DNA of 44,733 bases from contig VGDP01000025.1 of the NCBI GenBank assembly GCA_016869675.1, positions 1-44,733 on the forward strand, written 5' to 3'. The translations under genes were made by a program, and so were the position numbers. The notes below the pieces were generated by a model that saw only the letters and a list, made by a program, of their open reading frames with translations, did not search any database and had not been told where the DNA came from. Positions 1-44,733 of the stretch are shown here, one piece after another (the first letter of the stretch is position 1; each line of letters starts with the position of its first letter). Origin of the DNA: Alphaproteobacteria bacterium. Its GTDB lineage: Bacteria > Pseudomonadota > Alphaproteobacteria > SP197.

Positions 1-374
1 CGGCGCGTTTCGACGCCGAGGGCGGCACCGCAATGTGGGGGGTCTTCGACTTTTGGCAGGAAGACCTGAATGGCGGCCGGGCGGATGCCTCGCTCGGCAA
101 CGTGCTCAAGGCCAAGTTCGGCGCCCTGCACGCGCGCGCGCTTTCGGGTGCGCTGGCATCCTGGCGCGCGAGCGCGCAAGGCCGCGTCGCCGAGATACTC
201 GTGCTGGCCGAGTGGGGTGCGGCCATCGCCGCCGACGCCGAGGCGATGCGCCGGGGCCGGACGCTTGCCGCGCGCCTTGTGCGCGACGCCGAAGCGGCTC
301 GGCTGCGGCTAACGCCGGTCGAAGCCGGCGTCCTCGCGCGCGCCGCCGAAGCGGGCGCCGTCGCCGCATCGTGA
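1..374 (+). CDS. C-terminal part of an unidentified protein (cut by window start)
   Basis: The reading frame is open from base 3 to a TGA at 372-374, so only the last ~123 residues are visible; the first internal ATG is at 33. The visible part starts with an aromatic stretch (MWGVFDFWQED) and continues as an Ala/Arg-rich, probably helical tail. I do not recognise a family and see no catalytic motif. A 25-base gap separates it from the antiporter gene. Codon use matches the downstream genes, so it is probably a real gene end. Confidence 0.5.
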   Translation, partial: ARFDAEGGTAMWGVFDFWQEDLNGGRADASLGNVLKAKFGALHARALSGALASWRASAQGRVAEILVLAEWGAAIAADAEAMRRGRTLAARLVRDAEAARLRLTPVEAGVLARAAEAGAVAAS

Positions 375-399
375 GAGCCGAACGCATGGTCGGGCCCGC

Positions 400-1632
400 G
401 TGAGCAATCCCGAGCTTTCTCAGTTCTTCCTTTCGCTCGTGCTGCTGCTGTCGGCGGCGCTCGCGTGCGGCCACGGCTTCGCGCGCCTGGGCATGCCGCG
501 CGTCATCGGCGAGATCTGCGGCGGGCTTCTCTTGGGACCCTCCGCCCTTGGCCTCGTCGCGCCCGAGTTGCACACCTGGCTGTTCCGGGGTTTCGCCGCG
601 CAGGAGACGCTGCTTTCGGCCTTCTACTGGCTGGGCATGTGCCTTCTCATGTTCACGGCGGGATTCAATCTGTCGCCCAGCCTCGCGCGCGAGGACAGGC
701 GGATGCTGGCGGCCCTCGTCGCTGGCGGATTGGTCCCGCCCTTCGCCCTGGGCTGGTTCGCGGCCCCCCTCCTGCCCAATTCCGCCGGCGCCGATCCCAC
801 GGCCTTTGCGCTCGTGGTGGCAATCGCGGCCTCGGTCACCTCGATCCCCGTGATCTCGCGGATCTTCATGGAACTGGGATTGATGGATGGACGCTTCGCC
901 AAGCTCACCTTGGCGGCGGCGGCCTTGCAGGACCTGGTGCTGTGGGTGGTGCTCGCCATCGCCACGTCGATCCAGGTGCGTCACGACGCGGACATCACGG
1001 GTTTGGGCGGCGCCGTCGCGATGACGCTCGTCTTCGCGCTCGTGTCGGTTCTGTTGCTGCCCACGCTCGCCCATCTCGCGAGCCGGCTCACGGCGTGGCG
1101 TCCGGGGGAGGCGCCGCTCTTGGGCTACGCCATGCTGCTGTGCCTCGCCTTCGTGGCCACCGCCAGTCTTCTCGAGGTCAATCTCATCTTCGGCGCCCTG
1201 CTCGCGGGCTTGGTGATCGCGCGCTTTCCGGCCAAGCGTTTCGAGGCGGCGAAGACGCGCATCGCGGACATGTCGCTGTGGTTTTTCGTGCCGATCTATT
1301 TCGCGCTGGTGGGCTTGAAGATCGACCTGCCGGGCGATTTCGCGCTAGGCGTGACACTCGCCTTCCTCGCGCTGTCGTCGGTCGCCAAGATCGGTTTCGT
1401 GGCGGGTGCGGCGCGCCTGGCGGGCGCGGATGGCGGCCGCGGTCTCGATTTTGGCATCGCCATGAACGCGCGCGGCGGGCCCGGCATCGTCCTGGCGAGC
1501 GTGGCGCATGCCGCCGGCATCATCGATGCGACGCTGTTCGTCGCCTTCGTGCTCGCCTCAATCCTCACCTCCTTGGCGGCCGGCACCTGGCTGCGCCGGC
1601 GCCTCGCCAAGGGCGCGGCACTCGCCGCTTGA
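400..1632 (+). CDS. Cation/proton antiporter, CPA2/KefB-type membrane domain
   Basis: A 410-residue, very hydrophobic protein with about 12 predicted membrane segments. The early GHGFARLGMPRVIGEICGG stretch and the following LLGPSALG are typical of the Na+/H+ exchanger (CPA2) family that exchanges K+ or Na+ for protons in the inner membrane. It ends shortly after the last membrane segment, so the C-terminal TrkA-N/RCK regulatory domain of KefB/KefC is absent. The start is a GTG at 400, after the upstream stop. The sulfate-activation pair follows 7 bases after its stop. Substrate is unknown; a role linked to glycan export or sulfate handling would be speculation. Confidence 0.85.
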   Translation: MSNPELSQFFLSLVLLLSAALACGHGFARLGMPRVIGEICGGLLLGPSALGLVAPELHTWLFRGFAAQETLLSAFYWLGMCLLMFTAGFNLSPSLAREDRRMLAALVAGGLVPPFALGWFAAPLLPNSAGADPTAFALVVAIAASVTSIPVISRIFMELGLMDGRFAKLTLAAAALQDLVLWVVLAIATSIQVRHDADITGLGGAVAMTLVFALVSVLLLPTLAHLASRLTAWRPGEAPLLGYAMLLCLAFVATASLLEVNLIFGALLAGLVIARFPAKRFEAAKTRIADMSLWFFVPIYFALVGLKIDLPGDFALGVTLAFLALSSVAKIGFVAGAARLAGADGGRGLDFGIAMNARGGPGIVLASVAHAAGIIDATLFVAFVLASILTSLAAGTWLRRRLAKGAALAA

Positions 1633-1639
1633 TGTCTTG

Positions 1640-2182
1640 ATGAGCGGCGCGCGCGGCACCGTCATTTGGCTGACCGGCCTTTCGGGCGCGGGCAAGAGCA
1701 CGATCGCCGAGGCGTTGGTGGGCCACTTGAAGCTCGCGCGGCCCGACACCGTCCTTATCGATGGCGATGCCGTGCGCGTCTTGTTCGGCGGCGATCTCGG
1801 CTATGACGAGGCCGCGCGCCATCAACAAATCCGCCGCATCCAGGGCTTGGCCCATTGGTTGGGGCGCCAGGAGCTATGCGTCGTGGTGGCCGCGCTCTAC
1901 GCCCACCCCGATCTTCTGGCGTGGAACCGCGCGCACTTGCCAGGCTATTTCGAGATCTATGTCGAAGCCCCGCTCGACCTCCTGCGCGCGCGCGACGGCA
2001 AGGGCCTCTACGCGGGTGCCGCCGCGGGTACGGTGCGCCACGTCGTTGGCATGGACATTCCCTGGCATGCGCCCAAGCACCCGGACATGGTGATCGACGC
2101 CCAACGCATGGAGCCGCCAGCCGACACGGCCGCGCGAATCATGGCGCGCCTCGCGGGGCGGCGGACCGAGACGGCCGCATGA
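1640..2182 (+). CDS. cysC: Adenylylsulfate (APS) kinase
   Basis: Phosphorylates APS to PAPS, the sulfate donor for sulfotransferases. The 180-residue product has a P-loop GLSGAGKST at residues 13-21, the IDGDAVR motif at 40-46, the DLGYDEAARH segment matching the CysC DLGF/DR region, and the KGLYAGAAAGTV segment near the C-terminus. At 180 residues it is slightly shorter than typical CysC (~200). The ATG at 1640 is chosen because it places the P-loop at the usual distance; the frame is open further upstream but overlaps the antiporter. Its stop overlaps the ATP sulfurylase start (ATGA), so the two are probably co-translated. The sulfotransferase at 5803 is the obvious user of its product. Confidence 0.9.
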   Translation: MSGARGTVIWLTGLSGAGKSTIAEALVGHLKLARPDTVLIDGDAVRVLFGGDLGYDEAARHQQIRRIQGLAHWLGRQELCVVVAALYAHPDLLAWNRAHLPGYFEIYVEAPLDLLRARDGKGLYAGAAAGTVRHVVGMDIPWHAPKHPDMVIDAQRMEPPADTAARIMARLAGRRTETAA

Positions 2183-3258
2183 GCGAAAGCCTCGCGCTCA
2201 ACCGCAACCAGTATCTCGAGCTGGAGAAGATCGCGCTCGGCGCCTTCGCGCCGCTCGACGGTTTCATGACCGAGGCGCAGTTCCGTTCGGTCGTGGAGAC
2301 CATGCGTCTGCCGGACGGCCACGTCTTCTCCATTCCCGTCGTGCTCGACATCGACAAAGACACCGCGGACCGCTTCGAGGCGGCCTCGCAAATCGATCTC
2401 TACCATGACGGCGTCTGTGTCGGCCGGCTGTGGCCCAGCGATTTCTACGGCTGTGACAGGCCGGCCGCCGCCCGCCACGTGTTCGGCACGGACGATCCCA
2501 GCCATCCGGGCGTCGCTTATTTCTTGGGCCTGAAGGCGGTCTTCGTGGGCGGGCGCGTCGAGTTGTTGCGTCGGACCACCTTCGACATCTCGCCCGATGA
2601 GTTGACGCCCGAGGAAACGCGCGCGGCCTTCAAGGCCCGCGGCTGGACGACGGTGGGCGGGTTCCAGACGCGCAATGTGCCGCACCGGGCGCACGAGTAC
2701 CTGCTGCGCGTGGCGCTCGAGCACGTGGACGGGCTGTTCGTGCAACCGCTTGTCGGGCATCGCCGCGACGGCGACTACACGCCGCAGGCCGTCATGCGCG
2801 GGTATCGGGCGCTCGTGGGTTCCTTTCTTCCCAAGGACCGCATCGTACTCGGCATTCTTTCGACCGTCATGCGCTACGCCGGCCCGCGCGAGGCGATCTT
2901 CCACGCCATCATCCGGCGCAATTACGGCTGCACCCATTTCATTGTCGGCCGCGATCATGCGGGTGTGGGCGGATGGTACGGCGACTACGACGCGCACGCG
3001 CTGACCAAGCACTTCGACGGCGAACTCGGCATCGAGATCATGCGACTTAAGGGTCCGTATCATTGCGATATCTGCGACGGCATCGTGACCGAGAAGACCT
3101 GCCCCCATTTCGGCACGCCGGCGACGCGCGCCATCAGCGGCACGGACATGCGCCGGATTCTCGTGGACGGCGCCGTGCCCGATCCGCGCCTCATGCGCCC
3201 GGAGATCGTCGCGGCGCTCAAGGGCGTTTCCCTGTTCATCGAACAGAGTGACCCATGA
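2179..3258 (+). CDS. sat: Sulfate adenylyltransferase (ATP sulfurylase), single-domain type
   Basis: Makes APS and pyrophosphate from ATP and sulfate. The 359-residue protein shows the ATP sulfurylase active-site signatures QTRN (163-166) followed by HRAH (169-172), and GRDH (257-260) with AGVG after it. This is the homo-oligomeric Sat family, not the CysDN type. It is somewhat short for the family (often ~390 residues), mainly because the N-terminal domain begins close to the NRNQ segment. It overlaps cysC upstream and the pyruvate kinase downstream by ATGA. Separate sat and cysC genes inside a glycan cluster, without the reductive assimilation genes, point to PAPS for sulfation rather than cysteine synthesis. 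Confidence 0.9.
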   Translation: MSESLALNRNQYLELEKIALGAFAPLDGFMTEAQFRSVVETMRLPDGHVFSIPVVLDIDKDTADRFEAASQIDLYHDGVCVGRLWPSDFYGCDRPAAARHVFGTDDPSHPGVAYFLGLKAVFVGGRVELLRRTTFDISPDELTPEETRAAFKARGWTTVGGFQTRNVPHRAHEYLLRVALEHVDGLFVQPLVGHRRDGDYTPQAVMRGYRALVGSFLPKDRIVLGILSTVMRYAGPREAIFHAIIRRNYGCTHFIVGRDHAGVGGWYGDYDAHALTKHFDGELGIEIMRLKGPYHCDICDGIVTEKTCPHFGTPATRAISGTDMRRILVDGAVPDPRLMRPEIVAALKGVSLFIEQSDP

Positions 3259-4682
3259 GTGCCACCCGAATCGTCTGCACCATCGGACCCGTGACCCAGA
3301 CGCCGGAAGCTGTCCGCGCGCTCGCCCAAGCGGGCATGAGCGTCGCGCGCTTCAACGGCAGCCACGGCACGTTGGAGTGGCACAAGGAGGCGATCGCCGT
3401 CGTGCGCGCCGCGGCACCGGGCATCCCGGTCCTGCTCGACATCCCGGGCCGGAAGATCCGGACCGGCGCGCTCGCGGTCGAGCCGTTCTTCAAGGCGGGC
3501 GAAAACATCGTCCTGACGACCGAGCCCGGCCACGATGGTTCGCGCAAGGTGCCGATCACGAACGACCGGCTTCACCTGGACCTCTCCGCCGGCGACCAGA
3601 TCCTGGCCGATGACGGGACGCTGCGCTTCACCGTGCTTTCCGTCGTCGGGAACGACATCACCTGCAAGGCGGAAAACGCGGGCCAACTGCGAAGCCGCAA
3701 GGGCATCAACGTCCCGCACGTCCGCCTGCGCGGCGACCTGATCACGCCGCGCGACCACCAACTCGTGGAGTTCGCCCACAAGAACGGCGTGGACTTCATC
3801 GGCATCAGCTTCGTCGAGTCCGCCGTCCATGTCGAAGCCGTGCGCGAGCTGGCGGGCGATTGGCCGCGCATCGTCTCCAAGGTCGAGAGCCGGGGCGGGG
3901 TCGACAATCTCGAGGAGATCGCCGCCGCAACGGACGCGATCATGATCGATCGCGGCGATCTCTCGGTGGAAACCAGCCTCGCCGACGTGGCGATCATGCA
4001 GAAGCGGATTCTGGACGCCGGCGCCCGGCACGGAAAGCCCGTGATCGTGGCGACCGAGATGCTGCATACCATGATCGCCAATCCCTTCCCGACCAAGGCT
4101 GAGGTCAGCGACATCACCCAGGCGGTGCTCGACGGCTGCGCGGCGACGATGCTTTCGGGCGAGACGGCGGTCGGCGCGTATCCGGTGGACGCCGTGCGCT
4201 GCATGCGCCAAGTCGCCGCCGCCGCCGAATGCCACATGCAAGCGGAATTGGACGGCCGACGCCCGGCGTCCGACGCGGCCGAGCCCAATGCGCTCGCCGA
4301 GGCAACGGCGCTTTTGTGCCGTGAGCTTCCGATCACCAAGATCGTCGTTTTCACGCGCAGCGGTTTCGCGGCACGCCTCATCTCCGCGCGCCGGCCGCGC
4401 CAGCCCATCATCGCGGTAAGTGACGATGCGATGGCCGCGCGCAGCTTCAACCTTTTCGCCGGAACGACGGGCTGCCACACGCGCACCAAGTTCACCCGCA
4501 CCTCGACCGAGCACATCGTCGCAGGCTTGGAGGAAATGTGGCGCGCGGGCGTGCTCAACGACGCCGACGTGATTCTCGTCACGGGCCGCAGCTATTCCCG
4601 CGCCGGACACCGCATGAACCTGATCCAGGTTCACCACATCTCGGACCTCGCGGAGACGCTCAAGTGGCGGCGCGAAAGCTAG
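3255..4682 (+). CDS. Divergent pyruvate kinase family protein
   Basis: A full-length (475-residue) pyruvate kinase-fold protein. It opens with RIVCTIGP, and many catalytic positions are kept: R32, N34 and S36 in RFNGSHG, D62, K209 and E211 in SKVE, RGD at 233-235, T267 in ATEML, and MLSGETA near 300. Several conserved surroundings differ: the usual DTKGPEIR is DIPGRKIR at 62-69, NFSHG is NGSHG, and the Ala before RGD is Asp. The C-terminal domain is present. Placed between ATP sulfurylase and a sugar nucleotidyltransferase, it is unlikely to be the housekeeping glycolytic enzyme. It may tune PEP or ATP for the pathway (nonulosonate synthases consume PEP) or act on another phospho-enol substrate. 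Confidence 0.85.
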   Translation: MSATRIVCTIGPVTQTPEAVRALAQAGMSVARFNGSHGTLEWHKEAIAVVRAAAPGIPVLLDIPGRKIRTGALAVEPFFKAGENIVLTTEPGHDGSRKVPITNDRLHLDLSAGDQILADDGTLRFTVLSVVGNDITCKAENAGQLRSRKGINVPHVRLRGDLITPRDHQLVEFAHKNGVDFIGISFVESAVHVEAVRELAGDWPRIVSKVESRGGVDNLEEIAAATDAIMIDRGDLSVETSLADVAIMQKRILDAGARHGKPVIVATEMLHTMIANPFPTKAEVSDITQAVLDGCAATMLSGETAVGAYPVDAVRCMRQVAAAAECHMQAELDGRRPASDAAEPNALAEATALLCRELPITKIVVFTRSGFAARLISARRPRQPIIAVSDDAMAARSFNLFAGTTGCHTRTKFTRTSTEHIVAGLEEMWRAGVLNDADVILVTGRSYSRAGHRMNLIQVHHISDLAETLKWRRES

Positions 4683-5806
4683 GCCCGCGCACGCCCCGGC
4701 TCGCCGGAGCGGCGAACCGAACGGCCCAGGTGGACGGCCTCGTCTGCGCCGGGACTGCAACGGTGGCCGAAGCCCTGGCGCGCATCGACCGCGCCACGCC
4801 CAATCTGTTTCAGATTGTCGTCTCGGCGGACCGCCGGGTGCTCGGCACCGTGACCGACGGCGACGTACGGCGCGCGATGCTACGCGGCGTTGGGATGGCG
4901 GACCCAGTGACACGGTGCATGCGCGCGACGCCCATTCTCGGGCGAGTGGGCGAGGACGTGACCAACGCCGTGCTGCTCCGGCGCGCCTGGTTCCTGCCGG
5001 TGGTCGAAAAGCGGGGGCGGCTCGACCATGTCCTCGTTCAGCGCCGCTTCGAGCAGCCGATGAACCACGCCCTTGTCATGGCGGGCGGATTCGGGCGGCG
5101 CCTGGGCGGGCTCACGCGCGACACGGCCAAGCCCCTGCTCGAGGTCGGCGGACGGCGCATCCTCGACCGCGTGCTCGAGCAATTGGAGCTGGCCGGCGTC
5201 GGCGTGATCCACATCGCGGTCCACTACAAGGCGCAGATGGTCAAGGACTTCATCCGCGCGCGGAACAACCTCGCCCAGATGTCTTTCATCGAGGAATCCG
5301 AGCCTCTGGGCACCGCGGGCGCCATCGCCCAGCTCGCCAACCGCATCGATGAGCCGCTCCTTGTCACCAACGGCGATGTCCTGACCGAAGTCAATTTCCG
5401 ATCCTTGGGCGAGTTCAATGCACGGCACGGTTACGACGGCACCATTGCCGTCTCGCGCTACGACACCCAAGTTCCCTTCGGCGTCATCCGCCAAACGCCG
5501 GACGGCGCGTTCGCCGGTATCGACGAGAAGCCGAGCGTGACGCATTTTGTCGCCGCCGGGCTCTACTACCTTTCGCCGGAGTTCGTCGCGCTCGCTCCGC
5601 GGGGCCGAGCGGTGGACATGCCGGAGCTGTTGATGCTTGGCGCCAATGCCGGGCTGCGCATCGGCCTGTTTCCCGTGCACGAATACTGGAAGGACGTTGG
5701 CCGGCCCGACGACCTCGTGCAGGCGGGCCGCGATTTCGGCGCGCCCAAGGGCGCGCCGACGCGCAAGAGGCCGACGGCGGGCAAAAAGAAGCGCGCGCGA
5801 CGATGA
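4664..5806 (+). CDS. ptmE: CBS-domain sugar-phosphate nucleotidyltransferase (PtmE-like)
   Basis: Likely activates a sugar-1-phosphate to an NDP-sugar. Residues ~28-130 form a CBS-pair region (VTDGDVRR at ~63-70). From ~136 a Rossmann nucleotidyltransferase domain begins with LVMAGGFGRRLGGLT and KPLLEVGG, with VTNGDVLT as the later metal-binding region. This architecture is that of Campylobacter PtmE, a glucosamine-1-phosphate guanylyltransferase in the legionaminic-acid route; the nucleotide used here cannot be read directly. GTG 4664 overlaps the pyruvate kinase end by 19 bases; GTG 4730 is an alternative start. The last ~20 residues are a Lys/Arg-rich tail. It overlaps the sulfotransferase by ATGA. 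Confidence 0.8.
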   Translation: MAARKLGPRTPRLAGAANRTAQVDGLVCAGTATVAEALARIDRATPNLFQIVVSADRRVLGTVTDGDVRRAMLRGVGMADPVTRCMRATPILGRVGEDVTNAVLLRRAWFLPVVEKRGRLDHVLVQRRFEQPMNHALVMAGGFGRRLGGLTRDTAKPLLEVGGRRILDRVLEQLELAGVGVIHIAVHYKAQMVKDFIRARNNLAQMSFIEESEPLGTAGAIAQLANRIDEPLLVTNGDVLTEVNFRSLGEFNARHGYDGTIAVSRYDTQVPFGVIRQTPDGAFAGIDEKPSVTHFVAAGLYYLSPEFVALAPRGRAVDMPELLMLGANAGLRIGLFPVHEYWKDVGRPDDLVQAGRDFGAPKGAPTRKRPTAGKKKRARR

Positions 5807-6675
5807 ACGCGCCCAAGGAGATCGCCTTCCCGGAGCGGTTCATCTTCACGGTCGCCTCGGGCCGGTGCGGACAAGCCTCATTCACCGAGTGGATCAATTG
5901 CCACGTTCCCGATGCCCATGCCGCCTTCGAGGAGCCGCACGCGCGGGTTCGGCTGCCGGGCTTCCTCGGCGATGTGGAGCGCCGCGTTCGCCGCCAATTC
6001 GTCGAAACCGACGAATTGTTGGGCCGAGGGAGGGTGTTGGCCGCCTATGCGCGCGGCGACGACGGCTATCTGGCCCGTGTCGCGGCCAAGCGCGTCGCCA
6101 TGGCAGGACGCTGGTGCGCGGCCGCGAACAAGTCCATCTATGTCGACGTGAGCAAGTACTATGCGCGCGGCCTGCACGCCGGTTTCTCGCGAGTCGTGCC
6201 GCGGTTCGGCCTAGCCATCCTGCTGCGCGATCCGGTCGCCAACATGCGGAGCTTCCTCAACCGGGGAAAGGATTTTTTCAAGGACAACGCTCGACCCGAT
6301 GCGCCGCGCAATTGCCTGCGCATGACGGACCCTGACCTGGCCAAGGGCGAACTTTATCTGTGGGCCTGGTGCGAGATGTATCTTCGCTACCTTCAACTCC
6401 GCCACTCAGGGCAGGTCACGCACGTGGCCGAAATTCCGACGCGCGACTTGGACAACGCCGGCCGCATGGCCGAACATTTCCGCGCACTCGACCTGCCCCA
6501 TCGCCCGCTCGTCCGCGTCCCGGTGCGCAACACCAATCTCGAGGCGGGCCGCGGCGCGACCGCCGTCTCGGCGGAGGACCTTCGGCTCTTCGAGCGCTTC
6601 ATGAACCGCTTGCCGGCAAGCGCGCTGGACAGCTTGTCCGTCCTCAGGACATACGCGCCTCAGGTGGCTGCTTGA
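5803..6675 (+). CDS. Sulfotransferase (PAPS-dependent), putative
   Basis: A 290-residue protein with a degenerate sulfotransferase 5'-PSB loop near the N-terminus (TVASGRCGQASFTEW, residues ~16-30) and a 3'-phosphate-binding segment LLRDPVANMRS at ~140-150, where R142 and S150 would hold PAPS. This matches the carbohydrate sulfotransferase fold only distantly, but the upstream sat/cysC pair makes PAPS and strongly supports the call. The ATG overlaps the previous stop (ATGA) and its own stop overlaps the TTG start of the next gene. Predicted role: adding sulfate to a glycan residue in the cytoplasm. No signal peptide or membrane segment is seen. Confidence 0.7.
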   Translation: MNAPKEIAFPERFIFTVASGRCGQASFTEWINCHVPDAHAAFEEPHARVRLPGFLGDVERRVRRQFVETDELLGRGRVLAAYARGDDGYLARVAAKRVAMAGRWCAAANKSIYVDVSKYYARGLHAGFSRVVPRFGLAILLRDPVANMRSFLNRGKDFFKDNARPDAPRNCLRMTDPDLAKGELYLWAWCEMYLRYLQLRHSGQVTHVAEIPTRDLDNAGRMAEHFRALDLPHRPLVRVPVRNTNLEAGRGATAVSAEDLRLFERFMNRLPASALDSLSVLRTYAPQVAA

Positions 6676-7662
6676 GCGCGCTGCGCTTCGTTCCTCTCGG
6701 CCTCAAACTGTGGCTCCCGGGCTATCGGCGCCGGCACTACGTGCGCCATGCCGCGATCATCGCGGCGATCGGCGAGGCGATGGAGCGTCTCACGCTGGGC
6801 CGCGATGGCGCTGTGCCGTGGGTCGAATCCGCCTCAGAAAGCCTGCGCCTCTACGGATTTGAGACAGAACCGAAGAATCTCGAACTCTACGATCTCTTGC
6901 GTCCCGCGCTACCGGCCGCCCTCGTGCGCACGCATTTCCGCCTGGTCAAGGATTACGTCACGCGCTGGATGTACCCGCACATGCGGCCCGATCTTGGCCC
7001 GGTCGGCTACACCCTCGACCGGTTGCACGGCCTCCACGGCCAGCATAAGGGCAACATCGCCGCCTATCCCGACGCGGCCGCGCGCGCGCCTCGCGCGCGC
7101 CTTCGCGCCCGGCAAGACCGACGTGGTGCTCGATTGCGGCACGTTCCTCGGCTTCGGGGCGATCCACATGGCGCGCGCCGCCGCCCAAGGCCGCGTCTAC
7201 GCCGTCGAAGCCAATCGCGCGTGCCACGCACTTCTGTGCCGAAACGTCGAGGCGAACGGCGCGCGCAATGTCGAGCCGATCCACCGCGAGGTTTGGAACG
7301 TCAAAACCGAACTCGCGCTCGAAACCACCGTCGCCCAGGGGAACAGCCTGGTGAGCGAGGTGCAAAAAGGCAACGCACGAGAGCCGGTGCAGACGCTTGT
7401 CATCGACAAGTTCGTCGCAGAGCGGGGCCTTGAGCGCCTCGACATGCTGAGCCTCACGCTCAACGGCGCCGAGGTGGAGGCGCTTGAGGGCGCCACCGAA
7501 ACGCTCCACCGCCTTCGCCCCCGCATCCGCGCCGCCGGCTGGTACACGCGGGGCGACCGGCGCATCGCCGACATTATCCGATCGACCATCGAGAGCGCTG
7601 GGTACGACGTCTTCGTCGGCGCACGGGGCAACGTGATGGCCCTGCCCAAGGAACGGGTCTAG
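6672..7662 (+). pseudogene. FkbM-type methyltransferase, interrupted by a frameshift
   Basis: Two halves of one protein lie in different frames. Frame one runs from TTG 6672 (overlapping the sulfotransferase stop as TTGA) through LKLWLPGYRRRHYVRH to about 7085. The other carries the SAM-binding motif VVLDCGTFLGFGA and the FkbM-like C-terminal part (LDMLSLTLNGAEVEALEG) to the TAG at 7660-7662. One extra base in the CG-repeat at ~7080-7089 explains the shift; removing it joins ...PDAAAR to LARAFAPGKTD in one ~330-residue protein. It may be a sequencing/assembly error in a GC run or a real inactivation. If intact it would O-methylate a sugar. Confidence 0.7.
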
Positions 7663-7669
7663 GAATCCC

Positions 7670-9181
7670 ATGCACATCCGCAGGATCGCACTCCTCGCGC
7701 GCTCGGAGACGCGCTTCTTCATGTTGGCAGTCGCCCGCGAGCTCAAGGCGCGCTTGGGGTGTGAAATCTTCCTCTACTGCTCCGGCCCGCAGGAAGCGGC
7801 GTTCTATGGCGGCGAGAACGCGGACCGCGTCTTCGCTGATATCGTGGACGCCGACATCCTGCTGCTGAACGCCCGGCGAAAGGAGTTGCCGCTAAGCGAA
7901 GCGGAAATCGTCGCGCGCGCCGCCGCGTACGAGCGGCGCACCGGAACGACGATGAACATGATCGCCGTGTCCAATCGGCATCTCGGCCGCGGCTACGCGC
8001 TTGGCGGCTACCATCATCCGCGCTCGCGTGCCTCCGAAGAAGTCGATTACCTCCACATGCTCTTTGGCTACGGCGAGGTGCTCGCCTTCTGGGAGCACGA
8101 GTTGTCTTCAAAGCGGATCGACCTCGTGATCAACGGCAACAAGGAGACGGCGATGATCTGCCGCCTTCTCGGCATCCGTTTCCGCTCCATGGGCACCTCG
8201 CGCTACCGCAATTACCAGAACTGGGCGTGGAACGAGTATTTCGAGACTCCCGAGTTCCGGCAGGCCTTTGAAACTGGCGAGGGCAAAGGTGAGGGTGCGC
8301 TCGAGAAGCCCTATCTCGGCCACACCGCCCATCGCGAACTGTATCTCAAGCGGATGGGGACGTGGTCGCTCGCGCGCAACTTGGCGCTCACCGTCGCGCG
8401 GCACGCCTGGTGGCGCCTGCGCGGCTACCGGAAGGGCCGAAACTACTACTTGCTCGGCGAGCTCGCCTACTTCGTCCGCACCTGGGCCCAGTGGCGCGAT
8501 CTGCGCCGGCGCGCGCGCACGCGGCTTCGCGATCTCGACGGCAAACGGTTCGTCTACTATCCGCTGCACATCGAGCCCGAGACGGCGCTGCAAGGGATAT
8601 CGCCCGAGTATTTCTACCAACTCTCCCTCATCGCCGCGGTGTCGCGCGACCTTCCCGCCGGCGTGCTCTTGGCGGTCAAGGAGTTCTATTCCGCGACCGG
8701 GCGGAGGCCGCGCGATTTCTACGGCCAAATCGCCGAGTTCAAGAACGTCGTGCTGCTCGAGACCTTCGAGGTCGGCATGGAGTGCGCACAGAGGTCGGAT
8801 GCGGTGGTGACGATCTGCGGCACGGCGGGTCTGGAGGCCGCGGCAGCGGGCAAGCCCGTCATCGCCTTCGGGCGGCGCAATCTCTACAACTTCCTGCCCA
8901 ACGTGACCGTCGTGCGCGACGAAATCGAACTCAAGGACCATCTGCGTCGCGCGCTCGAAGCTCCGCCCAATGCCGACACGGTGCGCGCACATGCGGCGCG
9001 GCTTCTCCGCGCGATCGCCGCGCGCTCCTTCGACATGGGCACCTATCATTACAGCCGGCTCAGGGATTTCACGCCCGAGGCCGTAGCGGATGCCTGCGAC
9101 AAGCTGATCGCGGGCCTCGGTGCCGAGTCCCAGGGATTGAAGCTGGCCGATGTCTCCGCCTGGCGCGCCGCGGCCCAATGA
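7670..9181 (+). CDS. Capsule-type glycosyltransferase (KpsC/KpsS-related)
   Basis: A 503-residue cytoplasmic protein. Its C-terminal half resembles the Capsule_synth/Kdo-transferase family: YYPLHIEPE, then the KEFYSATGRRP region, then ICGTAGLEAAAAGKPVIAFG, in which the GTAGLEA loop and the Pro-Val near the end are the typical nucleotide-sugar-binding site. The N-terminal half has a Rossmann-like start (IALLARSETRFFMLAVA). A Shine-Dalgarno AGGA lies 5 bases before the ATG at 7670. The following sulfatase-fold gene overlaps by ATGA. CMP-linked sugars are the usual donors for this family, so a nonulosonate transferase role is plausible but not shown. Confidence 0.7.
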   Translation: MHIRRIALLARSETRFFMLAVARELKARLGCEIFLYCSGPQEAAFYGGENADRVFADIVDADILLLNARRKELPLSEAEIVARAAAYERRTGTTMNMIAVSNRHLGRGYALGGYHHPRSRASEEVDYLHMLFGYGEVLAFWEHELSSKRIDLVINGNKETAMICRLLGIRFRSMGTSRYRNYQNWAWNEYFETPEFRQAFETGEGKGEGALEKPYLGHTAHRELYLKRMGTWSLARNLALTVARHAWWRLRGYRKGRNYYLLGELAYFVRTWAQWRDLRRRARTRLRDLDGKRFVYYPLHIEPETALQGISPEYFYQLSLIAAVSRDLPAGVLLAVKEFYSATGRRPRDFYGQIAEFKNVVLLETFEVGMECAQRSDAVVTICGTAGLEAAAAGKPVIAFGRRNLYNFLPNVTVVRDEIELKDHLRRALEAPPNADTVRAHAARLLRAIAARSFDMGTYHYSRLRDFTPEAVADACDKLIAGLGAESQGLKLADVSAWRAAAQ

Positions 9182-10812
9182 CGCCCGCGGCGATTCGCCC
9201 CTCGAAGAAAGCGCTCGTCCTCCTCATCGACGCGCTGCGCTACGACGTGCTCGCCGATCCCGCGGCGCGCGCAACCCTGGTGCCGAACCTCGCGCGCCTG
9301 GCGGATCGCGGCTTCGTCGTGCCAGCCGTCGCCAACGCGCAGTCGACCCAATTCGTCATGCCCGCGCTGTTCTCGCTCACCTATCCCCTGGATCACGGCG
9401 GCTACAACAACGGCATCCGCGAACGGCCGAAGTCCTACGTGGAGTCGCTGCGCGACGCCGGTTTCGAGACGCACCTCATGGCGTCCGGCAACCAGCTCGG
9501 CATCACGATGGGTTACGACCGGGGCTTCGACAGCGTGCGGACCACCAGTGACTACCGCACCCTCTTGGAGCAGCGCATTGGCCGCACGCTCAAGTACGAG
9601 CTCGACCTCTGGCGCAAGGGTGAGCGCAGCGAGGCAGACGCGATCGCGCTCCTGCGCGCGGAATTTGCGCTGCTGTTGCGCACGCTCGTCGAATCCATCG
9701 AGGGCCACGACAAGTCAATCTGGCCGCCGGCACTACATCGGATCAACCGCAGGGTGGCCGACGGCTGCGTGCGCGAGCTCGCGCTCATCGAGGCCGAGCC
9801 GCGCGCTGTTCTCAACAAACTTTCGCGCATTGCGCCAGGCGTCTATTGGCGGTTCCTGGGCGCGCGGACGGTGAGCGCGGGCGCGCTGTTCCTTGCGCGC
9901 GCGCGAACCGCGCTCAGCTGGCGCATTCGCGAGTACGTTTCGGCGCACACGTGGTTTCCGTTCCTGACCCTTTCGCACCGGCAGACCATCACAGGCGACG
10001 TGATCCCGGCCATCAGCGAGTTCATCGCCGGGGCCAAGGATCGACCGTGGTACGTGCATCTGCACGTGATGGACGTGCACGACTGCCGGTCGGTCAACCG
10101 GCCGCTTCACGTTCTCGGCCGTCTGCGGTATCTGCCGCGCTGGCTGGGCGCGCGCCTGCGGGGCATGACGCGCCGGCGCTTTCTCTACGACTCGGCGGTC
10201 ATGTACGTCGACCGCGCGGTCGGCAAGCTGGCCGGCACGATCGCCGCGACCGGGCAGGAATCCGACACCGTCTTCGTGGTGATCGCTGACCACGGCAGCC
10301 AATACGCGGAGAGCCCGCGCCCCAAGCAGGACGTCGGGCTGCGTATGCATTACGAGCACATCGACGTGCCGCTTCTCGTCGCGGGAGCGGGCCGTGGGCC
10401 TTCCGGCCGCGGCCTCATCGACACGATGGGGATCAGCGCCACGGTCATGGACGCGCTCGGCGTACCCCTGCACCAAAGCCACAAGGGCATCGGCGCCTTC
10501 CGTCCCGGACGCGACGCGATCGTCAGCGAGAGTTGCGGGCACGGCAACGCCGATCTCGCGCGCCGGGACATCTATTTCACGGTCACATCCGAGACGCACC
10601 GCATGATGGCCATGCTTGTCGGCTCGGAGCTGCGGGTGCGCAAGCTCTTCGACCGTCGCGCCGACCCGCGTGAGCTGAACGATCTCGCCGCCGATCCGGC
10701 GCAGCGGCCGGTCATCGAGGGCATGATCGCCCATCTCCGGCGCGAGCGCGCCGAAATCTTCGCGCTGCGCGCCGCGGCGCGAACGGCCGTCCAGGCAACG
10801 GCCGCGTCGTGA
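9178..10812 (+). CDS. Sulfatase-fold (alkaline phosphatase superfamily) protein
   Basis: A 544-residue protein with the sulfatase/phosphoglycerol-transferase fold: the first metal-binding Asp in LLIDALRYD (D18), PNLARLADRG at 36-45, LHVMDVHD in the middle, and the late metal-binding DHGSQYAE. The canonical CxPxR nucleophile motif is missing: the segment reads STQFVMP (56-62), with Val two residues before the Pro. A Ser/Thr at 56-57 might be the nucleophile, as Thr is in LtaS-like enzymes. It could remove sulfate or transfer a phospho-group on the glycan. No clear signal peptide or membrane segments are visible. It overlaps its neighbours by ATGA and GTGA. Confidence 0.75.
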   Translation: MTPAAIRPSKKALVLLIDALRYDVLADPAARATLVPNLARLADRGFVVPAVANAQSTQFVMPALFSLTYPLDHGGYNNGIRERPKSYVESLRDAGFETHLMASGNQLGITMGYDRGFDSVRTTSDYRTLLEQRIGRTLKYELDLWRKGERSEADAIALLRAEFALLLRTLVESIEGHDKSIWPPALHRINRRVADGCVRELALIEAEPRAVLNKLSRIAPGVYWRFLGARTVSAGALFLARARTALSWRIREYVSAHTWFPFLTLSHRQTITGDVIPAISEFIAGAKDRPWYVHLHVMDVHDCRSVNRPLHVLGRLRYLPRWLGARLRGMTRRRFLYDSAVMYVDRAVGKLAGTIAATGQESDTVFVVIADHGSQYAESPRPKQDVGLRMHYEHIDVPLLVAGAGRGPSGRGLIDTMGISATVMDALGVPLHQSHKGIGAFRPGRDAIVSESCGHGNADLARRDIYFTVTSETHRMMAMLVGSELRVRKLFDRRADPRELNDLAADPAQRPVIEGMIAHLRRERAEIFALRAAARTAVQATAAS

Positions 10813-11855
10813 ACGCTCGCGCGCCCGCATTGACCGGCCTGCCCGCGACCGAGGGTCCGTTCGTCATCGCAGAGGCAGGCGTGAACCACAACGGCGACGC
10901 CGCGCTCGCCATGCGGATGGTCGATGCCGCACGGGATGCCGGCGCGCACGCGATCAAGTTCCAGACCTTCGTGCCCGAACTTCTCGCCTCCCCCGTTGCG
11001 CCGCGCGCGGCCTATCAGCGCGGCGACGGCGAGGACGGCGGACAGCTCGACATGGTGCGGCGGCTCGCGCTTGGCCGGCGCGACTTCGAAGCGCTGGCGG
11101 CGCACTGTGCGCGTCGTGGCATCGTCTTCCTCTCCACGCCCTTCGACGTCGAGAGCGCGCGCTTTCTTTGTGACCTTGGGGTGCCCGTGCTCAAGATTCC
11201 CTCGGGCGAGATCACGAACCCGGCCTTCCTTCGCGCCACAGCCGGTTTCGGCCGGCCGCTTATTCTCTCGACGGGCATGGCCGATTTGGGAGAGGTCGAG
11301 GCGGCGGTGGAAGCCGTCGAGAGCGCCGGTTGCGGCGACTACGCGCTTCTTCATTGCACCAGCAACTACCCGGCATCCGCGTGCGATGCCAATCTGCGCG
11401 CGATTCCGACGCTTGCGCGCACCTTTGGCTGTCCGGTCGGCTATTCCGATCACACCCTGGGAATCGACGTCGCCATCGCAGCCACGGCCCTGGGCGCCTC
11501 CATCATCGAGAAGCACTTCACCCTCGACCGGAATCTGTCTGGACCTGACCACCGCGCGTCTTTGGAGCCTGGCGAACTCAAGGCCATGGCCGAAGCCGTC
11601 GCGCGGACGGCCTCGGCCCTGGGCGACGGGGTCAAGCACCCGGCGCGGTCGGAAGCGCCCATCGCCGCCGTCGCGCGCCGAAGCCTGGCGGCCGCGCGCG
11701 CCATGCCGGCAGGCGCGCGTCTTGAGGACGGCGATCTCCTGGCATTGCGGCCGGGAACCGGCATCGCACCCTTCGAAGCCTCCCGTGTCGTCGGACGTCG
11801 CCTGCGAGTGGCCGTGGCGGCCCGGATGCTCATCGATTGGTCGATGCTGGAATGA
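10809..11855 (+). CDS. neuB: Nonulosonate (sialic/legionaminic acid) synthase, NeuB family
   Basis: Condenses PEP with a 6-carbon N-acetyl amino sugar (ManNAc or its 6-deoxy diacetamido relative) to a 9-carbon nonulosonate. The 348-residue protein has the TIM-barrel entry VIAEAGVNHNGD (~19-30), IKFQTF, FLSTPFD, LKIPSGE, ILSTGMADLGE, HCTSNYPA, GYSDHTLG and EKHFTLDRNL-GPDH, then a C-terminal SAF (antifreeze-like) domain with LRPGTGI. The GTG start overlaps the previous stop (GTGA). NeuD, NeuC and NeuA lie downstream, so this is the synthase of the first nonulosonate pathway. Whether its product is Neu5Ac or a legionaminic acid is undecided; the PtmE-like gene favours the latter. Confidence 0.9.
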   Translation: MNARAPALTGLPATEGPFVIAEAGVNHNGDAALAMRMVDAARDAGAHAIKFQTFVPELLASPVAPRAAYQRGDGEDGGQLDMVRRLALGRRDFEALAAHCARRGIVFLSTPFDVESARFLCDLGVPVLKIPSGEITNPAFLRATAGFGRPLILSTGMADLGEVEAAVEAVESAGCGDYALLHCTSNYPASACDANLRAIPTLARTFGCPVGYSDHTLGIDVAIAATALGASIIEKHFTLDRNLSGPDHRASLEPGELKAMAEAVARTASALGDGVKHPARSEAPIAAVARRSLAAARAMPAGARLEDGDLLALRPGTGIAPFEASRVVGRRLRVAVAARMLIDWSMLE

Positions 11856-12454
11856 AGGCCGTCGTGGATTCGGCGCGCCCGACGCTTCTGGTCGGCGCCG
11901 GTGGACATGCGCGGACGGTCGTCGACGCGTTGCGCGCCGCGGGCCGCCCGGTGCGCGCCTACGTGGATGCGCGCGCCGCCGACTGGCTCGACGGATCGCG
12001 CTTCGACACCGACCAGGCCGCGCTCGAATCGGACGACCTGTACGACGTGGCGATCGGCCTGGGAGGGATGACGCCTGCCGCCCTCGAGACGCGCCACGCG
12101 CTGCTTTCGCGCTACCGGGCGGCGGGGCACACCGCATCGCTCGTCGTCGATCCGCGCGCGACGACGAGCGCGTCGGCACGCGCGGGCGCGGGCGCCCAGA
12201 TTCTGGTCGGTTCGATCGTCAACGCGGGCGCGTGGATCGACGAGGCAGCGATCGTCAATTCAGGCGCCATCGTCGAGCACGACGCACGGATCGGCTCCGG
12301 AAGCCACGTGGCGCCGGGCGCCATCGTTCTGGGCGGTGCGCGAGTCGGAACGTTCTGCATGATCGGTGCGGGTGCGGTCATCCTGCCCGGCGCCAAGGTT
12401 CGGGATCGGACACTCGTGCCGGCCCGTGCCGTTTATTGCGGCAAAGCGTGCTGA
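11852..12454 (+). CDS. neuD: Sialic-acid-type O-/N-acetyltransferase, NeuD/PglD family
   Basis: A 200-residue protein with a small N-terminal nucleotide-binding fold (LLVGAGGHARTV, ~12-23) and a C-terminal left-handed beta-helix built from hexapeptide repeats (for example SIVNAGAWIDEAAIVNSGA, ending in the coil before ARAVYCGKAC). Such enzymes acetylate an amino sugar on the way to, or after, nonulosonate formation. The ATG at 11852 overlaps the neuB stop (ATGA); an in-frame GTG 15 bases upstream is less likely. The NeuB-NeuD-NeuC order supports the call. Substrate is inferred from context only. Confidence 0.8.
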   Translation: MKAVVDSARPTLLVGAGGHARTVVDALRAAGRPVRAYVDARAADWLDGSRFDTDQAALESDDLYDVAIGLGGMTPAALETRHALLSRYRAAGHTASLVVDPRATTSASARAGAGAQILVGSIVNAGAWIDEAAIVNSGAIVEHDARIGSGSHVAPGAIVLGGARVGTFCMIGAGAVILPGAKVRDRTLVPARAVYCGKAC

Positions 12455-12460
12455 GGCGCC

Positions 12461-13669
12461 ATGGCGGTTCGCATCCTGAGCGTGACCTCCAGCCGGGCCG
12501 ATGTGGGCATCCTCCTACCGGTGTGGGAGGCCCTGGCCGCGCGGCACGACATCGAGCTTCACGTGCTCGCGACCGGCATGCATTGCGCCCCGGACGCGCC
12601 CGATCCGCCGATCCCCGCGGCGGCCGCGCGCCACATCGGCGGGGCGGACTTGGGCGGGGGCGCGGGCAGGGACGCGGCGAGCGCGATGGTCGCGTGCGCC
12701 CAAGCCGTTTCGGACCTCCTGGCGCGCATGCGCTTCGATTGCATGCTCGTGATCGGCGACCGGCTCGACATGCTGCCGGCCGCTTTCGCCGCCACACCTT
12801 ATAATGTGCCGATCGCGCACCTCCATGGCGGCGAACTGACCCTGGGCGCCATCGACGACCGCGCGCGTCACGCCATGAGCAAATTGTCCCATCTTCACTT
12901 CGCCAGCGGGCGTGAGGCGGCGGTGCGGCTTGCGTGCATGGGCGAGGAGCCATGGCGCATCCTCGTGACCGGCGCGCCCGGATTGGACACGCTGGCGCGG
13001 GTTCCGGCGATGTTGGCCGCCGATTTCGCGGCGGCCCTGTCGCTGCCCTTCGCGGATGGATTCGTGCTGGCGACCGTGCATCCGGAGACGAATGCGCCCA
13101 ACTCGGCGGCGCCGATGCGCGCGGTCCTCGATGCGCTGGACGCAAGCGACGCACCGATCCTGTTCACAGCTCCCAATTCCGATCCGGGCGGCCTCGCCCT
13201 TCGCGCGATGATCGAGGCGTTTCTGGTCGACCACCCAAAGGCGGCCTTCCGCGAAACGCTGGGGCCCGTGCTCTATCCGAATGCGCTCCGCCACGCGGTG
13301 GTCATGCTGGGAAATTCATCGAGCGGCTTGATCGAGGCTGGGTTCTTCGGCCTGCCGGTGATCGACGTGGGCGGACGCCAGACGGGCCGAGGCTCGGGCG
13401 GCAACGTCCGGCACGTGTCCGCTGATGCAGCAGCCGTTCGCGCGGCACTGGAGGCCGTCCTCCGCGCGCGTGCGCGCCACGCGCGGGAAACACCCTATGG
13501 CGACGGCCACGCCGCCCCGCGCATCGCTTGCGCGCTCGCGCGGCTTCCGGAAAGAGAAAGACTGCTTCGAAAATCGTTCCACTACGGCACAACGCCGTCT
13601 TTCGAGGTGCCGTGGGAGAGCGGAGGGCCGGCCGCCGGCGAAAGCGATCGAGGAGCGCGCGCGCCATGA
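12461..13669 (+). CDS. neuC: UDP-sugar 2-epimerase (hydrolysing), NeuC/LegG family
   Basis: Hydrolyses and epimerises an NDP-N-acetyl sugar (UDP-GlcNAc to ManNAc, or its diacetamido analogue) to supply NeuB. The 402-residue protein shows TSSRADVGILLPV (~9-21), GDRLDMLPAA, IAHLHGGELTLGAIDD, VHPETN, and GNSSSGLIEAGFFGLPVIDVG, all standard for the GT-B-fold hydrolysing 2-epimerases. The final ~40 residues, after LPERERLLRK, form an extra tail without an obvious match. A weak GAGG lies just before the ATG at 12461. It overlaps the next gene by ATGA. Confidence 0.9.
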   Translation: MAVRILSVTSSRADVGILLPVWEALAARHDIELHVLATGMHCAPDAPDPPIPAAAARHIGGADLGGGAGRDAASAMVACAQAVSDLLARMRFDCMLVIGDRLDMLPAAFAATPYNVPIAHLHGGELTLGAIDDRARHAMSKLSHLHFASGREAAVRLACMGEEPWRILVTGAPGLDTLARVPAMLAADFAAALSLPFADGFVLATVHPETNAPNSAAPMRAVLDALDASDAPILFTAPNSDPGGLALRAMIEAFLVDHPKAAFRETLGPVLYPNALRHAVVMLGNSSSGLIEAGFFGLPVIDVGGRQTGRGSGGNVRHVSADAAAVRAALEAVLRARARHARETPYGDGHAAPRIACALARLPERERLLRKSFHYGTTPSFEVPWESGGPAAGESDRGARAP

Positions 13670-14682
13670 GCACAGCCGAGATTTACGACCCTGTTCGCGA
13701 TGACGAGGCGACCGTCGTCTGCGGTTGCGCGGCGCTTACGCTCGGCGCGCTGCGCCGCCGGATCGCCGCCCAGCCCGAACTCGGCTTCGAGAACCTTCTT
13801 GCCTCGCTCGGCGCCGGAACGACGTGCACGGCGTGCTTGCTGGATCTGGAATACCACTTCGTGGAAGCGCGAAGCCGGGGCGGGCACCAAACGGAATCGT
13901 CCGCGACCGCGATGACGCGTCCCGCCGCCCGGCGCGGCTGGCGGGAGGCGCTGTATGCCTTTCTCGACGCCGCCTCGCCGCCGGTCGCCTACCGGTTCAA
14001 CAATCCGATGCCCGTCCTTTACGGCCCCGGCATCGAGCAATGGCTTTGGATCGTCAATCGCTCCCTGCTCTTCGAGGGACGCATCTGCGCGCCGACGATG
14101 CGCATCGAGTTGATCCTCCGCGACGCGGAAGGCCGGACGATCGAAAAGCGGCGCCACGACGTGGCGCCCGAGACGACCCTGCGCGTGGAATTGTCCGGCG
14201 CCTTCCAACGCGCGGCGGCCACGCCCGGACAGCGGGCGCTCGGCGTCGGATCGGTCGAGATCAAGCGGCGGGGCCTCAGCCCCGGCATTCGCGGCACGAC
14301 CCGCCCACAGGTCGAAGTCCTCACGCCGCGCGCGGCGTGCGCCGTCCACAGCCAAGCCATGGCGGGGCCGGGGCGCTATTGGTTCACCTGCCTCGACCGG
14401 CCGGAGGACGAGCGGATGTTCTTCAGCATCCTCAACGGCAGCGATCGCCGGACGGTCGTGGAGATGACGTATCTCGCCGGCACGCCGAACGATGCGGGCG
14501 AGGTTCACCGGATCGAACTCGCGCCCAGGGGTGCTGCACTCCACGAAATGCGGCTCGCGCGGCGCGACCCGCAATGTGCCGGCGCGCCGGTGTCTGTGAG
14601 CTGGCAGGCGGCCGTGCCCCACAAGGTTCACGCCATCTGCGCCTCCGTCGGTTTGGACAGGTTCTCCATCGACCACCTGTAG
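13666..14682 (+). CDS. BFD-like [2Fe-2S] domain fused to an unknown domain
   Basis: A 338-residue protein I cannot assign to a full-length family. Residues ~16-62 match the BFD-type [2Fe-2S] domain: C19 and C21 (VCGC), then C54 and C57 (CTAC). The CxC-x32-CxxC spacing equals that of E. coli Bfd. After a ~30-residue linker, residues ~95-338 look like one or two beta-rich domains (FNNPMPVLYGPGIEQWLWIVN, RYWFTCLDRP, FFSILNGSDR). No membrane segment or signal peptide. The ATG at 13666 overlaps neuC; the frame extends upstream but only inside neuC. A redox or sensing role is possible; no catalytic function can be read. Confidence 0.7.
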   Translation: MSTAEIYDPVRDDEATVVCGCAALTLGALRRRIAAQPELGFENLLASLGAGTTCTACLLDLEYHFVEARSRGGHQTESSATAMTRPAARRGWREALYAFLDAASPPVAYRFNNPMPVLYGPGIEQWLWIVNRSLLFEGRICAPTMRIELILRDAEGRTIEKRRHDVAPETTLRVELSGAFQRAAATPGQRALGVGSVEIKRRGLSPGIRGTTRPQVEVLTPRAACAVHSQAMAGPGRYWFTCLDRPEDERMFFSILNGSDRRTVVEMTYLAGTPNDAGEVHRIELAPRGAALHEMRLARRDPQCAGAPVSVSWQAAVPHKVHAICASVGLDRFSIDHL

Positions 14683-14691
14683 GAACCCGCC

Positions 14692-15519
14692 ATGTCCTCA
14701 GCCTTTCTCTTTCCCTCCATCACATCCTTGCCGCCCGGCTACGACTGCGCGGTGTCGATCCCGCCTGCGCGCCTGGCCCAGAAGGCGATCCGCGACGGAC
14801 GGGCGGTCTGCCAACAGCGCGTCTTCCACGCCGGGCGCCTGGTGCACGAGGCCCAGCACCACATCGAGATTCGCGGCGGAACGGCCGTGGGATTGCCCGT
14901 CTTCCGCTGGCCTGACCACGACGCGGAATGGAACGGAAACGCGGGTTTCCTCGAATTGAGCTTCCACGCCGAGGACGGCCGCGCCATGTTCCGCGACACG
15001 CGAGTTGTCGGTTTCTACGCGATCTACAGCAAGCCCGGAAAGAAATCGTTCTTCTCGGACAACGCGTTTCGCTATGGCGCGCCGCCCACCATCAACCAAA
15101 TCGCGGCGTTCGGCCGCTACGTGGACGCCTATCCCGTGATGCATCTCGATCGCGCGCGCGACCTTGGCGAGACCTTGACGCTCATCAACCCATACGCGAA
15201 AGCCGTGCTCGCCAGCGTGGCGACGCAGGACGGGCGCCAAATCAGCCGCCGACGCGTCGCGCCGATGAGCGTCCTCAATCTGAGCCTCGCCGAACTGCTG
15301 AAGCCCGGCGAGGAGCGATGGCTGGGCCATCTGCAACTGACGGCGACGAACCGCCTGGTGACGTTCCACATCAAGCATTCCATGGCCGATCCGCGCGTCA
15401 TCTCTGATCACGAGCATCTGGACGCCTTCCGGGGCGACAAGACGCATTATCCACTCACCCAGTTGATCCGGCTTCGCGTCGGCGAGTTCCTCCGCAACCG
15501 AGGCCTGCTTAGAGCCTAG
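14692..15519 (+). CDS. Uncharacterised protein next to the BFD-fusion gene
   Basis: A 275-residue protein of unknown family, with an AGGA ribosome site 7 bases before the ATG at 14692. It is beta-rich (HHIEIRGGTAVGLPVFRW, VVGFYAIYSKPGKKSFFSDN, TLTLINPYAKAVLASV). Its later part (LINPYAKAVLA...VLNLSLAELL) looks loosely like the C-terminal part of the preceding protein (ILNGSDRRTVVEMTY...GAALHEMRLA), so the two may be distant paralogues; this is only an eye-level similarity. No catalytic motif, signal peptide or membrane segment is evident. It sits between neuC and the oxidoreductase in the nonulosonate operon, suggesting a pathway-specific role. Confidence 0.6.
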   Translation: MSSAFLFPSITSLPPGYDCAVSIPPARLAQKAIRDGRAVCQQRVFHAGRLVHEAQHHIEIRGGTAVGLPVFRWPDHDAEWNGNAGFLELSFHAEDGRAMFRDTRVVGFYAIYSKPGKKSFFSDNAFRYGAPPTINQIAAFGRYVDAYPVMHLDRARDLGETLTLINPYAKAVLASVATQDGRQISRRRVAPMSVLNLSLAELLKPGEERWLGHLQLTATNRLVTFHIKHSMADPRVISDHEHLDAFRGDKTHYPLTQLIRLRVGEFLRNRGLLRA

Positions 15520-15521
15520 CC

Positions 15522-16493
15522 GTGCGCTGTCTTCTCGTCGGAAGCGGCCATATCGGCCGACGCCATGCCCGCGCCTTGCGCACCCTCGCGCCGGGCACGG
15601 AGGTGGTGGCGCTGCGTTCAGGCCGCGGCGGCGCGCTCCCCGACGGGGTCGCCGACCGCGAAGTCCACGCGTTCGCCGACGCACTCGCCTTGCGCCCCGA
15701 CTGCGCGATCGTCGCCGATCCGGCGCCATGCCATCCCGCTTCGGCGGCGCCCTTGCTCGCCAAGGGTATTCCCACGCTCGTCGAAAAACCCCTCGCGGCG
15801 GACGCCGCTGGCGCCGACGCCCTGCGCGCCGCCGCCGCAGCGCCCGACCGCGTGCTCATCGGCTACCTTCTGCGCCACGACGAGGCGCTCACGCGTTTCC
15901 GCGCGGCCCTCGCGAGCGGAGAGGTTGGCGGCCTGGTAAGCCTGCACTTGGAAGCGGGAGGAGCCCTGGCCGGCTGGCGGCCTGGCATGGCGCCCGAGCG
16001 TCAGATCAGCGCGCGGCCAGAGACGGGCGGAGGCGTCCTTTTCGAACTGAGCCACGAGATCGACGCGGCGCGCTGGTTGTTGGGCGAGATCGTCGAAAGC
16101 CACGTGATCGCAGACCGGCGCGGCACGCCGCGCTTGGCGGTCGAGGATGCGGCGATACTTCTTCTTCGCTGCCAAGGCGGCCCGGTTTCCGTCCAAATCG
16201 ACATGGCGCGCGCGCGATCCACCCGACGCTACCGCGCCGTCGGTACGCGCGGAACCTTGGTCTGGACGGCGGAGGACGGCACCCTCCGCCTGGAGGAGCC
16301 GGGAGGCATTCGTACCCTTCACGACCGAACCCCCGAACCCGACGAACGCCTACGCCGGCAGATGGCGCACTTCCTGGCTGTCGTGCGCGGCGAGGCGGCA
16401 TCTCTTTGCACGCTCGACGACGGCATCGCCGCGTTGAAGGCGGTGCTCGATTTGCGCCGCAAGGCGGGTCTGGACGCGGGAGTGGCGGCGTGA
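15522..16493 (+). CDS. Gfo/Idh/MocA family sugar oxidoreductase
   Basis: A 323-residue NAD(P)-dependent dehydrogenase-like protein. The N-terminal Rossmann motif is LLVGSGHIGRRHA (4-16), followed by the conserved VEKPLA segment (~90) and the C-terminal alpha/beta domain with GGGVLFELSHEIDAARWLLG, which contains the catalytic-region His-Glu-x-Asp. The start is a GTG two bases after the previous stop. Oxidoreductases of this family appear beside NeuA/NeuB homologues in legionaminic-type (ptm) clusters, but their step is often unassigned. It overlaps neuA by GTGA. Confidence 0.8.
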   Translation: MRCLLVGSGHIGRRHARALRTLAPGTEVVALRSGRGGALPDGVADREVHAFADALALRPDCAIVADPAPCHPASAAPLLAKGIPTLVEKPLAADAAGADALRAAAAAPDRVLIGYLLRHDEALTRFRAALASGEVGGLVSLHLEAGGALAGWRPGMAPERQISARPETGGGVLFELSHEIDAARWLLGEIVESHVIADRRGTPRLAVEDAAILLLRCQGGPVSVQIDMARARSTRRYRAVGTRGTLVWTAEDGTLRLEEPGGIRTLHDRTPEPDERLRRQMAHFLAVVRGEAASLCTLDDGIAALKAVLDLRRKAGLDAGVAA

Positions 16494-17194
16494 GCGGCGA
16501 GACGATCGCCTTCATCTTCGCGCGCGGCGGTTCCTCAATGGCGGGGAAGAATCTCCGCCCACTTCTTGGCCGCTCCTTGCTCGCGCGCGCGGTGAGCGCC
16601 GCAAAGGCTGTCGGCCGTATCGACCGCGTGGTCGTCTCGACCGACGATGCGGCGATCGCCCAGGCGGCGCAGGAGGCGGGCGCCGAAGTGCCGTTCCGCC
16701 GGCCGGCCGAGCTGGCGACGGACCATGCGCCCGAATGGCTCGCGTGGCGCCACGCCATCCAATGGGCGCGCTCGGGCGGCGCGAACTTCACGCGCTTCGT
16801 GTCCGTTCCGACGACCGCGCCGCTGCGCGAGCCCGGCGACATCGCGCGCTGCCTCGATGCGTTTGAGACCGGACTATGGGACGTCGTTCTGACCGTCCGA
16901 CCGGCGGAACGCAGTCCGTACTTCAACATGGTACACCTCGACAGCGCAGGCGCGGCGCATCTCGCGACCAAGCCCGATCGGCCGATCGCCGGGCGCCAAG
17001 GCGCGCCCGTTCTGTACGACGTCACCACGGTTGCCTATGTCGCCGCGCCGGAATTCGTGATGCGCGCCGACGCCATCTTCGCAGGCCGGGTCGGCGCGGT
17101 GATCGTGCCCAAGGAGCGCGCCATCGACATCGACGACGAATGGGATCTGGCAGCAGCCGAGGCATATTTGCGCCGGATGGAGACAACGCGATGA
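16490..17194 (+). CDS. neuA: Acylneuraminate (nonulosonate) cytidylyltransferase, NeuA/LegF family
   Basis: Activates the nonulosonate as a CMP-sugar. The 234-residue protein has FARGGS at 10-15, KN at 20-21, VVSTDDAAIAQAAQEAGAEVPFRRP, SVPTTAPLREPGDI and the late IDIDDEWDL motif, all typical. In the usual ARGGSKGIPGKN motif the Lys after GGS is Ser here (S16), an unusual change at a phosphate-contacting position, although K20 is kept. The GTG start is chosen by the GTGA overlap with the oxidoreductase; the open frame extends well upstream inside that gene. It is followed by an SDR overlapping by ATGA, a neighbour pair like ptmB-ptmA in Campylobacter. Confidence 0.88.
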   Translation: MSGETIAFIFARGGSSMAGKNLRPLLGRSLLARAVSAAKAVGRIDRVVVSTDDAAIAQAAQEAGAEVPFRRPAELATDHAPEWLAWRHAIQWARSGGANFTRFVSVPTTAPLREPGDIARCLDAFETGLWDVVLTVRPAERSPYFNMVHLDSAGAAHLATKPDRPIAGRQGAPVLYDVTTVAYVAAPEFVMRADAIFAGRVGAVIVPKERAIDIDDEWDLAAAEAYLRRMETTR

Positions 17195-18003
17195 GCGGCG
17201 GACGATCGATCGCCCAACTCATGGATTTGCGCGGCCGCACCGCCGCCATCCTCGGCGGCGCGGGGCATATCGGGCTCGCGGCCGGCGAGGCGCTCGCCGA
17301 GCTGGGCGCCGCCGTCGCCGTTATCGACCTGGCGGTGGCGCGGCCCGAAGACGCCGCGCGACGCATCGCATCTACGCATTCGGCCCGCACGGCGGGAATC
17401 GCGTGTGATCTGATGGAGGCGGACGCACCCGCGCGACTCGGGCGCGAACTCGAACGTTTCGAGGGCAGGCTCGACATTCTTGTCAACTGCGCGGCGCTGG
17501 TGGGAACGAGCGATCTCGAAGGCTGGGCGGTGCCGTTCGAACGCCAGGGCGCGGATGCGTGGCGGAAGGCCATGGAGGTCAATCTGACCGCGCCGTTCTT
17601 CGTCATCCAGAACCTCGCGCCGCGCCTGGCCGCCTCCGGGAACGGCGCGGTCGTGAACGTCGCGTCCATCCACGGCCTGTCAGGGCCCGATTGGCGCCTA
17701 TACGAGGGCACGGCCTTGGCCAACCCGGCGGCCTACGCCGCGAGCAAGGCCGGCCTCATCCAGGCGACGCGGTGGCTGGCCACGACGCTGGCCCCGCGCG
17801 TGCGCGTCAACGCGCTGAGCCCCGGCGGAATCCTGCGGGGACAACCCCGCACGTTCGTCGAGCGCTACGAGCATCGCACGCCGCTCGGGCGCATGGGCCG
17901 CGAGGACGACCTCAAAGGCGCCATCGCCTTCCTGGCAAGCGATCTCTCGGCCTACGTCACCGGCGAGAACATCGTCGTCGACGGCGGATGGACCGCATGG
18001 TGA
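17191..18003 (+). CDS. Short-chain dehydrogenase/reductase (PtmA-like)
   Basis: A 270-residue classical SDR. Cofactor motif GGAGHIG is at 22-28, an NCAAL segment stands in for NNAG at ~99-103, and the catalytic Ser159, Tyr182 and Lys186 (YAASK) are all present. The C-terminal SPGGI and VTGENIVVDGGWTAW are standard. Its position directly after neuA parallels ptmA of legionaminic-acid clusters, but the reaction is unknown. It overlaps the next gene by 7 bases. Confidence 0.85.
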   Translation: MSGGRSIAQLMDLRGRTAAILGGAGHIGLAAGEALAELGAAVAVIDLAVARPEDAARRIASTHSARTAGIACDLMEADAPARLGRELERFEGRLDILVNCAALVGTSDLEGWAVPFERQGADAWRKAMEVNLTAPFFVIQNLAPRLAASGNGAVVNVASIHGLSGPDWRLYEGTALANPAAYAASKAGLIQATRWLATTLAPRVRVNALSPGGILRGQPRTFVERYEHRTPLGRMGREDDLKGAIAFLASDLSAYVTGENIVVDGGWTAW

Positions 18004-19889
18004 ACGCGCCACCTGTTGCCGACGGTGCGACAACGCCCGGACGCTCGATGCCTGCGACAATGCGCAAGGGCGTCGCCATGCTGGGACCCAGCTGGCCCAA
18101 GCTGTCCGCCTTGCTCGCTCTGTTCATGGCGACGACGGTGGTCGAAGGCTTCGGCATTGGCATGCTTCTGCCGGTCGCGGAACTTCTCCAAGTCGGTGGC
18201 GAGTTGTCGGACGCCGTGCGAAACCAGCCCCACTGGCGTTATCTCGCCGCGGGCGCGGACTTCCTGGGCGTGCCGCTGTCGCTGCCCACCCTGCTCTTGG
18301 CGAGCCTTGCGCTCTTCACCATCCGCAACGCCCTCGTCTACGCCCGCTCGGTCCTCGTCGCGGTCGCGGCCCAGCACTTCATCCTGGACAACCGCGCCCG
18401 CGGCTTCTGGCTTTTCCTGCAAGCGCGCAACGACTACCAGGACACGATGTCGATCGGCCGCGTGGTCAACGACCTGAATCTCCAGATTTCGACGTCGTCG
18501 AGCGCCATCTTCTCGCTGGTCTCGATCGCGCACATTGCCTTCATGGCGGCATACTATTTCGCGTTCCTGTTTCTCCTTTCCTGGAAGATGACACTCGCCA
18601 TTCTTTTGGTACTGGGCCTCGCCTATTTCGTTGTCCTGCCGATCGCCAGGGCTTCCCACAAAGTGGGCGAGACGCTCGTGGGCGCCAACCAGGCCGCCTC
18701 TGCCTTCCTGGTCGAGCGCCTGGGGGCCACGCGCCTCATCCGCCTGGCTCGCTCCGAGACGGCGGAGGTGGAGGAGATGCGCCGGCGCGCCAAGCGCCAA
18801 GCGAGCGGCGAGATCGCGCTTATCCGCAACAGCGCGCGCACGGCCCTCATCATCGAGAGCTTCGTCGCGGCGTGCGTGATCGCACTCTTGCATTTCGGCA
18901 CCACCGTCCTGTCGCTAGAACTGGCGACGATCGGGATGACCTTGGCGATCCTCATCCGCCAGCTTCCCGTCGTGCGGGAGTTCATCATCGTGCGCCAGGC
19001 GATCGTCTCCAATTCGCCGTCCGTTGCGCGCGTCGTCGACCTGTTCGAGGAAATGGAGCGGACCGCCGAACCGACAACGGGCGAGCGCGACGACGCGCGC
19101 CTGCGCGATTCGATCATCTTCGACAACGTGACGTTCCGGTATTCCGCAGGTGGCGACGCGGCCTTGAACGGCGTGTCCCTCGTGATCCCGGCCGGCAAGA
19201 TGACCGCCCTGGTGGGCCCCAGCGGCGGCGGGAAATCGACGCTCATCGACATGCTTCCAAGGCTGCGCGAACCGGACAGCGGGGAGATTCGGCTGGACGG
19301 GACGCCGATCCGGGAATTCACGCACCGATCCTTGCGCGGGATCATGTCCTATGCGCCGCAAGCCCCGCAGATCTTCAACTCAACGGTGGCCGAGCACATC
19401 CGCTACGGCCGTCCGGAGGCGAGCGAGGATGAGATTCGCACGGCGGCGGAACGGGCGGGCGCCCGCGCCTTCATTGAGGCGTGGCCCGAAGGCTTCGAGA
19501 CCATGCTCGGTGAGAAGGGCGTGCGGTTGTCCGGCGGACAGAAGCAGCGCATCGATCTGGCGCGCGCGCTCGTCGGCCACGCGGACCTTCTGATTCTCGA
19601 CGAGCCGACCAGCAACATCGACAGCGAGTCCGAATTCCATTTCCAGAAGGCGATTCAGTCTCTGCGTGGCGAAACCGGGAGGACGATCGTCGTGGTCGGA
19701 CACCGCCTCTCGACGGTTCGCGACGCGGATCAGATCGTCGTGATGGACGGCGGGCGCGTCATGGATTGCGGCACGCACGCCGAGCTTCTCGAGCGCAGCG
19801 GCTGGTACGCCGCCGCGTTCCGGATGCAGGTCGAGGGCCTCACGGCGGAATCCCCATTCACCCAAACCGAAGAAAAATTGGCGTCATGA
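17997..19889 (+). CDS. ABC transporter, fused permease-ATPase (MsbA/PglK-like exporter)
   Basis: A 630-residue half-transporter. About five or six membrane segments occupy residues ~25-340 (for example LLALFMATTVVEGFGIGMLLP and AAYYFAFLFLL). The nucleotide-binding domain follows with Walker A GPSGGGKST, Q-loop APQAPQIF, signature LSGGQKQR, Walker B LLILDEPTSNID and the switch His in VGHRLST. This type flips or exports lipid-linked glycans. ATG 17997 is preferred over the adjacent GTG 18000; the frame is open further upstream inside the SDR gene. It lies between the two nonulosonate modules and is the only transporter of this kind in the window. A stop overlap (ATGA) couples it to pseB. Confidence 0.88.
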   Translation: MVNAPPVADGATTPGRSMPATMRKGVAMLGPSWPKLSALLALFMATTVVEGFGIGMLLPVAELLQVGGELSDAVRNQPHWRYLAAGADFLGVPLSLPTLLLASLALFTIRNALVYARSVLVAVAAQHFILDNRARGFWLFLQARNDYQDTMSIGRVVNDLNLQISTSSSAIFSLVSIAHIAFMAAYYFAFLFLLSWKMTLAILLVLGLAYFVVLPIARASHKVGETLVGANQAASAFLVERLGATRLIRLARSETAEVEEMRRRAKRQASGEIALIRNSARTALIIESFVAACVIALLHFGTTVLSLELATIGMTLAILIRQLPVVREFIIVRQAIVSNSPSVARVVDLFEEMERTAEPTTGERDDARLRDSIIFDNVTFRYSAGGDAALNGVSLVIPAGKMTALVGPSGGGKSTLIDMLPRLREPDSGEIRLDGTPIREFTHRSLRGIMSYAPQAPQIFNSTVAEHIRYGRPEASEDEIRTAAERAGARAFIEAWPEGFETMLGEKGVRLSGGQKQRIDLARALVGHADLLILDEPTSNIDSESEFHFQKAIQSLRGETGRTIVVVGHRLSTVRDADQIVVMDGGRVMDCGTHAELLERSGWYAAAFRMQVEGLTAESPFTQTEEKLAS

Positions 19890-20920
19890 CAAACGCGAAG
19901 AGGCGCGACTTCCGCGCGCCAGAGCCTCAACTGGACGGCAAGTCGATCCTGGTGACGGGCGGCACGGGCTCCTTCGGCCGACGCTTCGTCCGCACGGTTC
20001 TGGACCGCTACAAACCCGAACGGCTGATCGTCTTCTCGCGCGACGAGTTGAAGCAGTTCGAGATGCAGCACGAGCCGGGATTCGAGGGCCATCCGGCGCT
20101 ACGCTTCTTCCTCGGCGACGTGCGCGACGACGGCCGATTGGAAATGGCCTTGCGGGACGTCGATATCGTCGTCCATGCGGCCGCGCTCAAGCAAATCACC
20201 GCGGCCGAATACAATCCTTTCGAGTGCATCCGGACAAACGTGCACGGTGCCGAGAACCTGGTGCGCGCGGCCCTGCGTGCCGGCGTCCGGCAGGTTGTGG
20301 CACTGTCGACCGACAAGGCCGCGAATCCGATCAACCTCTACGGAGCGAGCAAGTTGGCGTCGGATAAGATTTTCATCGCGGGCAACAATCTGGCGGGTGT
20401 TGCGCCGACGCGCTTCGGTGTCGTCCGCTACGGGAACGTGATCGGTTCGCGCGGCTCGGTGGTTCCATTCTTCCGAAAACTCCTTGCCGACGGCGTGACC
20501 GCACTGCCGGTCACGGACGAACGCATGACCCGGTTCTGGATCACCCTTCAGCAAGGCGTCGACCTCGTGCTGTCCACGTTGGTCCTCATGCGCGGTGGGG
20601 AAATCTTCGTGCCGAAAATACCCAGCATGCGCGTGATCGACCTTGCCGCGCTCATGTCGCCGGGGACGGCCCCGCGCTTCATCGGCATCCGGCCCGGCGA
20701 GAAGGTGCACGAGGCGCTCATCGCCGAGGAAGAGGCGCGCAACACCTACGATCTTGGCGATCGCTACGTGATCGCACCGTCGTTCCGGTTCTGGTCCGCA
20801 GATGGGCTCGACCCGCGGGCGCGGCCGATCGGCGACGAGTCCTTCAGCTACATGAGCAACAACAATTCCGAGTGGTTGAGCAAAGGGGAGCTGGAGGCGC
20901 TCCTCGCGGAGACCCCGTGA
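19886..20920 (+). CDS. pseB: UDP-GlcNAc 4,6-dehydratase (5-inverting), PseB family
   Basis: First step of pseudaminic-acid synthesis: UDP-GlcNAc to UDP-2-acetamido-2,6-dideoxy-beta-L-arabino-hexos-4-ulose. The 344-residue extended SDR has VTGGTGSFG at 23-31, AALKQI at ~99-104, STDKAANP (141-148) and the Y152-x3-K156 motif in YGASK, then RYGNVIGSRGSVVPFF, MTRFWITL and GIRPGEKVHE. These are PseB/CapD-type hallmarks, and the aminotransferase PseC follows at once. A ~15-residue N-terminal extension precedes the Rossmann fold. Confidence 0.92.
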   Translation: MTNAKRRDFRAPEPQLDGKSILVTGGTGSFGRRFVRTVLDRYKPERLIVFSRDELKQFEMQHEPGFEGHPALRFFLGDVRDDGRLEMALRDVDIVVHAAALKQITAAEYNPFECIRTNVHGAENLVRAALRAGVRQVVALSTDKAANPINLYGASKLASDKIFIAGNNLAGVAPTRFGVVRYGNVIGSRGSVVPFFRKLLADGVTALPVTDERMTRFWITLQQGVDLVLSTLVLMRGGEIFVPKIPSMRVIDLAALMSPGTAPRFIGIRPGEKVHEALIAEEEARNTYDLGDRYVIAPSFRFWSADGLDPRARPIGDESFSYMSNNNSEWLSKGELEALLAETP

Positions 20921-22137
20921 TGACGGACCGCGTGCTCGGATACGGCCAGCAGCATATCGGGGACGATGACGTGGCCGCGGTGGTTGCCGCGCTGCGCGGC
21001 GAGTTTCTGACCACCGGTCCCGCCGTCCAAGCCTTCGAGACCGCGTTTGCCCGCGCGGTCGGCGCGCGCCACGCCGTCGCCTGCATGAACGGAACCGCCG
21101 CTTTGCACCTTGCGGCGCTTGCCCTCGATCTGAAGCCGGGTGACTGCGCGATCGTGCCCGCCGTCACCTTCCTCGCCACCGCGAACGCCGTGCGCTACGT
21201 GGGCGCGGAACCCGTGTTCGCCGACGTGGACGCGAACACGGCACTCATGTCGCCCGAGCATCTGGAAGCCGCCATCGTCCGCGCGCCATCGCCTCCCAAA
21301 GCGGTCTTCCCCGTGCACATCGGCGGCCCAAGCTGTGACATGGCCGGGATTGCCGCGGTGGCCGCACGCCACGGCATGACGGTCGTCGAGGACGCGTGCC
21401 ACGCCCTCGGCACAACGGGAGATGGCGCGGGAATGCCTTTCATCGCGGGCGACTGCCGGTGGAGCCGAATGACGGTCTTCTCCGCGCACCCCGTGAAGAT
21501 GATGACCATGGGTGAGGGCGGGGTCGTGACGACGAACGAGGCGCACACCGCGAAGCGCCTGGCGCGCCTGCGCAACCACGGCCTCGTGCGCGACGCGACC
21601 GACTTCACGGTGCGCGAACAGGCCTTTGCGGCCGACGAAAGCGCGAATCCTTGGTACTACGAGATGGACGAGGTTGGATTCAATTATCGGGCGAGCGATC
21701 TGCAGTGTGCCCTCGGATCGAGCCAGCTCGCGAAGCTCGACCGCTTCGTGGAACGCCGGCGCGTTCTTATCCGCCTCTACGAGGAAGCACTGCGCGATGC
21801 GCCCGTTCGCGGCATCGAGGCGGAGACTCGGAATTTCGGTCAGCGCGTGGGCTGGCATCTGTTCCGCATCCGCGTGGACTTCCGGGCGCTGGGCTGCGAC
21901 AGGGCGGCCTTCATGCGCCGCCTCTTGCGCCGCGGGGTGGGCAGCCAAGTGCACTACATGCCGCTTTACCGGCATCCCTACTACGCGCGGCGCTGGAACC
22001 GACAAGGCTTGCCGGGGGCTGAGGCCTACTACGCGGGAACGCTCAGCCTGCCGCTTCACTGCAACATGACGGACGGGGATGTGGGCCGCGTCGTCGCGGC
22101 CATCGCCGAAGCGGCCGAGCCGGGGCCCCACGCGTGA
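20920..22137 (+). CDS. pseC: UDP-4-amino-4,6-dideoxy-N-acetyl-altrosamine transaminase, PseC family
   Basis: PLP-dependent DegT-family aminotransferase that aminates the PseB product at C4. The 405-residue protein has the PseC start VLGYGQQHIGDDDVAAV, the AVACMNGTAALHLA segment at ~52-65, VEDACHALG, and the catalytic Lys193 in SAHPVKMMTMGEGG, the PseC-specific form of this motif. MDEVGFNYRASDLQCALG and the late SLPLHCNMTDGDV are also typical. ATG 20920 is chosen; GTG 20917 is an alternative. The cytidylyltransferase gene overlaps its stop by GTGA. Confidence 0.92.
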   Translation: MTDRVLGYGQQHIGDDDVAAVVAALRGEFLTTGPAVQAFETAFARAVGARHAVACMNGTAALHLAALALDLKPGDCAIVPAVTFLATANAVRYVGAEPVFADVDANTALMSPEHLEAAIVRAPSPPKAVFPVHIGGPSCDMAGIAAVAARHGMTVVEDACHALGTTGDGAGMPFIAGDCRWSRMTVFSAHPVKMMTMGEGGVVTTNEAHTAKRLARLRNHGLVRDATDFTVREQAFAADESANPWYYEMDEVGFNYRASDLQCALGSSQLAKLDRFVERRRVLIRLYEEALRDAPVRGIEAETRNFGQRVGWHLFRIRVDFRALGCDRAAFMRRLLRRGVGSQVHYMPLYRHPYYARRWNRQGLPGAEAYYAGTLSLPLHCNMTDGDVGRVVAAIAEAAEPGPHA

Positions 22138-22811
22138 CGAGCGTCGTCATCGTGCAGGCGCGCATGGGCTCGACGCGTCTTCCTGGCAAGGTGCTGATGT
22201 CGCTCGGCGGCCGGACCGTGCTCGACCACGTCCTCGTGCGCTGCAAGGCCGTGGCAGCGGATGCGGTTTGTCTGGCCACTTCCACTCTGGCACGGGACGA
22301 CGCCGTGGCGCGCGAGGCGACACGGCTCGGGGTTCATGTCTTTCGCGGCGACGAGCATGACGTTCTTTCGCGCTACCACGGCGCGGCGCGCGAACTGGGC
22401 GCCAGCGAGGTGCTGCGCGTGACGGCGGACTGTCCGCTCATCGACCCGGAGGTGTGCGCGCAGGTGATCGCGAGGCGCCGGAATGCGGGCACAGACTACG
22501 CCTGCAATTTCTCGCCGCCGAGTTTTCCGCACGGCCTCGATTGCGAGGCCTTCACCATGGAAACGCTCGAGCGCGCCCAGCGCGAGAGCAAGACCGCCTA
22601 TCAGCGCGAGCACGTGAGTGTCTGGATGATCGAATCGCCCGACATCACGAAGGCCAATCTCGCCAATCCGGGCGCCGATGCCTCGTGCCACCGCTGGACG
22701 CTCGACACGCCGGAGGATTACCGGTTCCTGAGCCAGGCCTTCAACGCGCACGCCGAGGCGCTCGCCTCCATGCGCTGGCGCGATCTTCTTCGGGTCCTTC
22801 CACGGCACTAA
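22134..22811 (+). CDS. SpsF-type cytidylyltransferase (PseF role)
   Basis: A 225-residue nucleotidyltransferase of the SpsF/glycosyl-cytidylyl family: VIVQARMGSTRLPGKVLMSLGG at the N-terminus, ATSTLARDDAVA, FRGDEHDVLSRYH, RVTADCPLIDP (metal-binding Asp) and RWTLDTPEDY. In Pse clusters of some bacteria this family takes the place of NeuA-like PseF and makes CMP-pseudaminate. The GTG start overlaps pseC. Together with neuA at 16490 this gives one CMP-activating enzyme for each nonulosonate module. Confidence 0.82.
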   Translation: MTSVVIVQARMGSTRLPGKVLMSLGGRTVLDHVLVRCKAVAADAVCLATSTLARDDAVAREATRLGVHVFRGDEHDVLSRYHGAARELGASEVLRVTADCPLIDPEVCAQVIARRRNAGTDYACNFSPPSFPHGLDCEAFTMETLERAQRESKTAYQREHVSVWMIESPDITKANLANPGADASCHRWTLDTPEDYRFLSQAFNAHAEALASMRWRDLLRVLPRH

Positions 22812-22828
22812 CCGGAGCGACTGCCGAC

Positions 22829-23692
22829 ATGGCGAAAAACACCGCATGCCCCGTGTGCCTGGGGCGCTTTCTTCGCGCGCGGCCCGAACGCCTCAGGGAC
22901 GCCGAGGGAATTCGCGTCCTGGAATGCGACGACTGCACGCACGTGTTCCTCGATTCCTTCGACCACATCAACGAAGCGTACTTCGACCGTGGCGAATTCC
23001 TCCTGAACAAGCCCTTCCTCGACGGCGTGGACGACCGTCTGCGCCATTACGAGCACGAAAACAGCGAGCGGTTCGATCGTGTGGGGCCGCTGGTGGTGAA
23101 CAAGCGTGTGCTCGACTTCGGCTGCGGTGCGGGCGCGCTTATCGAAAAGATTCTGCCGCTCGCAAAATCGGTCGAAGGTCTGGAAAAGACCGAGCCGTTC
23201 CGCCGCCGTCTGATCCAGCGCGGCCATCGCGTCCACGAGAAGATCGGCGATCTCGATTCCTCCTACGACGTGATTCTGGCGTTCCACGTCGTCGAACACC
23301 TGCCCGACCCGGTGGAATCCCTTCGCGGCTTGGCGAAGTGCCTGAATCCCGACGGCCTGATCTATCTCGAAGTGCCGAACGTGAACGACGCGCTCATGAC
23401 CCTCTACGACGTCGAACCGGCCCAGAAATTCCTGTTCTTCCAGGATCACCTCCAATATTTAACGCGCGCGAGTCTGGCGCGGACGGTCAAGCGGGCGGGC
23501 CTTCGCGTGGTCACGATGAGCGGGCACAACCGTTTCGGTCTCGCCAATCACCTTTATTGGCTCCGGCACGGCAAACCGGGCGGCCACAAGATCTGGTCCT
23601 TCCTCGAATCGAAGACGATGTTCGAGGAATATTCCCGGATGCTGGCCGCGGCGGACCTGTCCGATACCCTGGTCGCCGAGATTCGCCTTTGA
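22829..23692 (+). CDS. SAM-dependent methyltransferase with N-terminal zinc ribbon
   Basis: A 287-residue class I methyltransferase. A four-cysteine ribbon (C7, C10, C33, C36; CPVC and CDDC) precedes the SAM-binding motif VLDFGCGAG (94-102). AFHVVEHLPDPVESLRGLAKCL and YLEVPNVNDAL are typical motif II/III segments. This architecture (Methyltransf_23-like with zinc ribbon) is common in O-antigen and flagellin-glycan clusters, where it methylates sugars. The ribosome site GGAG lies 11 bases before ATG 22829. The next gene starts with a TTG overlapping its stop. Confidence 0.82.
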   Translation: MAKNTACPVCLGRFLRARPERLRDAEGIRVLECDDCTHVFLDSFDHINEAYFDRGEFLLNKPFLDGVDDRLRHYEHENSERFDRVGPLVVNKRVLDFGCGAGALIEKILPLAKSVEGLEKTEPFRRRLIQRGHRVHEKIGDLDSSYDVILAFHVVEHLPDPVESLRGLAKCLNPDGLIYLEVPNVNDALMTLYDVEPAQKFLFFQDHLQYLTRASLARTVKRAGLRVVTMSGHNRFGLANHLYWLRHGKPGGHKIWSFLESKTMFEEYSRMLAAADLSDTLVAEIRL

Positions 23693-25458
23693 ACGAACGG
23701 AGGCTGCCGTTCGCCCTGGTCTACGACCGCGCGGACGCCGAATCGTTTTCCAAGGAGCGGCCGGCCGCCCGTTCGGTCTGTGCGCTTTCGCCCGCCGCGC
23801 GCGTCGCCCTTGCCCGCGACGCCATCCCATGCATCGACGGCCTGAGCCGGTACGGCGATTGCGCGCACGCCCAGACCATCGTCAAGCGGGAACGGCTCCG
23901 GGCGCGGTGGCAGGTGGCGCTCGAACCGCTGCGTCCGACATTCGCCGAATGGCACATGTTGGATATCGCGTTCGTGACACTGTTCAACGGGTTCGACCGG
24001 ATCCGCAGGATCGCCGGGCCGGATGGCCCGTGGCTGGTTCGGGTAGACGGGGTATGGACGCGGCACGAGGAACGTGCGGCGGCTAGCCTTGCGATGACCC
24101 ATCACATCATGGACCGCTACTGGCATTCATTTGGCAACTTCAAATTCAGGCCGCCGCCCTTGCCCTGGCTGTATCGCGCGTTGCGGGCCGCGCTCATCCT
24201 CGCCGGCCGGCGCCGGGCGCCCAGTTGGGTCGCGACGCGGTCGGATCATCCGCTTGGCCTGGAGCGCGCGCTCGCACGGACGCGGCCCGGGTTGCGCCAA
24301 TGGCATATGTCGTGCGCCGAGGACGGCGCGTGGGAGTACGCGCGCCTCGTTCGCGAAATGTGGCGAAGCCTGGCCGGAGCGTTCCAAATCCAGCTGCGCG
24401 CCGTTCCACGCCGGGGGGCGCATATCGAGAAGCGGTTCAGGCAAGCGCTCGAGTGCTTTCCGGATCCGGATTGCCGTGCGCTTCTGGGAAGTTTCTCCGC
24501 CCAGATCTTCAGGACGTTCGAGATCGCCGCCGGCGCCGAGGTTGAATTTTCGGCGATGCTGGGACGGATCAGGCCGGCATTCATGCTGTCCAGTGAAATC
24601 AGCGACGGGCTGACGGCCGCACTGTTCTCGTCGTGCGGCGAGAAGGGCGTGGCGCGGACGATCGCGAGCCACAACAGTTTTGCGCCGGTCGGCGGAGGGG
24701 TGAACGCGCTGTCGCTGCGCGACCAGATTGGGCACCAGTACGCGGACGGACGAGCCGAGGCAATGCTGTTCTGGACGCCGTCGGCCTATGCGGCGGCCAG
24801 CGGCGCATTTCCGGGCCGCCCATTGTCCCTTCTCTCCGCCTTGCCCCCGACGGCCCGCGCGGAGGCCAGAACGCCCGGCCCCTTCATGGTCTTGCACGCC
24901 AGCAACTGCCTGCGGTTCTTCTCGCGCGCAGACTGGATCTACGAGAACGTCGACGAGTTCGTCGCCGGCGCCGTCGCATTGATCGGCGCGGGTTTGACGG
25001 TGGACGGCACGGCCTATGTCCTTCGCACCAAAGTACGGCGATACGAGATGGACGAGGCGACACTGCGCGCCATGCTACCCCCGAGCGAGCGCGTCGAGAT
25101 CGCCTTCCGGCACACCAGGCCCTTCGCAGAGGACCTTGCGCGTGCCGATCTGCTCGTGGCGTTCCGTTCGACGACCATAATGCAGGCGCTCTATGCCCGG
25201 AAACCGGTGCTGCTCTGGGGCATCACGCCACGCTACCGGGAACTGAACGGCCGCGAGACGCCACCCACATCTGGCGACCGTGCCGCCGTGTACAGCGTGC
25301 GGCGCGCGGAGGCTCTCGGCCCCATGCTGGCCGGAATCCGGAACGCGCACAGGGGGGCGCCGCTCACCGACGAGGAGCTCGCGCCCTATCTCGTGCCGCC
25401 CGGCGCGATGACGGTCGACCAATGGGCCTGCACATGCCTCGCGCCGCGTTCCGCCTAG
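23689..25458 (+). CDS. Large putative glycosyltransferase, unassigned
   Basis: A 589-residue cytoplasmic protein I cannot place firmly. Its C-terminal part has a GT-B-like donor-site pattern, LVAFRSTTIMQALYARKPVLLWG, comparable to the Ser/Thr-rich loop plus Pro-Val of the capsule-type glycosyltransferase at 7670 and of the protein at 35919. The N-terminal ~240 residues carry several Arg/Trp-rich helices (RALRAALILAGRRR may be membrane-associated). The start is TTG 23689, overlapping the methyltransferase stop; the frame is open upstream but only in that gene. Its end overlaps pseG by 25 bases. Position inside the pseudaminic module suggests it transfers that sugar. Confidence 0.6.
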   Translation: MNERRLPFALVYDRADAESFSKERPAARSVCALSPAARVALARDAIPCIDGLSRYGDCAHAQTIVKRERLRARWQVALEPLRPTFAEWHMLDIAFVTLFNGFDRIRRIAGPDGPWLVRVDGVWTRHEERAAASLAMTHHIMDRYWHSFGNFKFRPPPLPWLYRALRAALILAGRRRAPSWVATRSDHPLGLERALARTRPGLRQWHMSCAEDGAWEYARLVREMWRSLAGAFQIQLRAVPRRGAHIEKRFRQALECFPDPDCRALLGSFSAQIFRTFEIAAGAEVEFSAMLGRIRPAFMLSSEISDGLTAALFSSCGEKGVARTIASHNSFAPVGGGVNALSLRDQIGHQYADGRAEAMLFWTPSAYAAASGAFPGRPLSLLSALPPTARAEARTPGPFMVLHASNCLRFFSRADWIYENVDEFVAGAVALIGAGLTVDGTAYVLRTKVRRYEMDEATLRAMLPPSERVEIAFRHTRPFAEDLARADLLVAFRSTTIMQALYARKPVLLWGITPRYRELNGRETPPTSGDRAAVYSVRRAEALGPMLAGIRNAHRGAPLTDEELAPYLVPPGAMTVDQWACTCLAPRSA

Positions 25459-26453
25459 ACGCCGGCGCGGCGTTGGGCGTGGGACACCTGGCGCGTGCCT
25501 CGGTTCTGGCCGGCGCCTTGGCGGAGCGCGGCTGGACGACGACCCTCTACGGCCAGCGCGAGACGGCGTCTCTTGCCGCATCGTTCCCGGCCTTCGCCGA
25601 GACCGTGGCGCTCGAGGACGCGCGCGGGGCCGACGCCACGGCGATTCCGGCCGCCCACGACCTCGCCGTCATCGATCACTACGGCCTCGACGCCGTGTAC
25701 GAGTCCGCCCTCCGCCGGCGGGTGGGCACCCTGCTCGCGTTCAGCGACTTCCCCGACCGCGACCACGACTGCGACGGCTTGGTGGACGCCAATCTGGGCC
25801 GCCGCGCCGCGGACTATGCGGGCCACGTGCCGCATGGCTGCACGGTCATGGCCGGGTCGTCCTTCGTGCTGCTACGCTCCGTCTACCGAGCACCTTTCCG
25901 TTCGGCGCGCGACACGCGGTGCCGCGCGCGGAACGTTCTACTGACCTTCGGCGGCGGTGATCCGGCGGACGCCACGGGCGCCGCCCTCGCCACGCTGCGC
26001 GCGCATGCGCCGGTCGAATGGCGCATCCGCGCCGTGCTCGGCCCCGCCTATCCGCGCAAAGATTCGATCGCTGCCTTGGCCCGGGAATGGCCGTCGCTCG
26101 ACGTGGACGTGGCGCCGGCCGATCTGCGCGCGGCGTTCGCGTGGGCGGACGTGGCGGTAACCGCCTCGGGCGGAACCTGCTGGGAGCTGTGCCACGCGGG
26201 CGTGCCCTTCGCCGTCGTCACGGGCGGCGCGGTCGAAAACACCAATGCCCGGCACCTCGCGGAGCGCGGCTGCGCGCTCGACCTCGGGACGGTCGCCTCG
26301 CTCGGCGACCGGCGGTTCGTCGAAGGGCTGGACGCGCTCATGCAGGATGCGGCCGCGCGCCGCCGGATGGCCGAGGCCGCGCGCACCCTCATCGATGGGC
26401 GCGGCGCGGAAAGAATTTGCGATTGGATCGAGGCTTTGTCATGCGCACACTGA
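25434..26453 (+). CDS. pseG: UDP-2,4-diacetamido-2,4,6-trideoxy-altropyranose hydrolase, PseG family
   Basis: Releases UDP from the PseH product before condensation with PEP. The 339-residue GT-B-fold protein begins with AFRLDAGAALGVGHLARA (D9, G17-H18), the PseG signature, and has VIDHYGLD, FSDFPDR, LLTFGGGDP, and the C-terminal SGGTCWELCHAGVPFAVVTGG and ENTNARHL motifs. ATG 25434 is preferred over 25422 because it fits the family N-terminus. It overlaps the upstream glycosyltransferase by 25 bases and the next synthase by 13. No PseH acetyltransferase is fused or adjacent. Confidence 0.88.
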   Translation: MPRAAFRLDAGAALGVGHLARASVLAGALAERGWTTTLYGQRETASLAASFPAFAETVALEDARGADATAIPAAHDLAVIDHYGLDAVYESALRRRVGTLLAFSDFPDRDHDCDGLVDANLGRRAADYAGHVPHGCTVMAGSSFVLLRSVYRAPFRSARDTRCRARNVLLTFGGGDPADATGAALATLRAHAPVEWRIRAVLGPAYPRKDSIAALAREWPSLDVDVAPADLRAAFAWADVAVTASGGTCWELCHAGVPFAVVTGGAVENTNARHLAERGCALDLGTVASLGDRRFVEGLDALMQDAAARRRMAEAARTLIDGRGAERICDWIEALSCAH

Positions 26454-27490
26454 AATTCGGACACCGGACGATCGGCGACGGACAACCCTGCTTCGTCATC
26501 GCCGAGGTGGGCATCAACCACAACGGCCAGGAAGACCTGGCGCACCGGATGGTCGACGCCATCGCGGACGCGGGCGCGGACTGCGTCAAATTCCAGACCT
26601 TCTCGGCCGAGGAATTCATGAACGGGCCCGACCAGCAGATGGAGTACGTCTCCCAGGGCCAGGTCGTACGCGAATCCATGCTGGCGATGTTCAAGCGCTA
26701 CGAGCTTCAGTCCGAGTCTTTCTCCCGCCTGTTTGAGCACGCGCGAGCGCGTGGCCTGGTTCCCCTGTCGACGCCCACGGACACAAACGCGGTCGATCTT
26801 CTCGACCGCATCGGCATCGGCGGCTTCAAGATCGGCTCCGACGATCTCGTCTACACACCGTTCCTCGAATACGTCGCGCGCAAGGGAAAGCCCATCATTC
26901 TGTCCACCGGCATGGCGGACGCCGCCGATATCGAGCGCGCGGTTTCCACCATCACGAAGTCGGGCAACGACAGGATCGTCATCCTCCATTGCGTGTCTGT
27001 TTATCCAACACCCGATGAGGACGTGAACCTGCTGCGGGTCCGCACCTTGCGCGACCAGTATCCAGGACCCATCGGCTATTCCGACCACAGCGCCGGCATC
27101 GTCGCCGCCTTGGGCGCCGTCTCGCTCGGCGCATCGGTGATCGAGAAGCACTTCACGATCGACAAGGACTTGCCGGGCCCGGACCATCACTTCTCCGCCG
27201 ACCCGTCCGAGCTTCGCGCCATGGTGCAGGGTTTGCGTGCGCTCGAGGCGCAGATGGGAAGCCCGCGCCTCCGCCCGGCGCGCGGCGAGGCGGAAATGGC
27301 GGCGATCGCCCGGCGCTCGATCGTCGCGAACCGGGACCTCCCGAAGGGCCACGTGGTCGCACCGGAAGACCTAAGCTACCGGCGGCCAGGTACGGGGCTC
27401 ATGCCGTACGAGCGTGATCGGCTGATCGGTCGGCGCACGCGCCAGGCCGTCGGGGCCGACACCCAGTTCACGCTCGCCATGGTGGAATGA
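26441..27490 (+). CDS. pseI: Second NeuB-family synthase (pseudaminate synthase role)
   Basis: A 349-residue PEP-dependent nonulosonate synthase with VIAEVGINHNGQ at ~19-30, VKFQTF, PLSTPTD, FKIGSDDLVYTPFL, ILSTGMADAAD, HCVSVYPTPDEDVNL, GYSDHSAG, EKHFTIDKDLPGPDH and a SAF domain with RRPGTGL. It is not a recent copy of neuB at 10809: the barrel loops differ throughout. In sequence it resembles general NeuB proteins more than the short-loop Campylobacter PseI, so the role is assigned mainly from the adjacent pseG. It starts at ATG 26441 inside the end of pseG. Confidence 0.8.
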   Translation: MRTLKFGHRTIGDGQPCFVIAEVGINHNGQEDLAHRMVDAIADAGADCVKFQTFSAEEFMNGPDQQMEYVSQGQVVRESMLAMFKRYELQSESFSRLFEHARARGLVPLSTPTDTNAVDLLDRIGIGGFKIGSDDLVYTPFLEYVARKGKPIILSTGMADAADIERAVSTITKSGNDRIVILHCVSVYPTPDEDVNLLRVRTLRDQYPGPIGYSDHSAGIVAALGAVSLGASVIEKHFTIDKDLPGPDHHFSADPSELRAMVQGLRALEAQMGSPRLRPARGEAEMAAIARRSIVANRDLPKGHVVAPEDLSYRRPGTGLMPYERDRLIGRRTRQAVGADTQFTLAMVE

Positions 27491-27491
27491 C

Positions 27492-28187
27492 GTGGAAGAG
27501 CCTTCATCCTTCGACTGGGCCGGCTTCTGGGACACCAAGTCCCGGCAGGCGACCGACTTCCAAGCCACGGGCCGATCCGTCATGGACGTGATCGGCTTCC
27601 TCTACCTGGTTCGCGAGTGCACGCGGGCCCTGGCTCTGCGCCCGGAAGACCGCTTGCTCGATATCGGCTGCGGCACCGGTCTGCTCGCGCTCGCGCTCGC
27701 TCCCCACGTCCGGGCCGTGCATGCCTGCGACATCAGCGCCGGCATGGTCGAACGGGCTCGGCGCAATTTGAGCGACCTCGAGACTGTCTCGGTTTCGGTG
27801 GGAACCATTGCCGAGACCGGTCAAGCCGACCGGTCGTTCGACAAGGCGCTCTGCTACAGCGTGATCCAATACCTTGCGGGCGAGCAGGCATTGGGCGCCG
27901 CGTTCGCTGAGATCCGCCGCGTCCTCAAACCGGGGGGGCGCGCATTCCTGGCCGCCAATCCCGACCTTGATCGCAAGGCCGCCTACGAAAAGGTCATCGA
28001 CGAGAATCCCGACCCCAAGTCGCGGGAGCTCAACCGCTCGCTCCTCGGCCAAACCCTGTGGCTGACGCCCGCGCGGGCGGAGGAGCTGGCGCGCGCCGCC
28101 GGATTCGAGGCGCGGGCGAGCGTTGTCCATCCACGCATCTGGCAGACCTTTTATATGTACGACCTGACCCTTCAGCGGACCGACTGA
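27492..28187 (+). CDS. SAM-dependent methyltransferase
   Basis: A 231-residue class I methyltransferase with motif I LLDIGCGTG at 55-63, an acidic HACDIS motif II, and AEIRRVLKPGGRAFLAAN typical of Methyltransf_11. The GTG start lies two bases after the synthase stop. It has no zinc ribbon, unlike the methyltransferase at 22829. Probably O-methylates a sugar of the glycan; the substrate is unknown. Confidence 0.8.
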   Translation: MEEPSSFDWAGFWDTKSRQATDFQATGRSVMDVIGFLYLVRECTRALALRPEDRLLDIGCGTGLLALALAPHVRAVHACDISAGMVERARRNLSDLETVSVSVGTIAETGQADRSFDKALCYSVIQYLAGEQALGAAFAEIRRVLKPGGRAFLAANPDLDRKAAYEKVIDENPDPKSRELNRSLLGQTLWLTPARAEELARAAGFEARASVVHPRIWQTFYMYDLTLQRTD

Positions 28188-28193
28188 CGCCCC

Positions 28194-29678
28194 GTGCTAT
28201 TTGGGTCCTTCGAGTTCATCTTCGGCCTATTGCCGGCGCTGCTCGCGGCCTATTGGCTGGCGCGCAACCGGTTGGACAACGTGCGCCTGGCGCAATGGGT
28301 CGTCCTTGCCGCCTCTCTCTTCTTCATCGCGGCGGGGAGTGTGCTCGATCTGGCGCTACTGTTGTCGAGCCTCGCGGTCAATTGGTTGTTCCTCAACGCA
28401 CTCGCCCGATTCGAGAGCAGCCGGCGACACCTGATGCTCGGCCTCGCCGTTGCCGCCAATCTCTCCTATATCGGCGCTTTCAAATACGGCGACTTGTTCG
28501 TCGAGACCGTCGCGCGGACATCCGGGCTCGCCCTGGAACCGCCCGGCCTTCCCTTGCCGCTTGCCATCTCGTTTTACACCTTCCAGCTCATCGCCCTTCT
28601 GGTCGACAGCGCACGCGCGGGCTGGCCAGCCCCGCCGGCGCGCACGATGGCGCTGTTCTTCAGTTTTTTCCCCCACCTCTTGGCTGGCCCGCTTCTGTGG
28701 TTCCAGGAGGTACGCGGCGCGCTTGAGACCATGCGTCCGCTGGACGCGCGCACCGCGGTGCCCGGTCTGATGATGTTCTCGATCGGCCTGTTCAAGAAGG
28801 CGGTCGTCGCCGATGGCCTTGCGTCGCTGGCCAACGCCCATTTCGGCCGGCTGGAGGGCGGTCACGCGCCTTCGTTCATCGACGCCTGGGGCGGAACGCT
28901 CGCCTACACGTTCCAGATCTATTTCGATTTCTCGGGCTATTCGGACATGGCCGTGGGGCTGGCGCTGTTCTTCGGCGTGGCACTGCCCATCAACTTCTTC
29001 TCGCCCTACAAGGCGTTGAGCATCATCGACTTCTGGCGGCGCTGGCACATGACGCTGTCGCGCTTCCTGCGCGAGTACCTCTATTTCGCGCTGGGAGGCA
29101 ACCGGCGCGGGCAGGTGCGGCGCTGGATCAATCTGATGCTCACCATGACGATCGGCGGCCTATGGCACGGCGCGTCTTGGAACTTCGCGCTGTGGGGCGC
29201 CGCGCACGGCACGATGCTAGCCGCCAACCATGCGTGGCGAGGCACGGGGTTGCGCCTGCCACGGGGCCTGGCTTGGGCCGCGACGTTCACGGGCGTCATG
29301 CTCTGTTGGGTTCTGTTCCGCACGCAGACGACGGACGCCGCCATCGCGAATTTCTCCGGCCTTGTTGGTCTGAACGGGATCGCGCTGCCACCTGGCTACG
29401 AGGCCGCGCTCGCACCGCTCGCCGGCGTCGTCCCAGGCCTCAGGTTCGCCGGTGACGGCCTGGTCCGAATCCAGGAGATGGCGTTTCTCGCCTTCTGCGC
29501 CGCGATCGCCTTTGCCATGCCCAATAGCGAGCAACTTGTTCGCGGTGATCGCTCACGCGGGCCCGGCACGGGCGCACTCCTGCGTGCGCGAATGGGGCCC
29601 GTCGTATGCGGCGCGCTCGGCGCCTTGGGCCTCATGAGCATCTTCCACCCCGTCGCCTTCATCTATTTCCGGTTCTGA
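28194..29678 (+). CDS. MBOAT-family membrane O-acyltransferase (AlgI-like)
   Basis: A 494-residue polytopic inner-membrane protein that would pass acyl groups (usually acetyl) across the membrane to surface glycans. Family hallmarks are AISFYTFQ, FFPHLLAGPL, IYFDFSGYSDMAVG, FWRRWHMTLSRFLREYLYFALGGNRRG, and GLWHGASWNF with the catalytic His. The GTG start is 7 bases after the methyltransferase. The next gene encodes an SGNH-like partner, the usual arrangement for AlgI/DltB-type acylation systems. Confidence 0.92.
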   Translation: MLFGSFEFIFGLLPALLAAYWLARNRLDNVRLAQWVVLAASLFFIAAGSVLDLALLLSSLAVNWLFLNALARFESSRRHLMLGLAVAANLSYIGAFKYGDLFVETVARTSGLALEPPGLPLPLAISFYTFQLIALLVDSARAGWPAPPARTMALFFSFFPHLLAGPLLWFQEVRGALETMRPLDARTAVPGLMMFSIGLFKKAVVADGLASLANAHFGRLEGGHAPSFIDAWGGTLAYTFQIYFDFSGYSDMAVGLALFFGVALPINFFSPYKALSIIDFWRRWHMTLSRFLREYLYFALGGNRRGQVRRWINLMLTMTIGGLWHGASWNFALWGAAHGTMLAANHAWRGTGLRLPRGLAWAATFTGVMLCWVLFRTQTTDAAIANFSGLVGLNGIALPPGYEAALAPLAGVVPGLRFAGDGLVRIQEMAFLAFCAAIAFAMPNSEQLVRGDRSRGPGTGALLRARMGPVVCGALGALGLMSIFHPVAFIYFRF

Positions 29679-29680
29679 TC

Positions 29681-30643
29681 GTGGCCGACGCCTATCCCGA
29701 GGTCACCCAAGCCGCGCCCGAGCGGGCCTGGCCGGCGCTCGCCCAATGGGCAGCCGCCCTCGTGGGTACGTGGCTCGTCCTCGCGTCGTTCACGGCGCTG
29801 GTCGACCCCTATGCCTTCACCGGCGCGCCGCGCGTTCCGGGCTGGACCGAACGGAAATACGAGATGGCGGAGTTCGGCCGCGTGGCGAAGCTGCGCGAGG
29901 TGGCGCGGCTCAAGCCCACGGCGATCGTGCTCGGCAACTCGCAGGCGGAGGGCGGCTTGCGCACGGCCACGCTCGAACGATTGACCGGCCTGGGCGCCTA
30001 CAATCTCGGCTTCCTGGGCGCTCGCATCGAGGAGACGGCCGTCGCCTTCGAGCACGCCCTCCGCGTGGCGCCGGTCAGGACGGCAGTGCTTGCCCTCGAC
30101 TACGTCGCTTTCGAGCCGGCGGAAGAGAGGGCCGTCCTTCTCCGCGCGCGCGCGGAGCGCCGCATCGGACGCGAGGCGCGCGACCTGGCCGATCTGACAT
30201 TCAGCATGCAAGGCTTTCTCGCCGCTGTACGCGGCGTGACGCTCAACCGGATGGGAGGCGTGCCCACCCATGACGGCCGCGGAAATTGGTCCGCGCGCCA
30301 GCCCGTCGCCATCGACGACGCGGCCGTACCGGTTGCGACCGTGCCGCCGGCGGATGGCGCCTATGCGGCATTCGAGGCGATCTGCCGCGCGGCGGCCGAA
30401 CGCGGCGTGGATTTGCGCCTTGTCGTCATGCCCGTGCACAAGGCCTTCGGCCTGGACATGGAGATGCGGGCCAGGTGGGTGGCGCGCCTTGCGGCCATCG
30501 CGCAGAGCCACGGCTTCACCCTGCACGACGAGGGTGGCGACCTCGCCTTCAACGCGGACAAGTCCCACTTCATCGACCGCGGACATGTGAGCGTGGCCAT
30601 CGGCGATGTGATCCTCGACCGCCTGTTCGGCGCCGCACGCTAG
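29681..30643 (+). CDS. SGNH-hydrolase-like partner of the MBOAT protein
   Basis: A 320-residue protein with one N-terminal membrane segment (~22-42) followed by a periplasmic-type domain. IVLGNSQAEGGL (82-93) is a GxS-type SGNH block I and the C-terminal DKSHFIDRGHVS has the Asp-x-x-His arrangement of block V. Such proteins act with MBOAT acyltransferases as AlgJ/AlgX or DltD do, transferring the acyl group to the glycan outside. The GTG start lies two bases after the MBOAT stop. Confidence 0.75.
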   Translation: MADAYPEVTQAAPERAWPALAQWAAALVGTWLVLASFTALVDPYAFTGAPRVPGWTERKYEMAEFGRVAKLREVARLKPTAIVLGNSQAEGGLRTATLERLTGLGAYNLGFLGARIEETAVAFEHALRVAPVRTAVLALDYVAFEPAEERAVLLRARAERRIGREARDLADLTFSMQGFLAAVRGVTLNRMGGVPTHDGRGNWSARQPVAIDDAAVPVATVPPADGAYAAFEAICRAAAERGVDLRLVVMPVHKAFGLDMEMRARWVARLAAIAQSHGFTLHDEGGDLAFNADKSHFIDRGHVSVAIGDVILDRLFGAAR

Positions 30644-30654
30644 GGAGAACGGAC

Positions 30655-31158
30655 ATGGATGCGGCCGAATTCAAACGGATGTTCCTGGCGATGATGTCCA
30701 ACAAGGACAACCGCTTCCATCCGCTCGTATGGATCAACGGCGATCCCGTCGTGGGCGAAGGCACCTATATCGGCGGGCTTAGCGAGCTGAACGCCAAGGG
30801 CGCGCGCGTGGCGATCGGGCGGAACTGCGACATCGCGTCCTTCGTGGCGATCAACGTGGCTGATAGCCACAAGCGCAACATCGGCGTTTCCCCTTCCAGC
30901 GACATCCGCGACATCACGATCGGCGACAACGTGTTCATCGGCTCGCACGCGGTCATCCTGGGCGGCACGGTCATCGGCGACAATTCGGTGGTGGGCGCCG
31001 GGACCGTCGTGCGCGGGCTGAAGGTGCCGCCTTACTCGCTGGTCGTGGGCAATCCGGCGGTCGTGAAGCCGGGCTACTATCGGCGCAAGAAGCCGGCCGC
31101 GCGCAAGACCGCGCGCGTGCGGGCACGACGCGCGAAGGCCCGCCGCCGGACGTCATGA
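30655..31158 (+). CDS. Hexapeptide-repeat acyltransferase with basic tail
   Basis: A 167-residue left-handed beta-helix acetyltransferase: ITIGDNVFIGSHAVILGGTVIGDNSVVGAGTVV is a clear run of hexapeptides, and the PPYSLVVGNPAVV cap is typical. The catalytic His is probably in the VADSHKRN loop. The last ~25 residues are Lys/Arg-rich (RRKKPAARKTARV...), a tail without a known function. A good GGGAG site lies 7 bases before ATG 30655. It overlaps the DegT gene by ATGA. Likely O- or N-acetylates a sugar nucleotide; it could supply an acetyltransferase step (PseH or LegH) that is otherwise missing. Confidence 0.8.
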   Translation: MDAAEFKRMFLAMMSNKDNRFHPLVWINGDPVVGEGTYIGGLSELNAKGARVAIGRNCDIASFVAINVADSHKRNIGVSPSSDIRDITIGDNVFIGSHAVILGGTVIGDNSVVGAGTVVRGLKVPPYSLVVGNPAVVKPGYYRRKKPAARKTARVRARRAKARRRTS

Positions 31159-32219
31159 CACCCATCGCCCACAACAAGCCTTGGATCACCCGGGACGACG
31201 TAGCGGCAGTCGACGCCTTGCTTGAGACACGCTGGCTCGCCCCCGGACCCGAGACGGCCGCGCTCGAACAGGACTTCGTCGCGCTGCACGGCGGCGGCGG
31301 CGCGTGCGCGGTGTCCTCGGGAAGCGCGGCGCTCTTCGTCGCGCTCAAGGCTCTTGGCATCGGTCCGGGCCACCTCATTGCGATCCCCACCTATGTGTGC
31401 ACGGCGGTGCTCAACGCCATCGCTCTGTGCGGCGCCGAGCCCGTCCTCGCCGATATCGACGGCGAACGGTTCAATATCGACCCTGCCGCCATGGCGGCAA
31501 TGGCGCGCAAGCCGGATGCGGCGATCGCGGTCCATACCTACGGCGCGGCAGCGGACGTGGCGGCGCTCCAACGCCTTTGCCCTGTCGTCGTCGAGGATTG
31601 CGCCCAAGCCATCGGCGGCGTCGATTCCGAGGACCGCCCCTTGGGCACGACAGGCACGGTGGCGATCCATTCGTTCTATGCCACCAAGATCGTCACAAGC
31701 GGGCATGGCGGGATGGTTTATGCCCGCGACGGGAAGGCGGCGGCGGCGGCGCGCGACTATGTTCTCTTCGACGGGCGCGAAAGCTGGAAGCCGAGGTTCA
31801 ACTTCCAGACGACCGATTTCCAGGCCGCCCTCGCACGGCGGCAACTGGCGCGTCTCGATGCGATCGCGGCCAGGCGCCGCGCGATCGCCGCCGCCTATCG
31901 CGCCGCGCTGCCCGCGGGCTATACGCTGCAGGCGGGTATCCACGGCCCGCGCGACATGCCGTATCGGTTCGTGGTCCGCACGCCGGACGAACGTGTGCGC
32001 GACGCGCTCAAGGCCCATTTCGCATCGCGAGACATCGGCGTCATCGTGCCCCTCGAGACTTTGGAGCTTCTGCACCGCTATCTCGGCATGCCAGCGTCGG
32101 CCTTTCCGACCGCCGAGCGGGTCGCGGCGACGACGCTTTCCTTGCCGCTCTATCCCGCGCTCCGAGACGACGAGGCGCGCCGCGTCGCCGATGCGCTCGC
32201 GGAGGCGCCGAAGCCGTGA
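31155..32219 (+). CDS. DegT/DnrJ/EryC1 family aminotransferase
   Basis: A 354-residue PLP-dependent sugar aminotransferase: AVSSGSAALFVALKAL at ~52-67, VEDCAQAIGG, and the PLP Lys178 in SFYATKIVTSGHGG. These enzymes aminate keto-sugar nucleotides. Together with the acyltransferase upstream and WbqC downstream it would make an N-acyl amino-deoxy sugar. It might be the missing LegC-type aminotransferase, but the keto-sugar substrate is unknown. It overlaps the WbqC gene by GTGA. Confidence 0.85.
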   Translation: MTPIAHNKPWITRDDVAAVDALLETRWLAPGPETAALEQDFVALHGGGGACAVSSGSAALFVALKALGIGPGHLIAIPTYVCTAVLNAIALCGAEPVLADIDGERFNIDPAAMAAMARKPDAAIAVHTYGAAADVAALQRLCPVVVEDCAQAIGGVDSEDRPLGTTGTVAIHSFYATKIVTSGHGGMVYARDGKAAAAARDYVLFDGRESWKPRFNFQTTDFQAALARRQLARLDAIAARRRAIAAAYRAALPAGYTLQAGIHGPRDMPYRFVVRTPDERVRDALKAHFASRDIGVIVPLETLELLHRYLGMPASAFPTAERVAATTLSLPLYPALRDDEARRVADALAEAPKP

Positions 32220-32932
32220 TCCTGACCGCGCACCAGCCGACCTATCTTCCTTGGCTCGGCCTGTTCCACAAAATCGCCGTGGCGGACATGTTCGTGTCCT
32301 TCAACCAGGTCCAGTACGAGGTCAAAAGCTGGAGCAACCGCAACCGCGTCAAGACCTCTACCGGCCCCATCTGGCTGAGCGTACCGGTCCTCAAATCCGG
32401 TTTTCTTCAAAAGTCGATGTCGGAGATCGAGATCGACAATACGTCGTCCTGGGCGCGCAAGCATTGGAAGTCGCTCGAGATGCTCTACAAGCCCGCGCCG
32501 TATTTCGCGCACTATGCGGATTTCTTAGAGGACGTCTACCTGAAGCGCACGTGGCGGACTTTGGTCGAACTCAACGAGCACATGCTGCGCTGGTTCATGG
32601 CCGAACTCGGCATCAAGACCCCGTTCCGCTCCGCGGCCGACTATGCCTTCCAGGGCACGAAGTCGGACCTGGTCCTGGACATGTGCGTGCAGTTGGGTGC
32701 GCGAACGTACATCTTCGGCGCGCAGGGGCGTGACTACGCGGACGTCGCCGCCTTTCGCGCCAAAGGCGTGGAGCCGCTGTTCCAGGACTACCGGCATCCG
32801 AGCTATGCCCAGCGTTATGGCGCCTTCGTGCCGAACCTGAGCGTGGTGGACCTCCTCTTCAATTGCGGGCCGGCGAGCCTGGACATCCTGATGTCGGGCA
32901 ATCTGGGCCGCGGCGACCTCGCAGCAGCTTGA
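32216..32932 (+). CDS. WbqC family protein
   Basis: A 238-residue WbqC-like protein: the N-terminal LTAHQPTYLPWLGLFHKIAVAD, the QYEVKSWSNRNRVKT segment, and later the YIFGAQGRDYAD and FQDYRHPSYAQRYGAFVPNLSVVDLLFNCG regions are strongly characteristic. WbqC proteins occur in O-antigen and amino-sugar clusters and are thought to add an acyl or aminoacyl group to sugar amines; the mechanism is unsettled. The GTG start overlaps the aminotransferase. It is the last gene before the AT-rich gap. Confidence 0.85.
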   Translation: MILTAHQPTYLPWLGLFHKIAVADMFVSFNQVQYEVKSWSNRNRVKTSTGPIWLSVPVLKSGFLQKSMSEIEIDNTSSWARKHWKSLEMLYKPAPYFAHYADFLEDVYLKRTWRTLVELNEHMLRWFMAELGIKTPFRSAADYAFQGTKSDLVLDMCVQLGARTYIFGAQGRDYADVAAFRAKGVEPLFQDYRHPSYAQRYGAFVPNLSVVDLLFNCGPASLDILMSGNLGRGDLAAA

Positions 32933-32953
32933 AAATTCAAATAATACAATGGC

Positions 32954-32983
32954 TTGAAAGGGCATTGGTGAAGATTATATATT
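32954..32983 (+). promoter_or_regulatory. Candidate sigma-70 promoter in the only AT-rich gap
   Basis: The 101-bp gap 32933-33033 is strikingly AT-rich for this window. It contains TTGAAA (32954-32959) and, 18 bases later, TATATT (32978-32983); TATATA at 32976-32981 with a 16-base spacer is an alternative. The gene at 33034 follows with a GGAG at 33022-33025. Probably the start of a second transcription unit. I see no convincing hairpin terminator in the gap. Confidence 0.5.
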
Positions 32984-33033
32984 GCAGTGGCACGGTGGCG
33001 GGCCTCGCGCGCCCGGAGCCTGGAGCATAGGGC

Positions 33034-35109
33034 ATGCGGATTTTCCTGGCCGATCTCTGCTATTTGCACGACTGGGACAACAACCAGCCGGTGCCGCTCA
33101 ACATCGGCTATATCGCGGCCTATCTGAAGCGCGAGCGTCCTGGAGACGAGCTCGAGCTATTCAAAGATCCCCGCGACCTGTTGCGTAGGCTGGGCGAGGC
33201 GCCACCCGATATCCTGGCGATGAGCCACTACGACTGGAACGCCAATCTCAATATTCCCATGCTCGCCCACGCCAAGAGCGTGCGGCCCGGAATCGTGAAC
33301 GTGATGGGCGGGCCGAATTTCCAGGCGGGCGACAAAGCCTGGATGACGGAATTCTTCGCCAAGCGGCCGGAACTCGACCTCTATATCAGCGGCGAGGGCG
33401 AAGCGAGCTTCACCAAGCTCGTGCACCTTATCGAGGCCCATGGCGGCGTCGCGGCGATACCGCTTGAGGAACGCCTGTCCTCCTTCTACGCCTTCGATAT
33501 GGCGAGCGGCACCGTGATCCACAATCCCGGGAAGCCGCAGCCGCGTCTCGACCTGAGCACCGTACCTTCGCCCTACCTGAACGGCATGATGGACCCGTTC
33601 CTCAACGATATGCGCTTGGCGCCCATCATCGAGACCAATCGCGGCTGCCCGTACTCCTGCACCTATTGCTGTTGGGGGCAGGCAACCCAATCCAAGGTGA
33701 ACAAGTTCCCGTTGGAAACGGTGACGGAGGAAATCCGCTACGCTGCGCGGGTTAGCAAAAATCCGACCGGATTTTTTTACGTCGCCGACGGCAATTTCGG
33801 GATCTACGAACGCGATCTGGACATCGCCAAGACGATGCAGGAATGCGCGGACGCCCATGGGGCGCCCAAGCGCGTGTTCATCTATTTCGCCAAGAACACG
33901 AACGAAAAGGTGATTCGCATCGCCGAGACGTTGCGAAGCGTCACCTCGATGTCGATGTCGAAGCAGACGCTCAATTCGGCGGCGCTCGAAAACGTCAAAC
34001 GCAAGAACATCCCGATCGCCCAGTACGACCAGCTTCGCAAGGAGTGCGAGAAGCGCGGGATCGAGACGTTCTGCGAGCTGATCTACAGCCTTGCCGGGGA
34101 AAGCGACGAGAGCTTCATCGACGGCGTCATCGAAACCATTCGCGAGGGCCAGCGGGTGACGATGTATCCGCAGCTTTTGATCGCGGGCGCCGAATCAAGC
34201 GCTCCCGAGTACCGGAAGAAGTTCGGTCTCAAGACCGCGTTTCGTATCATTCCGCGATATGTCAGCAGTTACGGCGACATTCACTCGATGGAGTACGAGG
34301 AGATCGTCGTCGAGCACAACGAGATGACCCGCGAGGGGTTCTGGCGCATTCGCCTGTTCCAGTTCCTCGTGACGCTCCTGTCCAGCCAGTCGTTCGCCGA
34401 GTTCAATCGGGCGCTTTCCCGTGCTGGACTCGACTACGGAAGCCTCGCCAAGCTGGTCGCGGGTGACCGCGCCCGCTGGACGCCCGGCCTGGCCGCCCTC
34501 ATCGACGGCTTCCTCGCGGCGGCGCGAGCCGAACTCATCGAGCGCGAGGACGTGAAGCTTCGCTTCACCGCGGAAGACATCGCCGGCGTGCAGAAGCACC
34601 AGTTGGCGCTCATCCCGTATTTCTTCGCGACGTTGGTCGCCCACCGCACCATGCTGGATGACGTAAGGCGCTACCTTGAATCCCTCATCGCCGGCGATTT
34701 CGACGACCGGACCGATCCCGAGGCGCGGAACGAATTGCGTGCGTGCCTCGGCGTCGCCTTTGACAGGATCGTCTGCTACGACCCGCTCGTGCCCGAGAAG
34801 ACCGTCGCCTACGAATACGATTTCGACGCTTGGCTCGCCGCGGATCCGTCCGAGCCCTTGTCGGCCTACCGGACACCCCAGCCGGTCTATTGCGTCTACA
34901 CGCTCGAAAAGAACATCGTCGAACAGCTCGACCGGGCGCGGAAGATCACGGACATGCCCACCGAGGTGATTTACCGTGTGCGCACGAACATCATCGGAGC
35001 GTTGGGAGATCGCGTGTTCGCCTACCGCCGCATGACCGCCGCGGCGGCGGAACGCGACGGGAAGGCAGGCGAAAACCGCGCCCACGCCGATATGGCGGTC
35101 CGACTCTGA
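33034..35109 (+). CDS. Radical SAM protein with B12-binding-like N-terminus
   Basis: A 691-residue protein. Residues ~1-130 have the B12-binding-type fold seen in this radical SAM class (MRIFLADLCY...PLNIGYIAAYLK, NVMGGPNFQAGD, YISGEGEASF), but no DxHxxG cobalamin motif. The [4Fe-4S] motif is C205-x3-C209-x2-C212 (CPYSCTYCCWG). FFYVADGNFGIYERD and SKQTLNSAALENVKRKNIP follow. A C-terminal extension of ~250 residues (from ~440) resembles nothing I recognise. Such enzymes do difficult methylations, epimerisations or rearrangements on sugars or lipids. GGAG lies 8 bases before ATG 33034, and it probably opens the second operon. Confidence 0.85.
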   Translation: MRIFLADLCYLHDWDNNQPVPLNIGYIAAYLKRERPGDELELFKDPRDLLRRLGEAPPDILAMSHYDWNANLNIPMLAHAKSVRPGIVNVMGGPNFQAGDKAWMTEFFAKRPELDLYISGEGEASFTKLVHLIEAHGGVAAIPLEERLSSFYAFDMASGTVIHNPGKPQPRLDLSTVPSPYLNGMMDPFLNDMRLAPIIETNRGCPYSCTYCCWGQATQSKVNKFPLETVTEEIRYAARVSKNPTGFFYVADGNFGIYERDLDIAKTMQECADAHGAPKRVFIYFAKNTNEKVIRIAETLRSVTSMSMSKQTLNSAALENVKRKNIPIAQYDQLRKECEKRGIETFCELIYSLAGESDESFIDGVIETIREGQRVTMYPQLLIAGAESSAPEYRKKFGLKTAFRIIPRYVSSYGDIHSMEYEEIVVEHNEMTREGFWRIRLFQFLVTLLSSQSFAEFNRALSRAGLDYGSLAKLVAGDRARWTPGLAALIDGFLAAARAELIEREDVKLRFTAEDIAGVQKHQLALIPYFFATLVAHRTMLDDVRRYLESLIAGDFDDRTDPEARNELRACLGVAFDRIVCYDPLVPEKTVAYEYDFDAWLAADPSEPLSAYRTPQPVYCVYTLEKNIVEQLDRARKITDMPTEVIYRVRTNIIGALGDRVFAYRRMTAAAAERDGKAGENRAHADMAVRL

Positions 35110-35134
35110 ACCCCGAGACCGCGGCGCCGGCCGC

Positions 35135-35818
35135 ATGACCCGATCCGTCCTCGTCATCGCCGCGCATCCCGACGACGAAATCCTGGGATGCGGCGGCACG
35201 TTGGCGCGCCACGCGCGCGCCGGAGACCGCGTGTCAATCCTTATCCTCGGCGAGGGCGCCACCTCGCGTGCCGACGCGAAGGCCGGCGATGTCGCGAACC
35301 TGCGCGACGCGGCCGAGCGCGCCGCAAGAATCCTGGGCGCGTCGGCGCCGCGCTTCGCCGGCCTGTCCGATAACCGGCTGGACACCGTGGCGCTACTCGA
35401 CGTCGTCAAGTGCATCGAGGAGGAAGTGGCGGCGAGGAATCCCGCCGTCGTCTACACCCATCACGGCGGCGACTTGAACATCGATCACCGCATCGCGCAC
35501 CAGGCGGTCCTCACGGCGTGCCGGCCATTGCCGGGGTCGGCTGTGCGCTCGATCTACGCCTACGAGACGCCGAGCAGCACCGAGTGGAGCGACGTGGCGA
35601 TCGACAGCGCTGGCTTCCGCCCGACGCGGTTCGTCGATATCGGCACGGATCTCGATGCCAAGCTGGCGGCGCTCGAGTGTTACGCCTCAGAATTGCGCGC
35701 CTTTCCCCACCCGCGTTCGAAGGCGGCCGTCACGGCGCTCGCCCAGTGGCGGGGCACGAGCGTCGGGCTTAGGGCCGCAGAGGCCTTCGTCGTCGTGCGC
35801 GATATCCAGACCCTGTAG
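35135..35818 (+). CDS. PIG-L family deacetylase (LmbE-like)
   Basis: A 227-residue zinc-dependent N-deacetylase. The metal motif AHPDDE is at 10-15 (H11, D13, D14), with HHGGDLNIDHR as the second metal/His motif. Typical substrates are N-acetylglucosaminyl compounds. It lies between the radical SAM gene and a putative glycosyltransferase and may deacetylate an N-acetyl amino sugar of the glycan. The ATG at 35135 follows a 25-base gap. No signal peptide is seen, so it acts in the cytoplasm. Confidence 0.9.
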   Translation: MTRSVLVIAAHPDDEILGCGGTLARHARAGDRVSILILGEGATSRADAKAGDVANLRDAAERAARILGASAPRFAGLSDNRLDTVALLDVVKCIEEEVAARNPAVVYTHHGGDLNIDHRIAHQAVLTACRPLPGSAVRSIYAYETPSSTEWSDVAIDSAGFRPTRFVDIGTDLDAKLAALECYASELRAFPHPRSKAAVTALAQWRGTSVGLRAAEAFVVVRDIQTL

Positions 35819-35918
35819 AACATCCGCCGATCGGCAACCGGTTCTGTCTTTCGCCTTTCCATTCGATGCCGACTCCGGCCGTCTTTCGGACGACTGGCGC
35901 GCACGCGTCGGCTGGCCG

Positions 35919-37421
35919 GTGCGGCTCGCGGACACCCACGAGGCCGGCTGCGCCGCGTGGCGGGGATTTTGGGCGGTCGCGGAGGGCTGCGCGGCGGATC
36001 GACGCGATGTCCTGCTGTTGGGCGGCGCGCGGGTCGTCTCGCAAGGTCTCGCGATCGCCGAGGCGGCAGCGGTGGCGGAAGCAGCGGCGGGGCACGGCTG
36101 GACCGTGCTGGGTGGCCCGCCAGCACTGCGCTTTCTGGTTTCGCGACAAGGTGGCGACACGCCGCCCGAGAAGCATGCGCCCACGCCGTTCAAGAGCGGG
36201 GCCCGGCCCGTCTGGGCGGCGCCGCAACGGCTTGCGCGGGCGCTCCTGCTTACCCCGCCCACGGCGTGGCTCAAACTCCTATCGGCTCCCGACGGCGTGG
36301 CGCTCAGCCACAATGCCGCCATGCACGCCTACGCGCACGAGAACAGATGCGCCGTCCGCTTCCTTCACTGCGACGAGCTCATGCGCGAGGCGTGGTCGCG
36401 GACGGATAGCACGGCCGCGCCGCCGCCTTGGATCCAAGACACGGCGGAGCAGCTCGCAAAGGCGATAGCCTCGGGGCGCAGCCTGGGTCCGGAGATGGCA
36501 CGACGGTACATGGCGCTCGCCGTGCCCTTCGCGCGCGAACAGCTCGGCCTCGCGCATGCGACGCTCGACGCCGCCCGTCGCCTGCCCGACCTGCCCAAGG
36601 ACGCCTGGATAGGCGGACAGCTGACGGCACGCTACCTGGCCACCGAGATTCGACGCCGGGGCGGACACGTGACGGCCTTCGAGCACGGCTGGGGTGCGTC
36701 GTGCGAGCGTGCCCAGGAAATCACCGCCTACGCCGAATTCGGCGTGGCCGACCGCTACGTGGCGCTAACGCCGGAAAGCGCGCGGCGCCATAGCGGCTCG
36801 GCCGCGCACGTCATCGCGAGTCCCCAGCGGCGCATCGAGTTCCTCGCCGGCGCGGGCGATTTGGACGCGCGCCGGTTGCCCCTCGCACGTACGCGGGCGC
36901 CGGGCGCACGCCCTCGCGTTGTCTATGCGCCAACCATCATTGCGGGCTGGCGCCAGTTCGTTCCGCCTCTCCTTCCCGATCCCGTGCACCTCGATTGGCA
37001 ATCCCGCCTGTCCGAGGCGCTCATGGCCATGCCCATCAACTTCGTGTGCCGCCCCCATCCGGAGGGCATCTTCCGCGGCAAGCCCCATCCGCTGTGCGCG
37101 CTTCTCGACACCTCGGAGAACACTTTCGAGCGCCTCATGGGCGAAACCGATGTCTTCGTCTTCGACTTCCAGCAATCGACGACGTTCGGTCGCGCGCTGT
37201 GTTCGGACCGGCCGATCGTCCTCGTGGATTTCGGTCTCAAGGCATGGAACGAGGACATGGATACCGCCATACGCAGGCGCTGCCGCGTCGTCGCCGCGCG
37301 TTTCGACGAGCGCAACCGGCCCCACATCGACGCGGCGGCGCTCAAAGATGCGGTGCTGTCCCGGCCGGGCGAGCGCATGGACGCCACGTTTTTTCGCACC
37401 CTTCTGCTGGGCAAGGCATGA
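35919..37421 (+). CDS. Putative glycosyltransferase/capsule-type protein, start uncertain
   Basis: The frame ending at 37421 codes for ~500 residues. Its C-terminus has VVYAPTIIAGWRQFVPPL, FVCRPHPEGIF and VFDFQQSTTFGRALCSDRPIVLVDFG, resembling the donor-site half of CDP-glycerol/capsule GT-B transferases. GTG 35919 is the first usual start after the deacetylase stop, but protein-like sequence (SFAFPFDADSGRLSDDW) runs back to about 35844, where only a CTG is in frame; the nearest upstream ATG (35655) lies deep in the deacetylase gene. A CTG start or a missed base is possible. The next gene begins 13 bases after its stop. Acceptor and donor are unknown. Confidence 0.6.
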   Translation: MRLADTHEAGCAAWRGFWAVAEGCAADRRDVLLLGGARVVSQGLAIAEAAAVAEAAAGHGWTVLGGPPALRFLVSRQGGDTPPEKHAPTPFKSGARPVWAAPQRLARALLLTPPTAWLKLLSAPDGVALSHNAAMHAYAHENRCAVRFLHCDELMREAWSRTDSTAAPPPWIQDTAEQLAKAIASGRSLGPEMARRYMALAVPFAREQLGLAHATLDAARRLPDLPKDAWIGGQLTARYLATEIRRRGGHVTAFEHGWGASCERAQEITAYAEFGVADRYVALTPESARRHSGSAAHVIASPQRRIEFLAGAGDLDARRLPLARTRAPGARPRVVYAPTIIAGWRQFVPPLLPDPVHLDWQSRLSEALMAMPINFVCRPHPEGIFRGKPHPLCALLDTSENTFERLMGETDVFVFDFQQSTTFGRALCSDRPIVLVDFGLKAWNEDMDTAIRRRCRVVAARFDERNRPHIDAAALKDAVLSRPGERMDATFFRTLLLGKA

Positions 37422-37434
37422 AGTCGGAACGGCC

Positions 37435-38226
37435 ATGACGGAATTCGGCGCCCATCTCGTGACTCGCAGCGGCCTTGCCGCCGCGCTCGCCGCCGCGGGC
37501 ATCGCGCCGGGCGATGTGATCTGTGTTCACGCGGCGATGGGCCGGCTCGGCTATGTCTGCGGCGGCGCACGGACCGTCATCGAGGCGCTGATGGACGCCA
37601 TCGGCGCCGAGGGCACGCTCATGATGCCCGCCTACACGCGCGATACCGTCGATCCGCGCGAATGGCGCTACCCACCCGCGCCCGCCGCATGGCTCGACGC
37701 GCTGGTCGCGGAGACGCCCGCTTATGATCCGGTACGCACGCCCACCCAGAGCGTGGGTGCGGTGGCGGAGCTCTTTCGCAGCTACCCCGGTGTCCGGCGC
37801 AGCAGACATCCCGTGTCCTCGGTCGCGGCCGCGGGTCCCAAAGCGGATGCGCTGGTCGCCGATGTTCCGCTCGACAACCGTTTCGGCGAGGACTCACCTT
37901 TCGGCCGCCTGGTGCGACTGGGCGGCAAGGCCGTCATGCTCGGCGCGCCCTACGAAACCATGTCGCTTCTTCACCTGAGCCAGTATCGCGTCGGCTGGTC
38001 TGAGCCGGAGACGAAGTCCGCTTGCATGATGGTCAACGGCGAGAGGCGCTGGGTCAATTTTTCGGATGTCCGCTTCCCTCACGACTGGGCGCGCGCGTGC
38101 GTCGACGACATGCTGCGCGACGGGCTTGCGGTTCGGCACACGCTGGTCGAGACGTATCTGCTTGTCGTCGACGCCGCAGCGGCGGTCGATTTTACCGTCG
38201 CCTGGCGGCGCCAGAGGCGCGTGTAG
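37435..38226 (+). CDS. AAC(3)-family N-acetyltransferase
   Basis: A 263-residue member of the aminoglycoside 3-N-acetyltransferase (AAC(3)/YokD) family: VICVHAAMGRLGYVCGGARTV at ~28-48, GTLMMPAYT, RSRHPVSSVAAAGPKAD and FGEDSPFGRLVRLGGKAVMLGAP are the conserved blocks. In glycan clusters this fold acetylates amino sugars rather than antibiotics, so the location argues against a resistance role. The start at ATG 37435 follows a 13-base gap. It is one of four probable acetylating enzymes in the window. Confidence 0.85.
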   Translation: MTEFGAHLVTRSGLAAALAAAGIAPGDVICVHAAMGRLGYVCGGARTVIEALMDAIGAEGTLMMPAYTRDTVDPREWRYPPAPAAWLDALVAETPAYDPVRTPTQSVGAVAELFRSYPGVRRSRHPVSSVAAAGPKADALVADVPLDNRFGEDSPFGRLVRLGGKAVMLGAPYETMSLLHLSQYRVGWSEPETKSACMMVNGERRWVNFSDVRFPHDWARACVDDMLRDGLAVRHTLVETYLLVVDAAAAVDFTVAWRRQRRV

Positions 38227-38235
38227 GATCGGTCC

Positions 38236-40074
38236 ATGATCGGCCTGTTCGGTCTCTATCGACCCGATCCGCGCTTGCCCGCGGATGCGAGCGCCATGGC
38301 CGCGACGCTGCCGGAGGGATACGCGGTGGCCCGGCACGAGCAGGGCGGCGCGGCGTTGTGCCGCGCGGCCCATCCGCACGACGGCGCGGGCTATGCCGAG
38401 TCCGCGGACGGACGCTTCGCCGCCATCGCGCTGGGCGAGATCTTCGGCGCGGGCGGACCTGAGGCCGAACCCAGTCTCGCGGCGCGCGCCGTGGCGCTGG
38501 CGGCATCGGGGCGACTTCGCGACATCGCCCAATGGAACGGGTTGTTCAGCCTGGCGATCCACGACCGTGCCCAGCATCGCCTGACCCTCGCGACCGACCG
38601 GCATGCTAGTTTTCCGATCCATGTGTGGCGATCGGGCGGCGAGCTGGTGTTCGCCGGCCAGATCCGGACGCTCCTGGGCGATGCGCGCGTGCCGCGCCGC
38701 GCGGAACCCGGCGCCATCGCGCAGCTGTTCACCACCCAGCGCACCTTCGGCCGCGCGACGCCGATCGCGGGCATCGAGGCGCTGCCCGCCGGCTGCCTGT
38801 TCGCCTTCGACGGCCGGAACGCCGAGGACCTGCGCCACTGGACCCTCGCCTGGCGAAAGCCGGATTTCACGGAGGCCGAAGGGGCGACGCTCCTGGCGGC
38901 GGCGCTGCGGCGCGCCGCGACAAGGCAAACGGCCGGGCGCGATATCGGTCTCTTGCTCTCGGGCGGCATCGACAGCCGCCTGATCCTGGCGGCGGCGCCC
39001 CGGGGGGCGATGAGCACCTGGACCACGGCGAGCTTCGAGGACAATCCCGAGCTTGCCAACGCGCGTGCGCTCGCGAACGCCCTTGGCGCCGCGCACCATG
39101 CCCTCATCGTGCCCCCGCCCGACACGCTTCCGGTTCTCGAGCGCACCGTCGTCGATTCGAACGGCCTCTATCCCGCATCGACCCCCATGTCGGCGTTCCT
39201 GCCGCGGGTGGGAGCGGCGTGCCGCACGATCCTCACCGGCCATGGCCTCGATTTCACGCTGCGCGGCTATTACCTGCCGGCGCGCTTCGTGGAGATCATG
39301 GGTTCGCGCACGCGCTTGCCGATGCTGCGCCCGATTCCCGGGCGCCCCACGGGCGCGGACGTGCTGCGCTCGCTTCGCCAAGGCCCGCCGCTCGCCACCG
39401 TGGAGCGCATCGCCGCGCCCGGCTGGCGCGACGCGTGGTGGTCGAGCCAGGCGCGCGCGCTCGACGACACGCTCAAGCCCTGGCTCGAATCGGCCGAGCC
39501 TTATGACGCATGGGACGCCTTCATTCTCCACGCGCTGTCCAAGCACTACGCCTTCACCGGCATGATGGCGACGCGCGCGGTCGGCAATCTCCGCATGCCC
39601 GCCTTCGACAACGAGGTGTTCGACATCTATCTGCGCATGCCGCCTGCGTGGCGCTGCAGCGCTCGCATGGTGAAGCGCGCCTTGGTCCTCCTTTCGCCGG
39701 CGGCCGGCGCCATGGCGCAGGCCAATACCGGATTCCGCGCGGATCTCGATCCCAGGCTTGAAATCGGCGCCCTCCTGGGTCGCGCGGCACTTCGCCGCCT
39801 GGGCCTCGCTAAGCGCGCGGCGACGCCCACCAGCTATCACTCGGCGGGCTCGTGGCAGAACATTCCGAGCCTTTACAAGGACGAACCGGGACACAGGCGG
39901 CGCTTCGTCGAGATCAAGGGACGCCTGGACGCGCTGACCTTGGGCGTGCTGGATGCGGGCGCGCTCGCGCGTTGCATCGACGAGCATCTGGAGGGCCACG
40001 CCAAGCACACCAAGCTTCTGCGCCAGTTGCTGACGCACGACGCCTGGGTGCGCGAGTTCGGGATCGCCGCGTGA
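38236..40074 (+). CDS. Asparagine-synthase-like amidotransferase without Cys2
   Basis: A 612-residue AsnB-fold protein. The C-terminal synthetase domain has the PP-loop SGGIDS at 242-247 and later helices of the family. The N-terminal glutaminase domain is present (NGLFSLAIHDRAQHRLTLATDR at ~101-122), but the sequence begins MIGLFG instead of MCGI, so the catalytic Cys2 is absent and it should not hydrolyse glutamine. It might use ammonia or another amine to form an amide on a uronic acid, or adenylate a carboxyl. AGGA lies 7 bases before ATG 38236. It overlaps the next gene by GTGA. Confidence 0.82.
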   Translation: MIGLFGLYRPDPRLPADASAMAATLPEGYAVARHEQGGAALCRAAHPHDGAGYAESADGRFAAIALGEIFGAGGPEAEPSLAARAVALAASGRLRDIAQWNGLFSLAIHDRAQHRLTLATDRHASFPIHVWRSGGELVFAGQIRTLLGDARVPRRAEPGAIAQLFTTQRTFGRATPIAGIEALPAGCLFAFDGRNAEDLRHWTLAWRKPDFTEAEGATLLAAALRRAATRQTAGRDIGLLLSGGIDSRLILAAAPRGAMSTWTTASFEDNPELANARALANALGAAHHALIVPPPDTLPVLERTVVDSNGLYPASTPMSAFLPRVGAACRTILTGHGLDFTLRGYYLPARFVEIMGSRTRLPMLRPIPGRPTGADVLRSLRQGPPLATVERIAAPGWRDAWWSSQARALDDTLKPWLESAEPYDAWDAFILHALSKHYAFTGMMATRAVGNLRMPAFDNEVFDIYLRMPPAWRCSARMVKRALVLLSPAAGAMAQANTGFRADLDPRLEIGALLGRAALRRLGLAKRAATPTSYHSAGSWQNIPSLYKDEPGHRRRFVEIKGRLDALTLGVLDAGALARCIDEHLEGHAKHTKLLRQLLTHDAWVREFGIAA

Positions 40075-41375
40075 CCCGCCTCGCCTATCGTCTGTCGGTT
40101 TCGCCAGCGCTCGAGGCCTTCCGGCCCGAGATCGAACATGCCTGCGCCTTTCTCGAGCGCTGCCACCCGCTGGCGCGCGACGCAGGTGCATCCACGGTGC
40201 TTCACTACGGCCCCGGTGCGCCTGCGGGCGCCGTCCCTATTCCGAACCTGCTGTTTCCCAGTGGCGTGCGCCTGGACACGGATGGCGTCCATCCGATTCA
40301 CGGCGTGCTGGAACGCCACGCGGACCGGCAGGTCACGGGGCTTTTTTCGGCGCCATCCCAGGGGCCGGGCCTCGCCTATGACGCCCTCGGCCTCATCTTT
40401 CTTCTGCTGACGCGCTTGGAAGAGCGCGGCCATCCCGCCCGCGACCGCTATGGCCGGTTTCCGCGCGCGGCGGCCCTCGCCGTGCGGCGCACTGGTGCTG
40501 CCGGCCCGCTCGCCGACGAGGCGGCGCGCGACGTGGCCGCCGCCCTGTTCGGCCGGGCCGATCCGCCGCTCGCCACGTCCTATGCCGTCCATGTCACGCA
40601 TGACGTGGACCGCTTGCGCGGCTATCACCGGCTGCACGAGCCGTTGCGGCAAGCGGCTGGAGACCTCCTGAAACGCGGCCGCCCCGGGGCAGCGCTCAGG
40701 CGCCTTGTCGATGGCTACGCCGCCGGCGAACCATGGCGCTCCGTGCGCGCGATCATGGCGGCCAGCGAGTCCCGCGGGCTTAAGAGCCGGTTCTATTTCA
40801 TGGGGCCCAGCTATCACCCCATGGACAGTCCCTACGCGGCGAGTATGCCGCGCCTCCTGCGCGCGCTCGGCGACGAAATCGCGGAGCGCGGCCATGTCAT
40901 CGGCTTCCATCCAGGTTTCGAGACGCCCTCCGATCCCGGCACCTGGCAGGCTCAAAAAGCTGGGCTCGAACGGGCGCTCGGCCGATCGGTGACGGAAGGC
41001 CGCCAGCACGTGCTGCGCTACGCGGCCGAGGACACGCCCGATATCTGGAACGACGCCGGCATGGCGCTCGATGCGACTTTGGCGTGGCCGGAGGCAAGCG
41101 GATTCCGCAACGGCACCTGCCGGCGCCATGCCGCGTACAGCCTGCGCCGGCGCCGCACGCTGGCACTCGATCAGGTCGCGACGGCCGTCATGGACTTCGG
41201 CCTGTTTGGCGGCAAGTACCGCGACTTGAGCGTCGCCGACGCGCTCGCTGAGGCGAAGGCGGCCAACGCCCTCTGCCGCCGCCATGGCGGAACCTTCGCG
41301 ATCCTTCACCACACCGGCCAGATGCGCGCACCGCAGCGGACATTCTTCGAGCGCGTCCTGGAGTTCGCGGCGTGA
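40071..41375 (+). CDS. Polysaccharide-deacetylase-fold protein (DUF7033-like)
   Basis: A 434-residue protein. After a ~150-residue N-terminal domain, a NodB-like deacetylase domain begins with VHVTHDVDRL, giving the metal-binding Asp pair in HDVD, and continues with SRFYFMGPSYHPMD, GHVIGFHPGFET (the H-x3-H region) and TFAILHHTGQM. This architecture (an N-terminal domain plus polysaccharide deacetylase) is common in O-antigen clusters. The GTG start overlaps the previous stop. Probably removes N- or O-acetyl groups, though activity on this glycan is inferred. Confidence 0.75.
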   Translation: MTRLAYRLSVSPALEAFRPEIEHACAFLERCHPLARDAGASTVLHYGPGAPAGAVPIPNLLFPSGVRLDTDGVHPIHGVLERHADRQVTGLFSAPSQGPGLAYDALGLIFLLLTRLEERGHPARDRYGRFPRAAALAVRRTGAAGPLADEAARDVAAALFGRADPPLATSYAVHVTHDVDRLRGYHRLHEPLRQAAGDLLKRGRPGAALRRLVDGYAAGEPWRSVRAIMAASESRGLKSRFYFMGPSYHPMDSPYAASMPRLLRALGDEIAERGHVIGFHPGFETPSDPGTWQAQKAGLERALGRSVTEGRQHVLRYAAEDTPDIWNDAGMALDATLAWPEASGFRNGTCRRHAAYSLRRRRTLALDQVATAVMDFGLFGGKYRDLSVADALAEAKAANALCRRHGGTFAILHHTGQMRAPQRTFFERVLEFAA

Positions 41376-42100
41376 GCGCGGCGTTCGGCCTCGCCGCGTA
41401 CCGTGCGCTTCTCGGCGCGTTCCGCGACCGCGGCTATGCCGTGCGCGGATTTGCCGACGCCGCGCCCGCCCAGCGCCACCTGATCCTCCGCCATGATATC
41501 GACTATTCCCTCGACGCCGCCCTGCCCATGGCGGAGATGGAGGCGGAGTTGGGTTTCCATGCCGCGTACTTCGTCCTGGTTCGCAGTGCGTTCTACAATC
41601 CCGCGGCACCCGACGGCGCGCGCGTTCTCGCCCGGCTCGCCGCGCTCGGCCACGAGATCGGGCTGCATTTCGACGCCGCCCTTTACGAGAACGACGGGGG
41701 CGCGCTCGACGCGGCGGCGGCGCGCGAGTGCGCGCTCCTGGAACACATGACGGGCACGCCCGTCGCCACCATCAGCTTCCATCGGCCCGCGCCCGCGCTG
41801 CTCGGCCGATCGGGCGCCTTGGGCGGCCGGCGCCACGCTTATGAGCCGCGCTTCTTCACCGAGATGGGGTATTGCTCGGACTCGGGTGGCGCTTGGCACC
41901 GTGGCGCACCGCTGGACCATCCGGCGGTCGCTGACGGCCGAGCGCTACAGCTCCTGACGCATCCGATTTGGTGGCAAGATCCTCCCACGGAGCCCGCCAA
42001 GCGCCTCGCGCGTTTTCTCGCCGATCACGCCTGCCGTTTAGACCGGGAACTTGCCGCGCACTCCGCTGTGCACGCGGACACCAAGCGGAGGACGCCATGA
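41372..42100 (+). CDS. Second polysaccharide-deacetylase-like protein
   Basis: A 242-residue protein with the NodB-type motif LILRHDIDYSLDAALP (His-Asp-x-Asp) at ~37-52, FHAAYFVLVRSAFYN, and GHEIGLHFDAA (the H-x4-H pair) at ~93-103. It is much shorter than its neighbour and lacks the N-terminal domain. ISFHRPAP may carry a further active-site His. The GTG start overlaps the previous gene. These ~240-residue variants are frequently found next to WbqC or DegT genes in glycan loci; their substrate is unknown. Confidence 0.7.
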   Translation: MSAAFGLAAYRALLGAFRDRGYAVRGFADAAPAQRHLILRHDIDYSLDAALPMAEMEAELGFHAAYFVLVRSAFYNPAAPDGARVLARLAALGHEIGLHFDAALYENDGGALDAAAARECALLEHMTGTPVATISFHRPAPALLGRSGALGGRRHAYEPRFFTEMGYCSDSGGAWHRGAPLDHPAVADGRALQLLTHPIWWQDPPTEPAKRLARFLADHACRLDRELAAHSAVHADTKRRTP

Positions 42101-43082
42101 CCCGCGTGGGTGTTGCCGGCCTCGGCCACTGGGGGCCCAATCTCGCGCGGAATTTCCACGCGCTGGGCGCGCTTGCCGCCGTGTGCGACGCGCGCAAGGA
42201 GGCACGCCAGACCGTGACGGCGCGGCTTTCGGGTGTTTCCCCCTTTGCGGATTTCGATGCCCTTCTGTCCGCGGGCATCGACGCGGTCGTCATCGCCACG
42301 CCGGCCGCCACCCATGGCGCGCTGGTCGCGCGGGCGCTCGCCGCCGGCAAGCATGTCTTCGTCGAGAAGCCGCTCTGCCTGGACTTGGCGGAGGCAAGGG
42401 CCCTGGGGGCCGACGCGGCGCGGCGCAACCTGACGCTCATGGTGGGCCATCTTCTTCTCTACCACCCGGCCTTCAACGCGCTGGAAGCACTCGTCGCCGG
42501 CGGTCGATTGGGACGCTTGCGCTACATCTATTCGAATCGGCTGAGTCTCGGAAAAATCCGGCGCGAGGAGAACGCCTTGTGGTCCTTCGCGCCGCACGAC
42601 GTCTCCATGATCCTGGCGCTCGCGGGCCTGGCACCCGTGCGCGCCATGACCAGCGGCGGCAGCTACCTTCAGCCCACGGTCGCCGACACGACGCTGTCCC
42701 ATCTGGACTTCGACGATGGGATGCGCGCGCACGTCTTCGTCTCCTGGCTCCATCCGTACAAGGACCATCGCCTCGTCGTGGTGGGAAGCGAGGGCATGGC
42801 CAGCTTTCATGACAGCGCCCAGGACCGGGACAAGCTGCTGTTCTACCCCCACGCCGTCGGTTGGAAGGACGAGCTGCCGACGGTCGAACGCGCCGCGGCC
42901 GAGCCCATCGCCTTCGACGGCGAAGAACCGCTCGCGCGCGAGTGCCGCCACTTCCTCGATTGCGTGGCGCGGCGCGCGCGCCCGCGCTCCGACGCGGCGG
43001 AAAGCCTTCGCGTGCTGGCGACGTTGGATGCCTGCCAGCGCTCGCTCGTTCAAGGTCACCCCGTCGCCGTGGAGGCCGCACC

Positions 43083-43086
<4 letters not shown>
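42097..43086 (+). CDS. wbpB: Gfo/Idh/MocA oxidoreductase, WbpB/WlbA-like
   Basis: A 329-residue NAD-dependent dehydrogenase with [13 protein letters not shown] at 8-20, [13 protein letters not shown], the [11 protein letters not shown] segment, [14 protein letters not shown], and [21 protein letters not shown] (catalytic-region His). These are typical of WbpB/WlbA, the UDP-GlcNAcA 3-dehydrogenase. The two genes after it are the expected acetyltransferase and aminotransferase partners, which makes this the most likely function. It overlaps its neighbours by ATGA and GTGA. Confidence 0.85.
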
Positions 43087-43654
<568 letters not shown>

Positions 43655-43658
<4 letters not shown>

Positions 43659-44733
43659 GCCCACCCATTCCCTTCATGGACCTGAAGGCGCAATACGCGC
43701 GCTTGAAACCCGAGATCGACGCGGCCATCGCGCGCGTCCTCGCCCACGGTCAGTTCATCCTGGGCCCCGAGGTCAAGGAGCTCGAGGCGAAAATCGCCGC
43801 CTACACGGGGGCGGCCCATTGCGTGGGCGTGGCGAACGGCACGGATGCGTTGACCATCGCGCTCATGGCCGAGGGCGTGGGCGCGGGCGATGCCGTGTTC
43901 GTGCCGGCCTTCACCTTCACGGCCACGGCGGAGGCCGTCCTTGTGCTGGGCGCCACGCCGGTGTTCTGCGACGTGGACGCGCGCACGTGCAATTTGGATC
44001 CCGTCGATCTGGCGCGGCGCGCGGACGCGGTCGCGGCCAAGGGTCGGCTTCGACCGCGCGCGGTCATTGCGGTCGATTTGTTCGGCTTGCCCGCGGACTA
44101 TGACGGCATCGGCGCGGTGGCGGCACGGCACGGGTTGTTCGTGCTGTCCGACGCCGCGCAGAGCTTCGGCGCGCGCGCGGGCAATCGGCGCGCGGGCGCC
44201 ATGGCGGCCGTGGCCTCCACAAGCTTCTTCCCCGCCAAACCGCTCGGCGGGTACGGCGATGGCGGCGCGCTCATGACCGACGACCCGGCGCGGGCTGAGC
44301 TTTACCGGTCCTTGCGCGCCCACGGCACGGGTGGGACCAAGTACGACATCGTGCGCGTGGGTTTCAACAGCCGGCTCGACACGCTGCAGGCGGCCATCCT
44401 CCTGGCCAAGCTGCCGGCACTCGACGGCGAGATCGCGGCCCGCGAGAGGCTGGCCCGGCGCTACGACGCGGCGCTAGCGGGTGCCGTCGAGACGCCGCCA
44501 CGCCCCGCGGGCGCGGTCAGTGCCTGGGCGCAGTACACGATCCAGTCGCCCGCGCGAGACCGCATCGCCCAGCACATGAAGGCGAAGGGCATCCCCACCG
44601 CCATCTACTACCCCAAGCCCATGCACCTTCAGCCCGCCTATGCCATGCACGGCGGCGGCGAAGGCTCCCTCCCCGTTTCCGAGGCGCTCAGCCGGCGCGT
44701 GCTGAGCCTGCCGTTCCACGCCGACATGGACGA
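43655..44733 (+). CDS. wbpE: WbpE/WlbC-like aminotransferase (cut by window end)
   Basis: The ATG at 43655 overlaps the wbpD stop; the frame is open to the window edge, giving ~359 residues without the final few. DegT-family hallmarks are [51 protein letters not shown], and the PLP Lys195 in [14 protein letters not shown], with [13 protein letters not shown] and [13 protein letters not shown]. This is the WbpE type that aminates the 3-keto product of WbpB. A UDP-GlcNAc 6-dehydrogenase (WbpA), needed for the pathway, is not in the window. Confidence 0.9.

Follow-up and report, generated by a model that had tools for sequence, protein, structure and literature searches.

A nonulosonic-acid operon lies within the 44,733-nucleotide stretch of contig VGDP01000025.1 analysed here (the window), and it raises the question of what a protein with a BFD-type [2Fe-2S] cysteine motif does among sugar-nucleotide enzymes; to our knowledge, iron-sulfur proteins are part of no known nonulosonic-acid pathway. 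All genes of the operon are encoded on the forward strand, and they include neuB for a nonulosonic acid synthase (10809-11855, TIGR03569, 405.8 bits), a gene for a neuD-like sugar acyltransferase (11837-12454, TIGR03570, E 1.6e-38, under the cut-off) and neuC for a UDP-GlcNAc 2-epimerase of the hydrolysing type (12461-13669, TIGR03568, 296.1 bits), with the NCBIfam cut-offs of 399.65 bits for NeuB and 235.9 bits for NeuC both passed. The gene in question (13666-14682, 338 amino acids), referred to as the fusion, has 13 homologues in other genomes, and its ATG overlaps the neuC stop codon as ATGA, which indicates the translational coupling to neuC that a sequence-only reading of this DNA had proposed. 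The same reading had placed the gene between neuC and neuA. It does follow neuC, but a second gene (14692-15519, the partner) and, 3' of this pair, a gene for a Gfo/Idh/MocA oxidoreductase (15522-16493) intervene before that of the CMP-nonulosonate cytidylyltransferase (neuA/PseF-like, about 16490-17194, PF02348; TIGR03584, 100.3 bits, under the cut-off). The partner had been overlooked, and the unit to be explained consists of two genes rather than one.

The N-terminal part of the fusion (residues ~12-72, 13699-13881, + strand) is a real and conserved BFD-type domain. Residues C19, C21, C54 and C57, with codons at 13720, 13726, 13825 and 13834, constitute the BFD-type motif CxC-x32-CxxC, whose flanking pattern xCxC ... 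GxxCTAC also follows BFD. Conservation of these cysteines among homologues had been set beforehand as the test of the assignment, and all four were found, along with T55, to be invariant in 14 of 14 family members, the most divergent of which shares 18% identity with the window copy. A chance origin of the motif was considered and ruled out, given this invariance and the occurrence of CxC-x31/32-CxxC in 23 of 200,000 protein shuffles. Pfam Fer2_BFD (PF04324) matches residues 17-63 of the window copy at E 7.4e-5 with 23.5 bits, falling under the gathering score of 26, and it matches 13/14 members of the family, with a best E of 2.1e-10; it was the only Pfam match, while NCBIfam returned just a weak match to NifU, far below threshold. 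A profile built from ten members finds solved Bfd structures in the PDB weakly (E 0.0075), in an alignment that needs a one-residue gap, since the spacer between the cysteine pairs is x31 in Bfd and x32 in the window copy. The cysteine pattern described by the sequence-only reading is thus present, but its spacing is not exactly that of Bfd, as had been claimed, and differs by one residue; across the family the spacer ranges from 29 to 33. In a model of the fusion predicted from eight sequences (mean pLDDT 77), helices occupy residues 26-35, 41-48 and 55-71, at the positions expected for BFD; the rows of the structural comparison span residues 106-330 only. Bfd resembles this domain in its cysteines and in the short helical form predicted by the model, and differs in that it is a stand-alone protein serving bacterioferritin, whereas the domain described here is fused to two beta-sandwiches and encoded in glycan clusters. 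This domain would most likely hold a [2Fe-2S] cluster.

BFD-type domains are electron carriers in Bfd and also occur in NirB/NasA-type reductases, and the fusion profile finds BFD-type stretches in open frames of about 900 residues elsewhere. The domain could, by analogy with such carriers, exchange electrons with an oxidoreductase modifying the nonulosonic acid or the glycan, with the ASRT-like domains described below docking the substrate, and SDR and Gfo/Idh enzymes are indeed encoded near the pair in some loci. These enzymes, however, depend on NAD(P) and do not accompany the pair consistently, and the ORF lists that were read contain no flavoprotein, heme protein, radical-SAM protein or other one-electron partner. 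Because no dedicated enzyme is a constant neighbour, electron transfer to one becomes less likely, and we consider this role unlikely. Quite unlikely, in our judgement, is that the four cysteines hold a structural zinc without any redox chemistry. The N-acetyl sugar amidotransferase, a family found in the neighbourhood of the pair, binds zinc through a tetracysteine motif (PMC10607449), and the window copy lies just under the Fer2_BFD cut-off; against this, the order, spacing and flanks of the cysteines are BFD-like, and the family as a whole is tied to Fer2_BFD and to solved Bfd by the matches given above.

The remaining ~240 residues of the fusion had been left unassigned. They are indeed an uncommon C-terminal part to be joined to a BFD-type domain, but half of this part can now be assigned, as the model places, after the helical N-terminal domain and a linker, two beta-sandwiches in succession. 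The first (residues ~105-224, 13978-14337, + strand) gives jelly-roll-like matches to SIDT1/2 at Z 7-7.6; these and viral jelly-roll matches to the first sandwiches of both the fusion and the partner (Z 5-7.6) were judged to be generic and set aside. The second (residues ~225-338, 14338-14679, + strand) is ASRT/TM1070-like: residues 231-338 superpose on Thermotoga TM1070 (1nc7) with a VIA Z of 11.2 and an rmsd of 2.8 over 101 residues, and the sandwich matches Anabaena ASRT (2ii7) with Z 9.2, while the next structural rows concern the first sandwich and are unrelated, at Z 7.6 and lower. The C-terminal domain of the fusion is accordingly modelled as the eight-stranded beta-sandwich of the ASRT/TM1070 fold. 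A profile of this sandwich scored 26.8 against two ASRT sequences, whereas 60 column-shuffled controls averaged 10.8 and reached 16.7 at most. Pfam ASRT (PF07100) found zero matches among members of the fusion or partner alignments at E up to 1. Within the second sandwich H228, Q230 and N257 are invariant, and N257, like the invariant N166 of the partner, would correspond to the nearly invariant Asn that ends strand 2 in the ASRT/ASRAH superfamily, in the register given by the profile alignment to ASRT. The narrow ASRT-like family carries an SHExxCxxN motif, whose ligand-contacting His and Cys are replaced in both the fusion and the partner; at positions where that family has ligand-contacting residues, -7 before the Asn is mostly Arg, and -3 is small in the fusion. 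With the ligand His and Cys of TM1070 lost, the identity of the residues gives no ground for extending sugar binding to the pair. Structural and operon considerations had led to the proposal that this fold binds sugars and serves as a stand-alone intracellular sensor acting via protein contact (PMC2739507). The proteins described there resemble the window pair in the predicted C-terminal fold and in the conserved Asn after the second strand, and they differ in context, being linked to sugar catabolism rather than to surface-glycan clusters (PMC2739507). The window pair further differs in comprising two genes for two-domain proteins, in the BFD fusion, and in the missing Pfam match and His/Cys motif.

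The partner encodes 275 amino acids on the same strand, starts 9 bases past the stop codon of the fusion and has no family match in Pfam or NCBIfam. Its model, built from ten sequences with a mean pLDDT of 86, again contains two beta-sandwiches, and the C-terminal one (residues 128-245, 15073-15426, + strand) superposes on 1nc7 with Z 10.9, whereas the row after it reaches 5.9. The ASRT sequence profile is inseparable from controls on this domain, as 9 of 60 column shuffles score as high; hence the assignment of the ASRT/TM1070 fold to the C-terminal half of the partner, shared with the fusion, rests on the predicted model and on the invariant N166, which lies inside the consensus ESLxLINP. 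A full-length comparison of the sequence profiles of fusion and partner gave nothing convincing, and comparisons by domain were weak.

The two genes are strictly associated, since the partner comes immediately after the fusion, in the same orientation, in 14/14 loci found, the copy in one locus (L057) being broken by unread bases. Their distance matrices agree with an r of 0.93, a value reached by none of 20,000 permutations, and such agreement is expected for genes that move together; it may come from adjacent genes being inherited or transferred jointly and need not mean that the proteins touch. A membrane-type hydrophobic stretch is absent from both proteins (the maximal mean hydrophobicity over 19 residues is 1.23 for the fusion and 0.93 for the partner), which are therefore taken to be cytosolic. 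Relatives of the fusion were collected from one public alphaproteobacterial contig and from whole genomes of the same class, the genome coverage being a sample. In this sample the fusion occurs in 7 of 385 genomes and the partner in 8 of 372, one of these eight being spurious; 3 of 5 species are positive in one family and 4 of 14 in another, and among the sampled members of its own family the window genome is the sole positive. The pair is thus rare and patchy in Alphaproteobacteria, a kind of spread that is usual for surface-glycan clusters. Distant, phylum-wide matches of the fusion profile cover the BFD part alone, mostly within frames of ~900 residues, and were assigned to other BFD-type proteins. 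A weak partner match in genome G136 (45 residues, E 4.7e-4) was dropped, being antisense to a larger frame, and a plasmid collection gave no match to three members.

Many of the neighbour assignments outside the window are translations read by eye. Examination of the neighbourhoods, as the sequence-only reading had advised, revealed surface-glycan clusters, often with NeuB-type synthases, and the pairing itself; of the three kinds of neighbour counted next, none is universal. A NeuB gene shares the contig of the pair, at a distance of up to about 15 kb, in 7/13 genomes; 10/13 genomes encode an N-acetyl sugar amidotransferase no further than about 10 kb away, and 6/14 loci have Sat or CysD genes for sulfate activation within about 12 kb. 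These are raw counts, from which we infer no enrichment. A match to the N-acetyl sugar amidotransferase is missing from the window genome, and genome G197, which is 90% complete, has no NeuB match. In genome G095 (L006, 6479-12150) the pair is flanked, by eye, by phosphonopyruvate-decarboxylase-like and PEP-mutase-nucleotidyltransferase-like genes, which suggests a phosphonate-bearing glycan. With this phosphonate-type locus and the NeuB-less G197, the pair is not specific to Neu operons, and there is no output enzyme that all its loci share. The pathway enzymes NeuB/C/D/A, PseB/C/F/I and WbuX share an operon or cluster with the pair; in contrast, neither fusion nor partner matches any of these families, and Pfam and NCBIfam assign neither to a known enzyme family of the Neu/Leg/Pse pathways. 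As a separate observation, a methyltransferase-like protein with a Y(L/T)EWY segment adjoins the pair in three loci (L011, 8099-9034; L013, 8876-9652; L006, 7647-8693), and the L011 copy has no NCBIfam match.

The BFD-type domain with its invariant cysteines, the predicted ASRT-like folds, the strict pairing, the lack of a membrane-type segment and the glycan context are the grounds on which we tentatively, and with somewhat less than even confidence, read the pair as a two-subunit cytosolic accessory complex for the synthesis of surface glycans, mainly of nonulosonic acid, that is sugar-sensing and tuned by redox or iron. Fusion and partner would interact as the two subunits, and the ASRT/TM1070-like sandwich of each would most likely bind a sugar, a sugar nucleotide or the nascent glycan. 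The [2Fe-2S] cluster most likely held by the BFD-type domain of one subunit would probably make the complex responsive to redox or iron state, and the complex may tune or gate the pathway enzymes or a linked exporter via protein-protein contact, while probably not catalysing a NeuB/C/A step itself. The narrower form of this reading, in which the two ASRT-like subunits, one with its BFD-type domain, are an undescribed redox- or iron-responsive heteromer that senses sugar and gates nonulosonic-acid surface-glycan synthesis in Alphaproteobacteria, is possible and held with greater doubt. The sequence-only reading had offered "a redox or sensor component of an undescribed step"; the sensor is the better half of that suggestion because the C-terminal domain is predicted to have a fold with a proposed sugar-sensing role (PMC2739507), and a biosynthetic step of its own finds no support, since the ORF lists read contain neither a flavin, a heme nor a radical-SAM redox partner.

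A possible role in glycan export deserves separate consideration. The C-terminal carbohydrate-binding domain of Wzt recognises a glycan for ABC-dependent export, and, being a cytosolic beta-sandwich linked to such export, it resembles the sandwiches of the pair by description, with the difference that Wzt has no Fe-S domain. By this analogy the sandwiches may recognise the finished glycan for a linked ABC exporter as a form of quality control, and an ABC exporter is encoded in the cluster of the window (18003-19889) and, in loci read by eye, in those of L005, L012, L013 and L048, and in L057 it adjoins the pair. No exporter is found near the pair in the stretches read of L001, L006 and L014, however, and the BFD domain would be left unexplained, which makes this role distinctly unlikely. 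Control of the cluster at the level of transcription according to redox state is improbable, for although Anabaena ASRT, with the fold common to both proteins, has been shown to bind DNA, to form loops in it and to change the expression of a reporter, its affinity for DNA is weak, about 10 uM, its contacts R109, Q110 and N113 at the C-terminus are not obviously kept in the pair (PMC8660804), and no known DNA-binding domain was found in either fusion or partner.

The kinds of domain in this gene pair are known, while no description was found of the combination of a BFD domain with an ASRT-like pair, and no papers on nonulosonic acid with 2Fe-2S, or on BFD-like proteins with polysaccharide and 2Fe-2S, were found among the open-licence literature. 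As far as we know, a sugar ligand of the ASRT/TM1070 fold has been proposed and not demonstrated. The strict pair shares its operon with sugar-nucleotide enzymes that have been identified, which provides a short list of candidate ligands, and with it a direct route to testing whether this fold binds sugars and whether redox or iron state controls surface glycans. Physiologically, the pair hints at a link between the redox or iron state of the cell and the production of surface sugars.

Additional features of the window cluster concern its glycan content. PseB and PseC are above their cut-offs, a second NeuB-type synthase is also encoded, and the arrangement of the synthases (10809-11855 and 26018-27490) with the PseB/PseC region (19880-22137) suggests two nonulosonic-acid routes in one cluster. 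A sulfatase/phosphodiesterase-like gene (9178-10812) and a Capsule_synth, KpsS-like gene (7670-9181) accompany the pair in three loci, those of the window, L001 and L005. An ATP sulfurylase gene directly followed by a pyruvate-kinase-type gene is present at 1855-4682 in the window, and likewise at 3424-~5960 in L001 and 1255-3929 in L011, so that these neighbours recur in three separate surface-glycan clusters.

Follow-up and report, generated by a model that had tools for sequence, protein, structure and literature searches.

A candidate glycan C-methylase of the TokK/CysS type encoded in a pseudaminic-acid-type gene cluster of an alphaproteobacterium

The radical SAM gene and its surrounding cluster

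We analysed a contig of 44,733 nucleotides (the window), whose forward strand carries surface-sugar genes and, among them, a gene for a 691-residue radical SAM protein. The gene and those that frame it are as follows.

19880..22811, + strand: PseB and PseC (both over the NCBIfam cut-off) and a cytidylyltransferase read as PseF
25440..27490, + strand: PseG (over the NCBIfam cut-off) and a NeuB/PseI-type synthase (Pfam)
30640..31158, + strand: hexapeptide acyltransferase, NeuD/PglB/VioB-like, below the cut-off of that model
31155..32219, + strand: DegT/DnrJ/EryC1 sugar aminotransferase (Pfam)
32216..32932, + strand: WbqC-family protein (Pfam), directly 5′ of the radical SAM gene
33034..35109, + strand: TokK/CysS-type cobalamin-dependent radical SAM protein (open reading frame, 691 aa, ATG start)
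35135..35818, + strand: PIG-L family de-N-acetylase (Pfam), directly 3′ of the radical SAM gene
37441..38226, + strand: AAC(3)-fold N-acetyltransferase (Antibiotic_NAT; below the NCBIfam AAC_3 cut-off)
38236..40074, + strand: asparagine-synthase-like (AsnB-like) protein that starts MIGLFGLY, its N-terminus without the glutaminase Cys

PseB, PseC and PseG, all over cut-off in the same locus, link the cluster to pseudaminic acid. The cytidylyltransferase matched only KdsB-type NCBIfam models, all below cut-off, and the synthase scored below the NCBIfam NeuB and PseI cut-offs and above the Pfam NeuB cut-off. No PseH-like GNAT was found among the 26 window proteins scanned with Pfam. The missing glutaminase Cys in the AsnB-like protein presumably points to the use of ammonia or an amine. 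A TokK-like gene together with an AsnB-like gene lacking this Cys also raised the question of a beta-lactam cluster; we rejected this reading, as no crotonase-type partner was recognised among the scanned window proteins and sugar genes dominate.

Two separate nonulosonic-acid gene sets are present in the window (10809-17194 and 19880-27490), with one NeuB-type synthase each; the former combines a NeuB-type synthase and NeuC, both over cut-off, with a cytidylyltransferase. Within this sugar locus, the product of 13666-14682 showed a weak BFD-type [2Fe-2S] match (7e-5, below cut-off) and is a possible electron-transfer protein. The protein encoded at 35910-37421 is without a Pfam or NCBIfam match and shares 32% identity over 509 residues with the product of L004:8830-10386, which lies near the radical SAM gene of that relative; it is perhaps a glycosyltransferase of a new family.

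The radical SAM gene itself is a true gene rather than a chance frame, given its codon-position G+C (0.60/0.42/0.83 in a window of 68% G+C) and a collinear homologue of 72% identity across 691 residues. Its features are listed below.

32954..32983, + strand: promoter-like site TTGAAA-18-TATATT (10/12 consensus match) in the A+T-rich gap before the gene
33034..33528, + strand: N-terminal B12-binding Rossmann domain (about residues 1-165, boundary approximate; Pfam B12-binding sub-threshold)
33235-33237, + strand: codon of Trp68, aligned with TokK Trp76 and CysS Trp75
33601..34323, + strand: radical SAM core (about residues 190-430; Pfam Radical_SAM 200-362 and structure model)
33646-33669, + strand: [4Fe-4S] motif CPYSCTYC (motif scan)
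34324..35106, + strand: C-terminal domain of the TokK/CysS substrate-pocket type (residues 431-691; profile and fold of the domain alone)

CPYSCTYC at residues 205-212 is the sole CxxxCxxC in the protein, and with the radical SAM barrel (Pfam Radical_SAM, residues 200-362, E 1.4e-9, above cut-off) it places the protein in the radical SAM superfamily. The Pfam B12-binding match at residues 20-129 was sub-threshold (E 4.3e-6; 27.0 bits against a cut-off of 32.1); from residue 1 onwards, the predicted fold matches CysS, TokK, OxsB and TsrM, and a motif scan found no DxHxxG. A B12-binding Rossmann domain preceding the radical SAM domain is the arrangement of class 1 cobalamin-dependent radical SAM enzymes. 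A further stretch of about 260 residues lies beyond the core. The first-pass annotation, which had reported the cysteine motif at 205-212, a B12-type N-terminus without DxHxxG and some 250 residues beyond the core, thus holds in these points. The protein matched no PHROGs family at E ≤ 1e-5.

That annotation had also taken the gene as the first of a second operon, which is plausible but weakly supported. A gap of 101 bp separates it from the WbqC gene, against 25 bp to the next gene, and the promoter-like site was the one match in the scanned region (mean of 0.6 in shuffles). No terminator-like site was found in the 101-bp gap, all five that were found lying within the radical SAM gene, so read-through from WbqC is possible. 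The WbqC and radical SAM genes (32216-35109) have 61% G+C, compared with 69–71% in six other measured genes; judging by this low G+C, the two were perhaps acquired together.

The C-terminal extension and the cofactor-binding residues

The extension had been described as unassigned, as indeed it looks when a single-sequence search is used: the best relatives in the PDB were TokK (6.6e-52) and CysS (2.3e-41), and the matches to both end at residue 445-462. The C-terminal 261 residues alone gave no Pfam match at E ≤ 10. A profile built from 44 family members matched TokK over 22-612 (E 5.3e-133) and CysS over 7-483 only (E 4.2e-98). Furthermore, hhalign paired residues 1-602 with ThnK, up to ThnK residue 609, at a probability of 100. 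The ThnK sequence was taken from the S. cattleyicolor megaplasmid, where the record is without annotation; we take the open reading frame used to be ThnK.

Structure prediction pointed the same way. The AlphaFold2 model of the whole protein (40 alignment rows; pLDDT 88.3, pTM 0.88), compared by VIA, aligned with TokK (7kdy) at Z 28.9 over 600 residues (3.7 Å, covering 1-670) and with CysS (9n1d) at Z 36.4 over 554 residues (3.8 Å, covering 1-669). The extension folded alone (pLDDT 86.2) ranked CysS 411-628 (Z 10.7) and TokK 433-670 (Z 10.5) first; five TokK/CysS entries scored 9.7–10.7, followed by rows at 7.6 and 7.5 and then 3.6. TglHI matched the lone domain weakly (Z 7.6, rmsd 5.5 Å), Foldseek alone returned nothing significant (CysS, E 0.73), and the C-terminal domain is 10–13% identical to those of TokK and CysS. 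Structural Z values below about 13 may reflect a common arrangement in mostly helical domains, yet we accepted the match because the TokK/CysS rows stand clear of the others, occupy the right position in the chain and agree with the profile. A new fold was considered and rejected, TokK and CysS being the top rows for the lone domain. We therefore take the extension to be a diverged form of the TokK/CysS C-terminal substrate-pocket domain. It can no longer be called unassigned: the family it joins has an assigned reaction, which largely settles the enzyme class, whereas the substrate is not covered by this assignment. The CysS counterpart (433-630) forms part of the wall of the substrate channel, and one of its loops moves during the catalytic cycle (PMC12846815).

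The residues expected to hold the cofactors are kept. Trp68 pairs with TokK Trp76 and CysS Trp75 at the ungapped start of the phmmer alignments, and these are the residues under the cobalt according to PMC12846815 and PMC13331322. All 42 rows of the family alignment (A1) with a residue at the position of Trp68 have Trp, and 43 of 44 rows keep the three cluster Cys, the remaining one being a contig-edge fragment. On the substrate side, CysS Trp206 and Phe238, described as shaping the pocket (PMC12846815), pair in the phmmer alignment with Trp214 and Tyr249; Trp214 is Trp in 19 of the 43 family rows with a letter there. CysS Trp188 and Trp271, which bond the CysS substrate (PMC12846815), are replaced by Leu195 and Phe282. 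Since TokK has neither Trp at these positions in its phmmer alignment, their loss speaks to the substrate and not to the class. Thus, with Trp68 and the cluster Cys kept and Trp188/Trp271 replaced, the cofactor side is retained and the substrate side differs.

TokK and ThnK, both carbapenem C6 methylases, likewise have three collinear domains, the CxxxCxxC motif, a Trp under the cobalt and a DxNFG motif, and TokK shares the C-terminal fold (the structure was compared for TokK, not ThnK). Both are about 26% identical over aligned residues, and in contrast to theirs, the window gene lies in a glycan locus rather than a beta-lactam cluster. CysS, an iterative methylase of cystobactamid, has the same three domains at 22–24% identity. 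The C-terminal domain after the barrel, of the same fold and in the same position, is what assigns the protein to the TokK/CysS type, at low identity. The best NCBIfam match was the KedN5 model NF033712 (192.1 bits against a cut-off of 700, residues 53-450), which ends shortly after the start of the C-terminal domain. ThnK also falls under this cut-off (272 bits), so it separates subfamilies rather than classes.

These comparisons bear on whether the enzyme methylates at all. A cobalamin radical SAM enzyme that instead rearranges, dehydrates or epimerises a sugar would fit the alignment of the first two domains with OxsB (Z 22.7) and AprD4 (Z 23.0), whose chemistry is otherwise; with the five top rows for the lone C-terminal domain all TokK and CysS entries, and with a Trp68 of the TokK/CysS type, we consider such an enzyme improbable. 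By homology, methyl transfer is most likely, and the chemistry is very probably C-methylation.

Relatives, gene order and linkage to NeuB

Family members were found in 26 of 385 sampled genomes of the class at E ≤ 1e-30 and in 17 of 398 sampled genomes of the phylum at E ≤ 1e-50, the window genome being included in both. In the order of the window organism, one of 16 genomes (its own) had a member at E ≤ 1e-20, which suggests transfer or loss. The places counted are a lower bound, as the best two or three candidates were scored per genome. The alignment A1 comprised 43 of 53 homologous open reading frames plus the window protein. Those left out were L075 (internal stop), L046 (contig end), L019 and L049 (duplicates of L072 and L088), and L021, L023, L026, L027, L029 and L050, which were more distant or of odd length; L055 and L056 were included without their N-termini (contig ends). 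In IMG/VR contigs (L091-L170 kept), at least 571 stretches, among the 600 pattern-matching ones listed, encode relatives of this radical SAM family; an alignment A3 held 37 of 52 non-redundant viral-contig reading frames, and A4 was A3 minus two rows.

A tree of 53 rows (the 44 of A1, eight viral-contig rows and ThnK) grouped the window protein with L003, L004, L055, L056 and L074, the last on a long branch, at a support of 100/99. ThnK fell outside this group, beyond a 100/100 branch and together with nine other rows, although its long branch and deviating composition make its place unsure. Gene order was then read in these relatives; automatic neighbour clustering merged shadow frames with real genes and served as a hint only.

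L003, the 72% homologue, comes from the Rhodopseudomonas MAG RI_341 (genome G755), which also has a Pse cluster in the order PseB, PseC, PseG, PseI, methyltransferase, hexapeptide protein, DegT, WbqC, PIG-L and PseF. From the methyltransferase on, this is the order of the window without its MBOAT and DltD-like genes, and the counterparts are 74% (hexapeptide), 45% (DegT), 62% (WbqC) and 57% (PIG-L) identical. The G755 cluster has no radical SAM gene between WbqC and PIG-L, the gene lying on another contig. The protein encoded 3′ of it there is 48% identical to a protein of the G755 Pse cluster between PseC and PseG, and had no significant match to window 35910-37418 or 23701-25455. In L004 (54%), matches occur in the order PseB-PseC-radical SAM-PseF-PseG, with a PseI match further on, and a 58-residue WbqC remnant directly follows the radical SAM gene. 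The neighbourhood comparison called for at the outset thus returned Pse-type clusters with the same gene order in G755 and with the radical SAM gene in L004. L055 (39%) is flanked by genes for a GNAT, a polysaccharide deacetylase, a cytidylyltransferase and an AsnB-like protein; L056 (37–38%) has a NeuA match and, by reading of translations, the same neighbours. The window genome encodes a second TokK-type radical SAM protein (G000:C61:934-2430, L054) of 32% identity; its gene adjoins one for a surf_polysacc protein (TIGR04396, over cut-off), and a NeuA-like match lies nearby.

The position of L003 raises another reading. Its neighbours encode FliM, FliL, two FlgE/F/G-type rod proteins, a FlgA-type chaperone and FlgH, which would suit modification of a flagellin glycan, and Flagellin_N and FlgH do match in G755 and G073. 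Neither matched in the window genome (G000, listed completeness 100%) or in G194 (88%), and a capsule or LPS sugar is therefore likelier than a flagellin glycan. For the window organism we set the flagellin reading aside as highly improbable, provided that its flagellar genes are not simply missing from the assembly. The Maf-type transferase PF01973 had no match in three genomes, but as its control matched in archaea only, this absence is uninformative.

We next compared family places with NeuB (PF03102). NeuB lies within 10 kb of 8 of 59 places (window included) where 0.64 would be expected at random placement, an expectation uncorrected for shared glycan islands or broken contigs; the counts were 9 against 0.95 within 15 kb and 13 against 1.27 within 20 kb. 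For this comparison, the three weakest of 74 NeuB matches (E above 1e-5) were omitted and genome sizes were rounded. At 51 of 59 places, NeuB is absent within 10 kb. PF03102 matched 32 of 40 genomes with the family and 84 of 190 sampled class genomes (the sets overlap), as well as 9 of 14 control genomes, so NeuB is no strict marker. These results indicate that NeuB is enriched near the family without being exclusive to it.

Proposed reaction and candidate substrates

The protein is, as observed, a radical SAM protein with this domain architecture, conserved cofactor residues and linkage to pseudaminic-type genes. We give about even credence to the reading that it is a methylcobalamin-dependent radical SAM C-methylase of TokK/CysS architecture acting on a building block of the cluster's surface glycan. 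Its predicted build consists of a Rossmann domain for B12, a radical SAM barrel and a C-terminal domain that would bind the substrate. By analogy with TokK and CysS, one SAM would methylate cob(I)alamin, with Trp68 presumably positioned under the cobalt, and a second would be cleaved at the [4Fe-4S] cluster of Cys205/209/212 to give a 5′-deoxyadenosyl radical. With the substrate held between the cluster and the cobalamin, this radical would abstract a hydrogen from an unactivated substrate carbon, to which methylcobalamin would then pass its methyl group. The scheme of two SAM, with hydrogen abstraction followed by methyl transfer, is described for TokK and CysS in PMC12846815.

As the gene sits in a cluster for unusual surface sugars, the product is probably a methyl branch on a surface-sugar building block. 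An unusual sugar or lipid modification had been suggested from the sequence; homology and gene context argue for the sugar part, and no support was found for a lipid substrate. That the substrate is a sugar or glycan precursor is fairly likely, whereas its placement within the nonulosonic-acid branch is tentative, at somewhat short of an even chance. Our best guess, drawn from context, is a nucleotide-linked amino sugar or nonulosonic-acid precursor, or its N-acyl group.

The enzyme could instead methylate a small acyl group attached to CoA or to an acyl-carrier protein; once branched, the acyl would pass to a freed sugar amine: PIG-L would remove an acetyl group, and the AAC(3)-fold or the hexapeptide transferase would add the new acyl. 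A de-N-acetylase and both types of acyltransferase are indeed found in the same region, and in the three TokK and CysS entries with bound substrate, that substrate carries pantetheine rather than a sugar (entry titles). In CysS, Asp607 of the C-terminal domain contacts the pantetheine tail (PMC12846815). Asp607 could not be mapped at residue level, the CysS substrate residues are unconserved here, and none of the window proteins scanned was recognised as an acyl carrier or an acyl-activating enzyme; we regard methylation of a carrier-bound acyl group as unlikely.

C-methylation of another sugar in the same glycan, for example one of uronic-acid type amidated by the AsnB-like protein, has precedents. 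MoeK5 and GenK are B12 radical methylases of sugar antibiotics that C-methylate sugar carbons, and MoeK5 and MoeF in moenomycin reportedly provide a model for a C-methylated, amidated sugar of uronic-acid type. The radical SAM gene has an AsnB-like gene nearby in the window, in L055 and, by translation, in L056, but such genes are common in glycan loci, and the window's AsnB-like protein had no match in the G755 stretches examined. Downstream of the radical SAM gene, a deacetylase related to VimE (86 bits against a cut-off of 440) is in keeping with another sugar, as is the naming of MoeK5, along with GenK, as a subgroup member in PMC8992657. Taken together, we judge a sugar outside the nonulosonic-acid branch to be quite unlikely as the substrate.

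By architecture, the protein is a new member of the TokK/CysS type, and its use may be new. Literature searches, which did not cover most subscription journals, returned no paper combining radical SAM, cobalamin and pseudaminic acid, radical SAM and nonulosonic acid, KedN5 and radical SAM, or WbqC and pseudaminic acid. More broadly, it is conceivable, if doubtful, that a widespread TokK-like branch makes C-methylated nonulosonic acids, or C-branched acyls on them, for proteobacterial surface glycans. If the preferred reading of a glycan C-methylase is true, an enzyme type whose solved members come from antibiotic biosynthesis would also serve ordinary cell-surface sugar pathways, and C-methyl branches would be worth looking for in nonulosonic-acid glycans, where they could alter how phages, lectins and antibodies recognise such glycans. 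The gene order near the radical SAM enzyme already provides a short list of candidate substrates.
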